Below are positions 1-52,050 of a DNA stretch of 52,050 nucleotides, piece after piece. The position numbers were made by a program, and so were the translations under genes. The notes below the pieces were generated by a model. The model worked only from the letters and a program-made list of their open reading frames with translations, was not told where the DNA came from and ran no database searches. The stretch's first letter is position 1. Every line of letters starts with the position of its first letter. Origin of the DNA: an uncultured Flavobacteriaceae bacterium (GTDB lineage: Bacteria; Bacteroidota; Bacteroidia; Flavobacteriales; Flavobacteriaceae); contig CAJWVI010000010.1 of NCBI GenBank assembly GCA_913048115.1, forward strand, positions 1 through 52,050, read 5' to 3'.

Positions 1-48
1 GCACTATACAAACCCCCATTAGGGTTTTCTATAAAATAGATGGTAGGC

Positions 49-99
49 TTATAACGTCTAGCTAAACTGCGTTTCAATGCAGTTTAGGTTTTGTTAGGT
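49..99 (-). other. attC-like imperfect palindrome (short type)
   Basis: Read on the minus strand, this 51-bp element starts with ACCTAAC (fits RYYYAAC) and ends with GTTATAA (a weak fit to GTTRRRY). Between them lie two perfect 9-bp arms, 62-70 and 79-87, around an 8-nt loop (71-78), with unequal spacers of 5 and 6 nt outside the arms. Integron attC sites have this layout of outer R boxes, inner arms and unpaired spacers. It follows the stop codon of the ligase gene and has no U-tract, so it is not an ordinary terminator. The attC reading is inference; no integrase gene is in view. Confidence 0.5.
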
Positions 100-106
100 A
101 AAGTTT

Positions 107-1609
107 TTAGTTTATATATTTCGCTTTGATTCGGATATCATTTTCTTTGAATGAACCTGATCCAAAATCTTCAAAACAAATTGCTGTTAGGCTGTTGTTA
201 GGAAGCATTTTTCTAGCTTCTCTGAAATCTTGATTTATTTTCGCCAAATTATCAAAAAAGTCATTTTGAATTTTATTAAAGTCCAGTTGCTGATGACTAT
301 TTCCTTTTTGTACTTCCAGTGATATAACTAGTTTTTTATTTCCTTCATTGTCTTCATTCACAGCCAGATTATAAGAGTTTACAATTTTCGATAATTCAGG
401 TAATGAATAAATGACCTCTTGAATATCTGTAGGGCCTATGTTTGAGCCGAAGAAAGATACCGTCATGTCTGCCCTTCCATAGTGCAATAATAAGGGTAAA
501 TCTGTTAGAGGTTTTACTAATTCATCAAGACTTATATTCAATTCTTCTAATATTGAATATAGATCTTTGAGTGTTAAAGTGTGGCCTCTATCGTGTATAT
601 TGTATCTGATTTTTGGAGAAATATAATCGGGGCGACCAATTGTAACAATTAATTCTCCAGTATCAGACGACTCGAACAAAAAATCTGTTGGATTATATTG
701 AAAAATCATTGGAATTGCACCAGTGTGTTTTAAAATTTTTGATCGTAATGATTCATTCGAACGCAATAACCTTCTAAGGCTGATTGTGAAATCATTTTCA
801 GCAGACATGTTTAATTCTAAATCGGATGCACCTAAAGAGCTATAGGCTTTTTTAATTCCTTTTGCGAGTAGATAATCCCTCATTCCTTCTGACATAGATT
901 CGCCTCCAAAAAGGAAGGTGATATTAAACTCTTTCCAATCTATTTCTGAATTATCTACCAAAGATTTTAAAAAGGGAGGATAACCCATTATTACATAATG
1001 GTGATCTTTACCAAACTGCTTAAGTGTGTTTTCAATTTTTTCTCTTTCAGGTCCTAAAGATTTTAACTTTGAAAAAGGGACACAACTCATGGTTACATTT
1101 ACTCCTGTTGCCCAAGGCCCCAATGCAAATGCGTTAATGACAAATATTGGATTTTTCCCTAATAAGGTTCTCATTCCAAATTCAATCATTTTGGCATTAC
1201 GTTTTCTTTCTTTTAATCCCCGTACCCAGTTAGTTGCGTTTCCACTGCTCCCTGAGGATTCATCAATAATTATATTTTTATTTGGAATTTTACCACTTAC
1301 GCACCTAGATGCTATAGAAAATTTCTTGATGTAATTTTCTTTATCAATTTCCGGAATCTCATGAATGTTAGGAATCAAACCACTAAACGAGGGTTTTGAA
1401 AAATGATGGATTTTTAAAAATTCCTTGTAAGCTGGGACTCTTCTTTTTGCCTTAATGAATTCTGAATAGGCTCTGGCTTTTCCACCAAAAGCTCTAATTT
1501 TATTAATTCCGGGGATATATATAAGCTTTATTGTAGCATTGGAAAGCATTAATGGTTTTCGGTATAGTTCAATTAACCAAGCGTAGAACAATATTATGAT
1601 GTGTCTCAT
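107..1609 (-). CDS. PaaK-like adenylate-forming enzyme (phenylacetate-CoA ligase family)
   Basis: This is a 500-residue member of the ANL superfamily, close to the phenylacetate-CoA ligase (PaaK) branch. Such enzymes activate a carboxylate with ATP and usually pass the acyl group to CoA. The ATP-binding loop is SSGSSGNAT at residues 118-126, and the later motif YGRADMTVSFFG is the hinge region that in PaaK proteins reads GRAD. An LGASDLE segment sits where the A5 aromatic motif is expected. The N-terminal 40 residues are hydrophobic and basic and may touch the membrane. The gene begins three nucleotides after the stop of the nitroreductase gene, so the two are probably cotranscribed. The pair is bracketed by attC-like elements and may be one mobile cassette. 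The substrate cannot be read from the sequence; a function in cell-surface or secondary metabolite chemistry is possible. Confidence 0.8.
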   Translation of the reverse strand: MRHIIILFYAWLIELYRKPLMLSNATIKLIYIPGINKIRAFGGKARAYSEFIKAKRRVPAYKEFLKIHHFSKPSFSGLIPNIHEIPEIDKENYIKKFSIASRCVSGKIPNKNIIIDESSGSSGNATNWVRGLKERKRNAKMIEFGMRTLLGKNPIFVINAFALGPWATGVNVTMSCVPFSKLKSLGPEREKIENTLKQFGKDHHYVIMGYPPFLKSLVDNSEIDWKEFNITFLFGGESMSEGMRDYLLAKGIKKAYSSLGASDLELNMSAENDFTISLRRLLRSNESLRSKILKHTGAIPMIFQYNPTDFLFESSDTGELIVTIGRPDYISPKIRYNIHDRGHTLTLKDLYSILEELNISLDELVKPLTDLPLLLHYGRADMTVSFFGSNIGPTDIQEVIYSLPELSKIVNSYNLAVNEDNEGNKKLVISLEVQKGNSHQQLDFNKIQNDFFDNLAKINQDFREARKMLPNNSLTAICFEDFGSGSFKENDIRIKAKYIN

Positions 1610-1612
1610 ATT

Positions 1613-2725
1613 TTATTTAATTAGTATTTCGTTAGTACCTAATCTATAACTTCTTGTTGGCGTCTTACTATATCCCGCTCTATATGCCATCCAAATTACC
1701 TTCCCATTCTTCGGGGGCGTCAATATCGTTTTCATTTTATTGTAAGCTCTAATATTGGTTATTAAAGAACCTGTAGGTTGGAGATAAGCATTTTCTTTTG
1801 TAAGTAGAAGCCAATTTCTTGCAAAATACTTGCCCGATTCAAGCCAATCTTCAGTGTTTTCAAATTTGCCGCCAATCCAACAAATACTGCAAGTTCCATC
1901 AAATGAGGATTTGTATCTTTTGTTTAACATTTTTTTCAGAACACCTTTAGTCCATCTTTCATGATGATGGAAAACCGATTTCAATAAAATACCTGAAAAA
2001 CCCATGCATTTTGCCCAAAGACCATCCTTTTTCATCTCGGCATCTTTTTTACTGTATCTAAATAACTTATCAAGTTCCTCTCTATTGGGTTTTGATTCAA
2101 GATCTTCGAATAATGTTTCTTGATTTAATTCGACAATAAAATCAATAAATTTTTGGTCGGATGAATGAAAGAATTCTTGGTTAAATTTTTTGGCCTGAGC
2201 CTTCAATATCTCCACAGTGTTTTGTTCTAGAGCCTTTCCATTATAAGCTGTTCGAGAAGTTCTTCTTTTTTCTATTAATTTTATATCTAGCGTTTCTTTT
2301 TCATAATTAGGTGAAATTTTAAGCTTCGCAAAAAGGGTTGGTTCTTTTGATTTGATGGTTATTGGATCGTATATTTTGGTAATATGAACTTTGAATCCAA
2401 AAGAAGACGAAGCAATTGAAAGATGCTCCACAAAAATACCCATAGATACTGTGGCAAATATTGAATTTGGATCACCTATTGGCAAAAGCCTATTTGGATC
2501 GTAGAGCAAATCTGCTTCTGTTTCTGAAATAATTTTTACTTGGTGCGGTTGTAAATTGTGAACAGTAGGGCACCAACGGGCTATATCTATTAACTTTTCC
2601 CAGCTGGGAGGAATGGTAGGTTCATTTTTAGTTAACGCCCACAACTGTTTGAAGGGGTTTAATAGTGCAATAGAGAATAATCCTAAGGCAGTCTTTTTAA
2701 TAAATATTCGTCTTGAATTTTCCAT
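1613..2725 (-). CDS. Tat-exported nitroreductase-like flavoprotein
   Basis: The protein has 370 residues. Residues 4-11 (SRRIFIKK) fit a twin-arginine signal and are followed by a hydrophobic stretch to about residue 30, so export of a folded cofactor-bearing protein is likely. The mature part begins with ARWCPTVHNLQPH, which resembles the N-terminal FMN-binding loop of the nitroreductase family (often APSxxNxQPW). EKRRTSRTAY later in the chain is also family-like. It is longer than a classical nitroreductase (about 200 residues), closer to the Acg-like or double-length forms. The ATG lies three nucleotides after GTTAGGT of the attC-like site, leaving almost no leader of its own. The stop is 3 nt before the ligase start. 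An oxidoreductase role using FMN is inferred; the substrate is unknown. Confidence 0.72.
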   Translation of the reverse strand: MENSRRIFIKKTALGLFSIALLNPFKQLWALTKNEPTIPPSWEKLIDIARWCPTVHNLQPHQVKIISETEADLLYDPNRLLPIGDPNSIFATVSMGIFVEHLSIASSSFGFKVHITKIYDPITIKSKEPTLFAKLKISPNYEKETLDIKLIEKRRTSRTAYNGKALEQNTVEILKAQAKKFNQEFFHSSDQKFIDFIVELNQETLFEDLESKPNREELDKLFRYSKKDAEMKKDGLWAKCMGFSGILLKSVFHHHERWTKGVLKKMLNKRYKSSFDGTCSICWIGGKFENTEDWLESGKYFARNWLLLTKENAYLQPTGSLITNIRAYNKMKTILTPPKNGKVIWMAYRAGYSKTPTRSYRLGTNEILIK

Positions 2726-2728
2726 TTT

Positions 2729-2849
2729 ACCTAACGTCTTTGTATAAGGTTAGTTGCGTGTTTTAAGCTGCTAACTTAGTAAATAAATCACAGATTCAAA
2801 AATTCGCAAGTAGACACTAACTAGCAATGAATTATACACGGTGTTGTAA
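2729..2849 (-). other. attC-like imperfect palindrome (long type)
   Basis: This is a 121-bp imperfect palindrome just upstream of the nitroreductase gene. On the minus strand it begins TTACAAC and ends GTTAGGT, which fits GTTRRRY exactly. Near the ends, TGTATAA (2741-2747) pairs with TTATACA (2832-2838). Further in, TTGC (2754-2757) pairs with GCAA (2824-2827), with bulges between, and the centre (about 2760-2810) is variable. The size is close to that of long attC sites such as the Vibrio cholerae repeats. It may also be a dispersed Flavobacteriia repeat. No attI site or integrase is visible. Confidence 0.5.
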
Positions 2850-3043
2850 CCAGTATTTTATAAAGTACAGTAAAGTATTGTTTTTATATATTAGTTGTTT
2901 TTTATAAGATAAATGTTAGGATTATAAAAAATAAACATATATCTTAACTTTCGTAAAAACAGTTAGTTAAATTTAATAATAGTTATATTTTTTTTAAACA
3001 TAAAATATTACTTGCTAATTTAATATATAAAAATATTGAGCAT

Positions 3044-3051
3044 TATATTTG
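3044..3051 (+). promoter_or_regulatory. Bacteroidota -7 element
   Basis: TATATTTG fits the TAnnTTTG consensus. A clear -33 TTTG at 17-23 nt upstream is missing. If used, it gives a leader of about 155 nt before the receiver gene, which would include the element at 3152-3185. Confidence 0.35.
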
Positions 3052-3151
3052 TAAATTTAACGTTTGATTACTATTGTTTTAAAGTATTCTCTTAAGTTCA
3101 ATACGTCTGTACTTAAGAGTAATTCATCTAAACATAACTCATAATCAAACA

Positions 3152-3185
3152 TACCTTAGGATATTTTTTCCCAACAATAGAGTAG
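3152..3185 (+). promoter_or_regulatory. Conserved upstream element, copy 1 (TACCTTAGGAT...AGAGTAG)
   Basis: This element lies 62 nt upstream of the receiver gene. It shares TACCTWAGGAT and, at the same spacing of 27 nt, AGAGTAG with the segment at 3655-3688 upstream of the kinase. Over 34 positions 23 match. CCTWAGG is a palindrome and could be a protein-binding site. The function is unknown. Confidence 0.4.
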
Positions 3186-3213
3186 CTTTATATTAAATAA
3201 TATTTTAGATAAT

Positions 3214-3627
3214 TTGAAAAAAAAACTGAATATTTTATTAATTGAAGACAATATCATTGAGGTAATGAAAATGGATAGGACTGTTTCATTACTAAAATTA
3301 AAGCATAAAATAACGAAAGCGGTAACTGCAGATAAAGCATTTGAACTTTTAAATGAAACAGAGAGTTATCCGGATATTATTTTATTGGATCTAAACATGC
3401 CAAAAATGAGTGGTATAGAATTCTTGTCGAGCTTAAAAAGCAACGATAATTTAAAGCACATTCCTACCATAATTTTAACAACCTCAGACAATGAAAACGA
3501 TTTAAAAAAATGTTATAAAATTGGTATCTCTGGATATATCTTAAAGCCATTAAAGTATGAAGATTACGTTAAGAAAATAGAAGTAGTTTTATCTTATTGG
3601 TGTATAAACGAACTAAAAAAATATTAA
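3214..3627 (+). CDS. Single-domain response regulator (CheY-like)
   Basis: This is a 137-residue stand-alone receiver domain with no output domain. The acidic pair is E11/D12, the phosphorylation site is D59 in LLDLNMP, the switch residue is T89 or T90 in LTTS, and the conserved lysine is K111 in LKP, so all catalytic positions are present. The start is TTG; no ATG occurs before the first beta strand, which begins at residue 5, so the TTG must be used. It lies upstream of a kinase, an HPt protein and a LytTR regulator in the same direction. It could be a phosphate shuttle or sink in that relay; this role is inferred from context. Confidence 0.85.
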   Translation: MKKKLNILLIEDNIIEVMKMDRTVSLLKLKHKITKAVTADKAFELLNETESYPDIILLDLNMPKMSGIEFLSSLKSNDNLKHIPTIILTTSDNENDLKKCYKIGISGYILKPLKYEDYVKKIEVVLSYWCINELKKY

Positions 3628-3654
3628 AGATTAAGTATTTACTAAAACATTATT

Positions 3655-3688
3655 TACCTAAGGATTATATACACCCAGTAGAGAGTAG
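3655..3688 (+). promoter_or_regulatory. Conserved upstream element, copy 2 (TACCTAAGGAT...AGAGTAG)
   Basis: This is the second copy of the element at 3152-3185. It sits between the receiver gene and the kinase gene, 108 nt before the ATG at 3763. Farther downstream, at 3707-3717, is ACAGGTGTTTT. The same 11-mer follows another CCTWAGG on the minus strand upstream of the kinase gene that starts at 11083. Confidence 0.4.
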
Positions 3689-3762
3689 GTTTTTTTTAAA
3701 CTCAAGACAGGTGTTTTTTAGAAGCAAGCTTGAAAGGTAGAATTTTCTGCAAAAAAAGATTA

Positions 3763-6273
3763 ATGAGTCAAAACAAAATTGATATAATATTAAGAAATTT
3801 AAAAGAAGAAAGAACCGCAAGAAAGGCGGCAGAAAAAATAGTTAAAAACAAATCCAACGATGCAAGCATCATAGAGGAGCTTAAAAAATCAAATAAAGCT
3901 TTAGAAAGCCTCTTAGAGAAAAAAACTTCTCAACTAGAAGGAGTCTTTGAAAATATTAATAATGGGTACGTTTTAATGGATATTTTTGGAAATATCATGA
4001 AAATGAATGATGTAGCCACTTCTTTTTTTGGATATGATATTGGAAAAGAAAGTCTTAGTGTTTATAACTTAATTTATCCAGATGACTTAGATTATGGAAT
4101 TAAGTCATTCATTACTTTAAAAAAAGAAGGAGTATTTACCAATTACAGGACAAGAATTTTAACCAAAAACAAGCAAGTACGGTGGGTGCAAATTAACGGG
4201 AACCTTATTGTTGACAAGCAAAACAAGCCCATTGGAGCACAAGGAATTATCAGAGATATTACTTCTGAGAAAAGAGCAGAGGATTTATTAACTCAATCAG
4301 AAAACAGGCTATCATCCCTTATTGAAAACTTAGATAGTGCTGTATTGCTAGAGGATGAGCATAGAAAAATAATTTTAACAAACAACAAATTTTGTGAGCT
4401 GTTTAATATTCCTACTTCTGCAGACTTGCTAAAAGGTGTAGACTATTCTAATGCGGCATATGAAAGTAGAAATTTATTTAAACACCCTAAAGAGTTTGTC
4501 TCTAGAGTAACTAGTATCTTAGAAAAAAGAGAACAAGTTTTAGGAGATGAAATAATTATGGCCGATGGAGAAACCTTAGAACGAGATTATATTCCAATTC
4601 TAAAAGGAAACCAATACAAAGGGCACCTCTGGACCTACAAAGATATTACCCTAAGAAAAAAATATAGAGAGAGTTTAGAAGCCCAAAAAGAAAATGCAAC
4701 CTTAATTCAAGAAAAAAAGGAGGAGTTAGAAACCATTGTAAATAATACGTCAATAGGTATCGCTTTAACTCAGCACGGTAGAATAATAAAAAATAACACT
4801 GCACTTCAAAATATGGTAGGATTTTCTGAAAATGAAATAAATTCATTTTCAATACGAGATTTAACCTTTGCTGAAGATTATCACTCTTTTAAAAAGTATA
4901 TAAAGCAGGTTACAGTTGATAAAATCGATAATTTCACTTTTGTAAAAAGGTATAAAAGAAAAGACGGTTCAGCTATTTGGACAAAGACGAATGTTAATGT
5001 TGTTCGGGATCAAGATAAAAATATAAAGCATCAAGTAACATTCATTGAAGACATTACCTCCAATAGAGAGAAAACGCTAATAATTGACTTAATAAATAAC
5101 CTTACCAAATCAATATTAGGAAAAACAGATATTGTTGACATTGCAAAAGAAATTGTAAATAATATTGCGGCATATCTAGACACAGATAATTGCACTATTT
5201 ACTTAGTGAATCATGAAAAGAATACTACAGAGAAGATTGCCGTTTATGGAGTGAAAATGAAAAACAAGACTCCAGTTATTAATGATTTATTTCTTCCAAA
5301 AGGAAAAGGAATTGTGGCGAGTGTTGCAAAATCAGGAATATCTGAACTCATACACGACACCTCTAAAGATGATCGGTACGTTATTGACTTGAAAAAGTGT
5401 TTATCTGAAATAACGGTGCCTATTATGAGTAATGGTATCGCTATTGGAATTATTGATTCTGAGCATAAAGATAAAAATCATTATACGCATGAGCATCTTA
5501 AAACGCTCGAGAGCGTTGCTAGTTTAGCAGCAATAAAATTAAGAACTGCCATAAGCATAAGAGAACACAAAAAAGCAGAATTGCGTAATGAGCTGCTACT
5601 TAAAAAATTAGAAACAAGTAACTATGAATTAAATGAATACGCGCATGTGGTCTCTCATGATTTAAAATCTCCTTTACGCAGTATTGATGCATTAGTCTCT
5701 TGGATTAAAACAGATAACGAAGGGCTATTAAATGGAAATACATTAGATAATTTTAATTTAATTGAGGATACCTTAGAGAAAATGGAACTATTAATTTCAG
5801 ACATTCTTTTTTATTCTAGTATCGATGCGACAACTTCAAAAAATAAAAAAGTAAATTTAAATATTGTTTTAGAAGACATAAAAAAAATTCTTTTTATTCC
5901 AAATAACATATCAATTCAAATAATTAACAAATTACCATTAATAATAGGTGAGAAAACTAAGTTTCAACAACTCTTTCAAAACCTAATTAGCAATGCCATT
6001 AAATTTAATGATAAGGAAAAAGGCCTTATTCAAATAGATGTTTTAGAGAATAAGTCATTTTATCAATTTTCAGTAAAAGATAATGGTATTGGTATTGAAA
6101 GTAAATACCTGGATAAAGTTTTTAAATTTTTTCATTCATTAAAACCTAGTAAAGAATCGTCAGGCATTGGGCTTTCTATTGTTAAAAAAATCGTTGACCT
6201 ATACCAAGGCGAAATCTGGATAGAGTCTGAACCAGACATAGGAACAACTTTTTATTTTACATTAAAAAAATAG
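3763..6273 (+). CDS. PAS-PAS-PAS-GAF sensor histidine kinase
   Basis: This is an 836-residue cytosolic kinase with no signal peptide or membrane helix. In order it has a coiled coil (about 1-50), three PAS domains (about 55-170, 180-300 and 320-435, the first and third with typical PAC ends), a GAF domain (about 440-600), a dimerisation helix with phospho-acceptor H632 in VVSHDLKSPLRS, and an ATPase domain with NLISNAIKF, DNGIGI and GIGLSI boxes. I chose the ATG at 3763. A TTG at 3730 would add 11 basic residues with no domain. A gap of two nucleotides separates it from the HPt gene and another short gap leads to a LytTR regulator, so His-Asp-His-Asp relay within one operon is likely. Redox, light or small-ligand sensing through PAS/GAF cannot be told apart. 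Confidence 0.88.
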   Translation: MSQNKIDIILRNLKEERTARKAAEKIVKNKSNDASIIEELKKSNKALESLLEKKTSQLEGVFENINNGYVLMDIFGNIMKMNDVATSFFGYDIGKESLSVYNLIYPDDLDYGIKSFITLKKEGVFTNYRTRILTKNKQVRWVQINGNLIVDKQNKPIGAQGIIRDITSEKRAEDLLTQSENRLSSLIENLDSAVLLEDEHRKIILTNNKFCELFNIPTSADLLKGVDYSNAAYESRNLFKHPKEFVSRVTSILEKREQVLGDEIIMADGETLERDYIPILKGNQYKGHLWTYKDITLRKKYRESLEAQKENATLIQEKKEELETIVNNTSIGIALTQHGRIIKNNTALQNMVGFSENEINSFSIRDLTFAEDYHSFKKYIKQVTVDKIDNFTFVKRYKRKDGSAIWTKTNVNVVRDQDKNIKHQVTFIEDITSNREKTLIIDLINNLTKSILGKTDIVDIAKEIVNNIAAYLDTDNCTIYLVNHEKNTTEKIAVYGVKMKNKTPVINDLFLPKGKGIVASVAKSGISELIHDTSKDDRYVIDLKKCLSEITVPIMSNGIAIGIIDSEHKDKNHYTHEHLKTLESVASLAAIKLRTAISIREHKKAELRNELLLKKLETSNYELNEYAHVVSHDLKSPLRSIDALVSWIKTDNEGLLNGNTLDNFNLIEDTLEKMELLISDILFYSSIDATTSKNKKVNLNIVLEDIKKILFIPNNISIQIINKLPLIIGEKTKFQQLFQNLISNAIKFNDKEKGLIQIDVLENKSFYQFSVKDNGIGIESKYLDKVFKFFHSLKPSKESSGIGLSIVKKIVDLYQGEIWIESEPDIGTTFYFTLKK

Positions 6274-6275
6274 CT

Positions 6276-6593
6276 ATGGAGAAACCCAATTTAAAATATA
6301 TAGAAAAGTTAGCAGGAGGGGACAACTCTCTTAAAAACAAACTTATAGATATTGTAAAGAGTGAATTCCCTGTAGAAAAAAAAGCGTACTATGAAAATTT
6401 AAAAAACAAGGATCAAAAAAAAACAGAAGAATCTGTTCATAAAATTAAACATAAAATTAGTATCTTAGGTCTTGAAAAAAGTTATAAAATAGCCAATAAA
6501 TTTGAACATGATTTAAGAGAATTTAACTTTGAAAGAGTTAAAGATTTTGATAAAATTTTAATAGCTATTTCACATTATTTGAAAACGATATAG
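6276..6593 (+). CDS. Histidine phosphotransfer (HPt) protein
   Basis: This is a small helical protein of 105 residues. The segment ESVHKIKHKISILGL matches the HPt pattern around the phospho-acceptor, which in the family usually reads HxLKG; H55 is the best candidate and H59 is a neighbour. It follows the kinase after two nucleotides and precedes the LytTR regulator by five. Stand-alone HPt proteins carry phosphate between a receiver and a second receiver, here plausibly the CheY-like protein at 3214 and the LytTR protein at 6599. Similarity is short, so the call rests partly on context. Confidence 0.72.
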   Translation: MEKPNLKYIEKLAGGDNSLKNKLIDIVKSEFPVEKKAYYENLKNKDQKKTEESVHKIKHKISILGLEKSYKIANKFEHDLREFNFERVKDFDKILIAISHYLKTI

Positions 6594-6598
6594 ACCCC

Positions 6599-7297
6599 AT
6601 GAATTGTATTATCATAGATGATGAACACTTGGCAAGAGTTATAATTAAAACTCTTTGTGATAAGATAAAGTTTATAAAAGTTGTTGATGAATTTTCTAAT
6701 GCAATGGATGCAATTAAGTTCTTAAATACAAATAATATAGATCTTATTTTCTTAGACATTCATATGCCAGATTTTAACGGTGTAGATTTTATTAAAACAT
6801 TAAAAAACCCACCAAAAATAATTTTAACAACCTCAGACTCAAACTTTGCTACACAAGCCTTTGAGTATGATTTTATTGTAGATTATTTATTAAAGCCTAT
6901 AGCGCTCCCAAGATTTAAAAAGGCACTATTAAAGGCTCAAAGTCAAAGAACGGGTTCAAACAAAACAATATTAGATTTAGAAATAAAAAACGATTTTTAT
7001 GTTAATATAGATAGACGTCTTGTAAAAATAAACCTAGAGAGTATTTGTATTGTAGAGGCAAAGGGTGATTATATTCATATAAAAACGCAAGAAAAAAATT
7101 ATGTAGTTCACTCTACACTAAAAAAAATAGAAGAAAAACTACCAGAATCATTATTTTTAAAAGTACACCGTTCTTATATTATTAATATTACTAAAATTGT
7201 CGATATAGAAGATAATACAGTACTTATAAATAGAGATGTAATTCCGGTAAGTCGATCAAAAAGACCAGGACTAATTAAACGTTTAGATTTATTATAA
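6599..7297 (+). CDS. LytTR-family response regulator
   Basis: The protein has 232 residues: a receiver domain (1-120) with D53 in FLDIHMP and K99 in LLKPI, a short linker, and a LytTR DNA-binding domain (about 130-232) with VEAKGDYIHI and LPESLFLKVHRSYIIN, which are hallmark segments. It is the only protein in the 3.2-12.5 kb signalling block with a DNA-binding domain, so it is the likely transcriptional output of the operon. LytTR proteins often bind pairs of short direct repeats; its targets here are unknown. The polysaccharide locus and the ice-binding-like protein downstream are candidates by proximity only. Confidence 0.92.
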   Translation: MNCIIIDDEHLARVIIKTLCDKIKFIKVVDEFSNAMDAIKFLNTNNIDLIFLDIHMPDFNGVDFIKTLKNPPKIILTTSDSNFATQAFEYDFIVDYLLKPIALPRFKKALLKAQSQRTGSNKTILDLEIKNDFYVNIDRRLVKINLESICIVEAKGDYIHIKTQEKNYVVHSTLKKIEEKLPESLFLKVHRSYIINITKIVDIEDNTVLINRDVIPVSRSKRPGLIKRLDLL

Positions 7298-7358
7298 TAT
7301 TTAGGCTACCAATAATTAACGACTACTTAAATATCAATTTGGTTTTTTTTAAATAATT

Positions 7359-8465
7359 TTATTTTAAATTATCTGTCGATACTTCGGTAATTGGAAGGCT
7401 AAAATAAAATGTAGTCCCTATGTTGGCTTTGCTTTTTAATGATACTTCTCCATTATAATGAGAAATTATTTTTTTAAAAATACTTAATCCAACCCCCGCA
7501 GACTTTTTAGATTCTATTACTTCAAACATTTTGAATATTTTTTCTTGATATTTTTGATTTATTCCAACCCCATTATCTTTAATTGAAAAAACATAATGTT
7601 TTCCTGTTGTTTTGTAGTCTATCTCTATGAGTCCATTTTTTTTGTCAACATGCGCTATGGCATTGTTTAGTAGGATTTTAAATACCTTTCCTATCATCTT
7701 TTTATCTACAAATAACTTTGGTAATTTTTTTGTTATTTTAATTTTAACATCAGGAGTTTTAATTTCATTTATAACGCTTCTAGCAACCTTGTCAAGGCTT
7801 ACCGTATTGTTTTTAAAAGTAGCAGCGGTAATATTATTATACTTTTCTAATTCCGATAATAATACTTCCATTTTCTCAACTTTTTCTTGCATTAATTCAA
7901 AGTTAACAACAGCCTCTTTAAAATTGTTTGTTACATCTAGATCTTCTCGAGACCACGTTAATAGGTCAGAAATATTTCTCAACGATGATTTTAATTCATG
8001 AGATATTAAATGAGAATAATTATCTAGCTCATTTTTTTGGTTTTGAAGAACTTTGCTTAATGCTGCAGTCTTTGAGATAATGTTTTGATCTATTATTAAT
8101 TTTTTCTTGATTTTATTCTCGACAGCATCTAGTAAATCGTTTATATTCAAGGGTTTTGTTAAATAATCATCAGCGCCAAGATTCATTCCTACTCTTATAT
8201 CTTCTTTTTCGGCTTTTGCTGAGAGAAAAATTAATGGAATACTTATTGTTTTTTTATTTTTTTGTAGTTTTTCAAACATTCCATACCCATTAAGCACAGG
8301 CATTAGGATATCTGAAATAATAAGATCTGGATGCTCTTTCAATGCTATTTCAAAACCAATATTTCCATTTTCAGCTTGAAAAACATCATAGCCCTCCATT
8401 GATAAAATATCATAAATTTCCTCTCTTATTGCTAAAGTGTCTTCTACAATTAATACTTTATACAT
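7359..8465 (-). CDS. Receiver-histidine kinase hybrid
   Basis: The 368-residue protein has an N-terminal receiver (1-120; D52 in ISDILMP, K104 in LTKPL), a coiled linker, a dimerisation helix with H156 in ISHELKSSLRN, and a C-terminal ATPase domain with DNGVGI and GVGLSIFKK boxes. A receiver in front of a kinase usually means that phosphorylation by another kinase tunes the activity of this one. The gene begins five nucleotides after the stop of the PAS kinase gene, so the two form an operon and that kinase is the obvious upstream partner. The H-box ELKSSLRNI and the matching DLKSPLRSI of the kinase at 3763 are alike, which suggests a common ancestor. Confidence 0.9.
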   Translation of the reverse strand: MYKVLIVEDTLAIREEIYDILSMEGYDVFQAENGNIGFEIALKEHPDLIISDILMPVLNGYGMFEKLQKNKKTISIPLIFLSAKAEKEDIRVGMNLGADDYLTKPLNINDLLDAVENKIKKKLIIDQNIISKTAALSKVLQNQKNELDNYSHLISHELKSSLRNISDLLTWSREDLDVTNNFKEAVVNFELMQEKVEKMEVLLSELEKYNNITAATFKNNTVSLDKVARSVINEIKTPDVKIKITKKLPKLFVDKKMIGKVFKILLNNAIAHVDKKNGLIEIDYKTTGKHYVFSIKDNGVGINQKYQEKIFKMFEVIESKKSAGVGLSIFKKIISHYNGEVSLKSKANIGTTFYFSLPITEVSTDNLK

Positions 8466-8470
8466 GTTGT

Positions 8471-11083
8471 TTATTTTAAAATTTTTACAATAAAAGATGT
8501 TCCTTTTCCAATAGTACTATTCACTAATATTTCTCCTTTCATTATATCTATAGCTTCTTTTGCAATTGTTAAACCAAGTCCCGTTCCTTGAATTAAATCA
8601 ACATTTTTTCCTCGAGAAAAAGGGTTGAAAATGTTTTTAAGCTCCGATTTGGAAATTCCTATTCCATAATCTGTTATTGTAATAACGATGTATTTTTTTT
8701 CGGAGGATAATTTAACAGTGACTTTTTTAGCACTTGGAGAATACTTTATAGCATTACCAATTAGATTGATAAAAATGTTTCTTCCCAACTTTTCATCAAT
8801 AAATATCTCATTATTTTTTAGTCCCTCAATGTCAAGTAGAAGTATATCATGTGATTTCTCACAGGCGCTAGATATTTCATTAATGATCTCGTTCAAGAAA
8901 TCTCCAAGATTTATATTTACAGGAGTTTGTCTTATTTTTCCTGCTTCAGCTTGTCCAACAATTAATATATCGTCTAATAATTTTGTCATGTGTAAAACTT
9001 GATCTTCTATTTTGTTTAGTTTTTTTTGAATAATAATTGGATCCATTTTTGCCCAGTATTTTTTAATAGAGCCTGCAGCAAAATTAATTGACGATAGTGG
9101 TGTCCGAAACTCATGAGATGCTGTTGAAACAAACCTCGATTTTAATTCATTTAATTCTTTTTGCTTTTCTAATGCTTGGTTTAATTTTAAGGTTCGTTCA
9201 TTTACTTTCAATTCTAGCTCGTTACGATACCCAGCCAACTCAGTTATATCTTGTCCTACTCCTAAAACACCAATAATTTCCCCATTGATGTCGCGACGTG
9301 TACTTGAGTTTAATAATACCATTACACGCTGTCCATCTTTGGCAAATAATGGAAATTCATAATTTGCAGTCTCTTGACCAAGCAACGCGTCGTTTAATAC
9401 CTTGTTTACCGACTTCCTATAATCTTCTGTAATGTAGGTTTTCACTAGATCTTTTCCAAAGACTTCCTTTTTTGCAAACCCAGTAATTTTTTCAGAAGTT
9501 TGGTTCCACTCATTAACAAGTCCTTTACTGTCAATACCAAAAATAGGAGCATTAGCCGTATCAATTAATAATGTCAAATCATGCGCTACACGTTCCATTT
9601 CAGAACGGTAAATATCAATTTCAGTTTGAAAAGCAAGCTCCTTGTTGGCTAGAATTAATTCATTGGCTCTTTTTTCTTTCTCTTTATTGGCAAGGACTAA
9701 CTCATCTGCACGTTTTTCTTTTTCCTTATTTTGGAAAGCAAGCTCTTTATTAGCAATCGCTAATTCATTTGCACGTTTTTCTTTTTCTTTGTTTTGAAAA
9801 GCAAGCTCTTTGTTAGCAATTGCTAATTCATCTGCACGATTTTCTTTCTCTTTGTTTTGAAAGGCAAGCTCTGTGTTGGCTATGGCTAATTCATCTGCGC
9901 GTTTTTCTTTTTCTTTATTTTGGAAAGCAAGCTCGGTATTAGCAATTGCTAATTCATCTGAACGTTTTTCTTTTTCTTTGTTTTGAAAGGCAAGTTCTGC
10001 ATTGGCTAATACTAATTCATCTGCACGTTTTTCTTTTTCTTTGTTTTGGAAAGCAAGCTCGGTATTAGCAATTGCTAATTCGTCTGCTTGTTTTGAAAGG
10101 TCTTCTTTTTGTTTCGTTTGCTCATTTATATTAAACATAATAGCTACATACTTAACTATTTTTCCAGTAATGTCTTTAAATGGCATAATGGTTAGATCCA
10201 TCCAATAGAATTTCCCTCCTATTTGTCTATTCAAAATTTCACCTTTAAATACTTTTCCAGAACAAATAGTTGTCATCATATTAGTGAAAAAACCCTCAGG
10301 TTGTTTATCGCTCTTTAATATTCTATGGTTTTGACCTATTAAATCTTCTCTATGGTATCCATAGAGTTTACAAAAGTTGTCGTTCACAAACGTAATGTTA
10401 AAATCAGCATCAGTTTCAGAAACGATAGCCGCTTTATTTAAACACCTATTTTGTTGCTCCAGCTCATCTTTAATGGCGGCTAATTCCTTTGTTCGTTTAT
10501 CTTTATCTTTGTTTTGAAATGAAAGTTCTTTGTTAGAAGTATTTAAACTATGAATAGTTTCTTGCAACTCTACTTTTTTTTCTATGAGTAAGCGTTCAGT
10601 TTTAGCCCGTTGTTCTCGCTCTTGTTTAACTTCTTTTTTCAATTTAATTTTAGCCCGTTCGGTTTTGGTAATGTCTGACACGGATACACCAATTCTTTTT
10701 TCAGATAGTTTCCATGCGGTAACGTGATAAAACTTATTAAAAGCAGCGCCATAGGTCTTAAATCTAATTTCTTTTCCAGTTAGATCAACACTTGCAAAAG
10801 AAACGAACCAATTGTCCTCTATAACATCCACAATAGTGGATATTTTTTTATTTAATAACTGCTCCTGGGTTTTGCCAAAAAATTTTGCAAAAGAAATGTT
10901 TATTCTACGAATATAGAAATCGATAGCGTCTCCATTTTTATCATAAATAAGCTCAATGACATCAACCATGTCTGCCATAGTATCAAAGATATTTTTATAT
11001 GAATGCTCTTGTGATGCATCAAGAATATTTTCTTTTAATGCATAGAGCTCCTTTTCCAATTCTTTATACGAAGGTTTACTCAT
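8471..11083 (-). CDS. PAS sensor kinase with 21-residue coiled-coil repeat
   Basis: The 870-residue protein has no membrane helix. It contains a PAS-like domain (about 20-150), a coiled coil, a second PAS domain (about 215-325), eight tandem coiled-coil units at residues 333-493, a third PAS domain (about 505-625), a dimerisation helix with H657 in TASHEFRTPLSS, and an ATPase domain with NLIGNAIKYS, DYGIGI and GTGLGL boxes. The repeats are charged heptad triplets of the type ADELAIANTELAFQNKEKEKR. They would form a long parallel rod between sensors and kinase. It is followed closely by the receiver-kinase hybrid, its probable phosphotransfer partner. The promoter region (11084-11278) carries a CCTWAGG palindrome. 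Confidence 0.92.
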   Translation of the reverse strand: MSKPSYKELEKELYALKENILDASQEHSYKNIFDTMADMVDVIELIYDKNGDAIDFYIRRINISFAKFFGKTQEQLLNKKISTIVDVIEDNWFVSFASVDLTGKEIRFKTYGAAFNKFYHVTAWKLSEKRIGVSVSDITKTERAKIKLKKEVKQEREQRAKTERLLIEKKVELQETIHSLNTSNKELSFQNKDKDKRTKELAAIKDELEQQNRCLNKAAIVSETDADFNITFVNDNFCKLYGYHREDLIGQNHRILKSDKQPEGFFTNMMTTICSGKVFKGEILNRQIGGKFYWMDLTIMPFKDITGKIVKYVAIMFNINEQTKQKEDLSKQADELAIANTELAFQNKEKEKRADELVLANAELAFQNKEKEKRSDELAIANTELAFQNKEKEKRADELAIANTELAFQNKEKENRADELAIANKELAFQNKEKEKRANELAIANKELAFQNKEKEKRADELVLANKEKEKRANELILANKELAFQTEIDIYRSEMERVAHDLTLLIDTANAPIFGIDSKGLVNEWNQTSEKITGFAKKEVFGKDLVKTYITEDYRKSVNKVLNDALLGQETANYEFPLFAKDGQRVMVLLNSSTRRDINGEIIGVLGVGQDITELAGYRNELELKVNERTLKLNQALEKQKELNELKSRFVSTASHEFRTPLSSINFAAGSIKKYWAKMDPIIIQKKLNKIEDQVLHMTKLLDDILIVGQAEAGKIRQTPVNINLGDFLNEIINEISSACEKSHDILLLDIEGLKNNEIFIDEKLGRNIFINLIGNAIKYSPSAKKVTVKLSSEKKYIVITITDYGIGISKSELKNIFNPFSRGKNVDLIQGTGLGLTIAKEAIDIMKGEILVNSTIGKGTSFIVKILK
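9605..10087 (-). repeat. In-frame 63-bp tandem repeat (coiled coil)
   Basis: There are seven units of 63 bp and one of 42 bp within the kinase gene, encoding residues 333-493. Each unit is three heptads ending in KEKEKR or a close variant. The seventh unit, ADELVLANKEKEKR, lacks exactly seven residues, so the heptad phase is kept. The last unit diverges at its end (TEIDIYR). DNA copies are similar enough for slippage. Confidence 0.95.
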
Positions 11084-11278
11084 AGTTTTATGGTTTTATA
11101 GGTTGATTTTCGTATCATATAAATTAGTGTTACGCATTGGTTTTTAAATTAACTTTGAACAAAACACCTGTTTGGTGCAAGCCCTATTTTAGTTTAATGC
11201 ACAGAAATTTATCTATTATACCTTAGGCTCCAGTAATTTAACATATAGCTAGTGACGCACTACTTCTTTGCTTTAATT
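11084..11278. other. Intergenic region upstream of PAS kinase
   Basis: No gene was seen here. It contains CCTTAGG (11221-11227; CCTAAGG on the minus strand) and, downstream in the minus direction, ACAGGTGTTTT (minus; plus coordinates 11161-11171). The two occur in the same order as upstream of the kinase at 3763. Confidence 0.5.
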
Positions 11279-12478
11279 TTAATCTCTTATTATTGGAATC
11301 TTTATACAAAACTCAACACCTATTTTCTTTACTTTTGGACTTTCTATCTTAATACTTCCCCCTAATCTTCTTAATAGGTCAGAAACAGTCGGTAGACCAA
11401 TTCCAGTATTGCTATGATTTTCTAAGGTTTCAAAAAGTTCAAATACCTTATCATGGTTTTTTTTATCAATTCCAGGACCATTATCTTTATATACTATTTT
11501 ATAAAAATTAGATTTTTTTTCTAGTGTGATAGAAATAACAGATTTCGTTTCACCAACAAACTTTATGCTATTAGAGATTAAATTTTGAAATATTTGAATA
11601 AATGCTATTCTTGACTGCTTTAAAATAATGTTACAATTAGTATAGTTAATTATATATGTATGCTCCCAATTACACGTGGTTTTTATGTTTTCAAGTAACT
11701 CTTCTAAGTTAAATGTTTCAAAAACTATTTTAGCATTTGTAGATTTTGTAAACATCAACATTCCGTCAACAAGAGTATATAAGTATGTACTGCTAGAAGA
11801 AATTAGTGCGAGCCAAGATTTTCCCTTTTGATCTAATACTTGGGCGTAATCTTCTTGTATTATTTCAGCAAGGTGTTTTATTCCACTTATTGGGGTTTTG
11901 ATGTCGTGAGATAACTTATACCCAAACGCACTTAATTGTTTGTTGAGCCTTAATATTTCGTCATTTGCTTGCATTAATTCTGTGTTTTTTCTCCTCAACT
12001 CTAATAAGTTTACACACTGCTTCGCCAATAATTTTAAATTTATTTTTTGAGTTTTATTTAGTTTTCTTGGTGTATTGTCAATAACACACAAAGTACCTAA
12101 GCAATGCCCGTCTGAGGTGTTTAATGGAGCTCCTGCATAAAAAACAACGTTTGGGTCTTTAGTAGTTAGTGGGTTCTTATAAAAGCGTTTATCTTTTCTA
12201 GCATCATTTACTATAAATAATTCATCTGGATTTAAAATACTGTGAGAACAAAAGGAAATCTCTCTTGGGGTTTCTATTGTATTTAAACCGTGTCGAGACT
12301 TAAACCATTGCCTGTTTTTATCAATAATAGAGACTAATGAAATAGGAGTGTTACAGATACCAGCAGCAATTTTTGTAATGGCATCAAAGTCTTCATCAGG
12401 TAGCGTATCTAAAATATTATAAGTATGTAAACTCTTGAGTCTTTCTTTTTCGTTTAATGGAATTTCGCTAGAAATCAT
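11279..12478 (-). CDS. GAF-domain sensor histidine kinase
   Basis: The 399-residue soluble kinase has an N-terminal GAF domain (about 20-160). Its sequence ERLKSLHTYNILDT, then AAGICNTPISLVSIID and a later GAPLNTSDGHCLGTLCVID, is characteristic of a widespread bacterial GAF subfamily. A coiled linker leads to H191 in KLSHDIKTPISG and an ATPase domain with NLISNSIKF, DNGPGID and GIGLPTV boxes. No receiver or regulator is linked directly; the downstream gene in the same direction starts about 200 nt away. The ligand is unknown. A cysteine pair (C77 and C126, within FCSHS and HCLGT) is common to this subfamily and might be redox-linked, but that is speculation. Confidence 0.88.
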   Translation of the reverse strand: MISSEIPLNEKERLKSLHTYNILDTLPDEDFDAITKIAAGICNTPISLVSIIDKNRQWFKSRHGLNTIETPREISFCSHSILNPDELFIVNDARKDKRFYKNPLTTKDPNVVFYAGAPLNTSDGHCLGTLCVIDNTPRKLNKTQKINLKLLAKQCVNLLELRRKNTELMQANDEILRLNKQLSAFGYKLSHDIKTPISGIKHLAEIIQEDYAQVLDQKGKSWLALISSSSTYLYTLVDGMLMFTKSTNAKIVFETFNLEELLENIKTTCNWEHTYIINYTNCNIILKQSRIAFIQIFQNLISNSIKFVGETKSVISITLEKKSNFYKIVYKDNGPGIDKKNHDKVFELFETLENHSNTGIGLPTVSDLLRRLGGSIKIESPKVKKIGVEFCIKIPIIRD

Positions 12479-13021
12479 AAATGTTATTTTATACGTGTAA
12501 TTTGTCTTCTAAACAGCTAAAACAAGTTCAAAGAATGAAAATAATTAATTTAGCAACATTAAATTATTATGTGCTATGAACCATAGGTTATATATAGCTG
12601 AAATACTTTTAAATGTAGATGAATGGCTTATAAAGCAAGATTGTAATGACTTAAGGAATATCAAACCCTAGTTCATAACATATTTAAAATAACAATAAAC
12701 ACAGCTTTCACTTCTTATTTTGAAATTAGTGATTAAATAAACTGTTTACTAATCTTGGTCTTTTGAACGCTCTTAAGGTATCAAAGGGTATTGTTCTATA
12801 GAAAAGCTAAAATACAATCAACGATGCAATGCACTTAAATAAGCCAGCCTTAGATCATAAATTTAGTTACACTAAAGGTTCATTAAATATCTTAGTTCTT
12901 TATTAATGCATTTCGTCTACAATACTTACCCATCTAACCAACAACAAATTACACCTACCGAATTTTAAAATAACGTAGACTTAAAGTTTTTAGTTTTAAA
13001 GAATATTAAAACACAAAAACC
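12479..13021. other. Long intergenic region, no gene seen
   Basis: This 543-bp divergent gap separates the GAF kinase (minus) and the secreted protein (plus). I find no convincing open frame, RNA gene or strong promoter match. It must hold the promoters for both genes. A TGGTC (12756-12760) followed by TTAAGGTA (12773-12780) weakly recalls the motif at 18774-18813 but lacks its first block. Confidence 0.5.
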
Positions 13022-16000
13022 ATGAACAAAATAATTCTCTCCATTGGTATCATCGCGATTAGTTTTACAACAGCAGCTCAAAACAAACAGCCTTTGACAG
13101 ATATTGACCTTGGTACGGCAGCTAATTTTATACTCTTTACAGGATCTGGAGCTGTTGCTAATACTGGAATTTCTAATATTACTGGTGATGTTGGATCTCA
13201 TGCAGGAGCGATAGCTGGGTTTGGACTACCTACAATTTTAAATGGAAATATACACAACACCAATTCTATTACTGCACAAGCTTCATTAGATCTAGCAGCA
13301 GCCTGCGTACAACTTCAAAATATACCTGCAACCATATCAGATCATAGTGGGATTTTTGGAAGTATAGCTGGAGAAACTATTTATCCCGGAGTTTATAGTG
13401 TTGCATCAGCAGTATCAATTACTGGAACATTAACCTTAGATGCTCAAGGAGACCCTGATGCTATGTTTATTTTTAAAATTACGGGGGCGCTTAATTCGGT
13501 TGCAGGTGCCACAGTTCTTTTAGCCAACGATGCCTCATCTGAGAACGTTTACTGGATTGCCGTGGGTGCACTTGCTTTGGGTGCAAACACAACGATGAAA
13601 GGAACCGCAATAGCTTACCCTGGAGCTGTTTCATTGGGGGCAGGAGGAGAGATAGATGGAAGTCTGTATTCTAGTGTAGGGGCAATCGCAATTGATTCAA
13701 CCCTTGGAACAAACCCATCTTATAGTACCACGTTTAGCTGCGATATAAACGCTTACTTATTTCAAAGCAACGATGTATACTCTGTAGATTTAGCATCAGG
13801 AAGTTCTTATGAAGTTGCCACAGATATTACTACAGGAAACATAAATGCAACAGGATATAACCCAATAGATGGATATATTTGGGGCTCTTTAAGTTCACCA
13901 GAAAAAACGATAGTGCGTATCGGTGAAAATTTCAATACAACTACTTATTATGTTGATGAATTACCAAACAGTGACTTAAATATTGGTGATGTAAGTAAAG
14001 ATGGTATTTATTATTTAAAAGCAGATGGAACAACATATTACAAAATAGATCTTGATCCCAATTCTGCAAATTTTGCGCAACACCAATCAACAGAGATTTT
14101 ATCTCAAAATATAAGTATTGATGATTGGGCTTTTAATACTGTTGATGGAAAGTTATACGCCGTGGCTAAAACCTCAAATATTTTATACCGTATTGACCCT
14201 TCAAATGGAAACGTACAAACCTTAGGTGAGGTTCCAATCTTAACAGGGTTAACATATACCTATGATGCCGTTTATTTTGATGTAGACGGTCGTTTTTATA
14301 TCTCTGCAAGTGAAACTGGAACTATATTTGTTGTGCAAAGTGTTCAAGATCTTGATGGTTTAATCACTATGGATTCTAACCTATTTGCATTTGGCCCTTC
14401 AAGTTCAAGTAGTGATGGAGCACGGTGCCCAACAGCTCTTGTTGCTCAAGAAATTTGTGACAATGGAATTGATGATGATGGAGATGGTTTAATTGATTGT
14501 GATGATCCTGCCTGCTCAGGGTATGGAGTATGTCCAATTATAGATTCAAGCGTTTCTGGAGGTAATGGTGGAGGTTTAGAAAGTAACAATAGACTGTCAA
14601 ATAAAGTGAGTCAAAGAAACTACAATCGAGCAAAAATAAATTACAGATTCGATAGAGATGTAGCTAGAAGAGTTAGAAAACCATCAACGTATGGACAAAA
14701 AAGTCAAAATTCAAATTTCCAACTACAAAACTTCATTCCACTCAACGTTATTAATGAGGATTATGTTATTGATTCTTCTCCTATAGATTTATTGGGCATC
14801 ACTAATGCAGTAGCTGTTTATTCTGTTGATTATATTAAAAATGAAGAATCTATAGCTTCTGTTCTAGCTTTGAAAACTGAAAACGGTGTTTATGAGCACA
14901 CAAAATATATTTGTGATCGATTATTAGGAGCCGAACTAATCTCTGTTTCGACCATAGAAATAAATGGATATAGTTTTATAAAATCGATCATAAGAAACAC
15001 AAGTAACTCTATTGAGTTTGTATTGAGTCTTTCTGCAAAAGTTTCTGATAGTAAACAAAACTTTTCAATTGAAAGTCACTGGAATTTAGATAAATATGAA
15101 AACAATATCACCTTTTATAATTTTCAAATTTGGTCAAATTCATTAGATGATTTATTATTATTAGGTGAAGAAGTTCTTGATCTGTTAGATATTGAAAAAC
15201 CAATATCTGATTATAACACCTCAAGTCCTCCAACCGTTTTTGTTAGAAAAGGAATGTATTATAATGGAAACTTACAGTTGCAAATTATTAATACCAATGC
15301 AAGTGATACAATTTCTTTTGTGGCAGGATTAAGAAAAACAGAAACAAGTACCATAGAAAACATAACGTCTTCAATTACTTTAAACAAAGATTATATTATC
15401 GATTTAGAGCTGGCAACAGGAAGTTTATTTGACATTGGTTTTAGAATTAGTGATGGTTTAGCAACACCAGATGATTTATTTATGTCTGATGGGCCTTGGG
15501 GGTATGATGACTCTGCTTTAAGTTCAAATATTAATACTTTTTCAATTAAACCAAATGAAACTATTTTTGAAACAGGTGTGTTTCCTGTTGAAAGGAATGT
15601 GTCTATACAAGGACAAACAAGTGAGTATATTGCCGTGTATAGAGCTTTAACCCCTCGGTTTAATCCAGTGAATCTATCTGGCTATAAAAGCCTTAAACTA
15701 AATGTAAAAGGGACAGGGAGTTTACACATAACACTTGTTAAAAAAAGTATACTTAATTGGGAAGACCAATATAAAACGACGATTGAATTAACTGATGAGA
15801 TTCAAGATCAGCATATTTCTTTTTCAAATTTTTATTCTACACTAGGGTATGAATTACTGTTAGATGATTTGGTTACTATTGTATTTACCATGATTTCTGA
15901 AAATGGAGCATTGGTCACAAAAAAGATGGACTTAGAAAACATTAGATTTTCTCTGGAAGACAATGAAATTAACAACACCAATACTAATTTCTCTAATTTG

Positions 16001-16243
16001 TATGCAATACCAAACCCGGTAGAGTCCACCACGAGTATTTATTTTAATTCTAATCAATCTGAAGATATCATATTTATAGTCTATGATCAATTAGGGAGAC
16101 AGGTGTTGAAAAATAACTTTAGAACCACAGTAGGCAAAAACCAATTAATATTCAATAGACAAAATTTAAAAAGTGGCTTATATTTCTGTCTTGTAAAAAG
16201 TTCAATAACTAATTACAAACCCTTAAAGCTGCTGGTTAAATAA
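13022..16243 (+). CDS. Secreted ice-binding-like (DUF3494) protein with T9SS signal
   Basis: The 1073-residue protein has a signal peptide ending near residue 20 (TTAAQN). Residues about 25-235 form a DUF3494/ice-binding-like domain: LGTAANFILFTGSGAV, ITGDVGSHAG, an internal helix rich in alanine, IYPGVYSVASAVSITG and GTAIAYPGAVSLGAGG are family hallmarks. A repetitive beta region (about 240-475) follows, then EICDNGIDDDGDGLIDCDD, a calcium-loop-like insert common in Bacteroidota surface proteins. A middle region of about 450 residues is not recognised. The last 80 residues are a type A T9SS sorting domain (YAIPNPVESTTSIYF ... LKSGLYFCLVKSS). The protein is therefore exported and probably surface-bound or released. 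DUF3494 proteins may bind ice or act as adhesins; activity cannot be judged here. Confidence 0.88.
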   Translation: MNKIILSIGIIAISFTTAAQNKQPLTDIDLGTAANFILFTGSGAVANTGISNITGDVGSHAGAIAGFGLPTILNGNIHNTNSITAQASLDLAAACVQLQNIPATISDHSGIFGSIAGETIYPGVYSVASAVSITGTLTLDAQGDPDAMFIFKITGALNSVAGATVLLANDASSENVYWIAVGALALGANTTMKGTAIAYPGAVSLGAGGEIDGSLYSSVGAIAIDSTLGTNPSYSTTFSCDINAYLFQSNDVYSVDLASGSSYEVATDITTGNINATGYNPIDGYIWGSLSSPEKTIVRIGENFNTTTYYVDELPNSDLNIGDVSKDGIYYLKADGTTYYKIDLDPNSANFAQHQSTEILSQNISIDDWAFNTVDGKLYAVAKTSNILYRIDPSNGNVQTLGEVPILTGLTYTYDAVYFDVDGRFYISASETGTIFVVQSVQDLDGLITMDSNLFAFGPSSSSSDGARCPTALVAQEICDNGIDDDGDGLIDCDDPACSGYGVCPIIDSSVSGGNGGGLESNNRLSNKVSQRNYNRAKINYRFDRDVARRVRKPSTYGQKSQNSNFQLQNFIPLNVINEDYVIDSSPIDLLGITNAVAVYSVDYIKNEESIASVLALKTENGVYEHTKYICDRLLGAELISVSTIEINGYSFIKSIIRNTSNSIEFVLSLSAKVSDSKQNFSIESHWNLDKYENNITFYNFQIWSNSLDDLLLLGEEVLDLLDIEKPISDYNTSSPPTVFVRKGMYYNGNLQLQIINTNASDTISFVAGLRKTETSTIENITSSITLNKDYIIDLELATGSLFDIGFRISDGLATPDDLFMSDGPWGYDDSALSSNINTFSIKPNETIFETGVFPVERNVSIQGQTSEYIAVYRALTPRFNPVNLSGYKSLKLNVKGTGSLHITLVKKSILNWEDQYKTTIELTDEIQDQHISFSNFYSTLGYELLLDDLVTIVFTMISENGALVTKKMDLENIRFSLEDNEINNTNTNFSNLYAIPNPVESTTSIYFNSNQSEDIIFIVYDQLGRQVLKNNFRTTVGKNQLIFNRQNLKSGLYFCLVKSSITNYKPLKLLVK

Positions 16244-16648
16244 ACACGCTTGTTTGACAGGTATTGATACTTGATTTCTATTGCCTTATTTTAGTGCTAT
16301 ATTTCAATGATAGAGTCTATGCCTTTATGAGATCTCTTGTCGTGTAGGGTTTAGTTTTAATAGTTTCAATGCTTAAACAACAGCTTTTATTTATTAGTTA
16401 TCTTTAATATAAACCACTTTTTAAGGTCTTTAAGGGCCTTACTCATTAAACCCGCAGTATTTGTCAACTAAAGTTTGATAGTCTCCATAAGGGTTGATTT
16501 GTACATTTTAGATAACTTATTGAGTATAAAACTAAAGCAGCTTTTTATTTAAAGGCACTGGTTTTTATTATTAGGCCCAATAGTTTTTATTTTGAGGGGG
16601 TATTTCTAGTTGTGCATACCTTGGCTAATATTTAAAAATCATAAGGTT
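16244..16648. other. Intergenic region between convergent genes
   Basis: About 405 bp lie between two gene ends, which is long for convergent genes. There is no open frame of useful size. One 18-nt imperfect palindrome with only G:T mismatches (16423-16440) is present without a T-run. No terminator or small RNA could be supported. Confidence 0.5.
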
Positions 16649-18727
16649 TTATTTACGTAAAGTAAGCTGCTTTCTAAAAAGAGGTTTTTTAAATAAATAC
16701 CATTTAAACCCAAAGCCAATTTCTGTAAAAGTAAAACCGGTAGCTGTTGCTGATGCAACATTACTGTTTTTTCCATACAGGTTTACTAAACAACGATCAG
16801 AGAATTTATACCCTATTTTACCACTAAATCTATAAGTGCTTTGAGCACTATTCTCTTCTATATACTGCAATCCTAGAGCCGCAGTTAACTCATAAAACCA
16901 CATCTTAGGTTTCACCAAGACTTCATCCTTAACCATATTAATAAAAACCTCATAGGCATTAAACTTTTCTGGACTAAAATAAACAGTTGGAACTTGATTT
17001 TTAAATGTAATGTATTGATAATTTAATCCTGCTTTCAAATTAGGTTTGCTAAGTATGTTGTAGTACAGAGAAGTAAAAAACAGGTTTCTAATATTGGCAT
17101 CACTTTGTGAGGTGAAATAGTACTGGGTAAATAAACCTAACTTAAAATTAGTATTCACATTGTGGTTTACAAAATAGTTATTCATTACAATTTCTCTATT
17201 CAATAATTCAGCATTAAAATTTTGAATTTCACGTGTATAATTTACATCTAATGATTGTAATTTAAAGGGCTTTATGTTAAGAGAAAGATTAGCTAAAACT
17301 TGATTGTACTTTTTATTTAAAGAACTTACAGAAATAAACCCGGCTGTACCTTTAAAAGTTACTCTTGGTAACACTTGATATGATATTCCGCCATTAAAAC
17401 CTTTTGAAGTAGCATAATTATAAGTAACATCATTCTCTGTGGTTCTGTAGGTATAGCTTCCTAAAAATTTAAACGTTGTTGAGAGTGGAATTTCCACAGT
17501 ATTATTTATAGCAAACGCCTTGTTGTTTCCATTATCAAAGGTGTATGCAGCTTTCATTTCATAAAATGGTGTAAAGGTTGTGTTAAGGTCTTTTAAAAAG
17601 GTTAATGCATCTTTTTGCTTATCATAAAAAGTTAAGGTGGTTTCGGCAGATCTATAGGCGTCATCATAATAACCTAAAGCCTTTAAGGCATTTGCTTTTC
17701 CTAAGTTACCATTAAAAGAGGTGCTGTCATTTAGTAAAATTCTATTGTAATCTTTTATGCTATTTTTAAAATTACTTTTATAAATATTTAATGTAGCTCG
17801 TAGCGCTAAAACCCAATTTTTATTTTCTTGTCCTTTTAGTAAAGTATCGATTAATGCTGTAGACTTTTTATAGTTCTTATTCCAAATTAAGGCTTGAATA
17901 TAACGCTCTTGAGTTTGCTTAATATCTAAGGCCTTTTTTAAATGTGGCAGGCTATCATAGGTTTTTTGACTTATAGTTAAAGCTTCTTTGTCCTTTCCCT
18001 TCAAGTGTGATACTAAGGCTAAAGCATTTAATGCTCTAATTTTACTGTCAAGGTTTTCAACTAATAAATTATAAACTGCTTTTGCATCGTCTAATTGATT
18101 GGTAATTAAATACAGGTTTGCTAAGTTTAATAAGGTGTCTTTATCATTGCCAAAATATGTTAGGCTTTCTTTTAATAAAGCTTCTGCATCTTCATAGTGT
18201 TGGGCTTGTTGTTTTTGGTAGGCATATCCTAAATACATATATTTTTTTGAGTTTAAGGCATTAGGATTTCCTGGCAAAATATCCAAGGCTTTATTGACAT
18301 AAAGTAAGGCGCCTTCATATTGTTTTAAACGAGAGAGTGTGTTTGCATAGCTTAATAAAGCTGAGAAACTTTTAGGTTCTTCTTCTATCAACGCTTCAAA
18401 ATAGCTTTTAGCTTTTAGAAAGTTACTGTTCCATAATAAAGATTCTCCATAATTTAATCTTACTTCAAGGTCAATGGGATAATCTGCTAATAAACTTATA
18501 AAAATAATCTTGGCTTGTTTTGGCTTTCCATTTAGTCCAATGGCACGGCCATAGCATACTCTTGCCGTTTTATTATCTGGATGTTCTTTTAATATAGTTT
18601 CAAAGAACATTTCAGCTTGCTGGTATTCACCAGTTTCCAAGTAGGTATACCCTTGTTGCATATCTTGAGAAAAGATAGAAAAAGAACAAGAGACAAAATA
18701 TAGTAATAAATAAGATTTTATTTTCAT
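16649..18727 (-). CDS. TPR protein with C-terminal outer-membrane beta-barrel (YaiO-like)
   Basis: The 692-residue protein has a signal peptide (cleaved near CSFSIFSQ, residue 21). Residues about 22-390 are helical repeats of the TPR type, for example YLETGEYQQAEMFFETILKE. Residues about 400-692 have alternating beta strands ending in GFGFKWYLF, like an outer-membrane barrel of the YaiO kind. A periplasmic TPR scaffold fused to an outer-membrane barrel is the layout of polysaccharide export porins such as PgaA, BcsC and PelB, though homology is not claimed. It is divergent from the STAS-flippase-GT4 operon and shares a 151-bp promoter gap with it, so export of the glycan made by that locus is a reasonable inference. 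A simple structural role is the alternative. Confidence 0.8.
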   Translation of the reverse strand: MKIKSYLLLYFVSCSFSIFSQDMQQGYTYLETGEYQQAEMFFETILKEHPDNKTARVCYGRAIGLNGKPKQAKIIFISLLADYPIDLEVRLNYGESLLWNSNFLKAKSYFEALIEEEPKSFSALLSYANTLSRLKQYEGALLYVNKALDILPGNPNALNSKKYMYLGYAYQKQQAQHYEDAEALLKESLTYFGNDKDTLLNLANLYLITNQLDDAKAVYNLLVENLDSKIRALNALALVSHLKGKDKEALTISQKTYDSLPHLKKALDIKQTQERYIQALIWNKNYKKSTALIDTLLKGQENKNWVLALRATLNIYKSNFKNSIKDYNRILLNDSTSFNGNLGKANALKALGYYDDAYRSAETTLTFYDKQKDALTFLKDLNTTFTPFYEMKAAYTFDNGNNKAFAINNTVEIPLSTTFKFLGSYTYRTTENDVTYNYATSKGFNGGISYQVLPRVTFKGTAGFISVSSLNKKYNQVLANLSLNIKPFKLQSLDVNYTREIQNFNAELLNREIVMNNYFVNHNVNTNFKLGLFTQYYFTSQSDANIRNLFFTSLYYNILSKPNLKAGLNYQYITFKNQVPTVYFSPEKFNAYEVFINMVKDEVLVKPKMWFYELTAALGLQYIEENSAQSTYRFSGKIGYKFSDRCLVNLYGKNSNVASATATGFTFTEIGFGFKWYLFKKPLFRKQLTLRK

Positions 18728-18773
18728 TACACATTTTTAGATAGTGTAAGTTAAGCATTCGTACACAATCATT

Positions 18774-18813
18774 TACCTATAGAAACTGTCTTCTGGTCGA
18801 AATATTTAAGCTA
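18774..18813 (+). promoter_or_regulatory. Composite upstream motif, copy A
   Basis: This copy contains TACCTATAGA (18774-18783), TGGTC (18794-18798) and TTAAGCTA (18806-18813). All three blocks recur in the same order at 27627-27675. The first two are 20 nt apart in both copies, and TTAAGCTA lies 73 nt before the STAS start here and 72 nt before the receiver-GT2 start there. It lies in the divergent gap between the TPR-barrel gene and the STAS operon. The binding protein is unknown. Confidence 0.6.
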
Positions 18814-18878
18814 CTTAGAGATATCTAGATGATATTTATACTAGATATTAAAATACGAATCATTAAAAATAAATTATA

Positions 18879-19157
18879 ATGGCATTGCAAATTTTTAAAA
18901 AAAATGGAACTTTTGAGTTATACGGTAATTTAAACACAAAAACATCACGGTTGTTTATTATACATTTTGAACATTTAATCAAGACATTAAAAAATGTAAC
19001 TATAAATATTGATAAAATAAGTATAATAGATACCAATGGATTAGAAGCACTAGAAACACTTATTGCAATTTCTTTAAAAAATGAAAGCGTTTTTTATATT
19101 ATCAGTAAAGAATATAAAGGAACCTATGCTTACAATAGCAAAACGTTTGCTATTTGA
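18879..19157 (+). CDS. STAS-domain protein (anti-sigma antagonist-like)
   Basis: This is a 92-residue single STAS domain. FELYGNLNTKT resembles the first strands of SpoIIAA-like proteins, and NIDKISIIDTNGLEALETL is the conserved loop. In SpoIIAA this loop has D-S-S-G with the second Ser phosphorylated; here it reads D51-T52-N53-G54, so the canonical phospho-acceptor is Asn. T52 might substitute. No anti-sigma kinase or PP2C phosphatase is nearby. It is the first gene of the flippase-GT4 operon and its 3' end overlaps the flippase start by 32 nt, which suggests coupled translation. It may control an enzyme of the locus by protein binding; that is inference. Confidence 0.75.
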   Translation: MALQIFKKNGTFELYGNLNTKTSRLFIIHFEHLIKTLKNVTINIDKISIIDTNGLEALETLIAISLKNESVFYIISKEYKGTYAYNSKTFAI

Positions 19158-20478
19158 AAATAATAAAACATTAAAAAGGATGTATTTAGGTTCATTTTTA
19201 AAAAGAAATCATTTTTCTCAAGAGCAGTTATTCATACTAAGTGTTTTGATAGTCAATGCTGGAAATTATTTATATAATATTATCCTTGGGCGCCTATTGG
19301 GCCCAGAACATTTTGCAGATGCCGCAGTATTAATTACCTTTTTATTAATACTATCTTTTGTAGGAATGAGTTTTCAATTAGTGATTGCTAAATTTTCAGT
19401 TTTTTTTGACAATAATTCCCTTATGGGTTTTACCTCTAAAGTCTATAAACATGCCCTTATGGTAGGAATCAGTATTGGAGCTTTAATTATGATTTTTTCT
19501 AAACAATTACAAGAAATCTTTAATACTGCTTCATCGAGTATGTTTGTTGTTTTTGGAATTGGAGTTCCTTTCTATTTTTTGATGAGTGTGAATAGGGGAG
19601 TGTTTCAAGGGAAAAAAGCATTTAAAAATCTATCAATTACATATCAAACCGAAATGTTAAGCAGGTTAATAATTACATTAGGCTTAATCTTTTTATTTAA
19701 CATACAATCACCATTAGTAATCGCTATTGGAATTGTACTTTCTTTTGTTTTTGGGTTAATCCCTTTTAAGTTTGAATATATAAACGTTAAAACCCCTTAT
19801 GTTTCTCAAGAAAATCAATCAAAACTAGTAAGAAACTTTTTTATAATCACAGCATTTTATGAATTCACTCAAATCATAATTAACAATAGTGATATTCTTT
19901 TAGTGAAACATTATTTTGAACCATACGAGGCAGGGCTTTATGCATCATTAGCTTTAATTGGCCGTGTTGTATATTTTACATCTTGGATGTTTGTTATGCT
20001 ACTATTACCAACTGTTGTTCAACTTAAAAAAGAGGGGAAGGTTACCGCTCCAATTTTATTTAAATATGTAGGTTATATTGCTTCTATAGCCTTATTTATT
20101 GTTTTATGTTGTTCCTTGTTTCCTGAAACGGTCATTACTCTTTTGTTTGGAAAAAGTTATATACTAATGGCTCCTTTGCTATGGAAATATGCTTTAGCAA
20201 CTGGCTTATTTGCTGTCTCAAATATATTTGCTTACTACTACCTATCATTAGATAGATATATGCCTGTAGTCTTTTCAGGATTTTTTGGCATGCTTCAAAT
20301 GGGGCTTATTATTTTCTTTCATGAAAGCTTAGAGGAAGTGGTTCATGTGCAAATTATTACAATGATACTCTTACTTGTTTTCCAAATTAATTATTTCGTT
20401 GTAGATACCATAACGCAATTAACAAAAGTCAAATGTTCTGCTGAACAAGATTGGGAATGGCATAACGAATTTATATAA
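19126..20478 (+). CDS. Polysaccharide flippase-like membrane protein (MOP superfamily)
   Basis: The protein has about 450 residues and about twelve membrane helices in the pattern of Wzx-like oligosaccharide flippases. NAGNYLYNIILGRLLGPEHFADAA is not quoted in full here, but the LGRLLGPEHF turn after helix 1 is a hallmark of the family. Wzx-type proteins move lipid-linked sugars across the inner membrane. I prefer ATG 19126, which has AAAGGA five nucleotides upstream. ATG 19180 just after the STAS stop also has an AAAAGG and is possible, while 19081 would add residues with no precedent. The gene overlaps the STAS gene and is followed by a GT4 transferase. It fits transport of the glycan made by this locus. 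Confidence 0.85.
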   Translation: MLTIAKRLLFENNKTLKRMYLGSFLKRNHFSQEQLFILSVLIVNAGNYLYNIILGRLLGPEHFADAAVLITFLLILSFVGMSFQLVIAKFSVFFDNNSLMGFTSKVYKHALMVGISIGALIMIFSKQLQEIFNTASSSMFVVFGIGVPFYFLMSVNRGVFQGKKAFKNLSITYQTEMLSRLIITLGLIFLFNIQSPLVIAIGIVLSFVFGLIPFKFEYINVKTPYVSQENQSKLVRNFFIITAFYEFTQIIINNSDILLVKHYFEPYEAGLYASLALIGRVVYFTSWMFVMLLLPTVVQLKKEGKVTAPILFKYVGYIASIALFIVLCCSLFPETVITLLFGKSYILMAPLLWKYALATGLFAVSNIFAYYYLSLDRYMPVVFSGFFGMLQMGLIIFFHESLEEVVHVQIITMILLLVFQINYFVVDTITQLTKVKCSAEQDWEWHNEFI

Positions 20479-20537
20479 GGCTCCCAATCTTATAGAAATA
20501 TACAATGTAACTATGTAACACATTAAAAACATAATTT

Positions 20538-21764
20538 ATGAGACTAGCAATCGTAACAGCATACCCCCCAAGTAAGGTAACATTAAATGAATATGCGTAT
20601 CATTTAGTAAAACACTTTAGACAAAAGAAGAGCATCACTGAGTTAGTATTATTAACGGATAAAACTCAGGGTGAAAAGAACATTAGTTTTACCCAAGACG
20701 GCTGTAAAATAACTATTAAAGAGTGCTGGAAGTTTAATAGCTATTTAAACCTAGTCAACGTAACTACGGCACTTGAAAAATCCAAACCAGATGCGGTGTT
20801 ATTTAATTTACAGTTTATGAAGTTCGGTGATAATAAAATTGCTGCTGCGTTGGGTTTGCTATTGCCTTTTGTTTGTAGGTTTAAATCTATTCCAAACATT
20901 GTATTGTTGCATAATATCTTAGAGGAAGTAGATTTAAACTCTGCTGGTTTTACATCAAATAAACTACAACAAAAAATATATGTATTTATTGGAACTATCT
21001 TAACTAGACTATTATTAAAAGCTGATATAGTTGTCGTAACAATGCAAAAATATGTTGATATTTTAGAGCAAAAATATGGTGCTAAAAACGTTTCTTTAAT
21101 TCCGCACGGAACATTTGAAACCTCAACAGAAAAACCAGTTTTTTCAATTGTAAAGCGACCTCTACAAATCATGACATTCGGAAAATTTGGCACCTATAAA
21201 AAAGTTGAGTTTTTAATTGAAGCAGTTGAAAAAGTAAGAGAACAAACAGGATTAGATCTAGAAATTGTTATTGCAGGAACAGACAATCCAAATGCATCTG
21301 GATATTTAGCAAGAATTAAAGAGCTTTATAAGCATGTACCGCAATTAAGATTCACAGGTTATGTAGAGGAGCATGATGTGCCTAAGCTTTTCAAAGAGAG
21401 TGCAGTAGTTGTGTTTCCTTATACATCTACATCTGGGAGTTCTGGTGTCTTACATCAGGCTGGTAGTTATGGTAAAGCTGTTATAATGCCAGATTTAGGC
21501 GATCTAGCATTACTGGTAAAAGAGGAAGGGTATCAGGGTGTGTTTTTTGAACCTAGTAGTATTGAAAGTCTAGCTCTTGCAATTAAAGTTTTAGTTACAA
21601 ATAACACACTTAGGCTAAAAATTGCAAAAGCAAATTATAAAGCAGCAACGGCATTTCCAATGGGAAAAATAACCAATATGTACTTAAAGAAGTTTAATCA
21701 AATAACTAATAAAAATGTGTCTAATAAATTAACTGTATTAGAAACTGTTATGCTTAGTAAATAA
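20538..21764 (+). CDS. GT4-family glycosyltransferase
   Basis: The 408-residue protein has the two-domain GT-B fold. The N-terminal half starts MRLAIVTAYPPSKVTLNEYA, with the loop typical of the family, and the hinge is near NVSLIPHG. The C-terminal nucleotide-sugar half includes MTFGKFGTYKKVEFLIEA, RFTGYVEEHDVPKLFKES and VVFPYTSTSGSSGVLHQA, where the GSS loop binds the donor phosphate. It should be cytosolic or peripherally bound to the inner membrane. It lies 59 nt after the flippase gene and its 3' end overlaps the convergent hydrolase gene by 11 nt. Donor and acceptor cannot be predicted. Confidence 0.9.
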   Translation: MRLAIVTAYPPSKVTLNEYAYHLVKHFRQKKSITELVLLTDKTQGEKNISFTQDGCKITIKECWKFNSYLNLVNVTTALEKSKPDAVLFNLQFMKFGDNKIAAALGLLLPFVCRFKSIPNIVLLHNILEEVDLNSAGFTSNKLQQKIYVFIGTILTRLLLKADIVVVTMQKYVDILEQKYGAKNVSLIPHGTFETSTEKPVFSIVKRPLQIMTFGKFGTYKKVEFLIEAVEKVREQTGLDLEIVIAGTDNPNASGYLARIKELYKHVPQLRFTGYVEEHDVPKLFKESAVVVFPYTSTSGSSGVLHQAGSYGKAVIMPDLGDLALLVKEEGYQGVFFEPSSIESLALAIKVLVTNNTLRLKIAKANYKAATAFPMGKITNMYLKKFNQITNKNVSNKLTVLETVMLSK

Positions 21765-23265
21765 AATTAAATGCTGCTTTCTTTTTTCCATAGATATCTA
21801 TAAATCCAAATTGTTTTTGAGCATTTTTACGCCAGGGAAGACTACCTACAACTTTCTTTGGTACTATTTCAAAATCATACAAAGTCCAAGACATAAATTG
21901 TAAGTTATTTTTTGCAATTATTTCCTGGGCTTTTTTATGATAGCTTGCTTGGTCTTTTTGGGTATTACCAAAAGGTTTCCAAATACCATTATAGGAAGAC
22001 ATACCAAATTCTTGAATAACTACTGGTTTCTCACCCACTGTTTTTTTTAGTTTATTAAGTACTATTTCTAGAGTCTGTATGTCATCATAAAAATGAAATG
22101 ATACAAAGTCTACTTTATCTTTTAAAATGGATGCACTCTGCGCATTTGACCATCCTATAGTTACAGGGTGATCGGGATCTATGGTCTTAACCAGATCAAT
22201 CATAGTATTAAGCCATGAAATAACATTTGCTTTTCCTCTTGAGTCAAAATCTAAGTTTGGCTCATTTTTAATATCCCACGCAATAATTGCTTTATGATCT
22301 TTTAAACTATAAATTAGTGTCTTTGCATGATGCATGTTTAATGTCCAGTTCAAGACTGAATAATCACCATAAAAATCAAAAAGTGTCACCACAACTTTTA
22401 AACCATTTTGTTCAGCAATATCTAGTGTTATTCTTAATCTTTCTAGTTTCTTTTCATCAACATTGGCACCGCCAAAATCATCATACTGTACAAAAACACG
22501 AATAGAATTTAAGCCACTGTTTTTTATAATTTTAAAATCATTAGAAATAGTACTTTTTGAAAATTCATCTCCAAACATATTCCAAGGTGTTGCTTGAGGA
22601 TAATAGTTAATTCCTTTTATATTTAATTGTTTTACGGGACTTATTATAGGTTCGGTTTTAAAAGGTTCACTCTTTTGCTTTACAAAATGTCGTATCCTCC
22701 AAAAACCATCTTCTAATAAAATTATAATCTTGTATGTAGATTTTTCTTTAGTTTCAAAAATTAATTTTTTGTCTTTATAAACACGTTTGTACTCTATAAC
22801 ATCTTTATCAGTAATAACTGCTAATTGACCATCTTCACTAAAGAATTCTAGTGTTGGATTGTGTTTTAATGTTGTAGATTCAACGGTAACTTTTTCTGTA
22901 GTGTTTAATTCTATGAAGGCGAAAATATTCTTACGAGCATTGTCTGTATAATAGTCTTTGATACCAAGAGTTGTGTTTGTCTTATAGGCCAAAATTTTTA
23001 CATACCAAGCGTCTAAATAATCATCTTCTATTTTTTTTAAAATCAATTCATCCATTGGTCTGCCTTCATTATTTAGTGGTGACCATCTAAGTTCAGGGAT
23101 ATATTGCTCTATTTTTTTTAGTTTAGTATGTAGCATACTACTTCTGTCTGCGCCTGTATTTAAATATGCAAATACTGAACTAATACCCGAAATAATAACG
23201 ATAATAACTAGAACGTATGAGGCAATTAGAACGCTACGAATTATATTTTTATTTAGGTTTACCAT
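21754..23265 (-). CDS. Membrane-anchored GH5-like glycoside hydrolase
   Basis: The 503-residue protein has one N-terminal membrane helix (about 10-33). Residues about 70-210 form an alpha+beta segment with SnoaL/NTF2-like character. Residues about 225-503 form a TIM-barrel glycosidase of clan GH-A: AWDIKNEPNLDF carries the acid/base Glu after Asn, and PVVIQEFGMSSY carries the nucleophile Glu. Placement in GH5 is likely but GH2 or GH39 relatives are possible. The gene overlaps the Ig-like gene upstream by 7 nt and ends in an 11-bp overlap with the convergent GT4 gene. Hydrolases of this kind trim or release nascent exopolysaccharide in other secretion systems (BcsZ, PelA, PslG). That role is inferred. 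Confidence 0.85.
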   Translation of the reverse strand: MVNLNKNIIRSVLIASYVLVIIVIISGISSVFAYLNTGADRSSMLHTKLKKIEQYIPELRWSPLNNEGRPMDELILKKIEDDYLDAWYVKILAYKTNTTLGIKDYYTDNARKNIFAFIELNTTEKVTVESTTLKHNPTLEFFSEDGQLAVITDKDVIEYKRVYKDKKLIFETKEKSTYKIIILLEDGFWRIRHFVKQKSEPFKTEPIISPVKQLNIKGINYYPQATPWNMFGDEFSKSTISNDFKIIKNSGLNSIRVFVQYDDFGGANVDEKKLERLRITLDIAEQNGLKVVVTLFDFYGDYSVLNWTLNMHHAKTLIYSLKDHKAIIAWDIKNEPNLDFDSRGKANVISWLNTMIDLVKTIDPDHPVTIGWSNAQSASILKDKVDFVSFHFYDDIQTLEIVLNKLKKTVGEKPVVIQEFGMSSYNGIWKPFGNTQKDQASYHKKAQEIIAKNNLQFMSWTLYDFEIVPKKVVGSLPWRKNAQKQFGFIDIYGKKKAAFNFIY

Positions 23266-24476
23266 AATTTTTTAGCATTAAATATTTTTTCTAAACCTGC
23301 AGTTTTAACTACTATAGTATACTTATCATTAGTATAAATGTCTGATTTTAAATGGAACGTTGCCAACCCTTCAAATGATGTTTTAGTTTCCGTTTTAAAA
23401 AGCGTATTATTTAAATAAATGAAAAGCGTAACCTTCATGCCATCTGGTATTATTTGCTTCATAAAGCTAAGAAGAGGGCCAACAGTAATGTCTCTATTGG
23501 TTTTAGAAAAGACAACATCAAAGCCTTTAATAACCTGCTTGTACTTTAAAACAATTACTTCACTCTCAGCGATTCCATCAACATATGCTTTTATACTCCA
23601 CTGTGTTTTATAATCAGGGTGTATCATTTTGGAAGTAGCAATTCCATTAATTGTAGCCCCTGAAGTTTTTAAAATATTTCCTTTTTCATTGGTAATAAAA
23701 AAAGTGACATATGTCGCGTCACTAACAATATTATTGTGCTTGTCTACTATAATAGAAGTAGAGAGTGTTGTTAATTGATTCCCATCTGCATACTCATGTG
23801 GGCGACTTGCAGAGATTTTAAAATCTATTGGAATTGCAGCAGATACAGTAACTGAAAACTCTTTAGAGTTAACCCCCAATGATTCAGAAGAGACTAATAT
23901 ACGCCCAAGCTCTTTTTGAGAATAAATATTTTTATAAGAGATTAAATTTTTAGTAAATATAGCTTCATTTTTTTCTGAATTTAAAAACTGATCTTTTGCT
24001 ACTACACGTGTGTTTTTAGGTAATGGATTGTCTAAGGCATCTGTTGGAATAACCACTAACATGGTATAGTCTGTTCCGCCAGCCTCTATGCTAGGTGGCC
24101 CAAGATAAGTTTCCATCGATGACACTTCTTTTTTTGGACCTATCTTGAATTTGCCAGACACCAAAGAATTTTCATACATTAGTTTCCAATTTACCACTCC
24201 AATTTTATTACTAACATTTAAAGGCATATTGTATGAGAGGGTTTTACTATTATAAGTTGGAACCACTAAAGTAGAACCATAACTGCTTGAGCAGTATAAT
24301 AGAGGGGTAGCCTTTCTTGAAGATGAAAACTGTAATACAATAGACCTTCCAGCTTCATATTCTGTTTGAGTTGTTTTCAACCTAAAACTTGGAGAACTTT
24401 CACTTTTTTGTATCAGGGTAAATGATGATAATACAATCAGGGATATAATAGACATGTATATATATTTATTCTTCAT
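23259..24476 (-). CDS. Secreted protein with Ig-like repeats, function unknown
   Basis: The 405-residue protein has a signal peptide (about 1-26, SSFTLIQKSESS). The rest is beta-rich: DYTMLVVIPTDALDNPLPKNT and later STSIIVDKHNNIVSDAT are typical of bacterial Ig-like domains of the invasin/Big_1 kind, about three to four in tandem. No catalytic motif is seen. There is no T9SS domain and no lipobox, so it is probably periplasmic. It lies between a GT-C-like membrane protein (overlap of 1 nt, TAATG) and the GH5-like gene (7-nt overlap). It may be a scaffold or a polysaccharide-binding part of the complex. Confidence 0.65.
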   Translation of the reverse strand: MKNKYIYMSIISLIVLSSFTLIQKSESSPSFRLKTTQTEYEAGRSIVLQFSSSRKATPLLYCSSSYGSTLVVPTYNSKTLSYNMPLNVSNKIGVVNWKLMYENSLVSGKFKIGPKKEVSSMETYLGPPSIEAGGTDYTMLVVIPTDALDNPLPKNTRVVAKDQFLNSEKNEAIFTKNLISYKNIYSQKELGRILVSSESLGVNSKEFSVTVSAAIPIDFKISASRPHEYADGNQLTTLSTSIIVDKHNNIVSDATYVTFFITNEKGNILKTSGATINGIATSKMIHPDYKTQWSIKAYVDGIAESEVIVLKYKQVIKGFDVVFSKTNRDITVGPLLSFMKQIIPDGMKVTLFIYLNNTLFKTETKTSFEGLATFHLKSDIYTNDKYTIVVKTAGLEKIFNAKKLW

Positions 24477-27400
24477 TAATTTGGATTGCCAATGTATGAG
24501 TTAGTTTCAATTTTTATGTAGCTAAAGTCTGGATGGTTAATTTTTTGCAATTCACCATATGTGTGATTTTCAATTCTATTAGGTACTATTTTATTTGAAA
24601 TAGATTTATTAGGGAGCCCATTTACAAAAATATTTTCCATTGTATCATTAATCAATTTTACGTTTCCACTGTTTAAAATTTGATATTCAAAAACCTTTTT
24701 ACGTTGTTGTCTAATTCCATCTTTAATAAACAGATGATCTACCCAAAGCATTTTTTTGCTTTGATCATAATAGGATATTAGAAGTTGTGGAACTGTAATT
24801 TCTTGAACGCCACTATTAAATAAAGTACCATTAATCATGTTGTCGTTAATGTTTAATTCGCTAATAGCTAGGTTTTTATACAGATCAGACCCTGATACAT
24901 TTCCAGCTACTTGTAAGTTGAACTTTGTTGGTTGTTCCTCCAAATCTATCGGTGTAAATTCATCAGGATTAAATGTATCAGGAATAGAATCTTGTGTTTT
25001 TGACCATGCAATACCTTCAAAATTAATTCTAAAAGCACTAGATTCTTTAGGTAATAGTTTGTGCTTTACGTGATATTTAGCATTGTAAACCGCCAGCGAT
25101 TTATTGTCATCATTGTATAATGTTCCTTTTAATACAACATCAGCAGGCACATTGTCTATATTTTGAACTTCGCCAATAATTGCATAATGGCCCTTATATT
25201 TTACAAGCTTTGCTGTTAGAACTTCTAATACTGGCTGTTTTAAAACATCTTCATGATGAGTTTGCTCAGTAGTTATTCTTCTTCTTCCTTGATTAAAAAA
25301 GGTAATACTATTGTTTGAATAAAGTTGGTCTGGAGGTAAATCAGTATCCAAAACATCAGGTATAATGTACCATTTGCTATTATGTTTTATTAATGATTTA
25401 TAATCAACGCGATTAATTTTTTCAAGAGGAGTAATCCAGTCTGTTGTTATTTTTGCAGTTGCAAGACTATCATTTCTGCTAGTAATAACGGTTTGTATTG
25501 CATCAAGTTTTGCATAACTACTCAGTAAACCGTCTGTAACTGCAATTTCAAGCATATATTGGGCAATTGTAATAGTACTTTTTGGGTCAATTAAACTATA
25601 TGCTTTTTCAAATTCTTTAAAGTCTAAAGCATTATAGTATGACATGATAACATTTTCTGGAATTCGTTGTGAATTATTTTTCAAATAGAATTGAGACAAA
25701 CAATAAATAACAATTACCATTAAACAAATTGACCAATAATGGGTTATTTTTAGAATAGAATAGGAGTTTTTAGAATATTTCTTTGAATGCCTTAACGCCT
25801 TTGAGTTTACTTTTGGTATTTTTTTTAATTTAGTGACCAATAGCATTTGAATCTTTAAGATGAATGCTATTATTAGTGTCAAAATAGGGAAAACTCCCCA
25901 AATAACTTTTTGCCATTCAGCGACTTCGCCTTTATATAAAATGGAAGAAATTGGTGCTATATTTAACCGCTCCCAAACCATAATTCCATTTTGTAATTGT
26001 CGTAATCTTTGCCAACCAGAGAAATAGAGAATAGGATCATAAAATTTGTCATTTGAAAAAATATACTTAAGGTTATATTTCTCTGGGGTTGTTAAAAACT
26101 GCTGTAATGAACCAATTCCTGCAACCCCTTTAAATTTTGAATTCTCTAATCGCTCAACAGGTCTTGTGGTCATTTCTGGTAATCTTCGTCCAGAATGGTA
26201 ATTACCATCTACAGTCATCGCATTGGTTTGCGCACTTAGCCATGCCATTTGATCACCAAAACCCAAGGTTAAGAAACGCCATTTATCATGATCATCTTGA
26301 TTTAGAAAATTAACAATAGGCAGCATCTTAATTTTTTGTGGTTGTAGTGGTCTAAAATACCCAAGGCTCATCGTGAAAACAGTCATAAAGACAAATAACC
26401 CAACAAGTACCCCTCCAATTATTCTATGGTAAACAGCCCCAAAATTGCCTTGAATGAGTACTTTGAAATCCCCCTTAGTGAATCGATAAACAAACTCACC
26501 CAATAATGGCAAAGACATAATAGAGGCCCAAAGAGTAAACCTATCCAAGGTAAGAATATTAAATGCTGTTTCTCCCAAAATCATTTTTGGTATAGGTGTT
26601 GTTCCACCTGTTCCTAAAATTGTTAGTATCGTAATAGATAAACCAAAAAATATATAGCGTTTACTGTAATACCTATAAAAAATATAAGGCAATATAATAA
26701 GTAAAATTCCCCAAGGAATTATAAAAAACACGAGTCCAGAAGATGTAATTTCTAAAAAATTATCACGAGATCCATGCGGAATTGGAACTTGTGTTATTGG
26801 ATTTTTTTTAGAATTAATCCAATAGGGTAGAATGCACCCAATTATTATTACTAAAGAAGATATTCCAAAAGCAAAAATTCTTTTAAAGAGTTTAGAAGTA
26901 CTTTTTAAAAAAACTTTAAAAGTAACTTTCTTTATAGATTTTACTTGCTCTATTGAAACATCAATAATGACCATTCCTATCAACGGAAAGATGAAAAACA
27001 CCATTCCAAATATTGAGGTAACATGGTGAGACGAAACAGTAACTGCAATTAAAGATAAAGCAGTTGCAAAATACCAACGCTTTCCCGTTTTTAACCATAA
27101 ATAAATTTCAGGTAATGCATGCAATAAAACTGAAATCCCCACAATACTTGGTAGTTGTCCAAATATATGAAGTGTTTCTACAAAAGAAGATGAAAACACA
27201 GCCAATATACTAGCATAACCAGCTACAGTTCTGTTTGAGGTTATTAATAAAGAAAAACGATACACACCTGTTATAAAAAGAACTATAGATAAAAGTGCAA
27301 CCGTAAATAAGCCAAATTTTAATCCACCAATTATAGATAGTAGCCCAATACATTGGTGTACTAGTGGCGGATAACTCATTACAGTAAAGCCGGTATACCA

Positions 27401-27565
27401 TTTATAATTCCATGGTTCAAACCAACTATTTGCATAATGATCAGCAAAAAACATATGTATTAGTGCATCATACGTAGTTTCTAAAGTAAAAAAAATAGAA
27501 CTACCATGAAAAGCTAAGCCTAAAAGTATGGCTACAATTAAATATTTTTTTGAAGTTTCTTTCAT
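24476..27565 (-). CDS. Large GT-C-like membrane protein (PTPS-related family)
   Basis: The 1029-residue protein has about 13 hydrophobic helices in residues 1-600. Its start, LETTYDALIHMFFADHYA, has an Asp after helix 1 where GT-C transferases and oligosaccharyltransferases place a catalytic or metal-binding Asp. It resembles the family annotated as 6-pyruvoyl-tetrahydropterin-synthase-related membrane protein, a name that probably does not describe its function. After a further helix near 625, residues about 640-745 look SnoaL/NTF2-like and 770-1029 are beta-rich, both presumably periplasmic. GT-C enzymes use polyprenyl-phosphate sugars, and the divergent receiver-GT2 gene encodes an enzyme of the type that makes them, so the pair is consistent. 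A strong AGGAGGA precedes the ATG. Confidence 0.75.
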   Translation of the reverse strand: MKETSKKYLIVAILLGLAFHGSSIFFTLETTYDALIHMFFADHYANSWFEPWNYKWYTGFTVMSYPPLVHQCIGLLSIIGGLKFGLFTVALLSIVLFITGVYRFSLLITSNRTVAGYASILAVFSSSFVETLHIFGQLPSIVGISVLLHALPEIYLWLKTGKRWYFATALSLIAVTVSSHHVTSIFGMVFFIFPLIGMVIIDVSIEQVKSIKKVTFKVFLKSTSKLFKRIFAFGISSLVIIIGCILPYWINSKKNPITQVPIPHGSRDNFLEITSSGLVFFIIPWGILLIILPYIFYRYYSKRYIFFGLSITILTILGTGGTTPIPKMILGETAFNILTLDRFTLWASIMSLPLLGEFVYRFTKGDFKVLIQGNFGAVYHRIIGGVLVGLFVFMTVFTMSLGYFRPLQPQKIKMLPIVNFLNQDDHDKWRFLTLGFGDQMAWLSAQTNAMTVDGNYHSGRRLPEMTTRPVERLENSKFKGVAGIGSLQQFLTTPEKYNLKYIFSNDKFYDPILYFSGWQRLRQLQNGIMVWERLNIAPISSILYKGEVAEWQKVIWGVFPILTLIIAFILKIQMLLVTKLKKIPKVNSKALRHSKKYSKNSYSILKITHYWSICLMVIVIYCLSQFYLKNNSQRIPENVIMSYYNALDFKEFEKAYSLIDPKSTITIAQYMLEIAVTDGLLSSYAKLDAIQTVITSRNDSLATAKITTDWITPLEKINRVDYKSLIKHNSKWYIIPDVLDTDLPPDQLYSNNSITFFNQGRRRITTEQTHHEDVLKQPVLEVLTAKLVKYKGHYAIIGEVQNIDNVPADVVLKGTLYNDDNKSLAVYNAKYHVKHKLLPKESSAFRINFEGIAWSKTQDSIPDTFNPDEFTPIDLEEQPTKFNLQVAGNVSGSDLYKNLAISELNINDNMINGTLFNSGVQEITVPQLLISYYDQSKKMLWVDHLFIKDGIRQQRKKVFEYQILNSGNVKLINDTMENIFVNGLPNKSISNKIVPNRIENHTYGELQKINHPDFSYIKIETNSYIGNPN

Positions 27566-27570
27566 TTATC

Positions 27571-27577
27571 TCCTCCT
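27571..27577 (-). promoter_or_regulatory. Strong Shine-Dalgarno for the GT-C-like gene
   Basis: AGGAGGA on the minus strand lies 5 nt before the ATG at 27565. Most genes in this window, and in Bacteroidota generally, have no such site, so it stands out and supports this start. Confidence 0.6.
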
Positions 27578-27626
27578 AATATCTTACCATAAATATACAC
27601 AATTTTAATAGCGCTTTGATTTTAAC

Positions 27627-27675
27627 TACCTATAGAGAACGACGTTTGGTCTACACTTTATCATAGCTTAAGCTA
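27627..27675 (+). promoter_or_regulatory. Composite upstream motif, copy B, with 12-bp palindrome
   Basis: TACCTATAGA (27627-27636), TGGTC (27647-27651) and TTAAGCTA (27668-27675) match copy A at 18774-18813. Here the last block is the right half of a perfect 12-bp palindrome, TAGCTTAAGCTA (27664-27675). It lies upstream of the putative -33 region of the receiver-GT2 promoter, where an activator would bind, and in the gap shared with the divergent GT-C operon. Confidence 0.6.
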
Positions 27676-27704
27676 AATTGAGTTTTAAAAAAAAGCGAAC
27701 AATG

Positions 27705-27712
27705 TACATTTG
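27705..27712 (+). promoter_or_regulatory. -7 promoter element for receiver-GT2 gene
   Basis: TACATTTG fits TAnnTTTG. A TTTT at 27683-27686 sits 18 nt upstream where -33 TTTG is expected. Transcription would begin near 27719, some 20 nt before ATG 27740, which argues against the TTG at 27710 as a start. Confidence 0.55.
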
Positions 27713-27739
27713 ATCTATCTGGAACGAAAAAACGTTATT

Positions 27740-28930
27740 ATGAAAATTTTAGCAATAGATGATCAACAATTAGTATTATTCCCTTTACAAAAAAGGTTAG
27801 AGGAGTTGGGGTATGAAGTAATAATAGAAACCGATTCCTTTAAAGCAATTGGACATTACAATTCTTTCAATCCAGATTTAGTGATTGTTGATATTAATAT
27901 GCCCGTAGTTTCAGGTTTAGATGTTGTAAAATATATAAGAAACACAAAAAAATCTCAAACACCAATAATGATTTTATCTAGTGACACTAAAGATGAAACT
28001 ATTACAGAAGGTTTTGAATTAGGAATTAATGATTACATGAAAAAGCCCTTAAGTTTAAATGAAATTAGTGCACGTGTAAAAAGATTAATAGGTGCACCAG
28101 AGCTAGAGAATACAATTTCAAATAGTGATGTTATAATTCAAGAGCGTTGTGTAGGGGTCGTAATTCCTTGTTATAATGAAGAAGAACGTTTGTTAAGTAA
28201 AGAATTTACAGATTATATAAATAAAAATTCGGGATATCATTTATGTTTTGTTAATGATGGTAGCAAAGATCAAACATTAAAGATTCTTAAAGAATTACAA
28301 AAAGGAAGAGAAGATTTTATTACCGTTTACCACTGTAAAGAAAATGGAGGTAAAGCAGAAGCAGTACGTTTAGGAATGCTACATATGGCCGCCAAAGAAG
28401 ACTTAGACTATCTCGGTTTTTTAGATGCAGATTTATCTACAGATTTGGCAGATTTTGATGATTTAGTAAAAACTATAGCACATTCAGAGTTTAAAATAGT
28501 GAGTGGTTCTAGAATTTCGAGAATGGGAGCAAATATCACTAAAGAGTCTGCAAGAATGATAATAAGCCTGACCATTAATTTTATCATTAGAAAAATTTTA
28601 TCAATGGATTTTAAAGACACGCAATGCGGTGCTAAAATATTTCACAAGGATGTTATAAATATAGCTTTCAAAAAGAAGTTTGTAACAAAATGGATTTTTG
28701 ATGTTGAAATCTTTAAAAGAGTTACACAGTATTATGGATTAAAAAAAACAAAAAAAATACTTTGTGAGCAACCCTTAAAAAGATGGATCCATGCCGATGG
28801 TTCAAAATTGTCTATTAAAGATTCATTGAAAATTGTTTGTAAATTAGCACAAATTGCTTGGGTATATAGGTCAAAAAAAGTGAGTGTTAAATCATTTACA
28901 CCACGAGTAGAAGTAGGTAAAGTTTTTTAA
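27740..28930 (+). CDS. Receiver domain fused to GT2 (polyprenyl-phosphate sugar synthase-like)
   Basis: The protein has 396 residues from ATG 27740. Numbered from there, residues 1-118 are a full receiver domain (D7/D8, phospho-acceptor D51 in VDINMPV, switch S80/S81, K102 in MKKPL). Residues about 138-375 are a GT-A glycosyltransferase of family 2: GVVIPCYNEEERL, VNDGSKDQT, GFLDADLSTD (DAD at 229-231, metal and donor binding) and DTQCGAKIF. It has no membrane helices and resembles dolichyl-phosphate-mannose synthase-type enzymes. Fusion of a phospho-receiver to such a transferase is unusual and implies direct control of sugar-donor synthesis by a histidine kinase. No kinase is adjacent, but several lie in 3.7-12.5 kb. 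It is divergent from the GT-C-like gene. Confidence 0.9.
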   Translation: MKILAIDDQQLVLFPLQKRLEELGYEVIIETDSFKAIGHYNSFNPDLVIVDINMPVVSGLDVVKYIRNTKKSQTPIMILSSDTKDETITEGFELGINDYMKKPLSLNEISARVKRLIGAPELENTISNSDVIIQERCVGVVIPCYNEEERLLSKEFTDYINKNSGYHLCFVNDGSKDQTLKILKELQKGREDFITVYHCKENGGKAEAVRLGMLHMAAKEDLDYLGFLDADLSTDLADFDDLVKTIAHSEFKIVSGSRISRMGANITKESARMIISLTINFIIRKILSMDFKDTQCGAKIFHKDVINIAFKKKFVTKWIFDVEIFKRVTQYYGLKKTKKILCEQPLKRWIHADGSKLSIKDSLKIVCKLAQIAWVYRSKKVSVKSFTPRVEVGKVF

Positions 28931-29032
28931 AACACATGCCATTTGTCTATGGGTACTACCAGCATACTTAAATTAGCCGAGATAGTTTTTGTAAAGAGAT
29001 TTAATAATAAACTAAAATAGTAGCCTTTTTAA

Positions 29033-31447
29033 TTAACGCAGTTTAGGAAATTTTGTTGGATCTGCTTCGTGCATCATTTCATATACTTTTTCAAAAACAT
29101 CTTCTGTAGAAGGTTTACTAAAGTAATCTCCATCGGTGCCATAGGCAGGGCGGTGTGGTTTTGCCGCCAATGCTTGTGGCTTACTATCTAGATATTGATA
29201 TCCATTTTGCTCATCTACAATATGGTGTAAGATATATGCAGAAGCTCCTCCAGGAACATCCTCGTCTATAACCAATAACCTATTAGTTTTCTGGATGCTT
29301 TTTACCATGTCGTGGTTTAAGTCTAAAGGAAGTAATGACTGTACATCAATAACCTCTGCATCAATACCTACTTGTTGTAATTCTTTTGCAGCTTCTTCTA
29401 CAATGCGTAGCGTACTAGCATAAGATACTAGGGTAATGTCAGTTCCTTCTTTCAGGGTTTCAACAACACCAATAGGGGTTTTAAATGCTCCCAAATTGGT
29501 AGGTAATGGTTCTTTTAGTCTATATCCATTCAAGCATTCAATCACCAAGGCCGGCTCATCTGTAGTTAAGAGGGTATTGTAAAATCCAGCCGCTTTTGTC
29601 ATATTCCTAGGTACTAGAATATACATACCACGTAATAAATGAATCAATCCACCCATTTGAGAACCACTGTGCCATATTCCTTCTAGTCTATGTCCACGAG
29701 TTCTAACAATAAGCGGTGCTTTTTGCTGGCCATTAGATCTGTACCGCACCGTTACCAAATCATCACTCATAATTTGTAATGCATACAAGATATAATCTAG
29801 GTATTGTATTTCAGCAATAGGGCGCAAGCCTCTCATCGCCATTCCAATACCTTGCCCAAGTATGGTAGCTTCTCTAATACCTGTGTCACTCACGCGAAGT
29901 TCACCGTATTTTTCTTGCATGCCTTCCAATCCTTGGTTTACATCACCAATAGTACCTGCATCTTCTCCAAATATTAAAGCCTCTGGGTACTTGCTTAAAA
30001 TGGCGTCAAAGTTGTCTCTCAAGACCACACGGGCATCTACATCTTCTGCCTCTGAGTTATAGGTAGGAAGTACCTCTGTAATGGTTTTTCCATTAACATC
30101 AGCTTCGCTATAAAGATTGGATGAGTACTTGGGTTGTATGGTTTCAAAATAGCCATGCAACCAATCTTGTAATTGTTTCTTTTCTGCGCTATCTTCATTG
30201 ATAACATAACGCAGTGCTTTTCTACAAGCTCCAGCGATGCTTCTGCGAAGAGGTTCTTTCTCCAAAGCCAATTCATTTGTAATGGCTTCTATAAAATTCT
30301 TGCTTGCTGCACCTTCAGCAAGATTATTAAGTAAGGTAAGGGCCTTATCTTGTTCTTGTTTTTGAGGCGCAAGAAATGCTTCCCAAGCAGCTTTTTTACC
30401 AATGCGTACTTGTGTTTTTATATCTTTTTCTAATGCTGCCAACTCCTCTTGTGTAGCAATATTAGTTTCTAGCATCCAGGCGCGCATTTGCACATTACAA
30501 TCGTAAGACACCTCCCAAGCCAGACGCTCTTTGCTCTTGTACCTTTCATGAGATCCACTTGTAGAGTGCCCTTGAGGTTGCGTTAATTCTTTTACGTGTA
30601 TTAAAACGGGTACATGTTCTTCTCTAGCAATTTTTGAAGCTTTCTGGTAGGCTTCAATAAGTGCTGGGTAATCCCAACCCATCACGCGTATAATTTCATA
30701 ACCATTGGCATGCTCATCGCGTTGAAACCCTTTTAAAATTTCAGATATATTTTCTTTGGTAGTTTGATGTTTTGCATGTACAGAAATACCGTATTGATCA
30801 TCCCAAACACTTATAACCATAGGGACCTGCAGCACTCCAGCAGCATTAATAGTTTCCCAAAATAAGCCTTCGCTTGTACTTGCGTTACCAATGGTTCCCC
30901 AAGCTACTTCGTTTCCTTTGTTAGAAAGCCCACTCAAATGCTCAAGACCATCTACCTGCCTAAATATTTTAGAAGCCTGTGCAAGTCCTAACAATCTAGG
31001 CATTTGCCCAGCAGTAGGAGAGATGTCTGCGCTACTGTTTTTAATTGTTGCCAGGTTCTTCCAGCTTCCATCTTCATTAATAGTTGGTGTGGCAAAGTGA
31101 CCACCCATTTGGCGTCCTCCACTCATAGGATCTGCCGCTACATCTGTATGCCCATACAATCCAGCAAAAAACTGCTGAATATTCATGGCGCCAATAGCCA
31201 TCATAAAGGTTTGGTCACGGTAATAACCACTACGCCAATCACCTGCTTTAAATGCTTTTGCCCAGGCTAATTGCGGTACTTCTTTGCCATCTCCAAAAAT
31301 ACCAAACTTTGCTTTACCCGTTAAAACCTCACGACGCCCTAACAAACTACATTCTCTACTTGTAACTGCAATTTTATAATCATTTAAAACTTCTGTTTTA
31401 AAATCTTCAAAAGACAGGTCGTTATTTGTGTTGGGTTGTTTTTGCAT
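29033..31447 (-). CDS. 2-oxoacid dehydrogenase E1, fused alpha and beta subunits
   Basis: The protein has 804 residues from the ATG at 31447; an upstream TTG would add 11 residues without a domain. The N-terminal half is the E1-alpha-like thiamine diphosphate domain, with GTIGNASTSEGLFWETI and SVWDDQYGIS. The C-terminal half, from about residue 460, is E1-beta-like, with IFGEDAGTIGDVNQGL, LSDTGIREATILGQGIG-type segments and VIDVQSLLPLDL. Fused E1 proteins of this type are common in Bacteroidota and are usually named 2-oxoisovalerate dehydrogenase, which makes acyl-CoAs for branched fatty acids. Pyruvate cannot be excluded. E2 and E3 are not in the window. Confidence 0.88.
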   Translation of the reverse strand: MQKQPNTNNDLSFEDFKTEVLNDYKIAVTSRECSLLGRREVLTGKAKFGIFGDGKEVPQLAWAKAFKAGDWRSGYYRDQTFMMAIGAMNIQQFFAGLYGHTDVAADPMSGGRQMGGHFATPTINEDGSWKNLATIKNSSADISPTAGQMPRLLGLAQASKIFRQVDGLEHLSGLSNKGNEVAWGTIGNASTSEGLFWETINAAGVLQVPMVISVWDDQYGISVHAKHQTTKENISEILKGFQRDEHANGYEIIRVMGWDYPALIEAYQKASKIAREEHVPVLIHVKELTQPQGHSTSGSHERYKSKERLAWEVSYDCNVQMRAWMLETNIATQEELAALEKDIKTQVRIGKKAAWEAFLAPQKQEQDKALTLLNNLAEGAASKNFIEAITNELALEKEPLRRSIAGACRKALRYVINEDSAEKKQLQDWLHGYFETIQPKYSSNLYSEADVNGKTITEVLPTYNSEAEDVDARVVLRDNFDAILSKYPEALIFGEDAGTIGDVNQGLEGMQEKYGELRVSDTGIREATILGQGIGMAMRGLRPIAEIQYLDYILYALQIMSDDLVTVRYRSNGQQKAPLIVRTRGHRLEGIWHSGSQMGGLIHLLRGMYILVPRNMTKAAGFYNTLLTTDEPALVIECLNGYRLKEPLPTNLGAFKTPIGVVETLKEGTDITLVSYASTLRIVEEAAKELQQVGIDAEVIDVQSLLPLDLNHDMVKSIQKTNRLLVIDEDVPGGASAYILHHIVDEQNGYQYLDSKPQALAAKPHRPAYGTDGDYFSKPSTEDVFEKVYEMMHEADPTKFPKLR

Positions 31448-31698
31448 TGTTAAATTATTTCTAGTATTGTATTTACGCAAAAGTACTAAAAATCAAGATG
31501 CGAAGCAACGCCTATTTGTTGTGATATTCACAGCTATTTATTGGTTTCATTAAGAATTACCTATTACTTTACCTACTTTAAACAATTACGATACGAATCA
31601 ACAAAACAAAAGCCAACCCGTATAAAAAATAAATAAGGTTTAAATATGTAAGATTACAGCTTAAAAATCCTTGTGGTTTACTTTAAGGTACTAAGAAA
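31448..31698. other. Intergenic region, no gene seen
   Basis: This gap of about 250 bp lies between the E1 start and the end of the DtxR-type regulator gene, both on the minus strand. It should carry the E1 promoter. I see no small open frame or hairpin that I can support. Confidence 0.4.
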
Positions 31699-32355
31699 TT
31701 ATACTTCTTCAACCAAAAGAGATAGGCAGACATCAAAAGTTAAAAGAATAGTAGTAGTGTTTTCAAGTAAAATTTCAAAACTATTATCAAATTTTTCAAT
31801 ATGAAGTATTGATAAAACAGATCCAAGCTTTATTTTTTTCTTGTTTAAATAGAGTAATAAATCGTTAGAACTATTTTCTAATCCACGAAGAATTACTTTT
31901 TGCCCAGGTTTAATGGTTGTTAAATTCAAATAATTTATCTCTAAAATTTTTCCATTTTTATCAGGAATGGGAGAACCGTGAGGATCGATCGTAGGAAATC
32001 CTAAAATTTCATCCATTCTATCAAAAAATAAATTTGATTTAATATGTTCAATTTCTTCTGCAATATCGTGTACTTCTTCCCAACCAAAACCCATCACTTG
32101 AGATAAAAACATTTCTGTTAACCTATGTTTTCTAACAATCAAAGCGCCAAGTCTTTGCCCTTTAACTGTTATTTTTACAGGTTTATATTTTTCGTAAAAC
32201 AACCACCCTTTCTCCTGCATTTTCTTGACCATATTGTTGGCTGTTGGTTTACTAACATCCATTCTCTTAGAGAGTTCTGTAATAGAAACTTCAACATTTT
32301 CCTGACTAAGAAAATAAATTGCTTTGAGGTAGTTTTCTTTTGTTTGTGTTGGCAT
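31699..32355 (-). CDS. DtxR/MntR-family metal-dependent repressor
   Basis: The 218-residue protein has an N-terminal winged helix (about 1-70; ITELSKRMDVSKPTANNMVKKM is the recognition region), a dimerisation and metal-binding domain (HRLTEMFLSQVMGFGWEEVHDIAEEIEHI carries the family's His, Glu and Asp ligands) and a C-terminal SH3-like/FeoA-type domain (KPGQKVILRG). It senses Fe(II) or Mn(II) and represses uptake genes when bound. The gene is divergent from a TonB-dependent receptor gene, and an inverted repeat of the DtxR type lies between them (32403-32418). Autoregulation is possible. Whether Fe or Mn is the ligand cannot be read with certainty. Confidence 0.92.
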   Translation of the reverse strand: MPTQTKENYLKAIYFLSQENVEVSITELSKRMDVSKPTANNMVKKMQEKGWLFYEKYKPVKITVKGQRLGALIVRKHRLTEMFLSQVMGFGWEEVHDIAEEIEHIKSNLFFDRMDEILGFPTIDPHGSPIPDKNGKILEINYLNLTTIKPGQKVILRGLENSSNDLLLYLNKKKIKLGSVLSILHIEKFDNSFEILLENTTTILLTFDVCLSLLVEEV

Positions 32356-32402
32356 ATTTTAATATAAAGTATAAATGTAGTAAATAATTTCAATACATCG
32401 TT

Positions 32403-32418
32403 GTTAGTCTAGTCTAAC
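32403..32418. promoter_or_regulatory. Operator of DtxR type
   Basis: GTTAGTCTAGTCTAAC is a 16-bp palindrome with one mismatched pair; the outer TTAG...CTAA arms and CTAG centre recall the DtxR/IdeR consensus. It lies exactly between a degenerate -33 (TTG, 32401-32403) and the -7 TATATTTG (32423-32430) of the receptor gene, so a bound repressor would cover the promoter. Confidence 0.75.
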
Positions 32419-32422
32419 TTAT

Positions 32423-32430
32423 TATATTTG
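32423..32430 (+). promoter_or_regulatory. -7 promoter element of receptor gene
   Basis: TATATTTG fits TAnnTTTG, 32 nt upstream of the receptor ATG. It gives a short leader of about 25 nt. The operator lies directly upstream. Confidence 0.7.
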
Positions 32431-32461
32431 CAGTGCATAACAATTAACAAACAAATAAAAA

Positions 32462-34774
32462 ATGAAATTAGTCTCAGTCTTTCTATTTACAATAACTTTT
32501 TTTAATATTTCTTTTGGACAACAAGCAGGTATTAAAGGAACAGTTAGTATAGATAATAATAAACAGCAATTTGCAAATATTTCTATATCTTCAAATCCTA
32601 TCATAGGTTCCACCACAGATTCAAAAGGAGATTTTCAAATCAATACGATTCCTTATGGAACATACACAGTAACCGCTTCTTTTGTTGGGTATAAAAACCT
32701 TAGTAAGGTTATTAGTTTGAACGCTGATAATCAAATGTTGGAATTAAATTTTAATTTGAACCAAAATTTAAATTCACTTGACCAAATAGTAGTAACAGGT
32801 ACCAAAACCTATAAAAGACAAACAAATTCACCGGTCATTGTTTCTATTATTAATAGCGAAACATTAGATGACGTTCAAGCCTGTAATCTCTCTGAAGGGT
32901 TGAGATTTCAACCAGGTTTAAGAGTTGAAACAGATTGCCAAACGTGTAATTATACTCAATTAAGAATGAATGGCTTGGCAGGCGGATACTCACAAATTCT
33001 TATTAATGGCCGTCCTGTTTTTAGTCCATTAACAGGTTTATATGGTTTAGAACAATTACCAACAAACATGATTGAAAGAATAGAAGTTGTACGAGGAGGT
33101 GGTTCTTCTTTATATGGCTCTAGTGCAATAGGTGGAACTGTAAATGTTATTACTAAGATTCCTAAAAAAAATTCTTTTGAATTAAATTCTTTTTATCAAA
33201 ATATAGATTCAAAAACAGACGATTTTGTTCTTAGTGGAAACACTTCTTTGGTGTCTGAAAATAAGAACTCTGGAGCTTCTTTCTTTTTTAACCGCAGAGA
33301 GCGTGGTTTGTATGATGCTAATGATGATAATTATTCAGAACTGCCATCACTTGAAAACACTTCGTTTGGTACAAATTTATTCTTTTTGCCTAATGAGGAT
33401 CAAAAATTAGAAATTAGTATTAGTAATCTAAACGAATATAGATTTGGTGGAGAAATGGTAGAAAAGCCTGCGTTTTTAACACAGCAATCAGAAGAAAGAT
33501 CAACGAGTGTTTGGATGGGAAGTGCAGATTATCAAATAAATTTTAATGATGATAATTCTTCCTTAATTTCTTATGCCGCTTGGCAAAACACAAAACGTAA
33601 GCATTATACAGGGATCTTCCCAGATCAAGAACCAGAAATTCAAGCACATCTTGAAAATCCACCTTATGGTACTTCAAATACCACTACCATACAAGGAGGA
33701 TTTCAACTTAATCATAAAGTATATGATTTTATCAAGGGTGTAAATACCTTTACCTTAGGTACTGAATATGTTGAGGATGTTGTTTTTGACGAGATCGCAA
33801 GCTATAACTATTTGATAGACCAAACTACCAAAAACTTTGGTGGGTTTTTACAAAGTGATTGGGAGTTATCACCTTCATTAACCCTTCTTTCTGGCTTAAG
33901 AATTGACAAACACAACTTGATTGACGATATCGTTTTTAATCCAAGAGCTTCCATGCTCTATAAGTATAAGTCTAACACACAGTTTAGACTTAGTTATGGA
34001 ACAGGATTTAGAGCGCCCCAAGCATTTGATACAGATTTACATATTGCTTTTGCAGGTGGAGGTATCTCACGTGTATTTTTATCACCAGATTTAATCCCTG
34101 AAAAATCACAAAGCTATACCGCTTCCATTAATTACGATAAACCAACAGAGCATTATATAGCAGGGTTTACTTTAGAAGGGTTTCATACAAGATTAAATGA
34201 TGCATTTTTTCTTCAACCAGTTGGGCAAGATGAGTTTGGTGAGTTGTTTGAAAAACAAAACGGGCAAGGAGCAACTGTTCAAGGAGTTACTTTAGAACTA
34301 AGAGCCAGCTTGGATAAGAAAATTCAATTAGAAACAGGGTTTACGCTCCAGTCAAGTAAATTTGATAATGAGGTTGAATATATAGAAGGCATTCAAGGTA
34401 TTAGAAAATTTACAAGAACACCTAATGATTATGGTTTTGCCACCTTAAGCTTTACACCAAATTCTAAATTTAATGCCAACCTAAACTATGTGTATACAGG
34501 TAAAATGATCATGCCTCATTTTGCAGGTGCTCCAAATCAATTGGTTGATGAGATGTACACTTCAGACCCTTTTTCTGAAGTAAGTATGAAAGTTGGTTAT
34601 ACGCTAGAAATTGAAAACATACAATCTAAAATAGAGTTTTATAGTGGTATAAAAAATATATTTAATTCATACCAGTCAAACTTTGATATTGGTAAAAACA
34701 GAGATAGTAATTTTGTTTTTGGACCATCACTTCCTAGAACTTTTTATGTTGGAGTAAAATTGATGTCCTTCTAG
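32462..34774 (+). CDS. TonB-dependent receptor, probable metal-complex uptake
   Basis: The 770-residue outer-membrane protein has a signal peptide (to about NISFGQ, residue 20), a carboxypeptidase-regulatory-like beta domain (25-105), a plug domain (about 115-225; DQIVVTGTKTYKRQ, IERIEVVRGGGSSLYGSSAIGG) and a 22-strand type barrel ending in FYVGVKLMSF with terminal Phe. A cysteine pair sits in the plug (DCQTCNYTQLRMNGL), a feature of one Bacteroidota receptor subfamily. Control by the divergent DtxR-type regulator is strongly suggested by the operator in its promoter. The substrate is therefore probably an iron or manganese complex, or heme. Confidence 0.9.
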   Translation: MKLVSVFLFTITFFNISFGQQAGIKGTVSIDNNKQQFANISISSNPIIGSTTDSKGDFQINTIPYGTYTVTASFVGYKNLSKVISLNADNQMLELNFNLNQNLNSLDQIVVTGTKTYKRQTNSPVIVSIINSETLDDVQACNLSEGLRFQPGLRVETDCQTCNYTQLRMNGLAGGYSQILINGRPVFSPLTGLYGLEQLPTNMIERIEVVRGGGSSLYGSSAIGGTVNVITKIPKKNSFELNSFYQNIDSKTDDFVLSGNTSLVSENKNSGASFFFNRRERGLYDANDDNYSELPSLENTSFGTNLFFLPNEDQKLEISISNLNEYRFGGEMVEKPAFLTQQSEERSTSVWMGSADYQINFNDDNSSLISYAAWQNTKRKHYTGIFPDQEPEIQAHLENPPYGTSNTTTIQGGFQLNHKVYDFIKGVNTFTLGTEYVEDVVFDEIASYNYLIDQTTKNFGGFLQSDWELSPSLTLLSGLRIDKHNLIDDIVFNPRASMLYKYKSNTQFRLSYGTGFRAPQAFDTDLHIAFAGGGISRVFLSPDLIPEKSQSYTASINYDKPTEHYIAGFTLEGFHTRLNDAFFLQPVGQDEFGELFEKQNGQGATVQGVTLELRASLDKKIQLETGFTLQSSKFDNEVEYIEGIQGIRKFTRTPNDYGFATLSFTPNSKFNANLNYVYTGKMIMPHFAGAPNQLVDEMYTSDPFSEVSMKVGYTLEIENIQSKIEFYSGIKNIFNSYQSNFDIGKNRDSNFVFGPSLPRTFYVGVKLMSF

Positions 34775-34869
34775 GACTAGAAAAAATAAAAACATACGTG
34801 ATTTTGTGCTTAATTAAATCTAGAATTAGCCACTCTTTACACATAATCTAGCAATGCTTTTTTCTTTAT

Positions 34870-34915
34870 GCTTGTTTACTAAATGGGTGCTAATACCACT
34901 CTCTAGTAAACAAGC
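34870..34915. repeat. 12-bp perfect inverted repeat spanning a stop codon
   Basis: GCTTGTTTACTA (34870-34881) and TAGTAAACAAGC (34904-34915) are perfect inverted repeats separated by 22 nt. They cover the stop of the M1-like gene (34890). There is no T-run on either side, so it is not a standard terminator. A transcript end-protecting hairpin or convergent-terminator function is possible. Confidence 0.55.
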
Positions 34916-37706
34916 CTAAAAGGGTTTTAGGGCTAAGGGTAACTTTAAAACGTATTTTTTGATCATAGTTACTAAATCCAGGTTCCCAACCTAAACTTGA
35001 ATACATCGGGAAATATACTTCAAAATAGTCTTGTACTAAATTAATACGTATGCCAGAGTCATACACAGCCTTTGTGCCCGTATTTGTATTGTGCACCAAT
35101 GCTGCATCTGCATAGACCAAAATCCAGCGCCAAATATTTGTACTGGCATTGATACTTGTCATCCAGCTATTGGCAAAGTCTGTCTCTAGCTTAGATTTAA
35201 AACCTCCTTCGGCAACAATAAGTTGTTGGCTAAACAAGCCAGCATCTTCACTACGGCCATAATAATCATAATCAAATAAATAATCTGTAGGGCGGTCTAG
35301 CGCAAAACTAAAAAAGTCATCTGTTTTTTTTGTATCGTTAAACAAAAATGCCCCAGAAAATAGTCTTACATTAATTTGCCGATTATTTTCAAATAGTTTT
35401 CTGTAATCAAGAGTAAGGGAGATTTTACTAAAATTACTAGAGATTTGATAATCTACAACCCCCCTGTAATAGTTAATTAAATTAGGGTTGCTGTATACGT
35501 AACTCACATTAAAAACACTGTAGTTAGGATCTTGCTCTGGGTTGTTAGGGTTAGCATCTCTCGACACATTAACATTACGCAAATTAATATATTGCTTTTC
35601 ATTATTTCTAATATCCTCATTTCTAAATGCAAAAGTCATGTAAGGGGTAAACCTCTTGTAAAATAAACCAGTATCATAACTGTAATAGTTTCCAGATAGC
35701 CCATAGCGTACGCTCCTAAGGGTGCCTTTTTCAATTTGGTTTGTGTATCGTATGCTTCCACTACCAATAAGGCTTTTAGAGGTAAAGCCATACTGCGGCG
35801 ATAGTTTATAATGAAGTGCCTTTGGCAGTACTGTTTTATTATACAGTTTCATACCCGTGGTAAAACCATCATACAGGTTATATTCAAAAACAGGCATAAA
35901 AAACAATTGGTTAAAGCGGTGGTCTTGCACATCCTGAAATAATCTTAACTGGATAGGCCTGTTAAGAAGCCTTCCAAAACGTTTGCTATTATTACGCCTA
36001 TTAAATTCTGTAATATGCCCTTGTTGATTTAGCTCCAAGCGAGCAAGATCCTTTGCCGGTACTGTAATTACGCCAATGCTATCTATTGGCGCAGACCATT
36101 TTTTAAATAAAACTCCTCCATTTTCATCGCTACCGGAGATAGAAACAGGCAACACATTGTCTTTTTTATTTATAATAGTAACCGCTATTGAGTCTCCTAT
36201 TTTTGATGTTCTTTTAATTTTAAAATCAATGGTGCTGCGATTATGCACATAGTCGTTGAAAAACCAATCAACATTTAGAGCTGTAGAGGCCTTAATGATT
36301 TCTTTAAAATCTTCTGGAGTAGCAGGTTTTAGTTTGTATTTTTTGTAAAACTCTTTAATACGTGCATCTAGAGCGCTATGTGTTAAGAAATCATTTAGGT
36401 ATTGTAATCCTTTCCCCGCATAGTAATCATTAGCGATTTTCTTATTAAACTTTGTTAAAGAGTCTCTAGAGGTGCTAAGGGGTTGATGTATGTTATTGCG
36501 CGCCATATTAAGATACAGCAGCGAGTATTGATCATTAAATTCTAGGTCTGAAATATGAGCCCATCGAATCACCCAAAAGTTACTAAGACTCCCCAAAGCC
36601 TTCATGTTTGGATAATATGTGTTTACATACTGTATTAGTAGATGAACCTGTATAGCTCCTATGAGCCAAGCATCTTTTCTGGGGTGCAGTAGTAGGGTGT
36701 TTTCTAAATAAGTCCTAGACATGGTCTTAAACGCAGCAAGATCATACTCAAAGCCATTGGGGAAGGGACTCAAAAAACTAGGCAATTGATTTAAACCATA
36801 AACAGGATTGTTTTTATTTTCTTGATCACTAACTACAATTTTCTTAAATGGATAGGCTCCAATTTTATCATCAAGAAAATAAACCATTCGGTCTAGAAAA
36901 ATTGCCCGCATGGTAGGTTTCACCTTAGATTGGTAGATGTTACTTTGTACCTCCACCTTATCGGTTACAACCCTCTCAAAAAAGGAATTCTTTCCTAAAA
37001 AAATAGGTGCGTTGATACGCTCATCTCCAGTGAGTGTAATTGTTTTGGCACCATTTAAAATACGGGTGTTAACCACATCAAGCCCTGTGCTAAGGCTAAA
37101 GGCCTCTGGCATGGTTAAAGTTATAGCAAAGCTAGTTGGAGCTTGATACAAGTCATTAGCATTTTTATTGCTATACACCTGCCATGTTTTATCATATACT
37201 GCAGGAGCAATGTACCAATACCGTAGCTTGTAGTTTCCTTTTTTGTCTACACCGTATCGTGTAAATGTGTCATCTGCAACCCGCAAAGAATAAGTAAAAT
37301 TAACTCTAAAACTACCACCATTTACTATTGATTTAGAGGGGATTACATATAATATATCAACTTCAGACCCGCGATTCCACAACAGTGTATTACCTAGATC
37401 ATCAACCACGTCTTTAATTGTAGTTCTGCCTCTTTCACTATCTTTCTTAAAGTGAAAAGAACTCACATAATTTTCTTCAAGGCGAATGCCTAGTGGTGTT
37501 TTCTTTTCACTAAAGCTGTTTGCCCAGTCATGAAAATAAATAGTGTCTAGTGTCTTGCCACTGCTGTTCTCAAAAAGTACCTGTTGCTGTATCTCTAAAG
37601 TATGATTGGCATCATCTAATTGCCCATCAATAGTAATGCTGTGTTGAGACCAAAGCGGGAGGCTAACAACAAATAACAAAAAAAATATGTAGTTTTTTTT
37701 AATCAA
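34890..37706 (-). CDS. M1 peptidase-like protein without HEXXH, fused to outer-membrane barrel
   Basis: The protein has 938 residues with a signal peptide (IFFLLFVVSLPLWSQ). Residues about 20-500 resemble the gluzincin/M1 aminopeptidase fold (N-terminal beta domain, then helices). The expected HEXXH zinc motif is missing: the corresponding helix reads DAWLIGAIQVHLLIQYV, so peptidase activity is unlikely. From about residue 600 the chain is a string of amphipathic strands (YKLSPQYGFTSKSLIGSGSI, then many more) ending in LLGLFTREWY, as in an outer-membrane barrel. The TTG start overlaps the TGA of the gene before it (TTGA), and no other Met precedes the signal peptide. Coupled to a secreted nuclease-like gene. 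Function unknown. Confidence 0.75.
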   Translation of the reverse strand: MIKKNYIFFLLFVVSLPLWSQHSITIDGQLDDANHTLEIQQQVLFENSSGKTLDTIYFHDWANSFSEKKTPLGIRLEENYVSSFHFKKDSERGRTTIKDVVDDLGNTLLWNRGSEVDILYVIPSKSIVNGGSFRVNFTYSLRVADDTFTRYGVDKKGNYKLRYWYIAPAVYDKTWQVYSNKNANDLYQAPTSFAITLTMPEAFSLSTGLDVVNTRILNGAKTITLTGDERINAPIFLGKNSFFERVVTDKVEVQSNIYQSKVKPTMRAIFLDRMVYFLDDKIGAYPFKKIVVSDQENKNNPVYGLNQLPSFLSPFPNGFEYDLAAFKTMSRTYLENTLLLHPRKDAWLIGAIQVHLLIQYVNTYYPNMKALGSLSNFWVIRWAHISDLEFNDQYSLLYLNMARNNIHQPLSTSRDSLTKFNKKIANDYYAGKGLQYLNDFLTHSALDARIKEFYKKYKLKPATPEDFKEIIKASTALNVDWFFNDYVHNRSTIDFKIKRTSKIGDSIAVTIINKKDNVLPVSISGSDENGGVLFKKWSAPIDSIGVITVPAKDLARLELNQQGHITEFNRRNNSKRFGRLLNRPIQLRLFQDVQDHRFNQLFFMPVFEYNLYDGFTTGMKLYNKTVLPKALHYKLSPQYGFTSKSLIGSGSIRYTNQIEKGTLRSVRYGLSGNYYSYDTGLFYKRFTPYMTFAFRNEDIRNNEKQYINLRNVNVSRDANPNNPEQDPNYSVFNVSYVYSNPNLINYYRGVVDYQISSNFSKISLTLDYRKLFENNRQINVRLFSGAFLFNDTKKTDDFFSFALDRPTDYLFDYDYYGRSEDAGLFSQQLIVAEGGFKSKLETDFANSWMTSINASTNIWRWILVYADAALVHNTNTGTKAVYDSGIRINLVQDYFEVYFPMYSSLGWEPGFSNYDQKIRFKVTLSPKTLLGLFTREWY

Positions 37707-38941
37707 AAAGTCTTCACAAATTTTAATGTTTGTTTTGTGTACTGGTTTGTAATATAATAGATGCCTCTGGCTAGTTGAGAAACCTTGATGGCTGTAGTGT
37801 TTGTATTTGCATCAAAACCTAGCATCTCTTGCCCCATAGTATTGTATATACTAAAGTGCCTGTGTTGCAGGTCTATCTGTGGTGTAAAAAGAGTAAGTAC
37901 ATTAGATACCAGAGTGCTTTTTAATGAAAAGGGTTGTACCACGGTTTGATCTGCCCTTTCTAAAAACACAATTTCTTGATCTGTTTCAAGCTCCATAACC
38001 ACTGGTAAATGATCACTCATATTATATAGATCATCTCGTACTAATTGGTTAAAGACTCCTCCACAATTTATATCATTAATGTTGTTATTGTAGCAGTTTC
38101 CATTATTTCCATAGGCTTTATATGTATTGTCTTTGTAGTGTAGGTTGTTATCTGTCATGATGTTTTGAGATACCATGATAAAATCAAACCGATCATCAAG
38201 ACCACCACCAGCGCCTCCTCCAAACCCAGAAGAGCTGATACGGGTACTTTGGGTATGTATAGATTTAAAATCTTCATTGTTGTTCCAAGCCCCTGGAGTA
38301 TCTATAGGGTCTGCCATGACAATATTATTAGTATCATCTAGTATTTCAATATAAGCAGGCTCTGTAGAGGTGTATAAATTAAAGTCTCCCGCAAATAATA
38401 CATAGGCATCTTCTGGAAGTTGTTCTGTATCATTAACAAAGGCCTCAACCATAGAAAGTCTTAATTGTTGGTTTGCGCTTCCTTGACTTGATTTTAAGTG
38501 GGTTACGTAGGCATAGATGCGTATTGGGTTTATTTCTTGGTCAACCGTGTTTAACAACAAAGTATATTTATTGATGTCCCTTACGGGGGTGTTTACAATT
38601 TCTGTATTTTCTAACACAAACATATCATTTCTGTAAAACAATGCCTGTTGTAAGTCCCCACCACCAGATTGATTGTCAAAATAGGGAGCAGCACTGTAGA
38701 GTGTTCCATCACTATTGAGACCTGTATTTAAAATAATATCTGCACCTTCTTGATTTTGTAATTCACAAACCATAAAAATGTCGGGTTCATAGTCTTGTAA
38801 AATGTCTTGTAAAAGATAAATCCTGTTGGGGTTTAGCTCTGGGAAATCTAGGACATTATAAAACATAGTCTTTATGGTATTTTGTGCAATGCATGAAATA
38901 CTAAAAAGCAATATCGAAGTAAAAAGCAAATAATTACGCAT
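37703..38941 (-). CDS. Secreted endonuclease/exonuclease/phosphatase-family protein with T9SS signal
   Basis: The 412-residue protein has a signal peptide (LFSISCIAQ, to about residue 19). Residues 20-320 fit the EEP fold: MFYNVLDF, DIFMVCELQNQEG (metal Glu), LFAGDFNLYTS (catalytic Asp and Asn) and SDHLPVVME (catalytic Asp-His). The C-terminal 75 residues are a type A T9SS sorting domain (FSIYNTMGQEM ... LARGIYYITNQ). It is therefore secreted and may act on DNA, RNA or a phosphoester such as a lipid head group. The stop overlaps the start of the M1-like barrel gene by 4 nt. Confidence 0.85.
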   Translation of the reverse strand: MRNYLLFTSILLFSISCIAQNTIKTMFYNVLDFPELNPNRIYLLQDILQDYEPDIFMVCELQNQEGADIILNTGLNSDGTLYSAAPYFDNQSGGGDLQQALFYRNDMFVLENTEIVNTPVRDINKYTLLLNTVDQEINPIRIYAYVTHLKSSQGSANQQLRLSMVEAFVNDTEQLPEDAYVLFAGDFNLYTSTEPAYIEILDDTNNIVMADPIDTPGAWNNNEDFKSIHTQSTRISSSGFGGGAGGGLDDRFDFIMVSQNIMTDNNLHYKDNTYKAYGNNGNCYNNNINDINCGGVFNQLVRDDLYNMSDHLPVVMELETDQEIVFLERADQTVVQPFSLKSTLVSNVLTLFTPQIDLQHRHFSIYNTMGQEMLGFDANTNTTAIKVSQLARGIYYITNQYTKQTLKFVKTF

Positions 38942-38962
38942 ATAACTGGGGAGTTCTTTAAA

Positions 38963-39649
38963 TTAAAAGTTTGGACTAAAGTTGTTTTTATTATAAAAGT
39001 TATTTAATATAGTAAGCACCTCATCTTCTGTATCTACAACATGTACCATGTCTAGATCTTTTGGGCTAATATTACCTTCTTCCAGCAATGTATTTTCAAC
39101 CCATTCCATCAAGCCACTCCAAAATGACCTACCCACCAAAATCAAAGGAAATTTATCTATTTTATTGGTTTGAATCAAGGTAAAGGCCTCAAAAAACTCA
39201 TCTAGTGTTCCAAAGCCTCCAGGCATTACTACAAAGCCCTGTGAGTATTTTACAAACATCACTTTGCGAACAAAAAAGTAATCAAAATCAATGCTTTTGT
39301 CACTATCTATATAAGGGTTGTCATGTTGTTCAAAGGGTAGAGTGATGTTTAATCCCACAGAGGTACCACCTGCTAGGTGAGCTCCCTTGTTACCTGCTTC
39401 CATAATTCCAGGACCACCACCAGTAATAACACCATAGCCGCTTTCTGTGATTCGTTTTGCAATACTTTCTGCTAGTTTGTAGTATTTGTTATCTGGTTTG
39501 GTACGTGCAGAACCAAATATAGAAACACAAGGCCCAATGCGGCTCATCTTCTCATAGCCGTTCACAAATTCACCCATGATTTTAAAAATCGCCCAGGAGT
39601 CATTTGTTTTTTGTTCGTTCCAGTTTTTATGATTTAGTTCAGGTCTCAT
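38963..39649 (-). CDS. LOG-family protein (nucleoside 5'-monophosphate phosphoribohydrolase-like)
   Basis: The 228-residue cytosolic protein carries ITGGGPGIMEAGNKGA and MPGGFGTLDEFFEA, the two signatures of the LOG family (Rossmann fold, often named TIGR00730). Family members release adenine-type bases from nucleoside monophosphates, first known in cytokinin activation. The bacterial role is likely purine salvage or stress-related. It sits between uvrA and the nuclease-like gene with short gaps, all on the minus strand. Confidence 0.9.
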   Translation of the reverse strand: MRPELNHKNWNEQKTNDSWAIFKIMGEFVNGYEKMSRIGPCVSIFGSARTKPDNKYYKLAESIAKRITESGYGVITGGGPGIMEAGNKGAHLAGGTSVGLNITLPFEQHDNPYIDSDKSIDFDYFFVRKVMFVKYSQGFVVMPGGFGTLDEFFEAFTLIQTNKIDKFPLILVGRSFWSGLMEWVENTLLEEGNISPKDLDMVHVVDTEDEVLTILNNFYNKNNFSPNF

Positions 39650-39723
39650 TTATTATGTATTAAAAATTAGTAGTGCTTGATTATTCCACCATAAATCAAA
39701 GTACATATTTACCTTGATACTCG

Positions 39724-42561
39724 CTACTTATTTTGTAATTCTTTCTTTAAAAACTTTGCAGTAAACCCTTTGTTCTTTTTTATAATGTCTTCTGGAGTAC
39801 CTGTTGCCATTACAGACCCTCCACTTTTACCACCCTCAGGACCAATGTCTATAATGTAATCTACGGTCTTTATAACATCAAGGTTATGCTCTATAATTAA
39901 AACAGTATTGCCTTTATTTACCAAGCTTTGTAACACAACCATTAATACGCTAATATCTTCAAAGTGCAATCCTGTAGTAGGTTCATCTAGAATATAAAAG
40001 GTATTTCCTGTATCTCGCTTTGATAGTTCTGTGGCTAATTTAATACGCTGGGCCTCACCGCCAGAGAGGGTAGTAGACTGTTGCCCTAGGGTAATGTATC
40101 CTAGTCCTACATCGCGTATGGTTTTTAGCTTTCTATATATCTTAGGGATAAGTTCAAAGAAATCACAGGCTTCATTAATGGTCATTTCTAAGACGTCATA
40201 AATAGATTTTCCTTTGTAGCGTATCTCTAGAGTTTCTCTATTAAAGCGTTTTTTCTGACAGGTCTCACACGCTACATATACATCTGGCAAGAAGTTCATT
40301 TCTATAACCCTTAAACCACCGCCTCTACAGGTCTCACATCTGCCACCTTGTACATTAAAACTAAACCTTCCTGGTTTGTAACCACGTATCAATGCCTCAG
40401 GAACCTTTGCAAACAAGCTTCGTATCTCAGAAAACACTCCTGTATAGGTTGCTGGGTTGGAGCGCGGTGTTCTACCAATAGGTGATTGGTTGATGTCTAT
40501 TACCTTATCTAGGTGCTCAAGACCTTTAATTTTTTTATACGGCATAGGTACTTTAACCCCATTAAAGAAATGTGCGTTTAAAATAGGGTAGAGTGTTTCA
40601 TTGATAAGTGTAGATTTTCCACTCCCAGAGACGCCTGTAACACCTATCATTAAGCCTAAAGGCATCTTGATGCTTACATTTTTAAGATTGTTCCCTGTGG
40701 CTCCTGTGAGGTTTAAGGTATGCCCATTGCCTTTTCTTCGCACTGCAGGAATTTCAATTTTTTTAGTTCCGTTTAAATATTGCGCTGTCAGGGTATTGTG
40801 TTTTAAAATTTCAGAAGGCGTACCCTCGCTTACAATTTCTCCACCAAACTTTCCTGCAGCAGGACCAATATCTATAACATAGTCTGCATGTTCTATCATG
40901 TCTTTATCGTGTTCTACCACTATGACAGAGTTTCCAATATCTCTCAAGGAAATAAGAGATTGTATTAACTTTTCGTTATCGCGTTGATGTAGGCCAATGC
41001 TAGGTTCATCTAGAATGTACAATACACCCACAAGTTGAGAGCCAATTTGTGTAGCCAGTCTAATGCGCTGGGCTTCTCCACCAGATAAGGATTTAGAACT
41101 TCTATCTAGTGCCAAATAAGTAAGACCAACATCTATTAGAAACTGCAGCCTTGTTTTAACTTCTTTTACAATTTCACTAGCAATTTTAAGTTGGGTGTCA
41201 CTAAGATGATTTTCTACATCATCAAACCATGCTGCCAACTCCACAATATCCATGTGGGCTAGCTCTGCTATGTTTTTTCCATGAACCTTAAAATTTAAAG
41301 ATTCTTTGCGCAGCCTACTTCCTTGGCAATCTGGACAGGCAATTTTATCCATATATTCTTTTGCCCATCTTTTTAAAGATGTGGTTTCGCTGTCATCATA
41401 GGTGGTTTGTATAAAGTGAACCACACCCTCAAAATCTATTTTATAATTGCGGGTAATCCCTAAGGTCTTAGACTGCAAATCAAAAGAGTCGTTACCACCA
41501 TAAAAGATAAGTTCTTTGGCCTCTTCTGAGATGCTCTTAAAGGCATCTGTTAGCTTAAAGTTAAAGCGTTGGGCGATGAGTTCTAATTGCTTGAATATCC
41601 AATTATTTTTCTGTGGCCCGTGGGGCGCTAATGCTCCGTTTTTAATCGATAGTGAGGTGTCTGGCACCACTTTGTCTATATTTACCTTGTGCAAACTACC
41701 TAGGCCTTTACAGGTAGGGCACATGCCTTTTGGAGAATTAAATGAAAAGTTATTAGGCTCAGGGTTAGGGTAGGAAATACCGCTTTGTGGGCACATGAGT
41801 GACCTACTAAAATAACGGGCTGTATTGGTATCATTGTCTAATACCATTAGCACATCATCTCCTTGGTACATCGCAGTTACAATGCTCTCTGTGAGGCGTT
41901 TGTCATTATCAATGTCATCACTAATTTTTAACCGATCAATTACCGTTTCTATGTCGTGCATTTTGTAACGGTCTATTTTCATACCCTTTACAATATCACG
42001 TACTTCACCATCTACGCGAACCTTTAAAAACCCTTGCTTTGCAATTTGCTCAAAAAGTTCTCTATAGTGTCCTTTTCTAGATCTAACAATAGGAGCTAGG
42101 ATGCTCACTTTTTTATCCTTAAATTCAGATAAGATGAGGTTCTTAATTTGCTCATCACTATAACTCACCATCTTCTTGCCAGTATTGTAGCTATAGGCAT
42201 CACTTCCACGGGCGAAAAGGAGTCTTAAGAAATCATAAATCTCTGTAATGGTACCAACGGTAGAGCGTGGGCTCTTGCTTGTTGTTTTCTGCTCAATAGC
42301 AATTACTGGAGACAGACCATCTATTTTGTCTACATCTGGACGTTCTAGATTGCCTAAAAACTGTCTAGCATAGGCAGAAAATGTTTCTATGTAACGGCGT
42401 TGTCCTTCTGCATAAATAGTATCAAAAGCCAAGGAAGATTTACCACTTCCTGAAAGTCCCGTAATTACAACCAGTTTGTCTCTAGGGATAGAAACATCTA
42501 TATTTTTTAAGTTGTGAACTCTAGCGCCCATAACTTCTATACTAGCCAAATTTTTTGCCAT
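39724..42561 (-). CDS. uvrA: UvrA, excinuclease ABC subunit A
   Basis: The 945-residue DNA damage-recognition ATPase of nucleotide excision repair works with UvrB and UvrC. The first Walker A is [14 protein letters not shown] (about residue 35) and the second is [12 protein letters not shown] (about 640). Two ABC signatures, [13 protein letters not shown] and [13 protein letters not shown], and both linked Walker B motifs ([18 protein letters not shown]) are present. Zinc-finger cysteines occur in CPTCKG, CPDCQG, CETCRGG and CETCQK. The ATG at 42561 is chosen; the TTG at 42570 would only add three residues. Length is normal for the family. Confidence 0.98.
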
Positions 42562-42650
42562 AGTTTGCAAAGGTACTCAAAGTCTATGAAAATTTAGGGG
42601 CTAGGGCTGTCTGTGAAATGTTAATTGTTTTATATAGTTTGTACCTAAAA

Positions 42651-43664
42651 TTAACTATCGGCACTCCTAGTAAGAAATGGCAGTGCAGAAATTATAATAA
42701 AAAAAAGTGCGCTAATAACAAAAGAAAAGCTACAAATAAGTATGATGGCAGGAAGTTGAAATAATACACTTACCAAAGGCAATAACACCCCTATTGTTGC
42801 CAAACAAGCAAATAGGATGTAAACAAGTTGTAATGACCTAGAGAGCCCACTTTGTTTGTTGCTCTGAGCCTCATAAAGCTTTGGAATTAGATTTTTGTTA
42901 ATGTATTCTCCAAACTTAGAAAGAAACACATCATTAAAAGATGAATCCTCAAAGCTTATTGGATCAACAATAGTTGCCAAGCTCATAATTTTGTCTTGAT
43001 GTCTCTCATGCAATGCATCAAGATGTAATGCTTTTTTAAAATCTCCAAATTTATATCCAAAGTTGTACCACAGTCCAGAACCTGTATTATGTTCTAACCA
43101 TTTTTCTAAAATACCTGGATTATACTGTGAAGGATAGACAATCGATTTTGGAAGGTTTTTTTGTTTGGGTTCTGTGTAGAGCAATGATTTTAACTCTAGA
43201 TACAATGTTTCTGTTTCATCATAGCCTTTCTTTTCTTCAAGGAACTCTATGGCAAGCTTAGACTTTCCTTTGTAGAATTCTTTAACATCAAAAAAGCTAA
43301 GGCCTTCAAACTCATCATCAATAAATGTTTTAACGCCAGGTAGCCAAATTTTACTTGTAAAGAGAATTTCTATTATTTTACGAGCTGCATTCATTTTCTC
43401 TACCAATACATGAAGCTGGCTATTACTAGTAATTTCAATAGCCTTGATTCCAAAAATACGATACACGATATATGCAAATATTACAATTGAAGTAATGCCA
43501 CTAATACCGATAAGTAATGGAGCTAGATTTTGTAATAATTCAAGAAAAGCTGGGGTAGCATCTATTTTTTGATCTAAGAAGTACACCATAGAAATGCACA
43601 GAGCGCTTGAAAACACAAGTGGTATCAAGGTAGTGTAATGTAAAGAATAGGTTCTTTTGCTCAT
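42651..43664 (-). CDS. Four-helix membrane protein, function unknown
   Basis: The protein has 337 residues from ATG 43664; a GTG at 43694 would add ten residues. Two helices lie at about residues 12-30 and 42-68 (APLLIGISGITSIVIFAYIV), then a soluble region of about 200 residues with many charged residues, then two helices at the C-terminus (VYILFACLATIGVLLPLVSV and the next). The pattern recalls small cytosolic domains held by paired hairpins. I do not recognise the family. It is preceded by the ggt gene on the same strand at a gap of about 170 nt, so it may have its own promoter. Confidence 0.65.
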   Translation of the reverse strand: MSKRTYSLHYTTLIPLVFSSALCISMVYFLDQKIDATPAFLELLQNLAPLLIGISGITSIVIFAYIVYRIFGIKAIEITSNSQLHVLVEKMNAARKIIEILFTSKIWLPGVKTFIDDEFEGLSFFDVKEFYKGKSKLAIEFLEEKKGYDETETLYLELKSLLYTEPKQKNLPKSIVYPSQYNPGILEKWLEHNTGSGLWYNFGYKFGDFKKALHLDALHERHQDKIMSLATIVDPISFEDSSFNDVFLSKFGEYINKNLIPKLYEAQSNKQSGLSRSLQLVYILFACLATIGVLLPLVSVLFQLPAIILICSFSFVISALFFIIISALPFLTRSADS

Positions 43665-43837
43665 CTTAAAATAAATACAAATACCTAAAAACACCTTCAG
43701 ATTATTAGTCTATAGCTAGTTAGGTTTTTTAAACAATGACAAATTTACGCTATTATGTAGTACAAATCCTACAGTTTTGAGTTTAATTATAATTTAACTA
43801 ATATTTTAATTATTGACATGATGTTTAATGTGAAGTG

Positions 43838-45550
43838 CTAGAAGCCTACAGCGGTATCATCTCCTCTTTTATCTGCGCCTGCTTCTAGAGCACCACTTGG
43901 GAGTACCCGTATGCCATCTACCTTACCAATTAAGGCGGTACTTTCTTGATCTACGGTGTAGCCTTTTTGTTCTAATTCTTTTAGTATTTGGGTATTAAAG
44001 CCATGTGTTTCAAACTTTACGACATCTGGCAACCATTGATGATGAAACCTAGGGGCGTTTACAGCTTCTTGCATAGACATATCAAACTCATATACATTCA
44101 ATATAGTTTGCAAAACAGAGGTAATAATGGTAGACCCTCCCGGAGTACCTAGGGTCATCCAAAGTGCTCCGTCTTTTTCTACCAAAGTTGGTGTCATGGA
44201 GCTTAACATCCTTTTTTGCGGTGCAATAGCATTGGCATCTCCACCAATAAGCCCAAACAAATTAGGCGTTCCTGGTTTTGCACTAAAATCATCCATTTCA
44301 TTATTTAAAAAGAACCCTAGCTCTTTGCTGTATACTTTTGAACCAAAGCTAGCATTTAAGGTCGTGGTAACCGCTATTGCATTTCCGAAGGAGTCAACAA
44401 TAGAGTAGTGTGTGGTTTCTAAGCTTTCATATCCAGGAATGGTTCCATGTTTAATATCTTTAGAGACTGTTGCCAAGTCAAAAGAAAAGTTCTCCATTCT
44501 TTTAGTCAAATACGCATCATTTAATAAAGAGTCTACCGGGATGTTTATAAAGTCTGGATCTCCTAAATAATGGCTTCTATCTGCATAAGCTCTTCGCGAG
44601 GCCTCAGTAAGTACTTGAATTGTCTTGGTATTGTTATGACCATAATCTGCAATAGGAAAATTGGCTGTTGTTTTGAGAATTTGCGCCATACAAATACCAC
44701 CGCTAGAAGGAGGTGACATAGAAATGATACGCATGTCTTTGTAGTCAAAGACAACTGGGTTACGCCATTTTGCCTTATATAGCGCGAGATCTTTCAAGCT
44801 TATAATGCCTCCTTTGTTTTTAATGAACGCTACAAGGGTTTGTGCAATAGCTCCTTTATAAAAAGCATCTCTACCCTTATCAGAGATTTTCTGTAAGGTA
44901 CGAGCTAGGGCCTCATTTTTAAAAAGATCGCCTGCAGTAAATTGTTTTGTGTAGATAGAGTTTTCTTGGTTTACTTCTTTAAAAATAGGGCGGTAGGTAT
45001 TAAATTGTTTCGCTTGATTATCGGTAAGTTTAAACCCATTTTTTGCCAATAAAATTACAGGAGCTAAAATAGTCTGTATTGGCAAAGTGCCAAATTTTTC
45101 ATGTGCTTTAAAAATACCGGCAATGGTTCCAGGAACACCCACGGCCAAGACTCCTGTTTTACTCATTTCTGTAAGGTAGGTATCTGCTTTATCAAGATAC
45201 ATTTGCTTGTAGGCTTTTAAAGGTGCTTTTTCTCTATAATCTAAAGCGCCTGTAAGGCCATCATGGGTTCTGTAAACCATAAAGCCACCGCCTCCTAAGT
45301 TTCCTGCATTTGGATAGCAAACGGCTAATGCCATCTCTGTAGCTACCATGGCGTCAAAGGCATTCCCGCCTTGTTGCATGATGTCGCTTCCAATTTTTGA
45401 AGCTTCTTCTCTGGCAGATACCACCATAGCGTTTTGTGTAACCAAACCCATTAAAGCCGTTGTTTTGTTTGAAACATTAGTTCTTTTGGTATCACATTGA
45501 CAAAATAACAAGATCAAAAATATGGATAAGAAAGGGAATGTTTTTTTCAT
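43838..45550 (-). CDS. ggt: Gamma-glutamyltransferase
   Basis: The 570-residue enzyme of glutathione breakdown and gamma-glutamyl transfer is made as a precursor that cuts itself into two chains. The catalytic Thr begins the small chain at TTHYSIVDSFGNAIAVT, and GSTIITSVLQT, LTEASRRAYADRSHYLGD and NEMDDFS are typical. The N-terminus (LSIFLILLFCQC) is a signal peptide; cysteines near its end could be lipidated, though the lipobox is not canonical. It overlaps the ACP phosphodiesterase gene by 4 nt (ATGA), so the two are translationally coupled. Confidence 0.95.
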   Translation of the reverse strand: MKKTFPFLSIFLILLFCQCDTKRTNVSNKTTALMGLVTQNAMVVSAREEASKIGSDIMQQGGNAFDAMVATEMALAVCYPNAGNLGGGGFMVYRTHDGLTGALDYREKAPLKAYKQMYLDKADTYLTEMSKTGVLAVGVPGTIAGIFKAHEKFGTLPIQTILAPVILLAKNGFKLTDNQAKQFNTYRPIFKEVNQENSIYTKQFTAGDLFKNEALARTLQKISDKGRDAFYKGAIAQTLVAFIKNKGGIISLKDLALYKAKWRNPVVFDYKDMRIISMSPPSSGGICMAQILKTTANFPIADYGHNNTKTIQVLTEASRRAYADRSHYLGDPDFINIPVDSLLNDAYLTKRMENFSFDLATVSKDIKHGTIPGYESLETTHYSIVDSFGNAIAVTTTLNASFGSKVYSKELGFFLNNEMDDFSAKPGTPNLFGLIGGDANAIAPQKRMLSSMTPTLVEKDGALWMTLGTPGGSTIITSVLQTILNVYEFDMSMQEAVNAPRFHHQWLPDVVKFETHGFNTQILKELEQKGYTVDQESTALIGKVDGIRVLPSGALEAGADKRGDDTAVGF

Positions 45551-46134
45551 GATAGTGCTGTGATTTTATTTTTTGAAAAAGTTCTTAATTCTTCAAAGAA
45601 AGGAGTAAACTCAGCTTCAAATTGGGTGTAAAATTGTTTGAGTTCTAAAGCAGCAAGGTGCATGCTATTAGGATGCTTTACTCGCACACTCATTTGTTCT
45701 AATATTTTACTTATTCCAGTAATGCTAGTATAGCTTAGCAACCAATTGTTTGAAATCATAGCAGGCATCATGCCTTGTATGCGGCTAGGTAGTACTTCAT
45801 AATTTTCCTCTAGAAGTTTATAAAATGTATCTACATACTGCTCTAAGGGTTGGTTGTGGTATTTGTTCCAGTTTTTAGCCAGAAAATGATCGTAAAAGAT
45901 ATCTACAATAACACCGCTGTAATGCCCATGGTTTTTATGCAACCGTTTGGTGCTTTGTTTTACGATAGGGTGTTGGTCTGTAAAGCTGTCAATACCACGG
46001 TGTAATAAAATTCCTTTTTGAATTGATTTTGGATAGTTGAGGTATTTTTTTCCTTTGATACCATCTGCAATAAAATTACCAATGGTAGTATCATGATCAT
46101 CACCAGAGAGATATATGTGCGCTAGAAAATTCAT
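45547..46134 (-). CDS. acpH: Acyl-carrier-protein phosphodiesterase (AcpH/DUF479)
   Basis: The 195-residue protein begins MNFLAHIYLSGDD, followed by GNFIADGIKG and LHRGIDSFTDQHP, the hallmarks of the AcpH family, whose members remove 4'-phosphopantetheine from ACP. It has HD-like His and Asp residues (HRGID, DIFYDHFLAKNW). It is the first gene of a pair with ggt and is divergent from the GlmM-like gene (179-bp gap). A gene with this name may act on other carrier proteins. Confidence 0.9.
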   Translation of the reverse strand: MNFLAHIYLSGDDHDTTIGNFIADGIKGKKYLNYPKSIQKGILLHRGIDSFTDQHPIVKQSTKRLHKNHGHYSGVIVDIFYDHFLAKNWNKYHNQPLEQYVDTFYKLLEENYEVLPSRIQGMMPAMISNNWLLSYTSITGISKILEQMSVRVKHPNSMHLAALELKQFYTQFEAEFTPFFEELRTFSKNKITALS

Positions 46135-46182
46135 TATGTAAATTTACATAAATATCAAGGCAACAATTTCTTTTTAAAAAAG

Positions 46183-46190
46183 TATATTTG
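46183..46190 (+). promoter_or_regulatory. -7 promoter element of GlmM-like gene
   Basis: TATATTTG fits TAnnTTTG; the -33 is not clear. It would give a leader of about 125 nt before the ATG at 46314, in which a weak TTTCAG/CTGAAA hairpin lies near 46257-46279. Confidence 0.45.
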
Positions 46191-46313
46191 TGCACCTTTT
46201 TCACCCCTTCATTAAAGGCGTTTTTTCGAGAGAATTAAAGGGCACACATGAGAGAGTTTCAGCAGTACGTTTACTGAAATATCAAACCATAAAAATTTAA
46301 ATGTAAGAACACA

Positions 46314-47702
46314 ATGACACTAATAAAATCAATTTCTGGAATTAGAGGCACCATTGGTGGTACTCAAGGAGAAAATCTAACGCCTATAGATGCAGTAATG
46401 TATGCAGCAGCTTATGGAACATGGGTACAGCAGCAACGAAGTAAAGAAGCCTACCGGATAGTGGTTGGTCGTGATGCTCGTATAAGTGGTAATATGATAC
46501 AGGAACTGGTAATGAATACCCTGGTTGGCTTAGGTATTGATGTTATTAATCTTGATTTATCTACAACTCCTACAGTAGAAATGGCTGTTATGATGGAGCA
46601 TGCAGATGGAGGCATTATTCTTACGGCAAGCCACAACCCAAAACAATGGAATGCTTTAAAACTGTTAAACAATAAAGGAGAGTTTTTGGATGCTGCTGCT
46701 GGTCAAGAAATTTTAGACCTTGCTGAGCGTGCTTCAATGACTTTTGCCCAGGTTGATGATTTAGGTGAAATAACTAGAAATGATGCGTATATAGATTTGC
46801 ACATAGACGAAATACTAGATCTTGAGCTTGTTAATGTAAAGGCAATTAAAGCTGCCAATTTAAAGGTAGTAGTTGATGGTGTTAATTCTACGGGAGGAAT
46901 CGCTATTCCACTATTATTAGAGGCACTAGGGGTCCAGCCCGTGAAATTATTTTGTACTCCTAATGGTGAGTTTCCTCACAATCCAGAGCCGCTTAAAGAG
47001 CATTTGGGAGACCTAATGAAAGAAGTTGTTTCTCAAGGTGCAGACTTTGGTATTGTAGTAGATCCAGATGTAGATCGTTTAGCCTTTGTTGATGAAAATG
47101 GTGAAATGTTTGGAGAAGAGTATACCTTGGTTGCTGTTGCAGACTATGTGCTAGCTAATACCCCTGGCAATACGGTATCAAACATGTCTTCCTCAAGAGC
47201 CCTGAGAGACGTCACAAACTCTCATAATGGGACCTATACCGCTAGTGCTGTTGGTGAAGTGAATGTGGTACAAGCAATGAAGGATACCAAGGCAGTAATT
47301 GGTGGAGAAGGAAATGGAGGTATTATTTATCCAGAACTTCATTATGGTCGTGATAGTTTGGTAGGAGTTGCGCTGTTTTTGAGTCATCTCGTAGAAAAGA
47401 GAATGACAGTAAGCGCCTTAAGAGCATCATATCCATCTTATTTTATGAGTAAAAAGAAAATAGCACTCACACCCCAAATAGACGTAGATGCTATTTTAGC
47501 TGGAATGGCAGATAAATACGCAGCACAAGAAATCAATACCATTGATGGTGTTAAAATAGATTTTGAAAACAATTGGGTTCATTTGCGTAAATCTAACACA
47601 GAACCGATTATAAGAATATACACTGAAGCAACAAGCCAGAAAGCCGCAGATGACTTGGCAGATGGAATCATTGCTGACATAAAAGAAATTACGGGACTCT
47701 AA
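46314..47702 (+). CDS. glmM: Phosphoglucosamine mutase-like protein (GlmM/phosphomannomutase family)
   Basis: The 462-residue phosphohexomutase has its phospho-Ser S106 in ILTASHNPKQWN, metal-binding VDPDVDRLAF, sugar-binding GEGNGGIIY and the phosphate-binding loop RKSNTEPIIRIYTEA. The N-terminal ISGIRGTIGG is typical. GlmM makes glucosamine-1-phosphate for peptidoglycan and LPS. A phosphomannomutase or phosphoglucomutase activity is the alternative. A rhomboid gene follows after 25 nt. Confidence 0.85.
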   Translation: MTLIKSISGIRGTIGGTQGENLTPIDAVMYAAAYGTWVQQQRSKEAYRIVVGRDARISGNMIQELVMNTLVGLGIDVINLDLSTTPTVEMAVMMEHADGGIILTASHNPKQWNALKLLNNKGEFLDAAAGQEILDLAERASMTFAQVDDLGEITRNDAYIDLHIDEILDLELVNVKAIKAANLKVVVDGVNSTGGIAIPLLLEALGVQPVKLFCTPNGEFPHNPEPLKEHLGDLMKEVVSQGADFGIVVDPDVDRLAFVDENGEMFGEEYTLVAVADYVLANTPGNTVSNMSSSRALRDVTNSHNGTYTASAVGEVNVVQAMKDTKAVIGGEGNGGIIYPELHYGRDSLVGVALFLSHLVEKRMTVSALRASYPSYFMSKKKIALTPQIDVDAILAGMADKYAAQEINTIDGVKIDFENNWVHLRKSNTEPIIRIYTEATSQKAADDLADGIIADIKEITGL

Positions 47703-47727
47703 TTTTTTTAGCTTACAAAACATACCT

Positions 47728-48378
47728 ATGCAAAACCTAGATATAGCGACTATTGTAATTATAGCCGCAAATGTTATCATCTCTTTGAAAGGTTTCAAAG
47801 ACAGTCATTTTTTTGATAAATATAAATTTAACATTGCCGGTATCAAAACAGGCGAGAAGCTAAGAATGTTTTCTTCGGGTTTTTTACATGCAGACTTCAA
47901 CCACTTGTTATTTAATATGCTGACGCTGTATTTCTTTGCCCCCGTGGTAGTGTATTACTTAAGCACCACGCTTTTTGTATGCATTTATATTGGCGCGCTT
48001 GCGGCAGGAAGTCTTTTGTCATTTCATTTTCATAAAGAGGAGCCTTATTATAGCGCTATTGGTGCAAGTGGTGCGGTTACGGGTGTGCTGTATGCTGCCA
48101 TATTATTAAATCCATCTATGAGTTTGTATTTGTTTTTCGTTCCTATACCAATACCTGCTTGGTTATTTGGTGTGGGATATTTACTATACTCAATTTATGG
48201 AATGCTAAAAAAGAAAGATAATATTGGGCACGATGCTCATTTTGGTGGTGCAATAGCGGGGTATGTATTAACCCTTGTTTTTGCCCCTTCTATCCTTTCA
48301 GATAGTCTTTGGGTCGTCTTACTATTAGCCGTTCCTATTGTGCTTTTAATTGCCTTAAAAAAGTTAGATAAAATTTAA
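47728..48378 (+). CDS. Rhomboid-family intramembrane serine protease
   Basis: The 216-residue protein has about six membrane helices. The catalytic Ser is S114 in IGASGAVTGV and the catalytic His is H171 in GHDAHFGGAIAGY. The HADFNHLLFNM segment (residues 54-64) is a common rhomboid signature. It cuts membrane proteins within the bilayer; the substrates are unknown. It is 25 nt downstream of the mutase gene and probably cotranscribed. Confidence 0.92.
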   Translation: MQNLDIATIVIIAANVIISLKGFKDSHFFDKYKFNIAGIKTGEKLRMFSSGFLHADFNHLLFNMLTLYFFAPVVVYYLSTTLFVCIYIGALAAGSLLSFHFHKEEPYYSAIGASGAVTGVLYAAILLNPSMSLYLFFVPIPIPAWLFGVGYLLYSIYGMLKKKDNIGHDAHFGGAIAGYVLTLVFAPSILSDSLWVVLLLAVPIVLLIALKKLDKI

Positions 48379-48406
48379 TCTTTCAGCAGTACAGCTAGTG
48401 CGTGCA

Positions 48407-49669
48407 TTATTTAGTGTTAAATGTATAGATATACCCTAAGCTTAGTTCTGTGAAATCTGCCTGCCCTAAATTAGAGTTTAAGTGCGCGCCAGTAAATACA
48501 TTGTGCTGAGGTTTTTCTTGTGTGTTTAAGAGGTAGTATTTAATTCCTAACCGTGTATTAATTGATTTTTTAAGGGTGTACTTGGTGTTAAAGCCACCAA
48601 GTTCCCAGCCCACTGGTATATCTCTTGGGGTATTTACCCAGCCTTCATTAATACGCCAATCTATTTTATAGGCTTCCTTATAAATATTATAGCCAAGGCT
48701 AATATCTATTCCAAAATGAGCGATTAAAAACTCTGCGTTTAGATAGACCGCCAAACTAGTGGCATGGTAAAATGGTCGCTCTTTAAAACTTTCAAACTCT
48801 CTACCGTCTTGTACCAAGGACTCTTCGTTGTTTATGTAATCATAGTAATGTTGGTAGAATCTATAGTGAGCGCCAAGCCCAATTTTAAAAACACTGTTAA
48901 GCACATACCCATATTCTCCAGATATTGTATACACTGGTTTGATATTGTTAAAGGCTTCTGCTAGCACATTCCAGCCATGCCCAGTTCTAAATTCTATATA
49001 GCCATGCTTGCTTTTTTGGTAGAGAGGTTTGTTTACAGTATTTCCTTCGATGTTTGTACTGTTTTTAAAAGGAGCGTGAATTGCTCCAGAGACTCCCATT
49101 AGTATTGAATTGTAGCCACTATTGTCTAAACGGGTATGACCGTTTGAATGATGAGAAAACCCAAGCCCTAGTCGCCAATTTACATTCTTTGTAGAAAGTA
49201 GTTTGTAGTATAAAAAGAGCCTAAAGGCCCATGTAATATCTGTAGAAACCGCTCTGTTGTTTGGATTGTATATGGGGTCATATTTTTCTGTAAAATATGA
49301 AGCACCTAAAGCTGTGAGTACCTTAAAACGGCTAGAACCAAAAGCGTTAAACTCAATATAAGGAATCGCAGTAATTGCAACACCAAGAAGCTCTAGTTGT
49401 CCAAAATCTGAAACACCTATACCAACACCTGTTTGTAAGCCTTTAAAGCGCTGTGCCCATTGTTGTGGAGCGTTTTGATACTCTTTCCCGATATTAAGCA
49501 TTAGCTGTTTGTGTACTCCTGTTTCAGGAAACCCATAGTTTGATGGAAATGTCTTTCCAAATAATACCTCTGTAGTAATTACTAGTGTACCTTTTTTGAT
49601 AGTAGTATCCTCTTGTGCTTGTAACGACAAGGTAAAAACAACTAGTAGTATGTAGTGTAGTTTTTTCAT
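48407..49669 (-). CDS. PagL-like lipid A 3-O-deacylase (acyloxyacyl hydrolase)
   Basis: The 420-residue outer-membrane protein has a signal peptide (to about LSLQAQ, residue 19). GLGFSHHSNGHTRLDNSGYN includes the PagL-type catalytic His-x-Ser pattern: H173 (or H174), S175 and N176. Beta strands run through the rest. At 420 residues it is much longer than Pseudomonas PagL, as in Bacteroidota forms. The predicted reaction removes the 3-O acyl chain of lipid A. A hairpin terminator lies between it and the M42 gene upstream on the minus strand. Confidence 0.82.
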   Translation of the reverse strand: MKKLHYILLVVFTLSLQAQEDTTIKKGTLVITTEVLFGKTFPSNYGFPETGVHKQLMLNIGKEYQNAPQQWAQRFKGLQTGVGIGVSDFGQLELLGVAITAIPYIEFNAFGSSRFKVLTALGASYFTEKYDPIYNPNNRAVSTDITWAFRLFLYYKLLSTKNVNWRLGLGFSHHSNGHTRLDNSGYNSILMGVSGAIHAPFKNSTNIEGNTVNKPLYQKSKHGYIEFRTGHGWNVLAEAFNNIKPVYTISGEYGYVLNSVFKIGLGAHYRFYQHYYDYINNEESLVQDGREFESFKERPFYHATSLAVYLNAEFLIAHFGIDISLGYNIYKEAYKIDWRINEGWVNTPRDIPVGWELGGFNTKYTLKKSINTRLGIKYYLLNTQEKPQHNVFTGAHLNSNLGQADFTELSLGYIYTFNTK

Positions 49670-49716
49670 TTCAAATTACAAATAAAAAGAAAATCATGCC
49701 GGTTATAAAATTTATT

Positions 49717-49755
49717 AAAAAATCACCCATATAATTAATATATGAGTGATTTTTT
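49717..49755. terminator. Rho-independent terminator, both strands
   Basis: Arms 49717-49733 and 49739-49755 are inverted repeats over 17 positions with one mismatch (A-rich run, ATCACYCATATA and its complement). They are flanked by A6 on the left and T6 on the right, so it works in either direction. It lies downstream of the M42 peptidase gene (minus) and upstream of the PagL-like gene. Confidence 0.8.
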
Positions 49756-49799
49756 AATAGTGTATTTACTTGTTTATGTATAAAGAAATATGCCTGTAT

Positions 49800-50885
49800 T
49801 TACTCAAAGTAACTAAAGTTTTCTCCTTCTTTAATATTAAGTAAAGACTCGTAAATCAATTTAATTACATTTTCTACATCATCTCTATGAACCATTTCTA
49901 CTGTAGTGTGCATATAGCGTAGGGGTAAAGAGATAAGTGCAGAAGCAACACCGCTACCACTATAGGCAAAGGCATCTGTGTCTGTACCTGTAGCCCTAGA
50001 TAAAGCAGCGCGCTGAAAAGGAATCTTATTAGCCTCTGCAGTATCTGTAATAAGGTCTCTAAGTTTCTGCTGTACTGCAGGTGCGTATGCAATAACGGGA
50101 CCTTTGCCAATTTCTGCATCTCCTTGAGTTTTCATGTCTATCATTGGTGTGGTGGTGTCATGGGTTACATCTGTCACGATAGCCACGTTAGGCTTTATGC
50201 GTTCTGCAATCATTTGTGCTCCTCTTAAACCAATTTCTTCTTGTACACTATTGGTGATATATAAACCAAAAGGCAATGTTTTCTTATTCTCTTTTAAAAG
50301 CCTAGCAACTTCGGCAATCATAAATCCGCCCATTCGGTTGTCCATAGCACGGCATACAAACTTGTCTTTATTGAGTATGTGAAAAGTATCTGGATAGGTA
50401 ATCACACAGCCTACATGTACGCCCATTTTCTCTACTTCTTCTTTGTCTTTGGCTCCAATGTCTATAAAAATATTATCAGGTTTTGGTGCTTCTTCTTTGC
50501 TTTTGTTACGAGTGTGTATTGCTGGCCAACCAAAAACTCCTTTAATAACACCTTTTTTGGTGTGTATGTTTACAATTTTAGAAGGAGCAATTTGGTGATC
50601 ACTTCCCCCATTACGTATCACATAAAGCAGCCCAGTGTTACTAATGTAATTAACATACCAGGAAATTTCATCTGCATGTCCCTCTATAACAACCTTATAT
50701 TTTGCCTTTGGATTAATAACAGCAACTGCTGTTCCATAGGTGTCTGTAATAAATTCATCCGCATATGGTGTAAGATACTCCATCCATATCTTTTGTCCAT
50801 CCCATTCATAACCAGTTGGAGAAGCATTGTTTAAGTACTTTTCTAGAAAGGTTAATGATTTTTTATTTAATATCGATTTTGCCAT
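49800..50885 (-). CDS. M42-family metalloaminopeptidase
   Basis: The 361-residue dinuclear zinc peptidase of the glutamyl aminopeptidase/endoglucanase-like family M42 has the metal His in IEGHADEIS, the bridging Asp in CRAMDNRMGG, a Glu pair in SVQEEIGLRGAQ (catalytic and metal) and further ligands in TDVTHDT and at the C-terminus. It is cytosolic with no signal. It is divergent from the DUF4294 gene across 120 bp and ends in a hairpin terminator. Confidence 0.93.
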   Translation of the reverse strand: MAKSILNKKSLTFLEKYLNNASPTGYEWDGQKIWMEYLTPYADEFITDTYGTAVAVINPKAKYKVVIEGHADEISWYVNYISNTGLLYVIRNGGSDHQIAPSKIVNIHTKKGVIKGVFGWPAIHTRNKSKEEAPKPDNIFIDIGAKDKEEVEKMGVHVGCVITYPDTFHILNKDKFVCRAMDNRMGGFMIAEVARLLKENKKTLPFGLYITNSVQEEIGLRGAQMIAERIKPNVAIVTDVTHDTTTPMIDMKTQGDAEIGKGPVIAYAPAVQQKLRDLITDTAEANKIPFQRAALSRATGTDTDAFAYSGSGVASALISLPLRYMHTTVEMVHRDDVENVIKLIYESLLNIKEGENFSYFE

Positions 50886-50954
50886 GAAGACTGTAATTTA
50901 TTGATGAATCTCAAAATTAGATAATTAATAACGAAGTCTACACGTACAATTTAT

Positions 50955-50962
50955 TATTTTTG
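50955..50962 (+). promoter_or_regulatory. -7 promoter element of DUF4294 gene
   Basis: TATTTTTG fits TAnnTTTG, 44 nt before the ATG. No -33 TTTG is seen at the usual distance. Confidence 0.4.
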
Positions 50963-51005
50963 GAATGCTTTTAGTATTAACCAATGCATCCTTCAATATA
51001 TATAA

Positions 51006-51704
51006 ATGAAATTGACACACTATACATATATATGTTTGTTTTTAATCACTGCTGGTATTCAAGCACAAATTCCTCAAGAGTATAAGACACAGAAAAAAGA
51101 CAGTATAGAATCCTACTATTATATAATAGCAGGGGATACGCTTCCTAGAGAGTATATCGATCTAGAAGAGGTCATCTTGTTAAACAAACTTGAATTTAAT
51201 AATAAAAAAGACAGGCGCAGGTATCTTATACTAAGACGTAAGACAAGAAAAGTGTATCCATACGCAGCCTTAGCCTCAGAAAGACTCACCACTATGACAG
51301 CCCGCCTTATGACGATAAAAAAAAAGCGCCAGGCAAAAATATACACAAAGCGAATTCAAAAATATATTGAACAGGAGTTTTCAGAAAAATTAAAAAAGCT
51401 AACACGTACAGAGGGACAGATACTCGTAAAGTTAATTCATAGACAAACAGGTAGGACAGCCTTTGATTTGGTTAAAGAGCTACGCACGGCCTGGCGTGCC
51501 TTCTGGTATAGTACAACGGCTAGTTTGTTTAATATCTCCATTAAAGAAACCTATATGCCTTTCGAGGTGGAGGAGGATTACTTAATAGAGGATATACTGA
51601 TACGTTCTTTTCAATCTGAAATACTAGAGAGACAAACACCAGCCTTTAAAATAGACTTCTTAGAACTGTCTTCTCATTGGGATTTTAAAGCCTCAAAAAA
51701 GTAA
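51006..51704 (+). CDS. DUF4294 domain protein, function unknown
   Basis: The 232-residue protein has an N-terminal signal (TYICLFLITAGIQAQ). AGDTLPREYIDLEEVILLNK and the following arginine- and lysine-rich helix YLILRRKTRKVYPYA are typical of DUF4294, a Bacteroidota family. It is helical and basic with no catalytic motif that I can identify. It sits divergent from the M42 peptidase gene, an arrangement I believe recurs in Flavobacteriia. The role is unknown; the signal implies a periplasmic or envelope location. Confidence 0.85.
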   Translation: MKLTHYTYICLFLITAGIQAQIPQEYKTQKKDSIESYYYIIAGDTLPREYIDLEEVILLNKLEFNNKKDRRRYLILRRKTRKVYPYAALASERLTTMTARLMTIKKKRQAKIYTKRIQKYIEQEFSEKLKKLTRTEGQILVKLIHRQTGRTAFDLVKELRTAWRAFWYSTTASLFNISIKETYMPFEVEEDYLIEDILIRSFQSEILERQTPAFKIDFLELSSHWDFKASKK

Positions 51705-52050
51705 AGCAAAAACAAGCATTTGTGTACATCGTTCAAAAGCAGCATTTTACTATTTTACTGTTTTCTATTTTGTTGTTTTTTATTACAGCAGTAAACCAGA
51801 GTTGATGCAAAATAGGCATATTACTTACTATTTTTAGATTAGAAAAGCGAGTTGGGTACTGCAGTATGATTAGAATTTACATTTTTTTAAAAATTAATTT
51901 ATTTGTAACAGATACAATAACAAGGCCTTGTATTTTTTCTTTCTTTTTATTTAAACTTTCTTTGTTTTTTGTTTGGTGGGTATCTTTAAAACATAGTATA
52001 TTTGCAGCCGCTAAGAAATCGTAGTTAAGGCTACAACTCAAAGCAAACAA
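51705..52050. other. Right-end intergenic region
   Basis: No gene is complete here. It contains a T- and A-rich stretch and the promoter at 51972-52004. The next gene should begin beyond the window. Confidence 0.5.
51972..52004 (+). promoter_or_regulatory. Bacteroidota promoter (TTTG -N21- TATATTTG)
   Basis: TTTG at 51972-51975 and TATATTTG at 51997-52004 are 21 nt apart, within the 17-23 range known for the phylum. It drives plus-strand transcription out of the window. The leader continues with an ACTTA-poor, A-rich stretch. Confidence 0.6.

Follow-up and report, generated by a model that had tools for sequence, protein, structure and literature searches.

The question raised by the window (a 52,050-nucleotide stretch of an uncultured Flavobacteriaceae contig) is whether the eight genes between positions 16649 and 28930 form a single machine, what it might make, and how it would be switched. 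Flavobacteria handle a large share of marine polysaccharide, and no GGDEF domain was found in 80 family genomes (8/14 controls were positive), which bears on how the family switches exopolysaccharide secretion. All eight genes of the original prediction, in four transcription units, were recovered where it had placed them, with only the flippase start corrected. These and the associated features of the window are:

3214..3627, + strand: stand-alone receiver of a signalling cassette (Response_reg 2.4e-21)
3730..6273, + strand: PAS/GAF histidine kinase of the cassette (HATPase_c 5e-25, PAS, GAF, HisKA)
6276..6593, + strand: Hpt-like phosphotransfer protein of the cassette (Hpt 0.021, below cut-off)
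6599..7297, + strand: LytTR-type response regulator of the cassette (LytTR 1e-20, Response_reg 3.9e-19)
13022..16243, + strand: T9SS-secreted DUF6923 surface protein, a co-inherited accessory (domain search, co-inheritance)
16649..18727, - strand: predicted outer-membrane exporter, TPR plus barrel (structure model, Foldseek, co-inheritance)
18879..19157, + strand: STAS-domain protein, accessory and variable (PF01740 6e-4, below cut-off)
19180..20478, + strand: MOP-type polysaccharide flippase (PF01943; start corrected from 19081)
20538..21764, + strand: GT4-type (GT-B) glycosyltransferase (PF13692 8e-21, PF00534 Glycos_transf_1 7e-20)
21754..23265, - strand: GH5-like hydrolase (PF00150 Cellulase 1.4e-14)
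23259..24476, - strand: exported Ig-like protein (Big_1 7e-6, below cut-off)
24476..27565, - strand: large membrane protein (GTC), a probable distant GT-C glycosyltransferase (below-cut-off PF10131)
27740..28930, + strand: receiver-GT2 fusion, Rec-GT2 (Response_reg 2e-23 and Glycos_transf_2 1.1e-21 in one protein)

The four units are the barrel gene (-), STAS with flippase and GT4 (+), GH5 with the Ig-like gene and GTC (-), and Rec-GT2 (+). Reading frames overlap by 7 bases between GH5 and the Ig-like gene and by 1 base between the latter and GTC, while GT4 and GH5 overlap tail-to-tail by 11 bases. As listed from 19081, the flippase ORF overlaps the STAS gene, and five relatives of 409–422 aa align only from its residue 34–48, so the start is placed near 19180.

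Conservation was assessed in 179 genomes of one family, 48 with an intact GTC and 131 others, by searching for GTC, GH5, GT2, barrel and flippase one by one; the counts rest on a few top-scoring candidates from each genome, and exact-test p-values for co-inheritance overstate independence because the genomes are related. GH5 is present in 48/48 genomes with GTC and 0/131 others, GT2 in 48/48 and 3/131, the barrel in 47/48 and 0/131, and the flippase (at E ≤ 1e-50) in 46/48 and 0/131. In 62 of the 67 wide loci the seven non-STAS genes follow a single order; GT4 is present in 66 of these loci overall and the Ig-like gene in all 67. Order is rearranged in L009 and L106. GTC and barrel lie at most 8.9 kb apart in all 42 genomes with both on one contig. 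Gene content, co-inheritance of these five genes and the largely kept order of the seven non-STAS genes show that the block is a real conserved unit, beyond chance.

One genome of the 48, G520 (about 100 contigs), has GTC and GH5 without barrel and flippase. In G571, the barrel, flippase, GT4 and Rec-GT2 genes are on one contig and GTC, Ig-like and GH5 genes on another (459 and 187 kb). Such a split between long contigs raises the possibility of two machines that are normally inherited together, with barrel, flippase and GT4 exporting a glycan and GT2, GTC, Ig-like protein and GH5 glycosylating another envelope target (a lipid, T9SS cargo or a surface protein). A GT2 with a GT-C is a pairing common in glycosylation of the envelope or of proteins, which counts towards such a division, as does the co-inheritance of a T9SS-tailed protein with the block. 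It is nevertheless considered unlikely, given the proximity of GTC and barrel wherever they share a contig, the single exception of G520, the absence of GH5, barrel and flippase from every one of the other 131 genomes, and the position of the G571 Rec-GT2 gene with the barrel half and not with GTC.

The barrel protein was modelled (pLDDT 89.0) as a signal-peptide helix, some 21 TPR-type helices, and a beta-barrel in which 16 strands were counted. Its top solved Foldseek match is BcsC (9b8a, E 3.3e-12, TM 0.36/0.44); among the first 30 matches, the polysaccharide secretin 4y25, which we take to be PgaA, aligns over the barrel part (TMt 0.80), and PelBC (9h80) reaches TMt 0.59. In PMC12141448, the barrels of BcsC, PgaA and PelB are each given as 16-stranded. 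Whole-length TM-scores to BcsC are low, other fold matches are mostly to unrelated TPR proteins, and the PgaA profile scores just 30 bits against a cut-off of 367, over the TPR part only. The TPR helices and 16 strands are nonetheless predicted with confidence, and the predicted fold, nearest to BcsC-type exporters, bears out the assignment to the Bcs/Pga/Pel kind. That the barrel moves surface lipoproteins or proteins, as Slam translocons do, and not a glycan is very improbable here: a TPR_Slam match is present (2.9e-4, below cut-off) and the Ig-like neighbor is likely to be a lipoprotein in some relatives (a Cys lipobox was seen by eye in L008, L009 and L011; the window copy is without one), but Slam barrels have 14 strands rather than 16, five of the neighbors are sugar-active or flippase genes, and the best 50 Foldseek matches listed include BcsC, 4y25 and PelBC and no Slam structure.

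The flippase has about 11 hydrophobic segments and matches PF01943 (Polysacc_synt) above cut-off (E 2.9e-8 to 3.5e-8), as expected of a Wzx-type flippase. The GH5 protein consists of an N-terminal hydrophobic anchor (residues 8–26), an extra domain and a TIM barrel, with Glu335 and Glu419, presumably the acid/base and nucleophile, invariant in 7/7 sequences. At E up to 0.1, Invasin_D3 matches six of six Ig-like members and Big_1 five of six.

Among known systems, Pel (pelABCDEFG) shares with the block the logic of a GT4, a MOP-type membrane protein, a predicted TPR plus 16-strand barrel, and a periplasmic hydrolase. It differs in that GH5 stands in place of the PelA hydrolase/deacetylase and the block has an extra GT2/GT-C pair. 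No PelF or PelG Pfam family was matched by the window GT4 or by the flippase and 10 relatives, and no PelD or GGDEF was found among the eight block proteins. With Bcs and Pga the common ground is the exporter, by its BcsC and 4y25 matches; the block lacks their membrane-embedded GT2 synthase, and its hydrolase is a GH5. No PilZ domain or PgaB-type deacetylase was matched among the block proteins, and the PgaC profile covers only part of GT2 (52 against a cut-off of 422), so neither the membrane-embedded GT2 and PilZ of Bcs nor the PgaA, PgaC and PgaB families of Pga are represented. The block is best filed with barrel-exported exopolysaccharide systems.

The original prediction held that the synthase is replaced by a polyprenyl-phosphate-sugar route. 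In sequence, GT2 is of the polyprenyl-phosphate-sugar-synthase type: it has the GT2 core, no hydrophobic segment, and a DAD motif at 229–231 (kept in 80/80 copies longer than 200 aa), and its nearest PDB chains are ArnC (9e-7) and sll0501 (3.6e-5), the latter presumably GtrB. The replacement itself is one reading only; the backbone may instead be made by GT4 and moved by the flippase, with GT2 and GTC decorating it. GTC, with about 11 hydrophobic segments and soluble domains at the C-terminus, was compared with the GT-C fold, whose catalytic Asp sits in the first outer loop. Asp33 (in TYDALIH) is invariant in 34/34 members, and there is a YPPL motif near the N-terminus. The window protein (1029 aa) matches nothing in Pfam, NCBIfam or the PDB sequences. 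Across members, the most frequent match is to PF10131 (PTPS_related), found at E up to 1 in 17/34 members (best 1.5e-4, all below cut-off), and two matches from a PF10131 search of the genomes fall inside GTC (6e-5 and 5e-4). The structure model is too poor to use (pLDDT 55, mixed fold-search results). From these below-cut-off ties, GTC is probably a distant GT-C glycosyltransferase. Its multiple spans and large soluble parts, together with the PF01943/PF13440 matches of flippase members, would also suit a Wzx/Wzy-type pathway in which GTC is the polymerase and the barrel stands in for Wza. This is quite improbable, as no priming phosphoglycosyltransferase, chain-length regulator (Wzc-type co-polymerase) or Wza/OPX exporter was recognized among the eight block proteins, and a polymerase would leave the paired polyprenyl-phosphate-sugar synthase unexplained.

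As to control, the receiver of Rec-GT2 has the phosphorylation residues D7, D8, D51, S80 and K102, present without exception in the 69 GT2 copies whose receiver columns are filled. Of 80 full-length copies, 69 have an intact receiver and 11 have none, so the domain looks optional; receiver-less GT2 occurs in 11/77 loci and in 9/48 family genomes with GTC. The originally predicted receiver-GT2 fusion is borne out, with its intact residues; the receiver as an essential part of the system is not supported. STAS-based control is doubtful. A STAS-family ORF is on the flippase side in 53/80 loci (tblastn matches in 46/67 wide loci, in six of which the match is confined to the opposite end of the block), and its phosphorylation position is S/T in 14/65 flippase-side copies (Thr in the window) and Arg in 16/16 copies at the other end. 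A Ser/Thr after the loop Asp, as for partner switching, is therefore not a family trait, and STAS as a core regulator was not upheld. Control without c-di-GMP fared better: a role for that messenger is unlikely given the lack of GGDEF noted above.

Partial parallels exist elsewhere. The Syp symbiosis polysaccharide locus of Vibrio fischeri (PMC4517449, PMC8256260) likewise has a small STAS protein and phosphorylation signaling, but SypA is phosphorylated on Ser56, a position that is S/T in 14/65 STAS copies of the block, and many loci lack STAS altogether. REC-glycosyltransferase fusions of Methanobacteriaceae (PMC5847659) join a receiver to a BcsA-like enzyme in archaea, whereas in the block the fused enzyme is a GT2 of the polyprenyl-phosphate-sugar-synthase type and the export locus is conserved. 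In E. coli (PMC8669469), NfrB/NfrA make an exopolysaccharide with a glycosyltransferase carrying its own signaling domain and an outer-membrane partner; there, control is by bound c-di-GMP.

The kinase/Hpt/LytTR cassette (3214–7297) and the secreted protein (13022–16243) are also associated with the block, and were missed in the original prediction. The LytTR regulator is found in 47/48 genomes with GTC and 29/131 others, and the cassette lies no farther than 25 kb from the barrel in 40/48. Kinase-Hpt-LytTR order near the block was seen in L008, L009, L041, L044, L088, L090, L103, L105, L106 and L109, with stand-alone receiver homologs adjoining the kinases in L041, L044, L090 and L103. The cassette stays beside blocks with receiver-less GT2 (L105, L106, L109), which weakens a dedicated kinase-to-GT2 link. 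The secreted protein comprises Ice_binding (in the window copy only, among nine aligned), DUF6923, a conserved region and a T9SS sorting tail. Its region 530–976 is matched in 37/48 genomes with the block (in eight of the 37 by a sole match of 30–33% identity) and 1/131 others; its distance to the barrel is no more than 25 kb in 28 of the 37, and it is farther or elsewhere in nine. Its probable role is to partner the polymer at the cell surface.

Taken as a whole, the block is fairly probably an exopolysaccharide assembly and export machine, whose enzymatic steps, product and wiring are all inferred, as follows. At the inner membrane GT4 would build a glycan, which the flippase would carry across; GT2 would make a polyprenyl-phosphate sugar in the cytoplasm, used in the periplasm by GTC to extend or decorate the glycan. 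The anchored GH5, partnered in the periplasm by the Ig-like protein, could trim or free the chain, which would pass along the TPR helices and exit via the 16-stranded barrel. As GT2 carries a receiver in most lineages sampled, phosphorylation could gate the supply of lipid-linked sugar, the gate being absent in others. Transcription is the probable target of the cassette, which could also signal to the receiver. The full scheme is more tentative: a phosphorelay acting through the fused receiver, without c-di-GMP, would gate GT2 directly and in this way set the flow of lipid-linked sugar to GTC, the product would leave by the BcsC/PgaA-like barrel and be organized outside by a dedicated DUF6923 protein, and lineages would switch between gated and ungated forms.

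In keeping with the original view that no named system has this set, no description of such a unit was found in the literature. The locus is a co-inherited gene set with receiver-gated and ungated versions in related species, and it is therefore testable whether phosphorylation of a glycosyltransferase can replace c-di-GMP as an export switch.

The eight genes of the block lie where the original prediction had put them, except for the start of the flippase gene, which alignments of relatives place at about 19180 and not within the STAS gene. With their Pfam and NCBIfam matches, they are:

16649–18727, minus strand: barrel, the outer-membrane exporter, with TPRs
18879–19157, plus strand: STAS protein, with a weak STAS match
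from about 19180: flippase, with a Polysacc_synt match
GT4 gene: GT-B enzyme of GT4 type
21754–23265, minus strand: GH5 protein, a GH5/GH2-like TIM barrel
23259–24476, minus strand: Ig protein, with weak Ig-like domains
24476–27565, minus strand: GTC, a GT-C-like membrane protein of 1029 aa, with no Pfam or NCBIfam match for the window copy
27740–28930, plus strand: Rec-GT2, a receiver and a GT2 on a single chain

About 100 bases after Rec-GT2 is a gene (29033–31480) that by eye encodes an E1-type dehydrogenase.

Co-inheritance with GTC was examined in 179 Flavobacteriaceae genomes, in a search that covered GT2 (strict cut-off 1e-60), the flippase and the LytTR regulator considered below (1e-50), and GH5, the barrel and a secreted protein (1e-30). 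An intact GTC is present in 48 genomes; G493 has it in fragments and was placed among the other 131. GH5 was found in 48/48 genomes with intact GTC vs. 0/131 others, the barrel in 47/48 vs. 0/131, the flippase in 46/48 vs. 0/131, and GT2 in 48/48 vs. 3/131. Barrel and flippase are both missing in G520, an assembly of about 100 contigs, and the flippase in G462, one of about 340. Wherever GTC and barrel are on one contig (42 genomes) they are at most 8.9 kb apart. The pattern is close to all-or-none, and very small p-values overstate it, given that related genomes were compared and that scoring in each was limited to the best candidates (six for the barrel, for example, and ten for GT2). G493's own GT2, in locus L107, is absent from the 51 genomes matching at 1e-60. 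The block in this locus (7537–9518) is decaying, with an open receiver-less GT2 frame of 242 aa and GTC in pieces with stops, and adjoins a PAS kinase and a receiver.

A convergent neighbour of the block was followed in the same genomes:

13022–16243, plus strand: secreted protein with Ice_binding, DUF6923 and a T9SS tail

The part of the protein lying between DUF6923 and its tail occurs in 37 of the 48 genomes with intact GTC vs. 1/131 others. It is 43–100% identical in 29 of the 37, a level reached in 0/131 outside, and only 30–33% identical in the remaining eight; the sole outsider is at 27%. Linkage alone does not explain this, since nine of the 37 have no copy within 25 kb of the barrel. 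Among nine aligned secreted proteins, only the window copy has Ice_binding. The protein is probably a surface partner of the polymer. By eye, the unlinked DUF6923 copies in L113, L114, L116 and L117 adjoin an acyl-CoA-synthetase-like gene.

GTC is found in at least 548 stretches of GTDB contigs, and in 6/148 genomes of the order and 10/296 of the phylum; no relatives were found among viral contigs. Neighbourhoods were compared in the best 80 of these at least 548 relatives, all with at least 72% GTC identity and so biased to near kin, with gene order taken from the 67 loci that exceed 22 kb. Each of GTC, Ig, GH5 and GT2 is present in 67/67, GT4 in 66, the flippase in 63 and the barrel in 62, while a STAS match is present in 46. 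The block is a unit: its seven non-STAS genes follow a single order in 62/67 (three of them with inserted extra copies of GT4 or Rec-GT2). Order and strand are also kept in seven of ten further, mostly more distant cases (L007, L008, L010, L011, L105, L108, and L109), at GTC identities as low as 55%. The barrel gene is inverted in L106, and L009 has its flippase and GT4 genes placed between those of GTC and Rec-GT2. G571, at 52% GTC identity, has barrel-flippase-GT4-Rec-GT2 (L103) and GH5-Ig-GTC (L104) on different long contigs, and G417, G441, and G489 are also rearranged, judging from coordinates. Because of these cases the gene set is firmer than the gene order; the G571 split hints at two sub-modules within the block. 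Outside the Flavobacteriaceae, the block of Portibacter lacus (G288; L039, L095) is nested among those of Flavobacteriaceae on the GTC tree, reflecting either lateral transfer or a labelling problem.

The predicted fold of the exporter offers the firmest functional clue to the block. Its description as a TPR/outer-membrane barrel agrees with the structure model (mean pLDDT 89), which has a signal peptide, about 21 TPR-type helices and then 16 strands. Among solved structures BcsC ranks first (E 3.3e-12), at TM 0.36/0.44, so that the modelled likeness is one of parts and not of a rigid whole. The barrel part is matched at TMt 0.80 by 4y25, presumably PgaA, whose entry names it an outer-membrane secretin for polysaccharide, and the PelBC complex matches at TMt 0.59; most remaining fold-search rows are unrelated TPR proteins. 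A 16-stranded fold common to PelB, BcsC, and PgaA is described in a 2025 PelBC paper (PMC12141448).

The nearest solved structures to the GT2 domain are ArnC and sll0501, which we take to be GtrB; ArnC and GtrB make polyprenyl-phosphate sugars. A sequence scan found no hydrophobic segment in GT2. The GH5 protein has an N-terminal anchoring segment, and the two glutamates expected to be catalytic (335 and 419) are kept in 7/7 sequences. Its profile matches span endoglucanases, mannanases, GH158, and GH2 enzymes, a range that does not single out a substrate. In 31 of the best 80 loci (out of 548 or more) a gene cluster lies near the GT2 end (e.g., L073:7122–8099), and one scanned member is a phosphomannose isomerase. 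Mannose as the sugar was considered on this basis and dropped, since this may be ordinary gene order.

GTC, which the original prediction called GT-C-like, has about 11 hydrophobic segments. Its structure model (34 sequences: the window's and 33 relatives 72–85% identical to it) has a mean pLDDT of 55. Asp33 and a YPPL motif near the N-terminus are invariant. The family most often touched is PF10131, with a threshold of E 1 reached by 17/34 members (1.5e-4 for the strongest, none of them passing the Pfam cut-off), by 3/6 members of another set, and twice within GTC among matches in 31 genomes. Two alignments comprise 33 and 20 relatives chosen for diversity and length. GTC may be a distant GT-C enzyme, a reading to be taken with caution because the window's own copy has no PF10131 match and the model is poor. 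The fold search, in which transglutaminase beta-sandwiches came first and a chain we take to be human STT3A ranked sixth (TM 0.17), was not used as evidence, and profiles of 6 and 19 rows had no PDB match at E thresholds of 1 and 10.

The GT2 family has 129 members in 77 of these best 80 loci (out of 548 or more), the short L026, L038, and L040 having no call. Copies were classed by their length and by whether the receiver columns are filled; classing them partly by the residues counted gave identical numbers. All 80 copies longer than 200 aa have the DAD motif; 69 have a receiver, with DDDSK in 69/69, and the 11 without one are the sole family members in their loci. The other 49 (136–195 aa), one per locus in 49 loci, are DAD-less; this short protein (e.g., L012:7800–8294) is always beside Rec-GT2 and is missing in the window. 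On a quick GTC tree with some long-branched rows (94 rows, four without a receiver label), receiver state changes at least four times, three of them forced by well-supported branches, and in 9 of the 48 family genomes with intact GTC every GT2 match reaching E 1e-60 is receiver-less. Since the catalytic motif persists whether or not a receiver is present, the receiver looks like an optional control part. Lone Rec-GT2 genes occur in G491, G527, and G531 (L100, L101, L102), which lack the block; that of G491 sits between two GT2 genes without receivers. There is precedent for such a fusion, receiver-glycosyltransferase fusions being known in methanogens (PMC5847659).

Further candidate regulators are encoded outside the span originally proposed:

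3214–7297: cassette of stand-alone receiver, PAS/GAF kinase, Hpt-like protein (below cut-off) and LytTR regulator

LytTR occurs in 47/48 genomes with intact GTC vs. 29/131 others, and in 40/48 it is no more than 25 kb from the barrel (median 2.9 kb). The cassette lies less than 10 kb from the lone Rec-GT2 in G491 and G527, both without the block. It also adjoins receiver-less blocks (L105, L106, L109), which favours transcriptional control as the more cautious interpretation; phosphate may also pass to Rec-GT2. A dedicated kinase-to-GT2 link was lowered in rank on these neighbours and on the LytTR genes in genomes without intact GTC. The span 7359–12478, which separates the cassette from the secreted-protein gene, encodes three further histidine kinases, one of them with a receiver.

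Control by phospho-receiver and STAS domains in place of c-di-GMP had been proposed. A search for GGDEF domains, with matches in 0/80 family genomes and 8/14 controls, agrees with c-di-GMP not acting as the switch. STAS control is weakly supported, because only 53 of the best 80 loci (out of 548 or more) have a STAS-family ORF on the side of the flippase, and the classical partner-switching phosphorylation position is Ser/Thr in 14/65 of the copies there (Thr in the window). SypA is a precedent for STAS control of a polysaccharide locus (PMC4517449, PMC8256260).

No description of the block's gene set was found in the open-licence literature. Pel is closest by logic, both having a GT4, a MOP protein, a TPR-barrel and a hydrolase, whereas the block adds a GT2/GT-C branch. 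On the features tested the block falls outside Pel, Bcs, and Pga, and it is rated here as a variant among barrel-exported exopolysaccharide systems.
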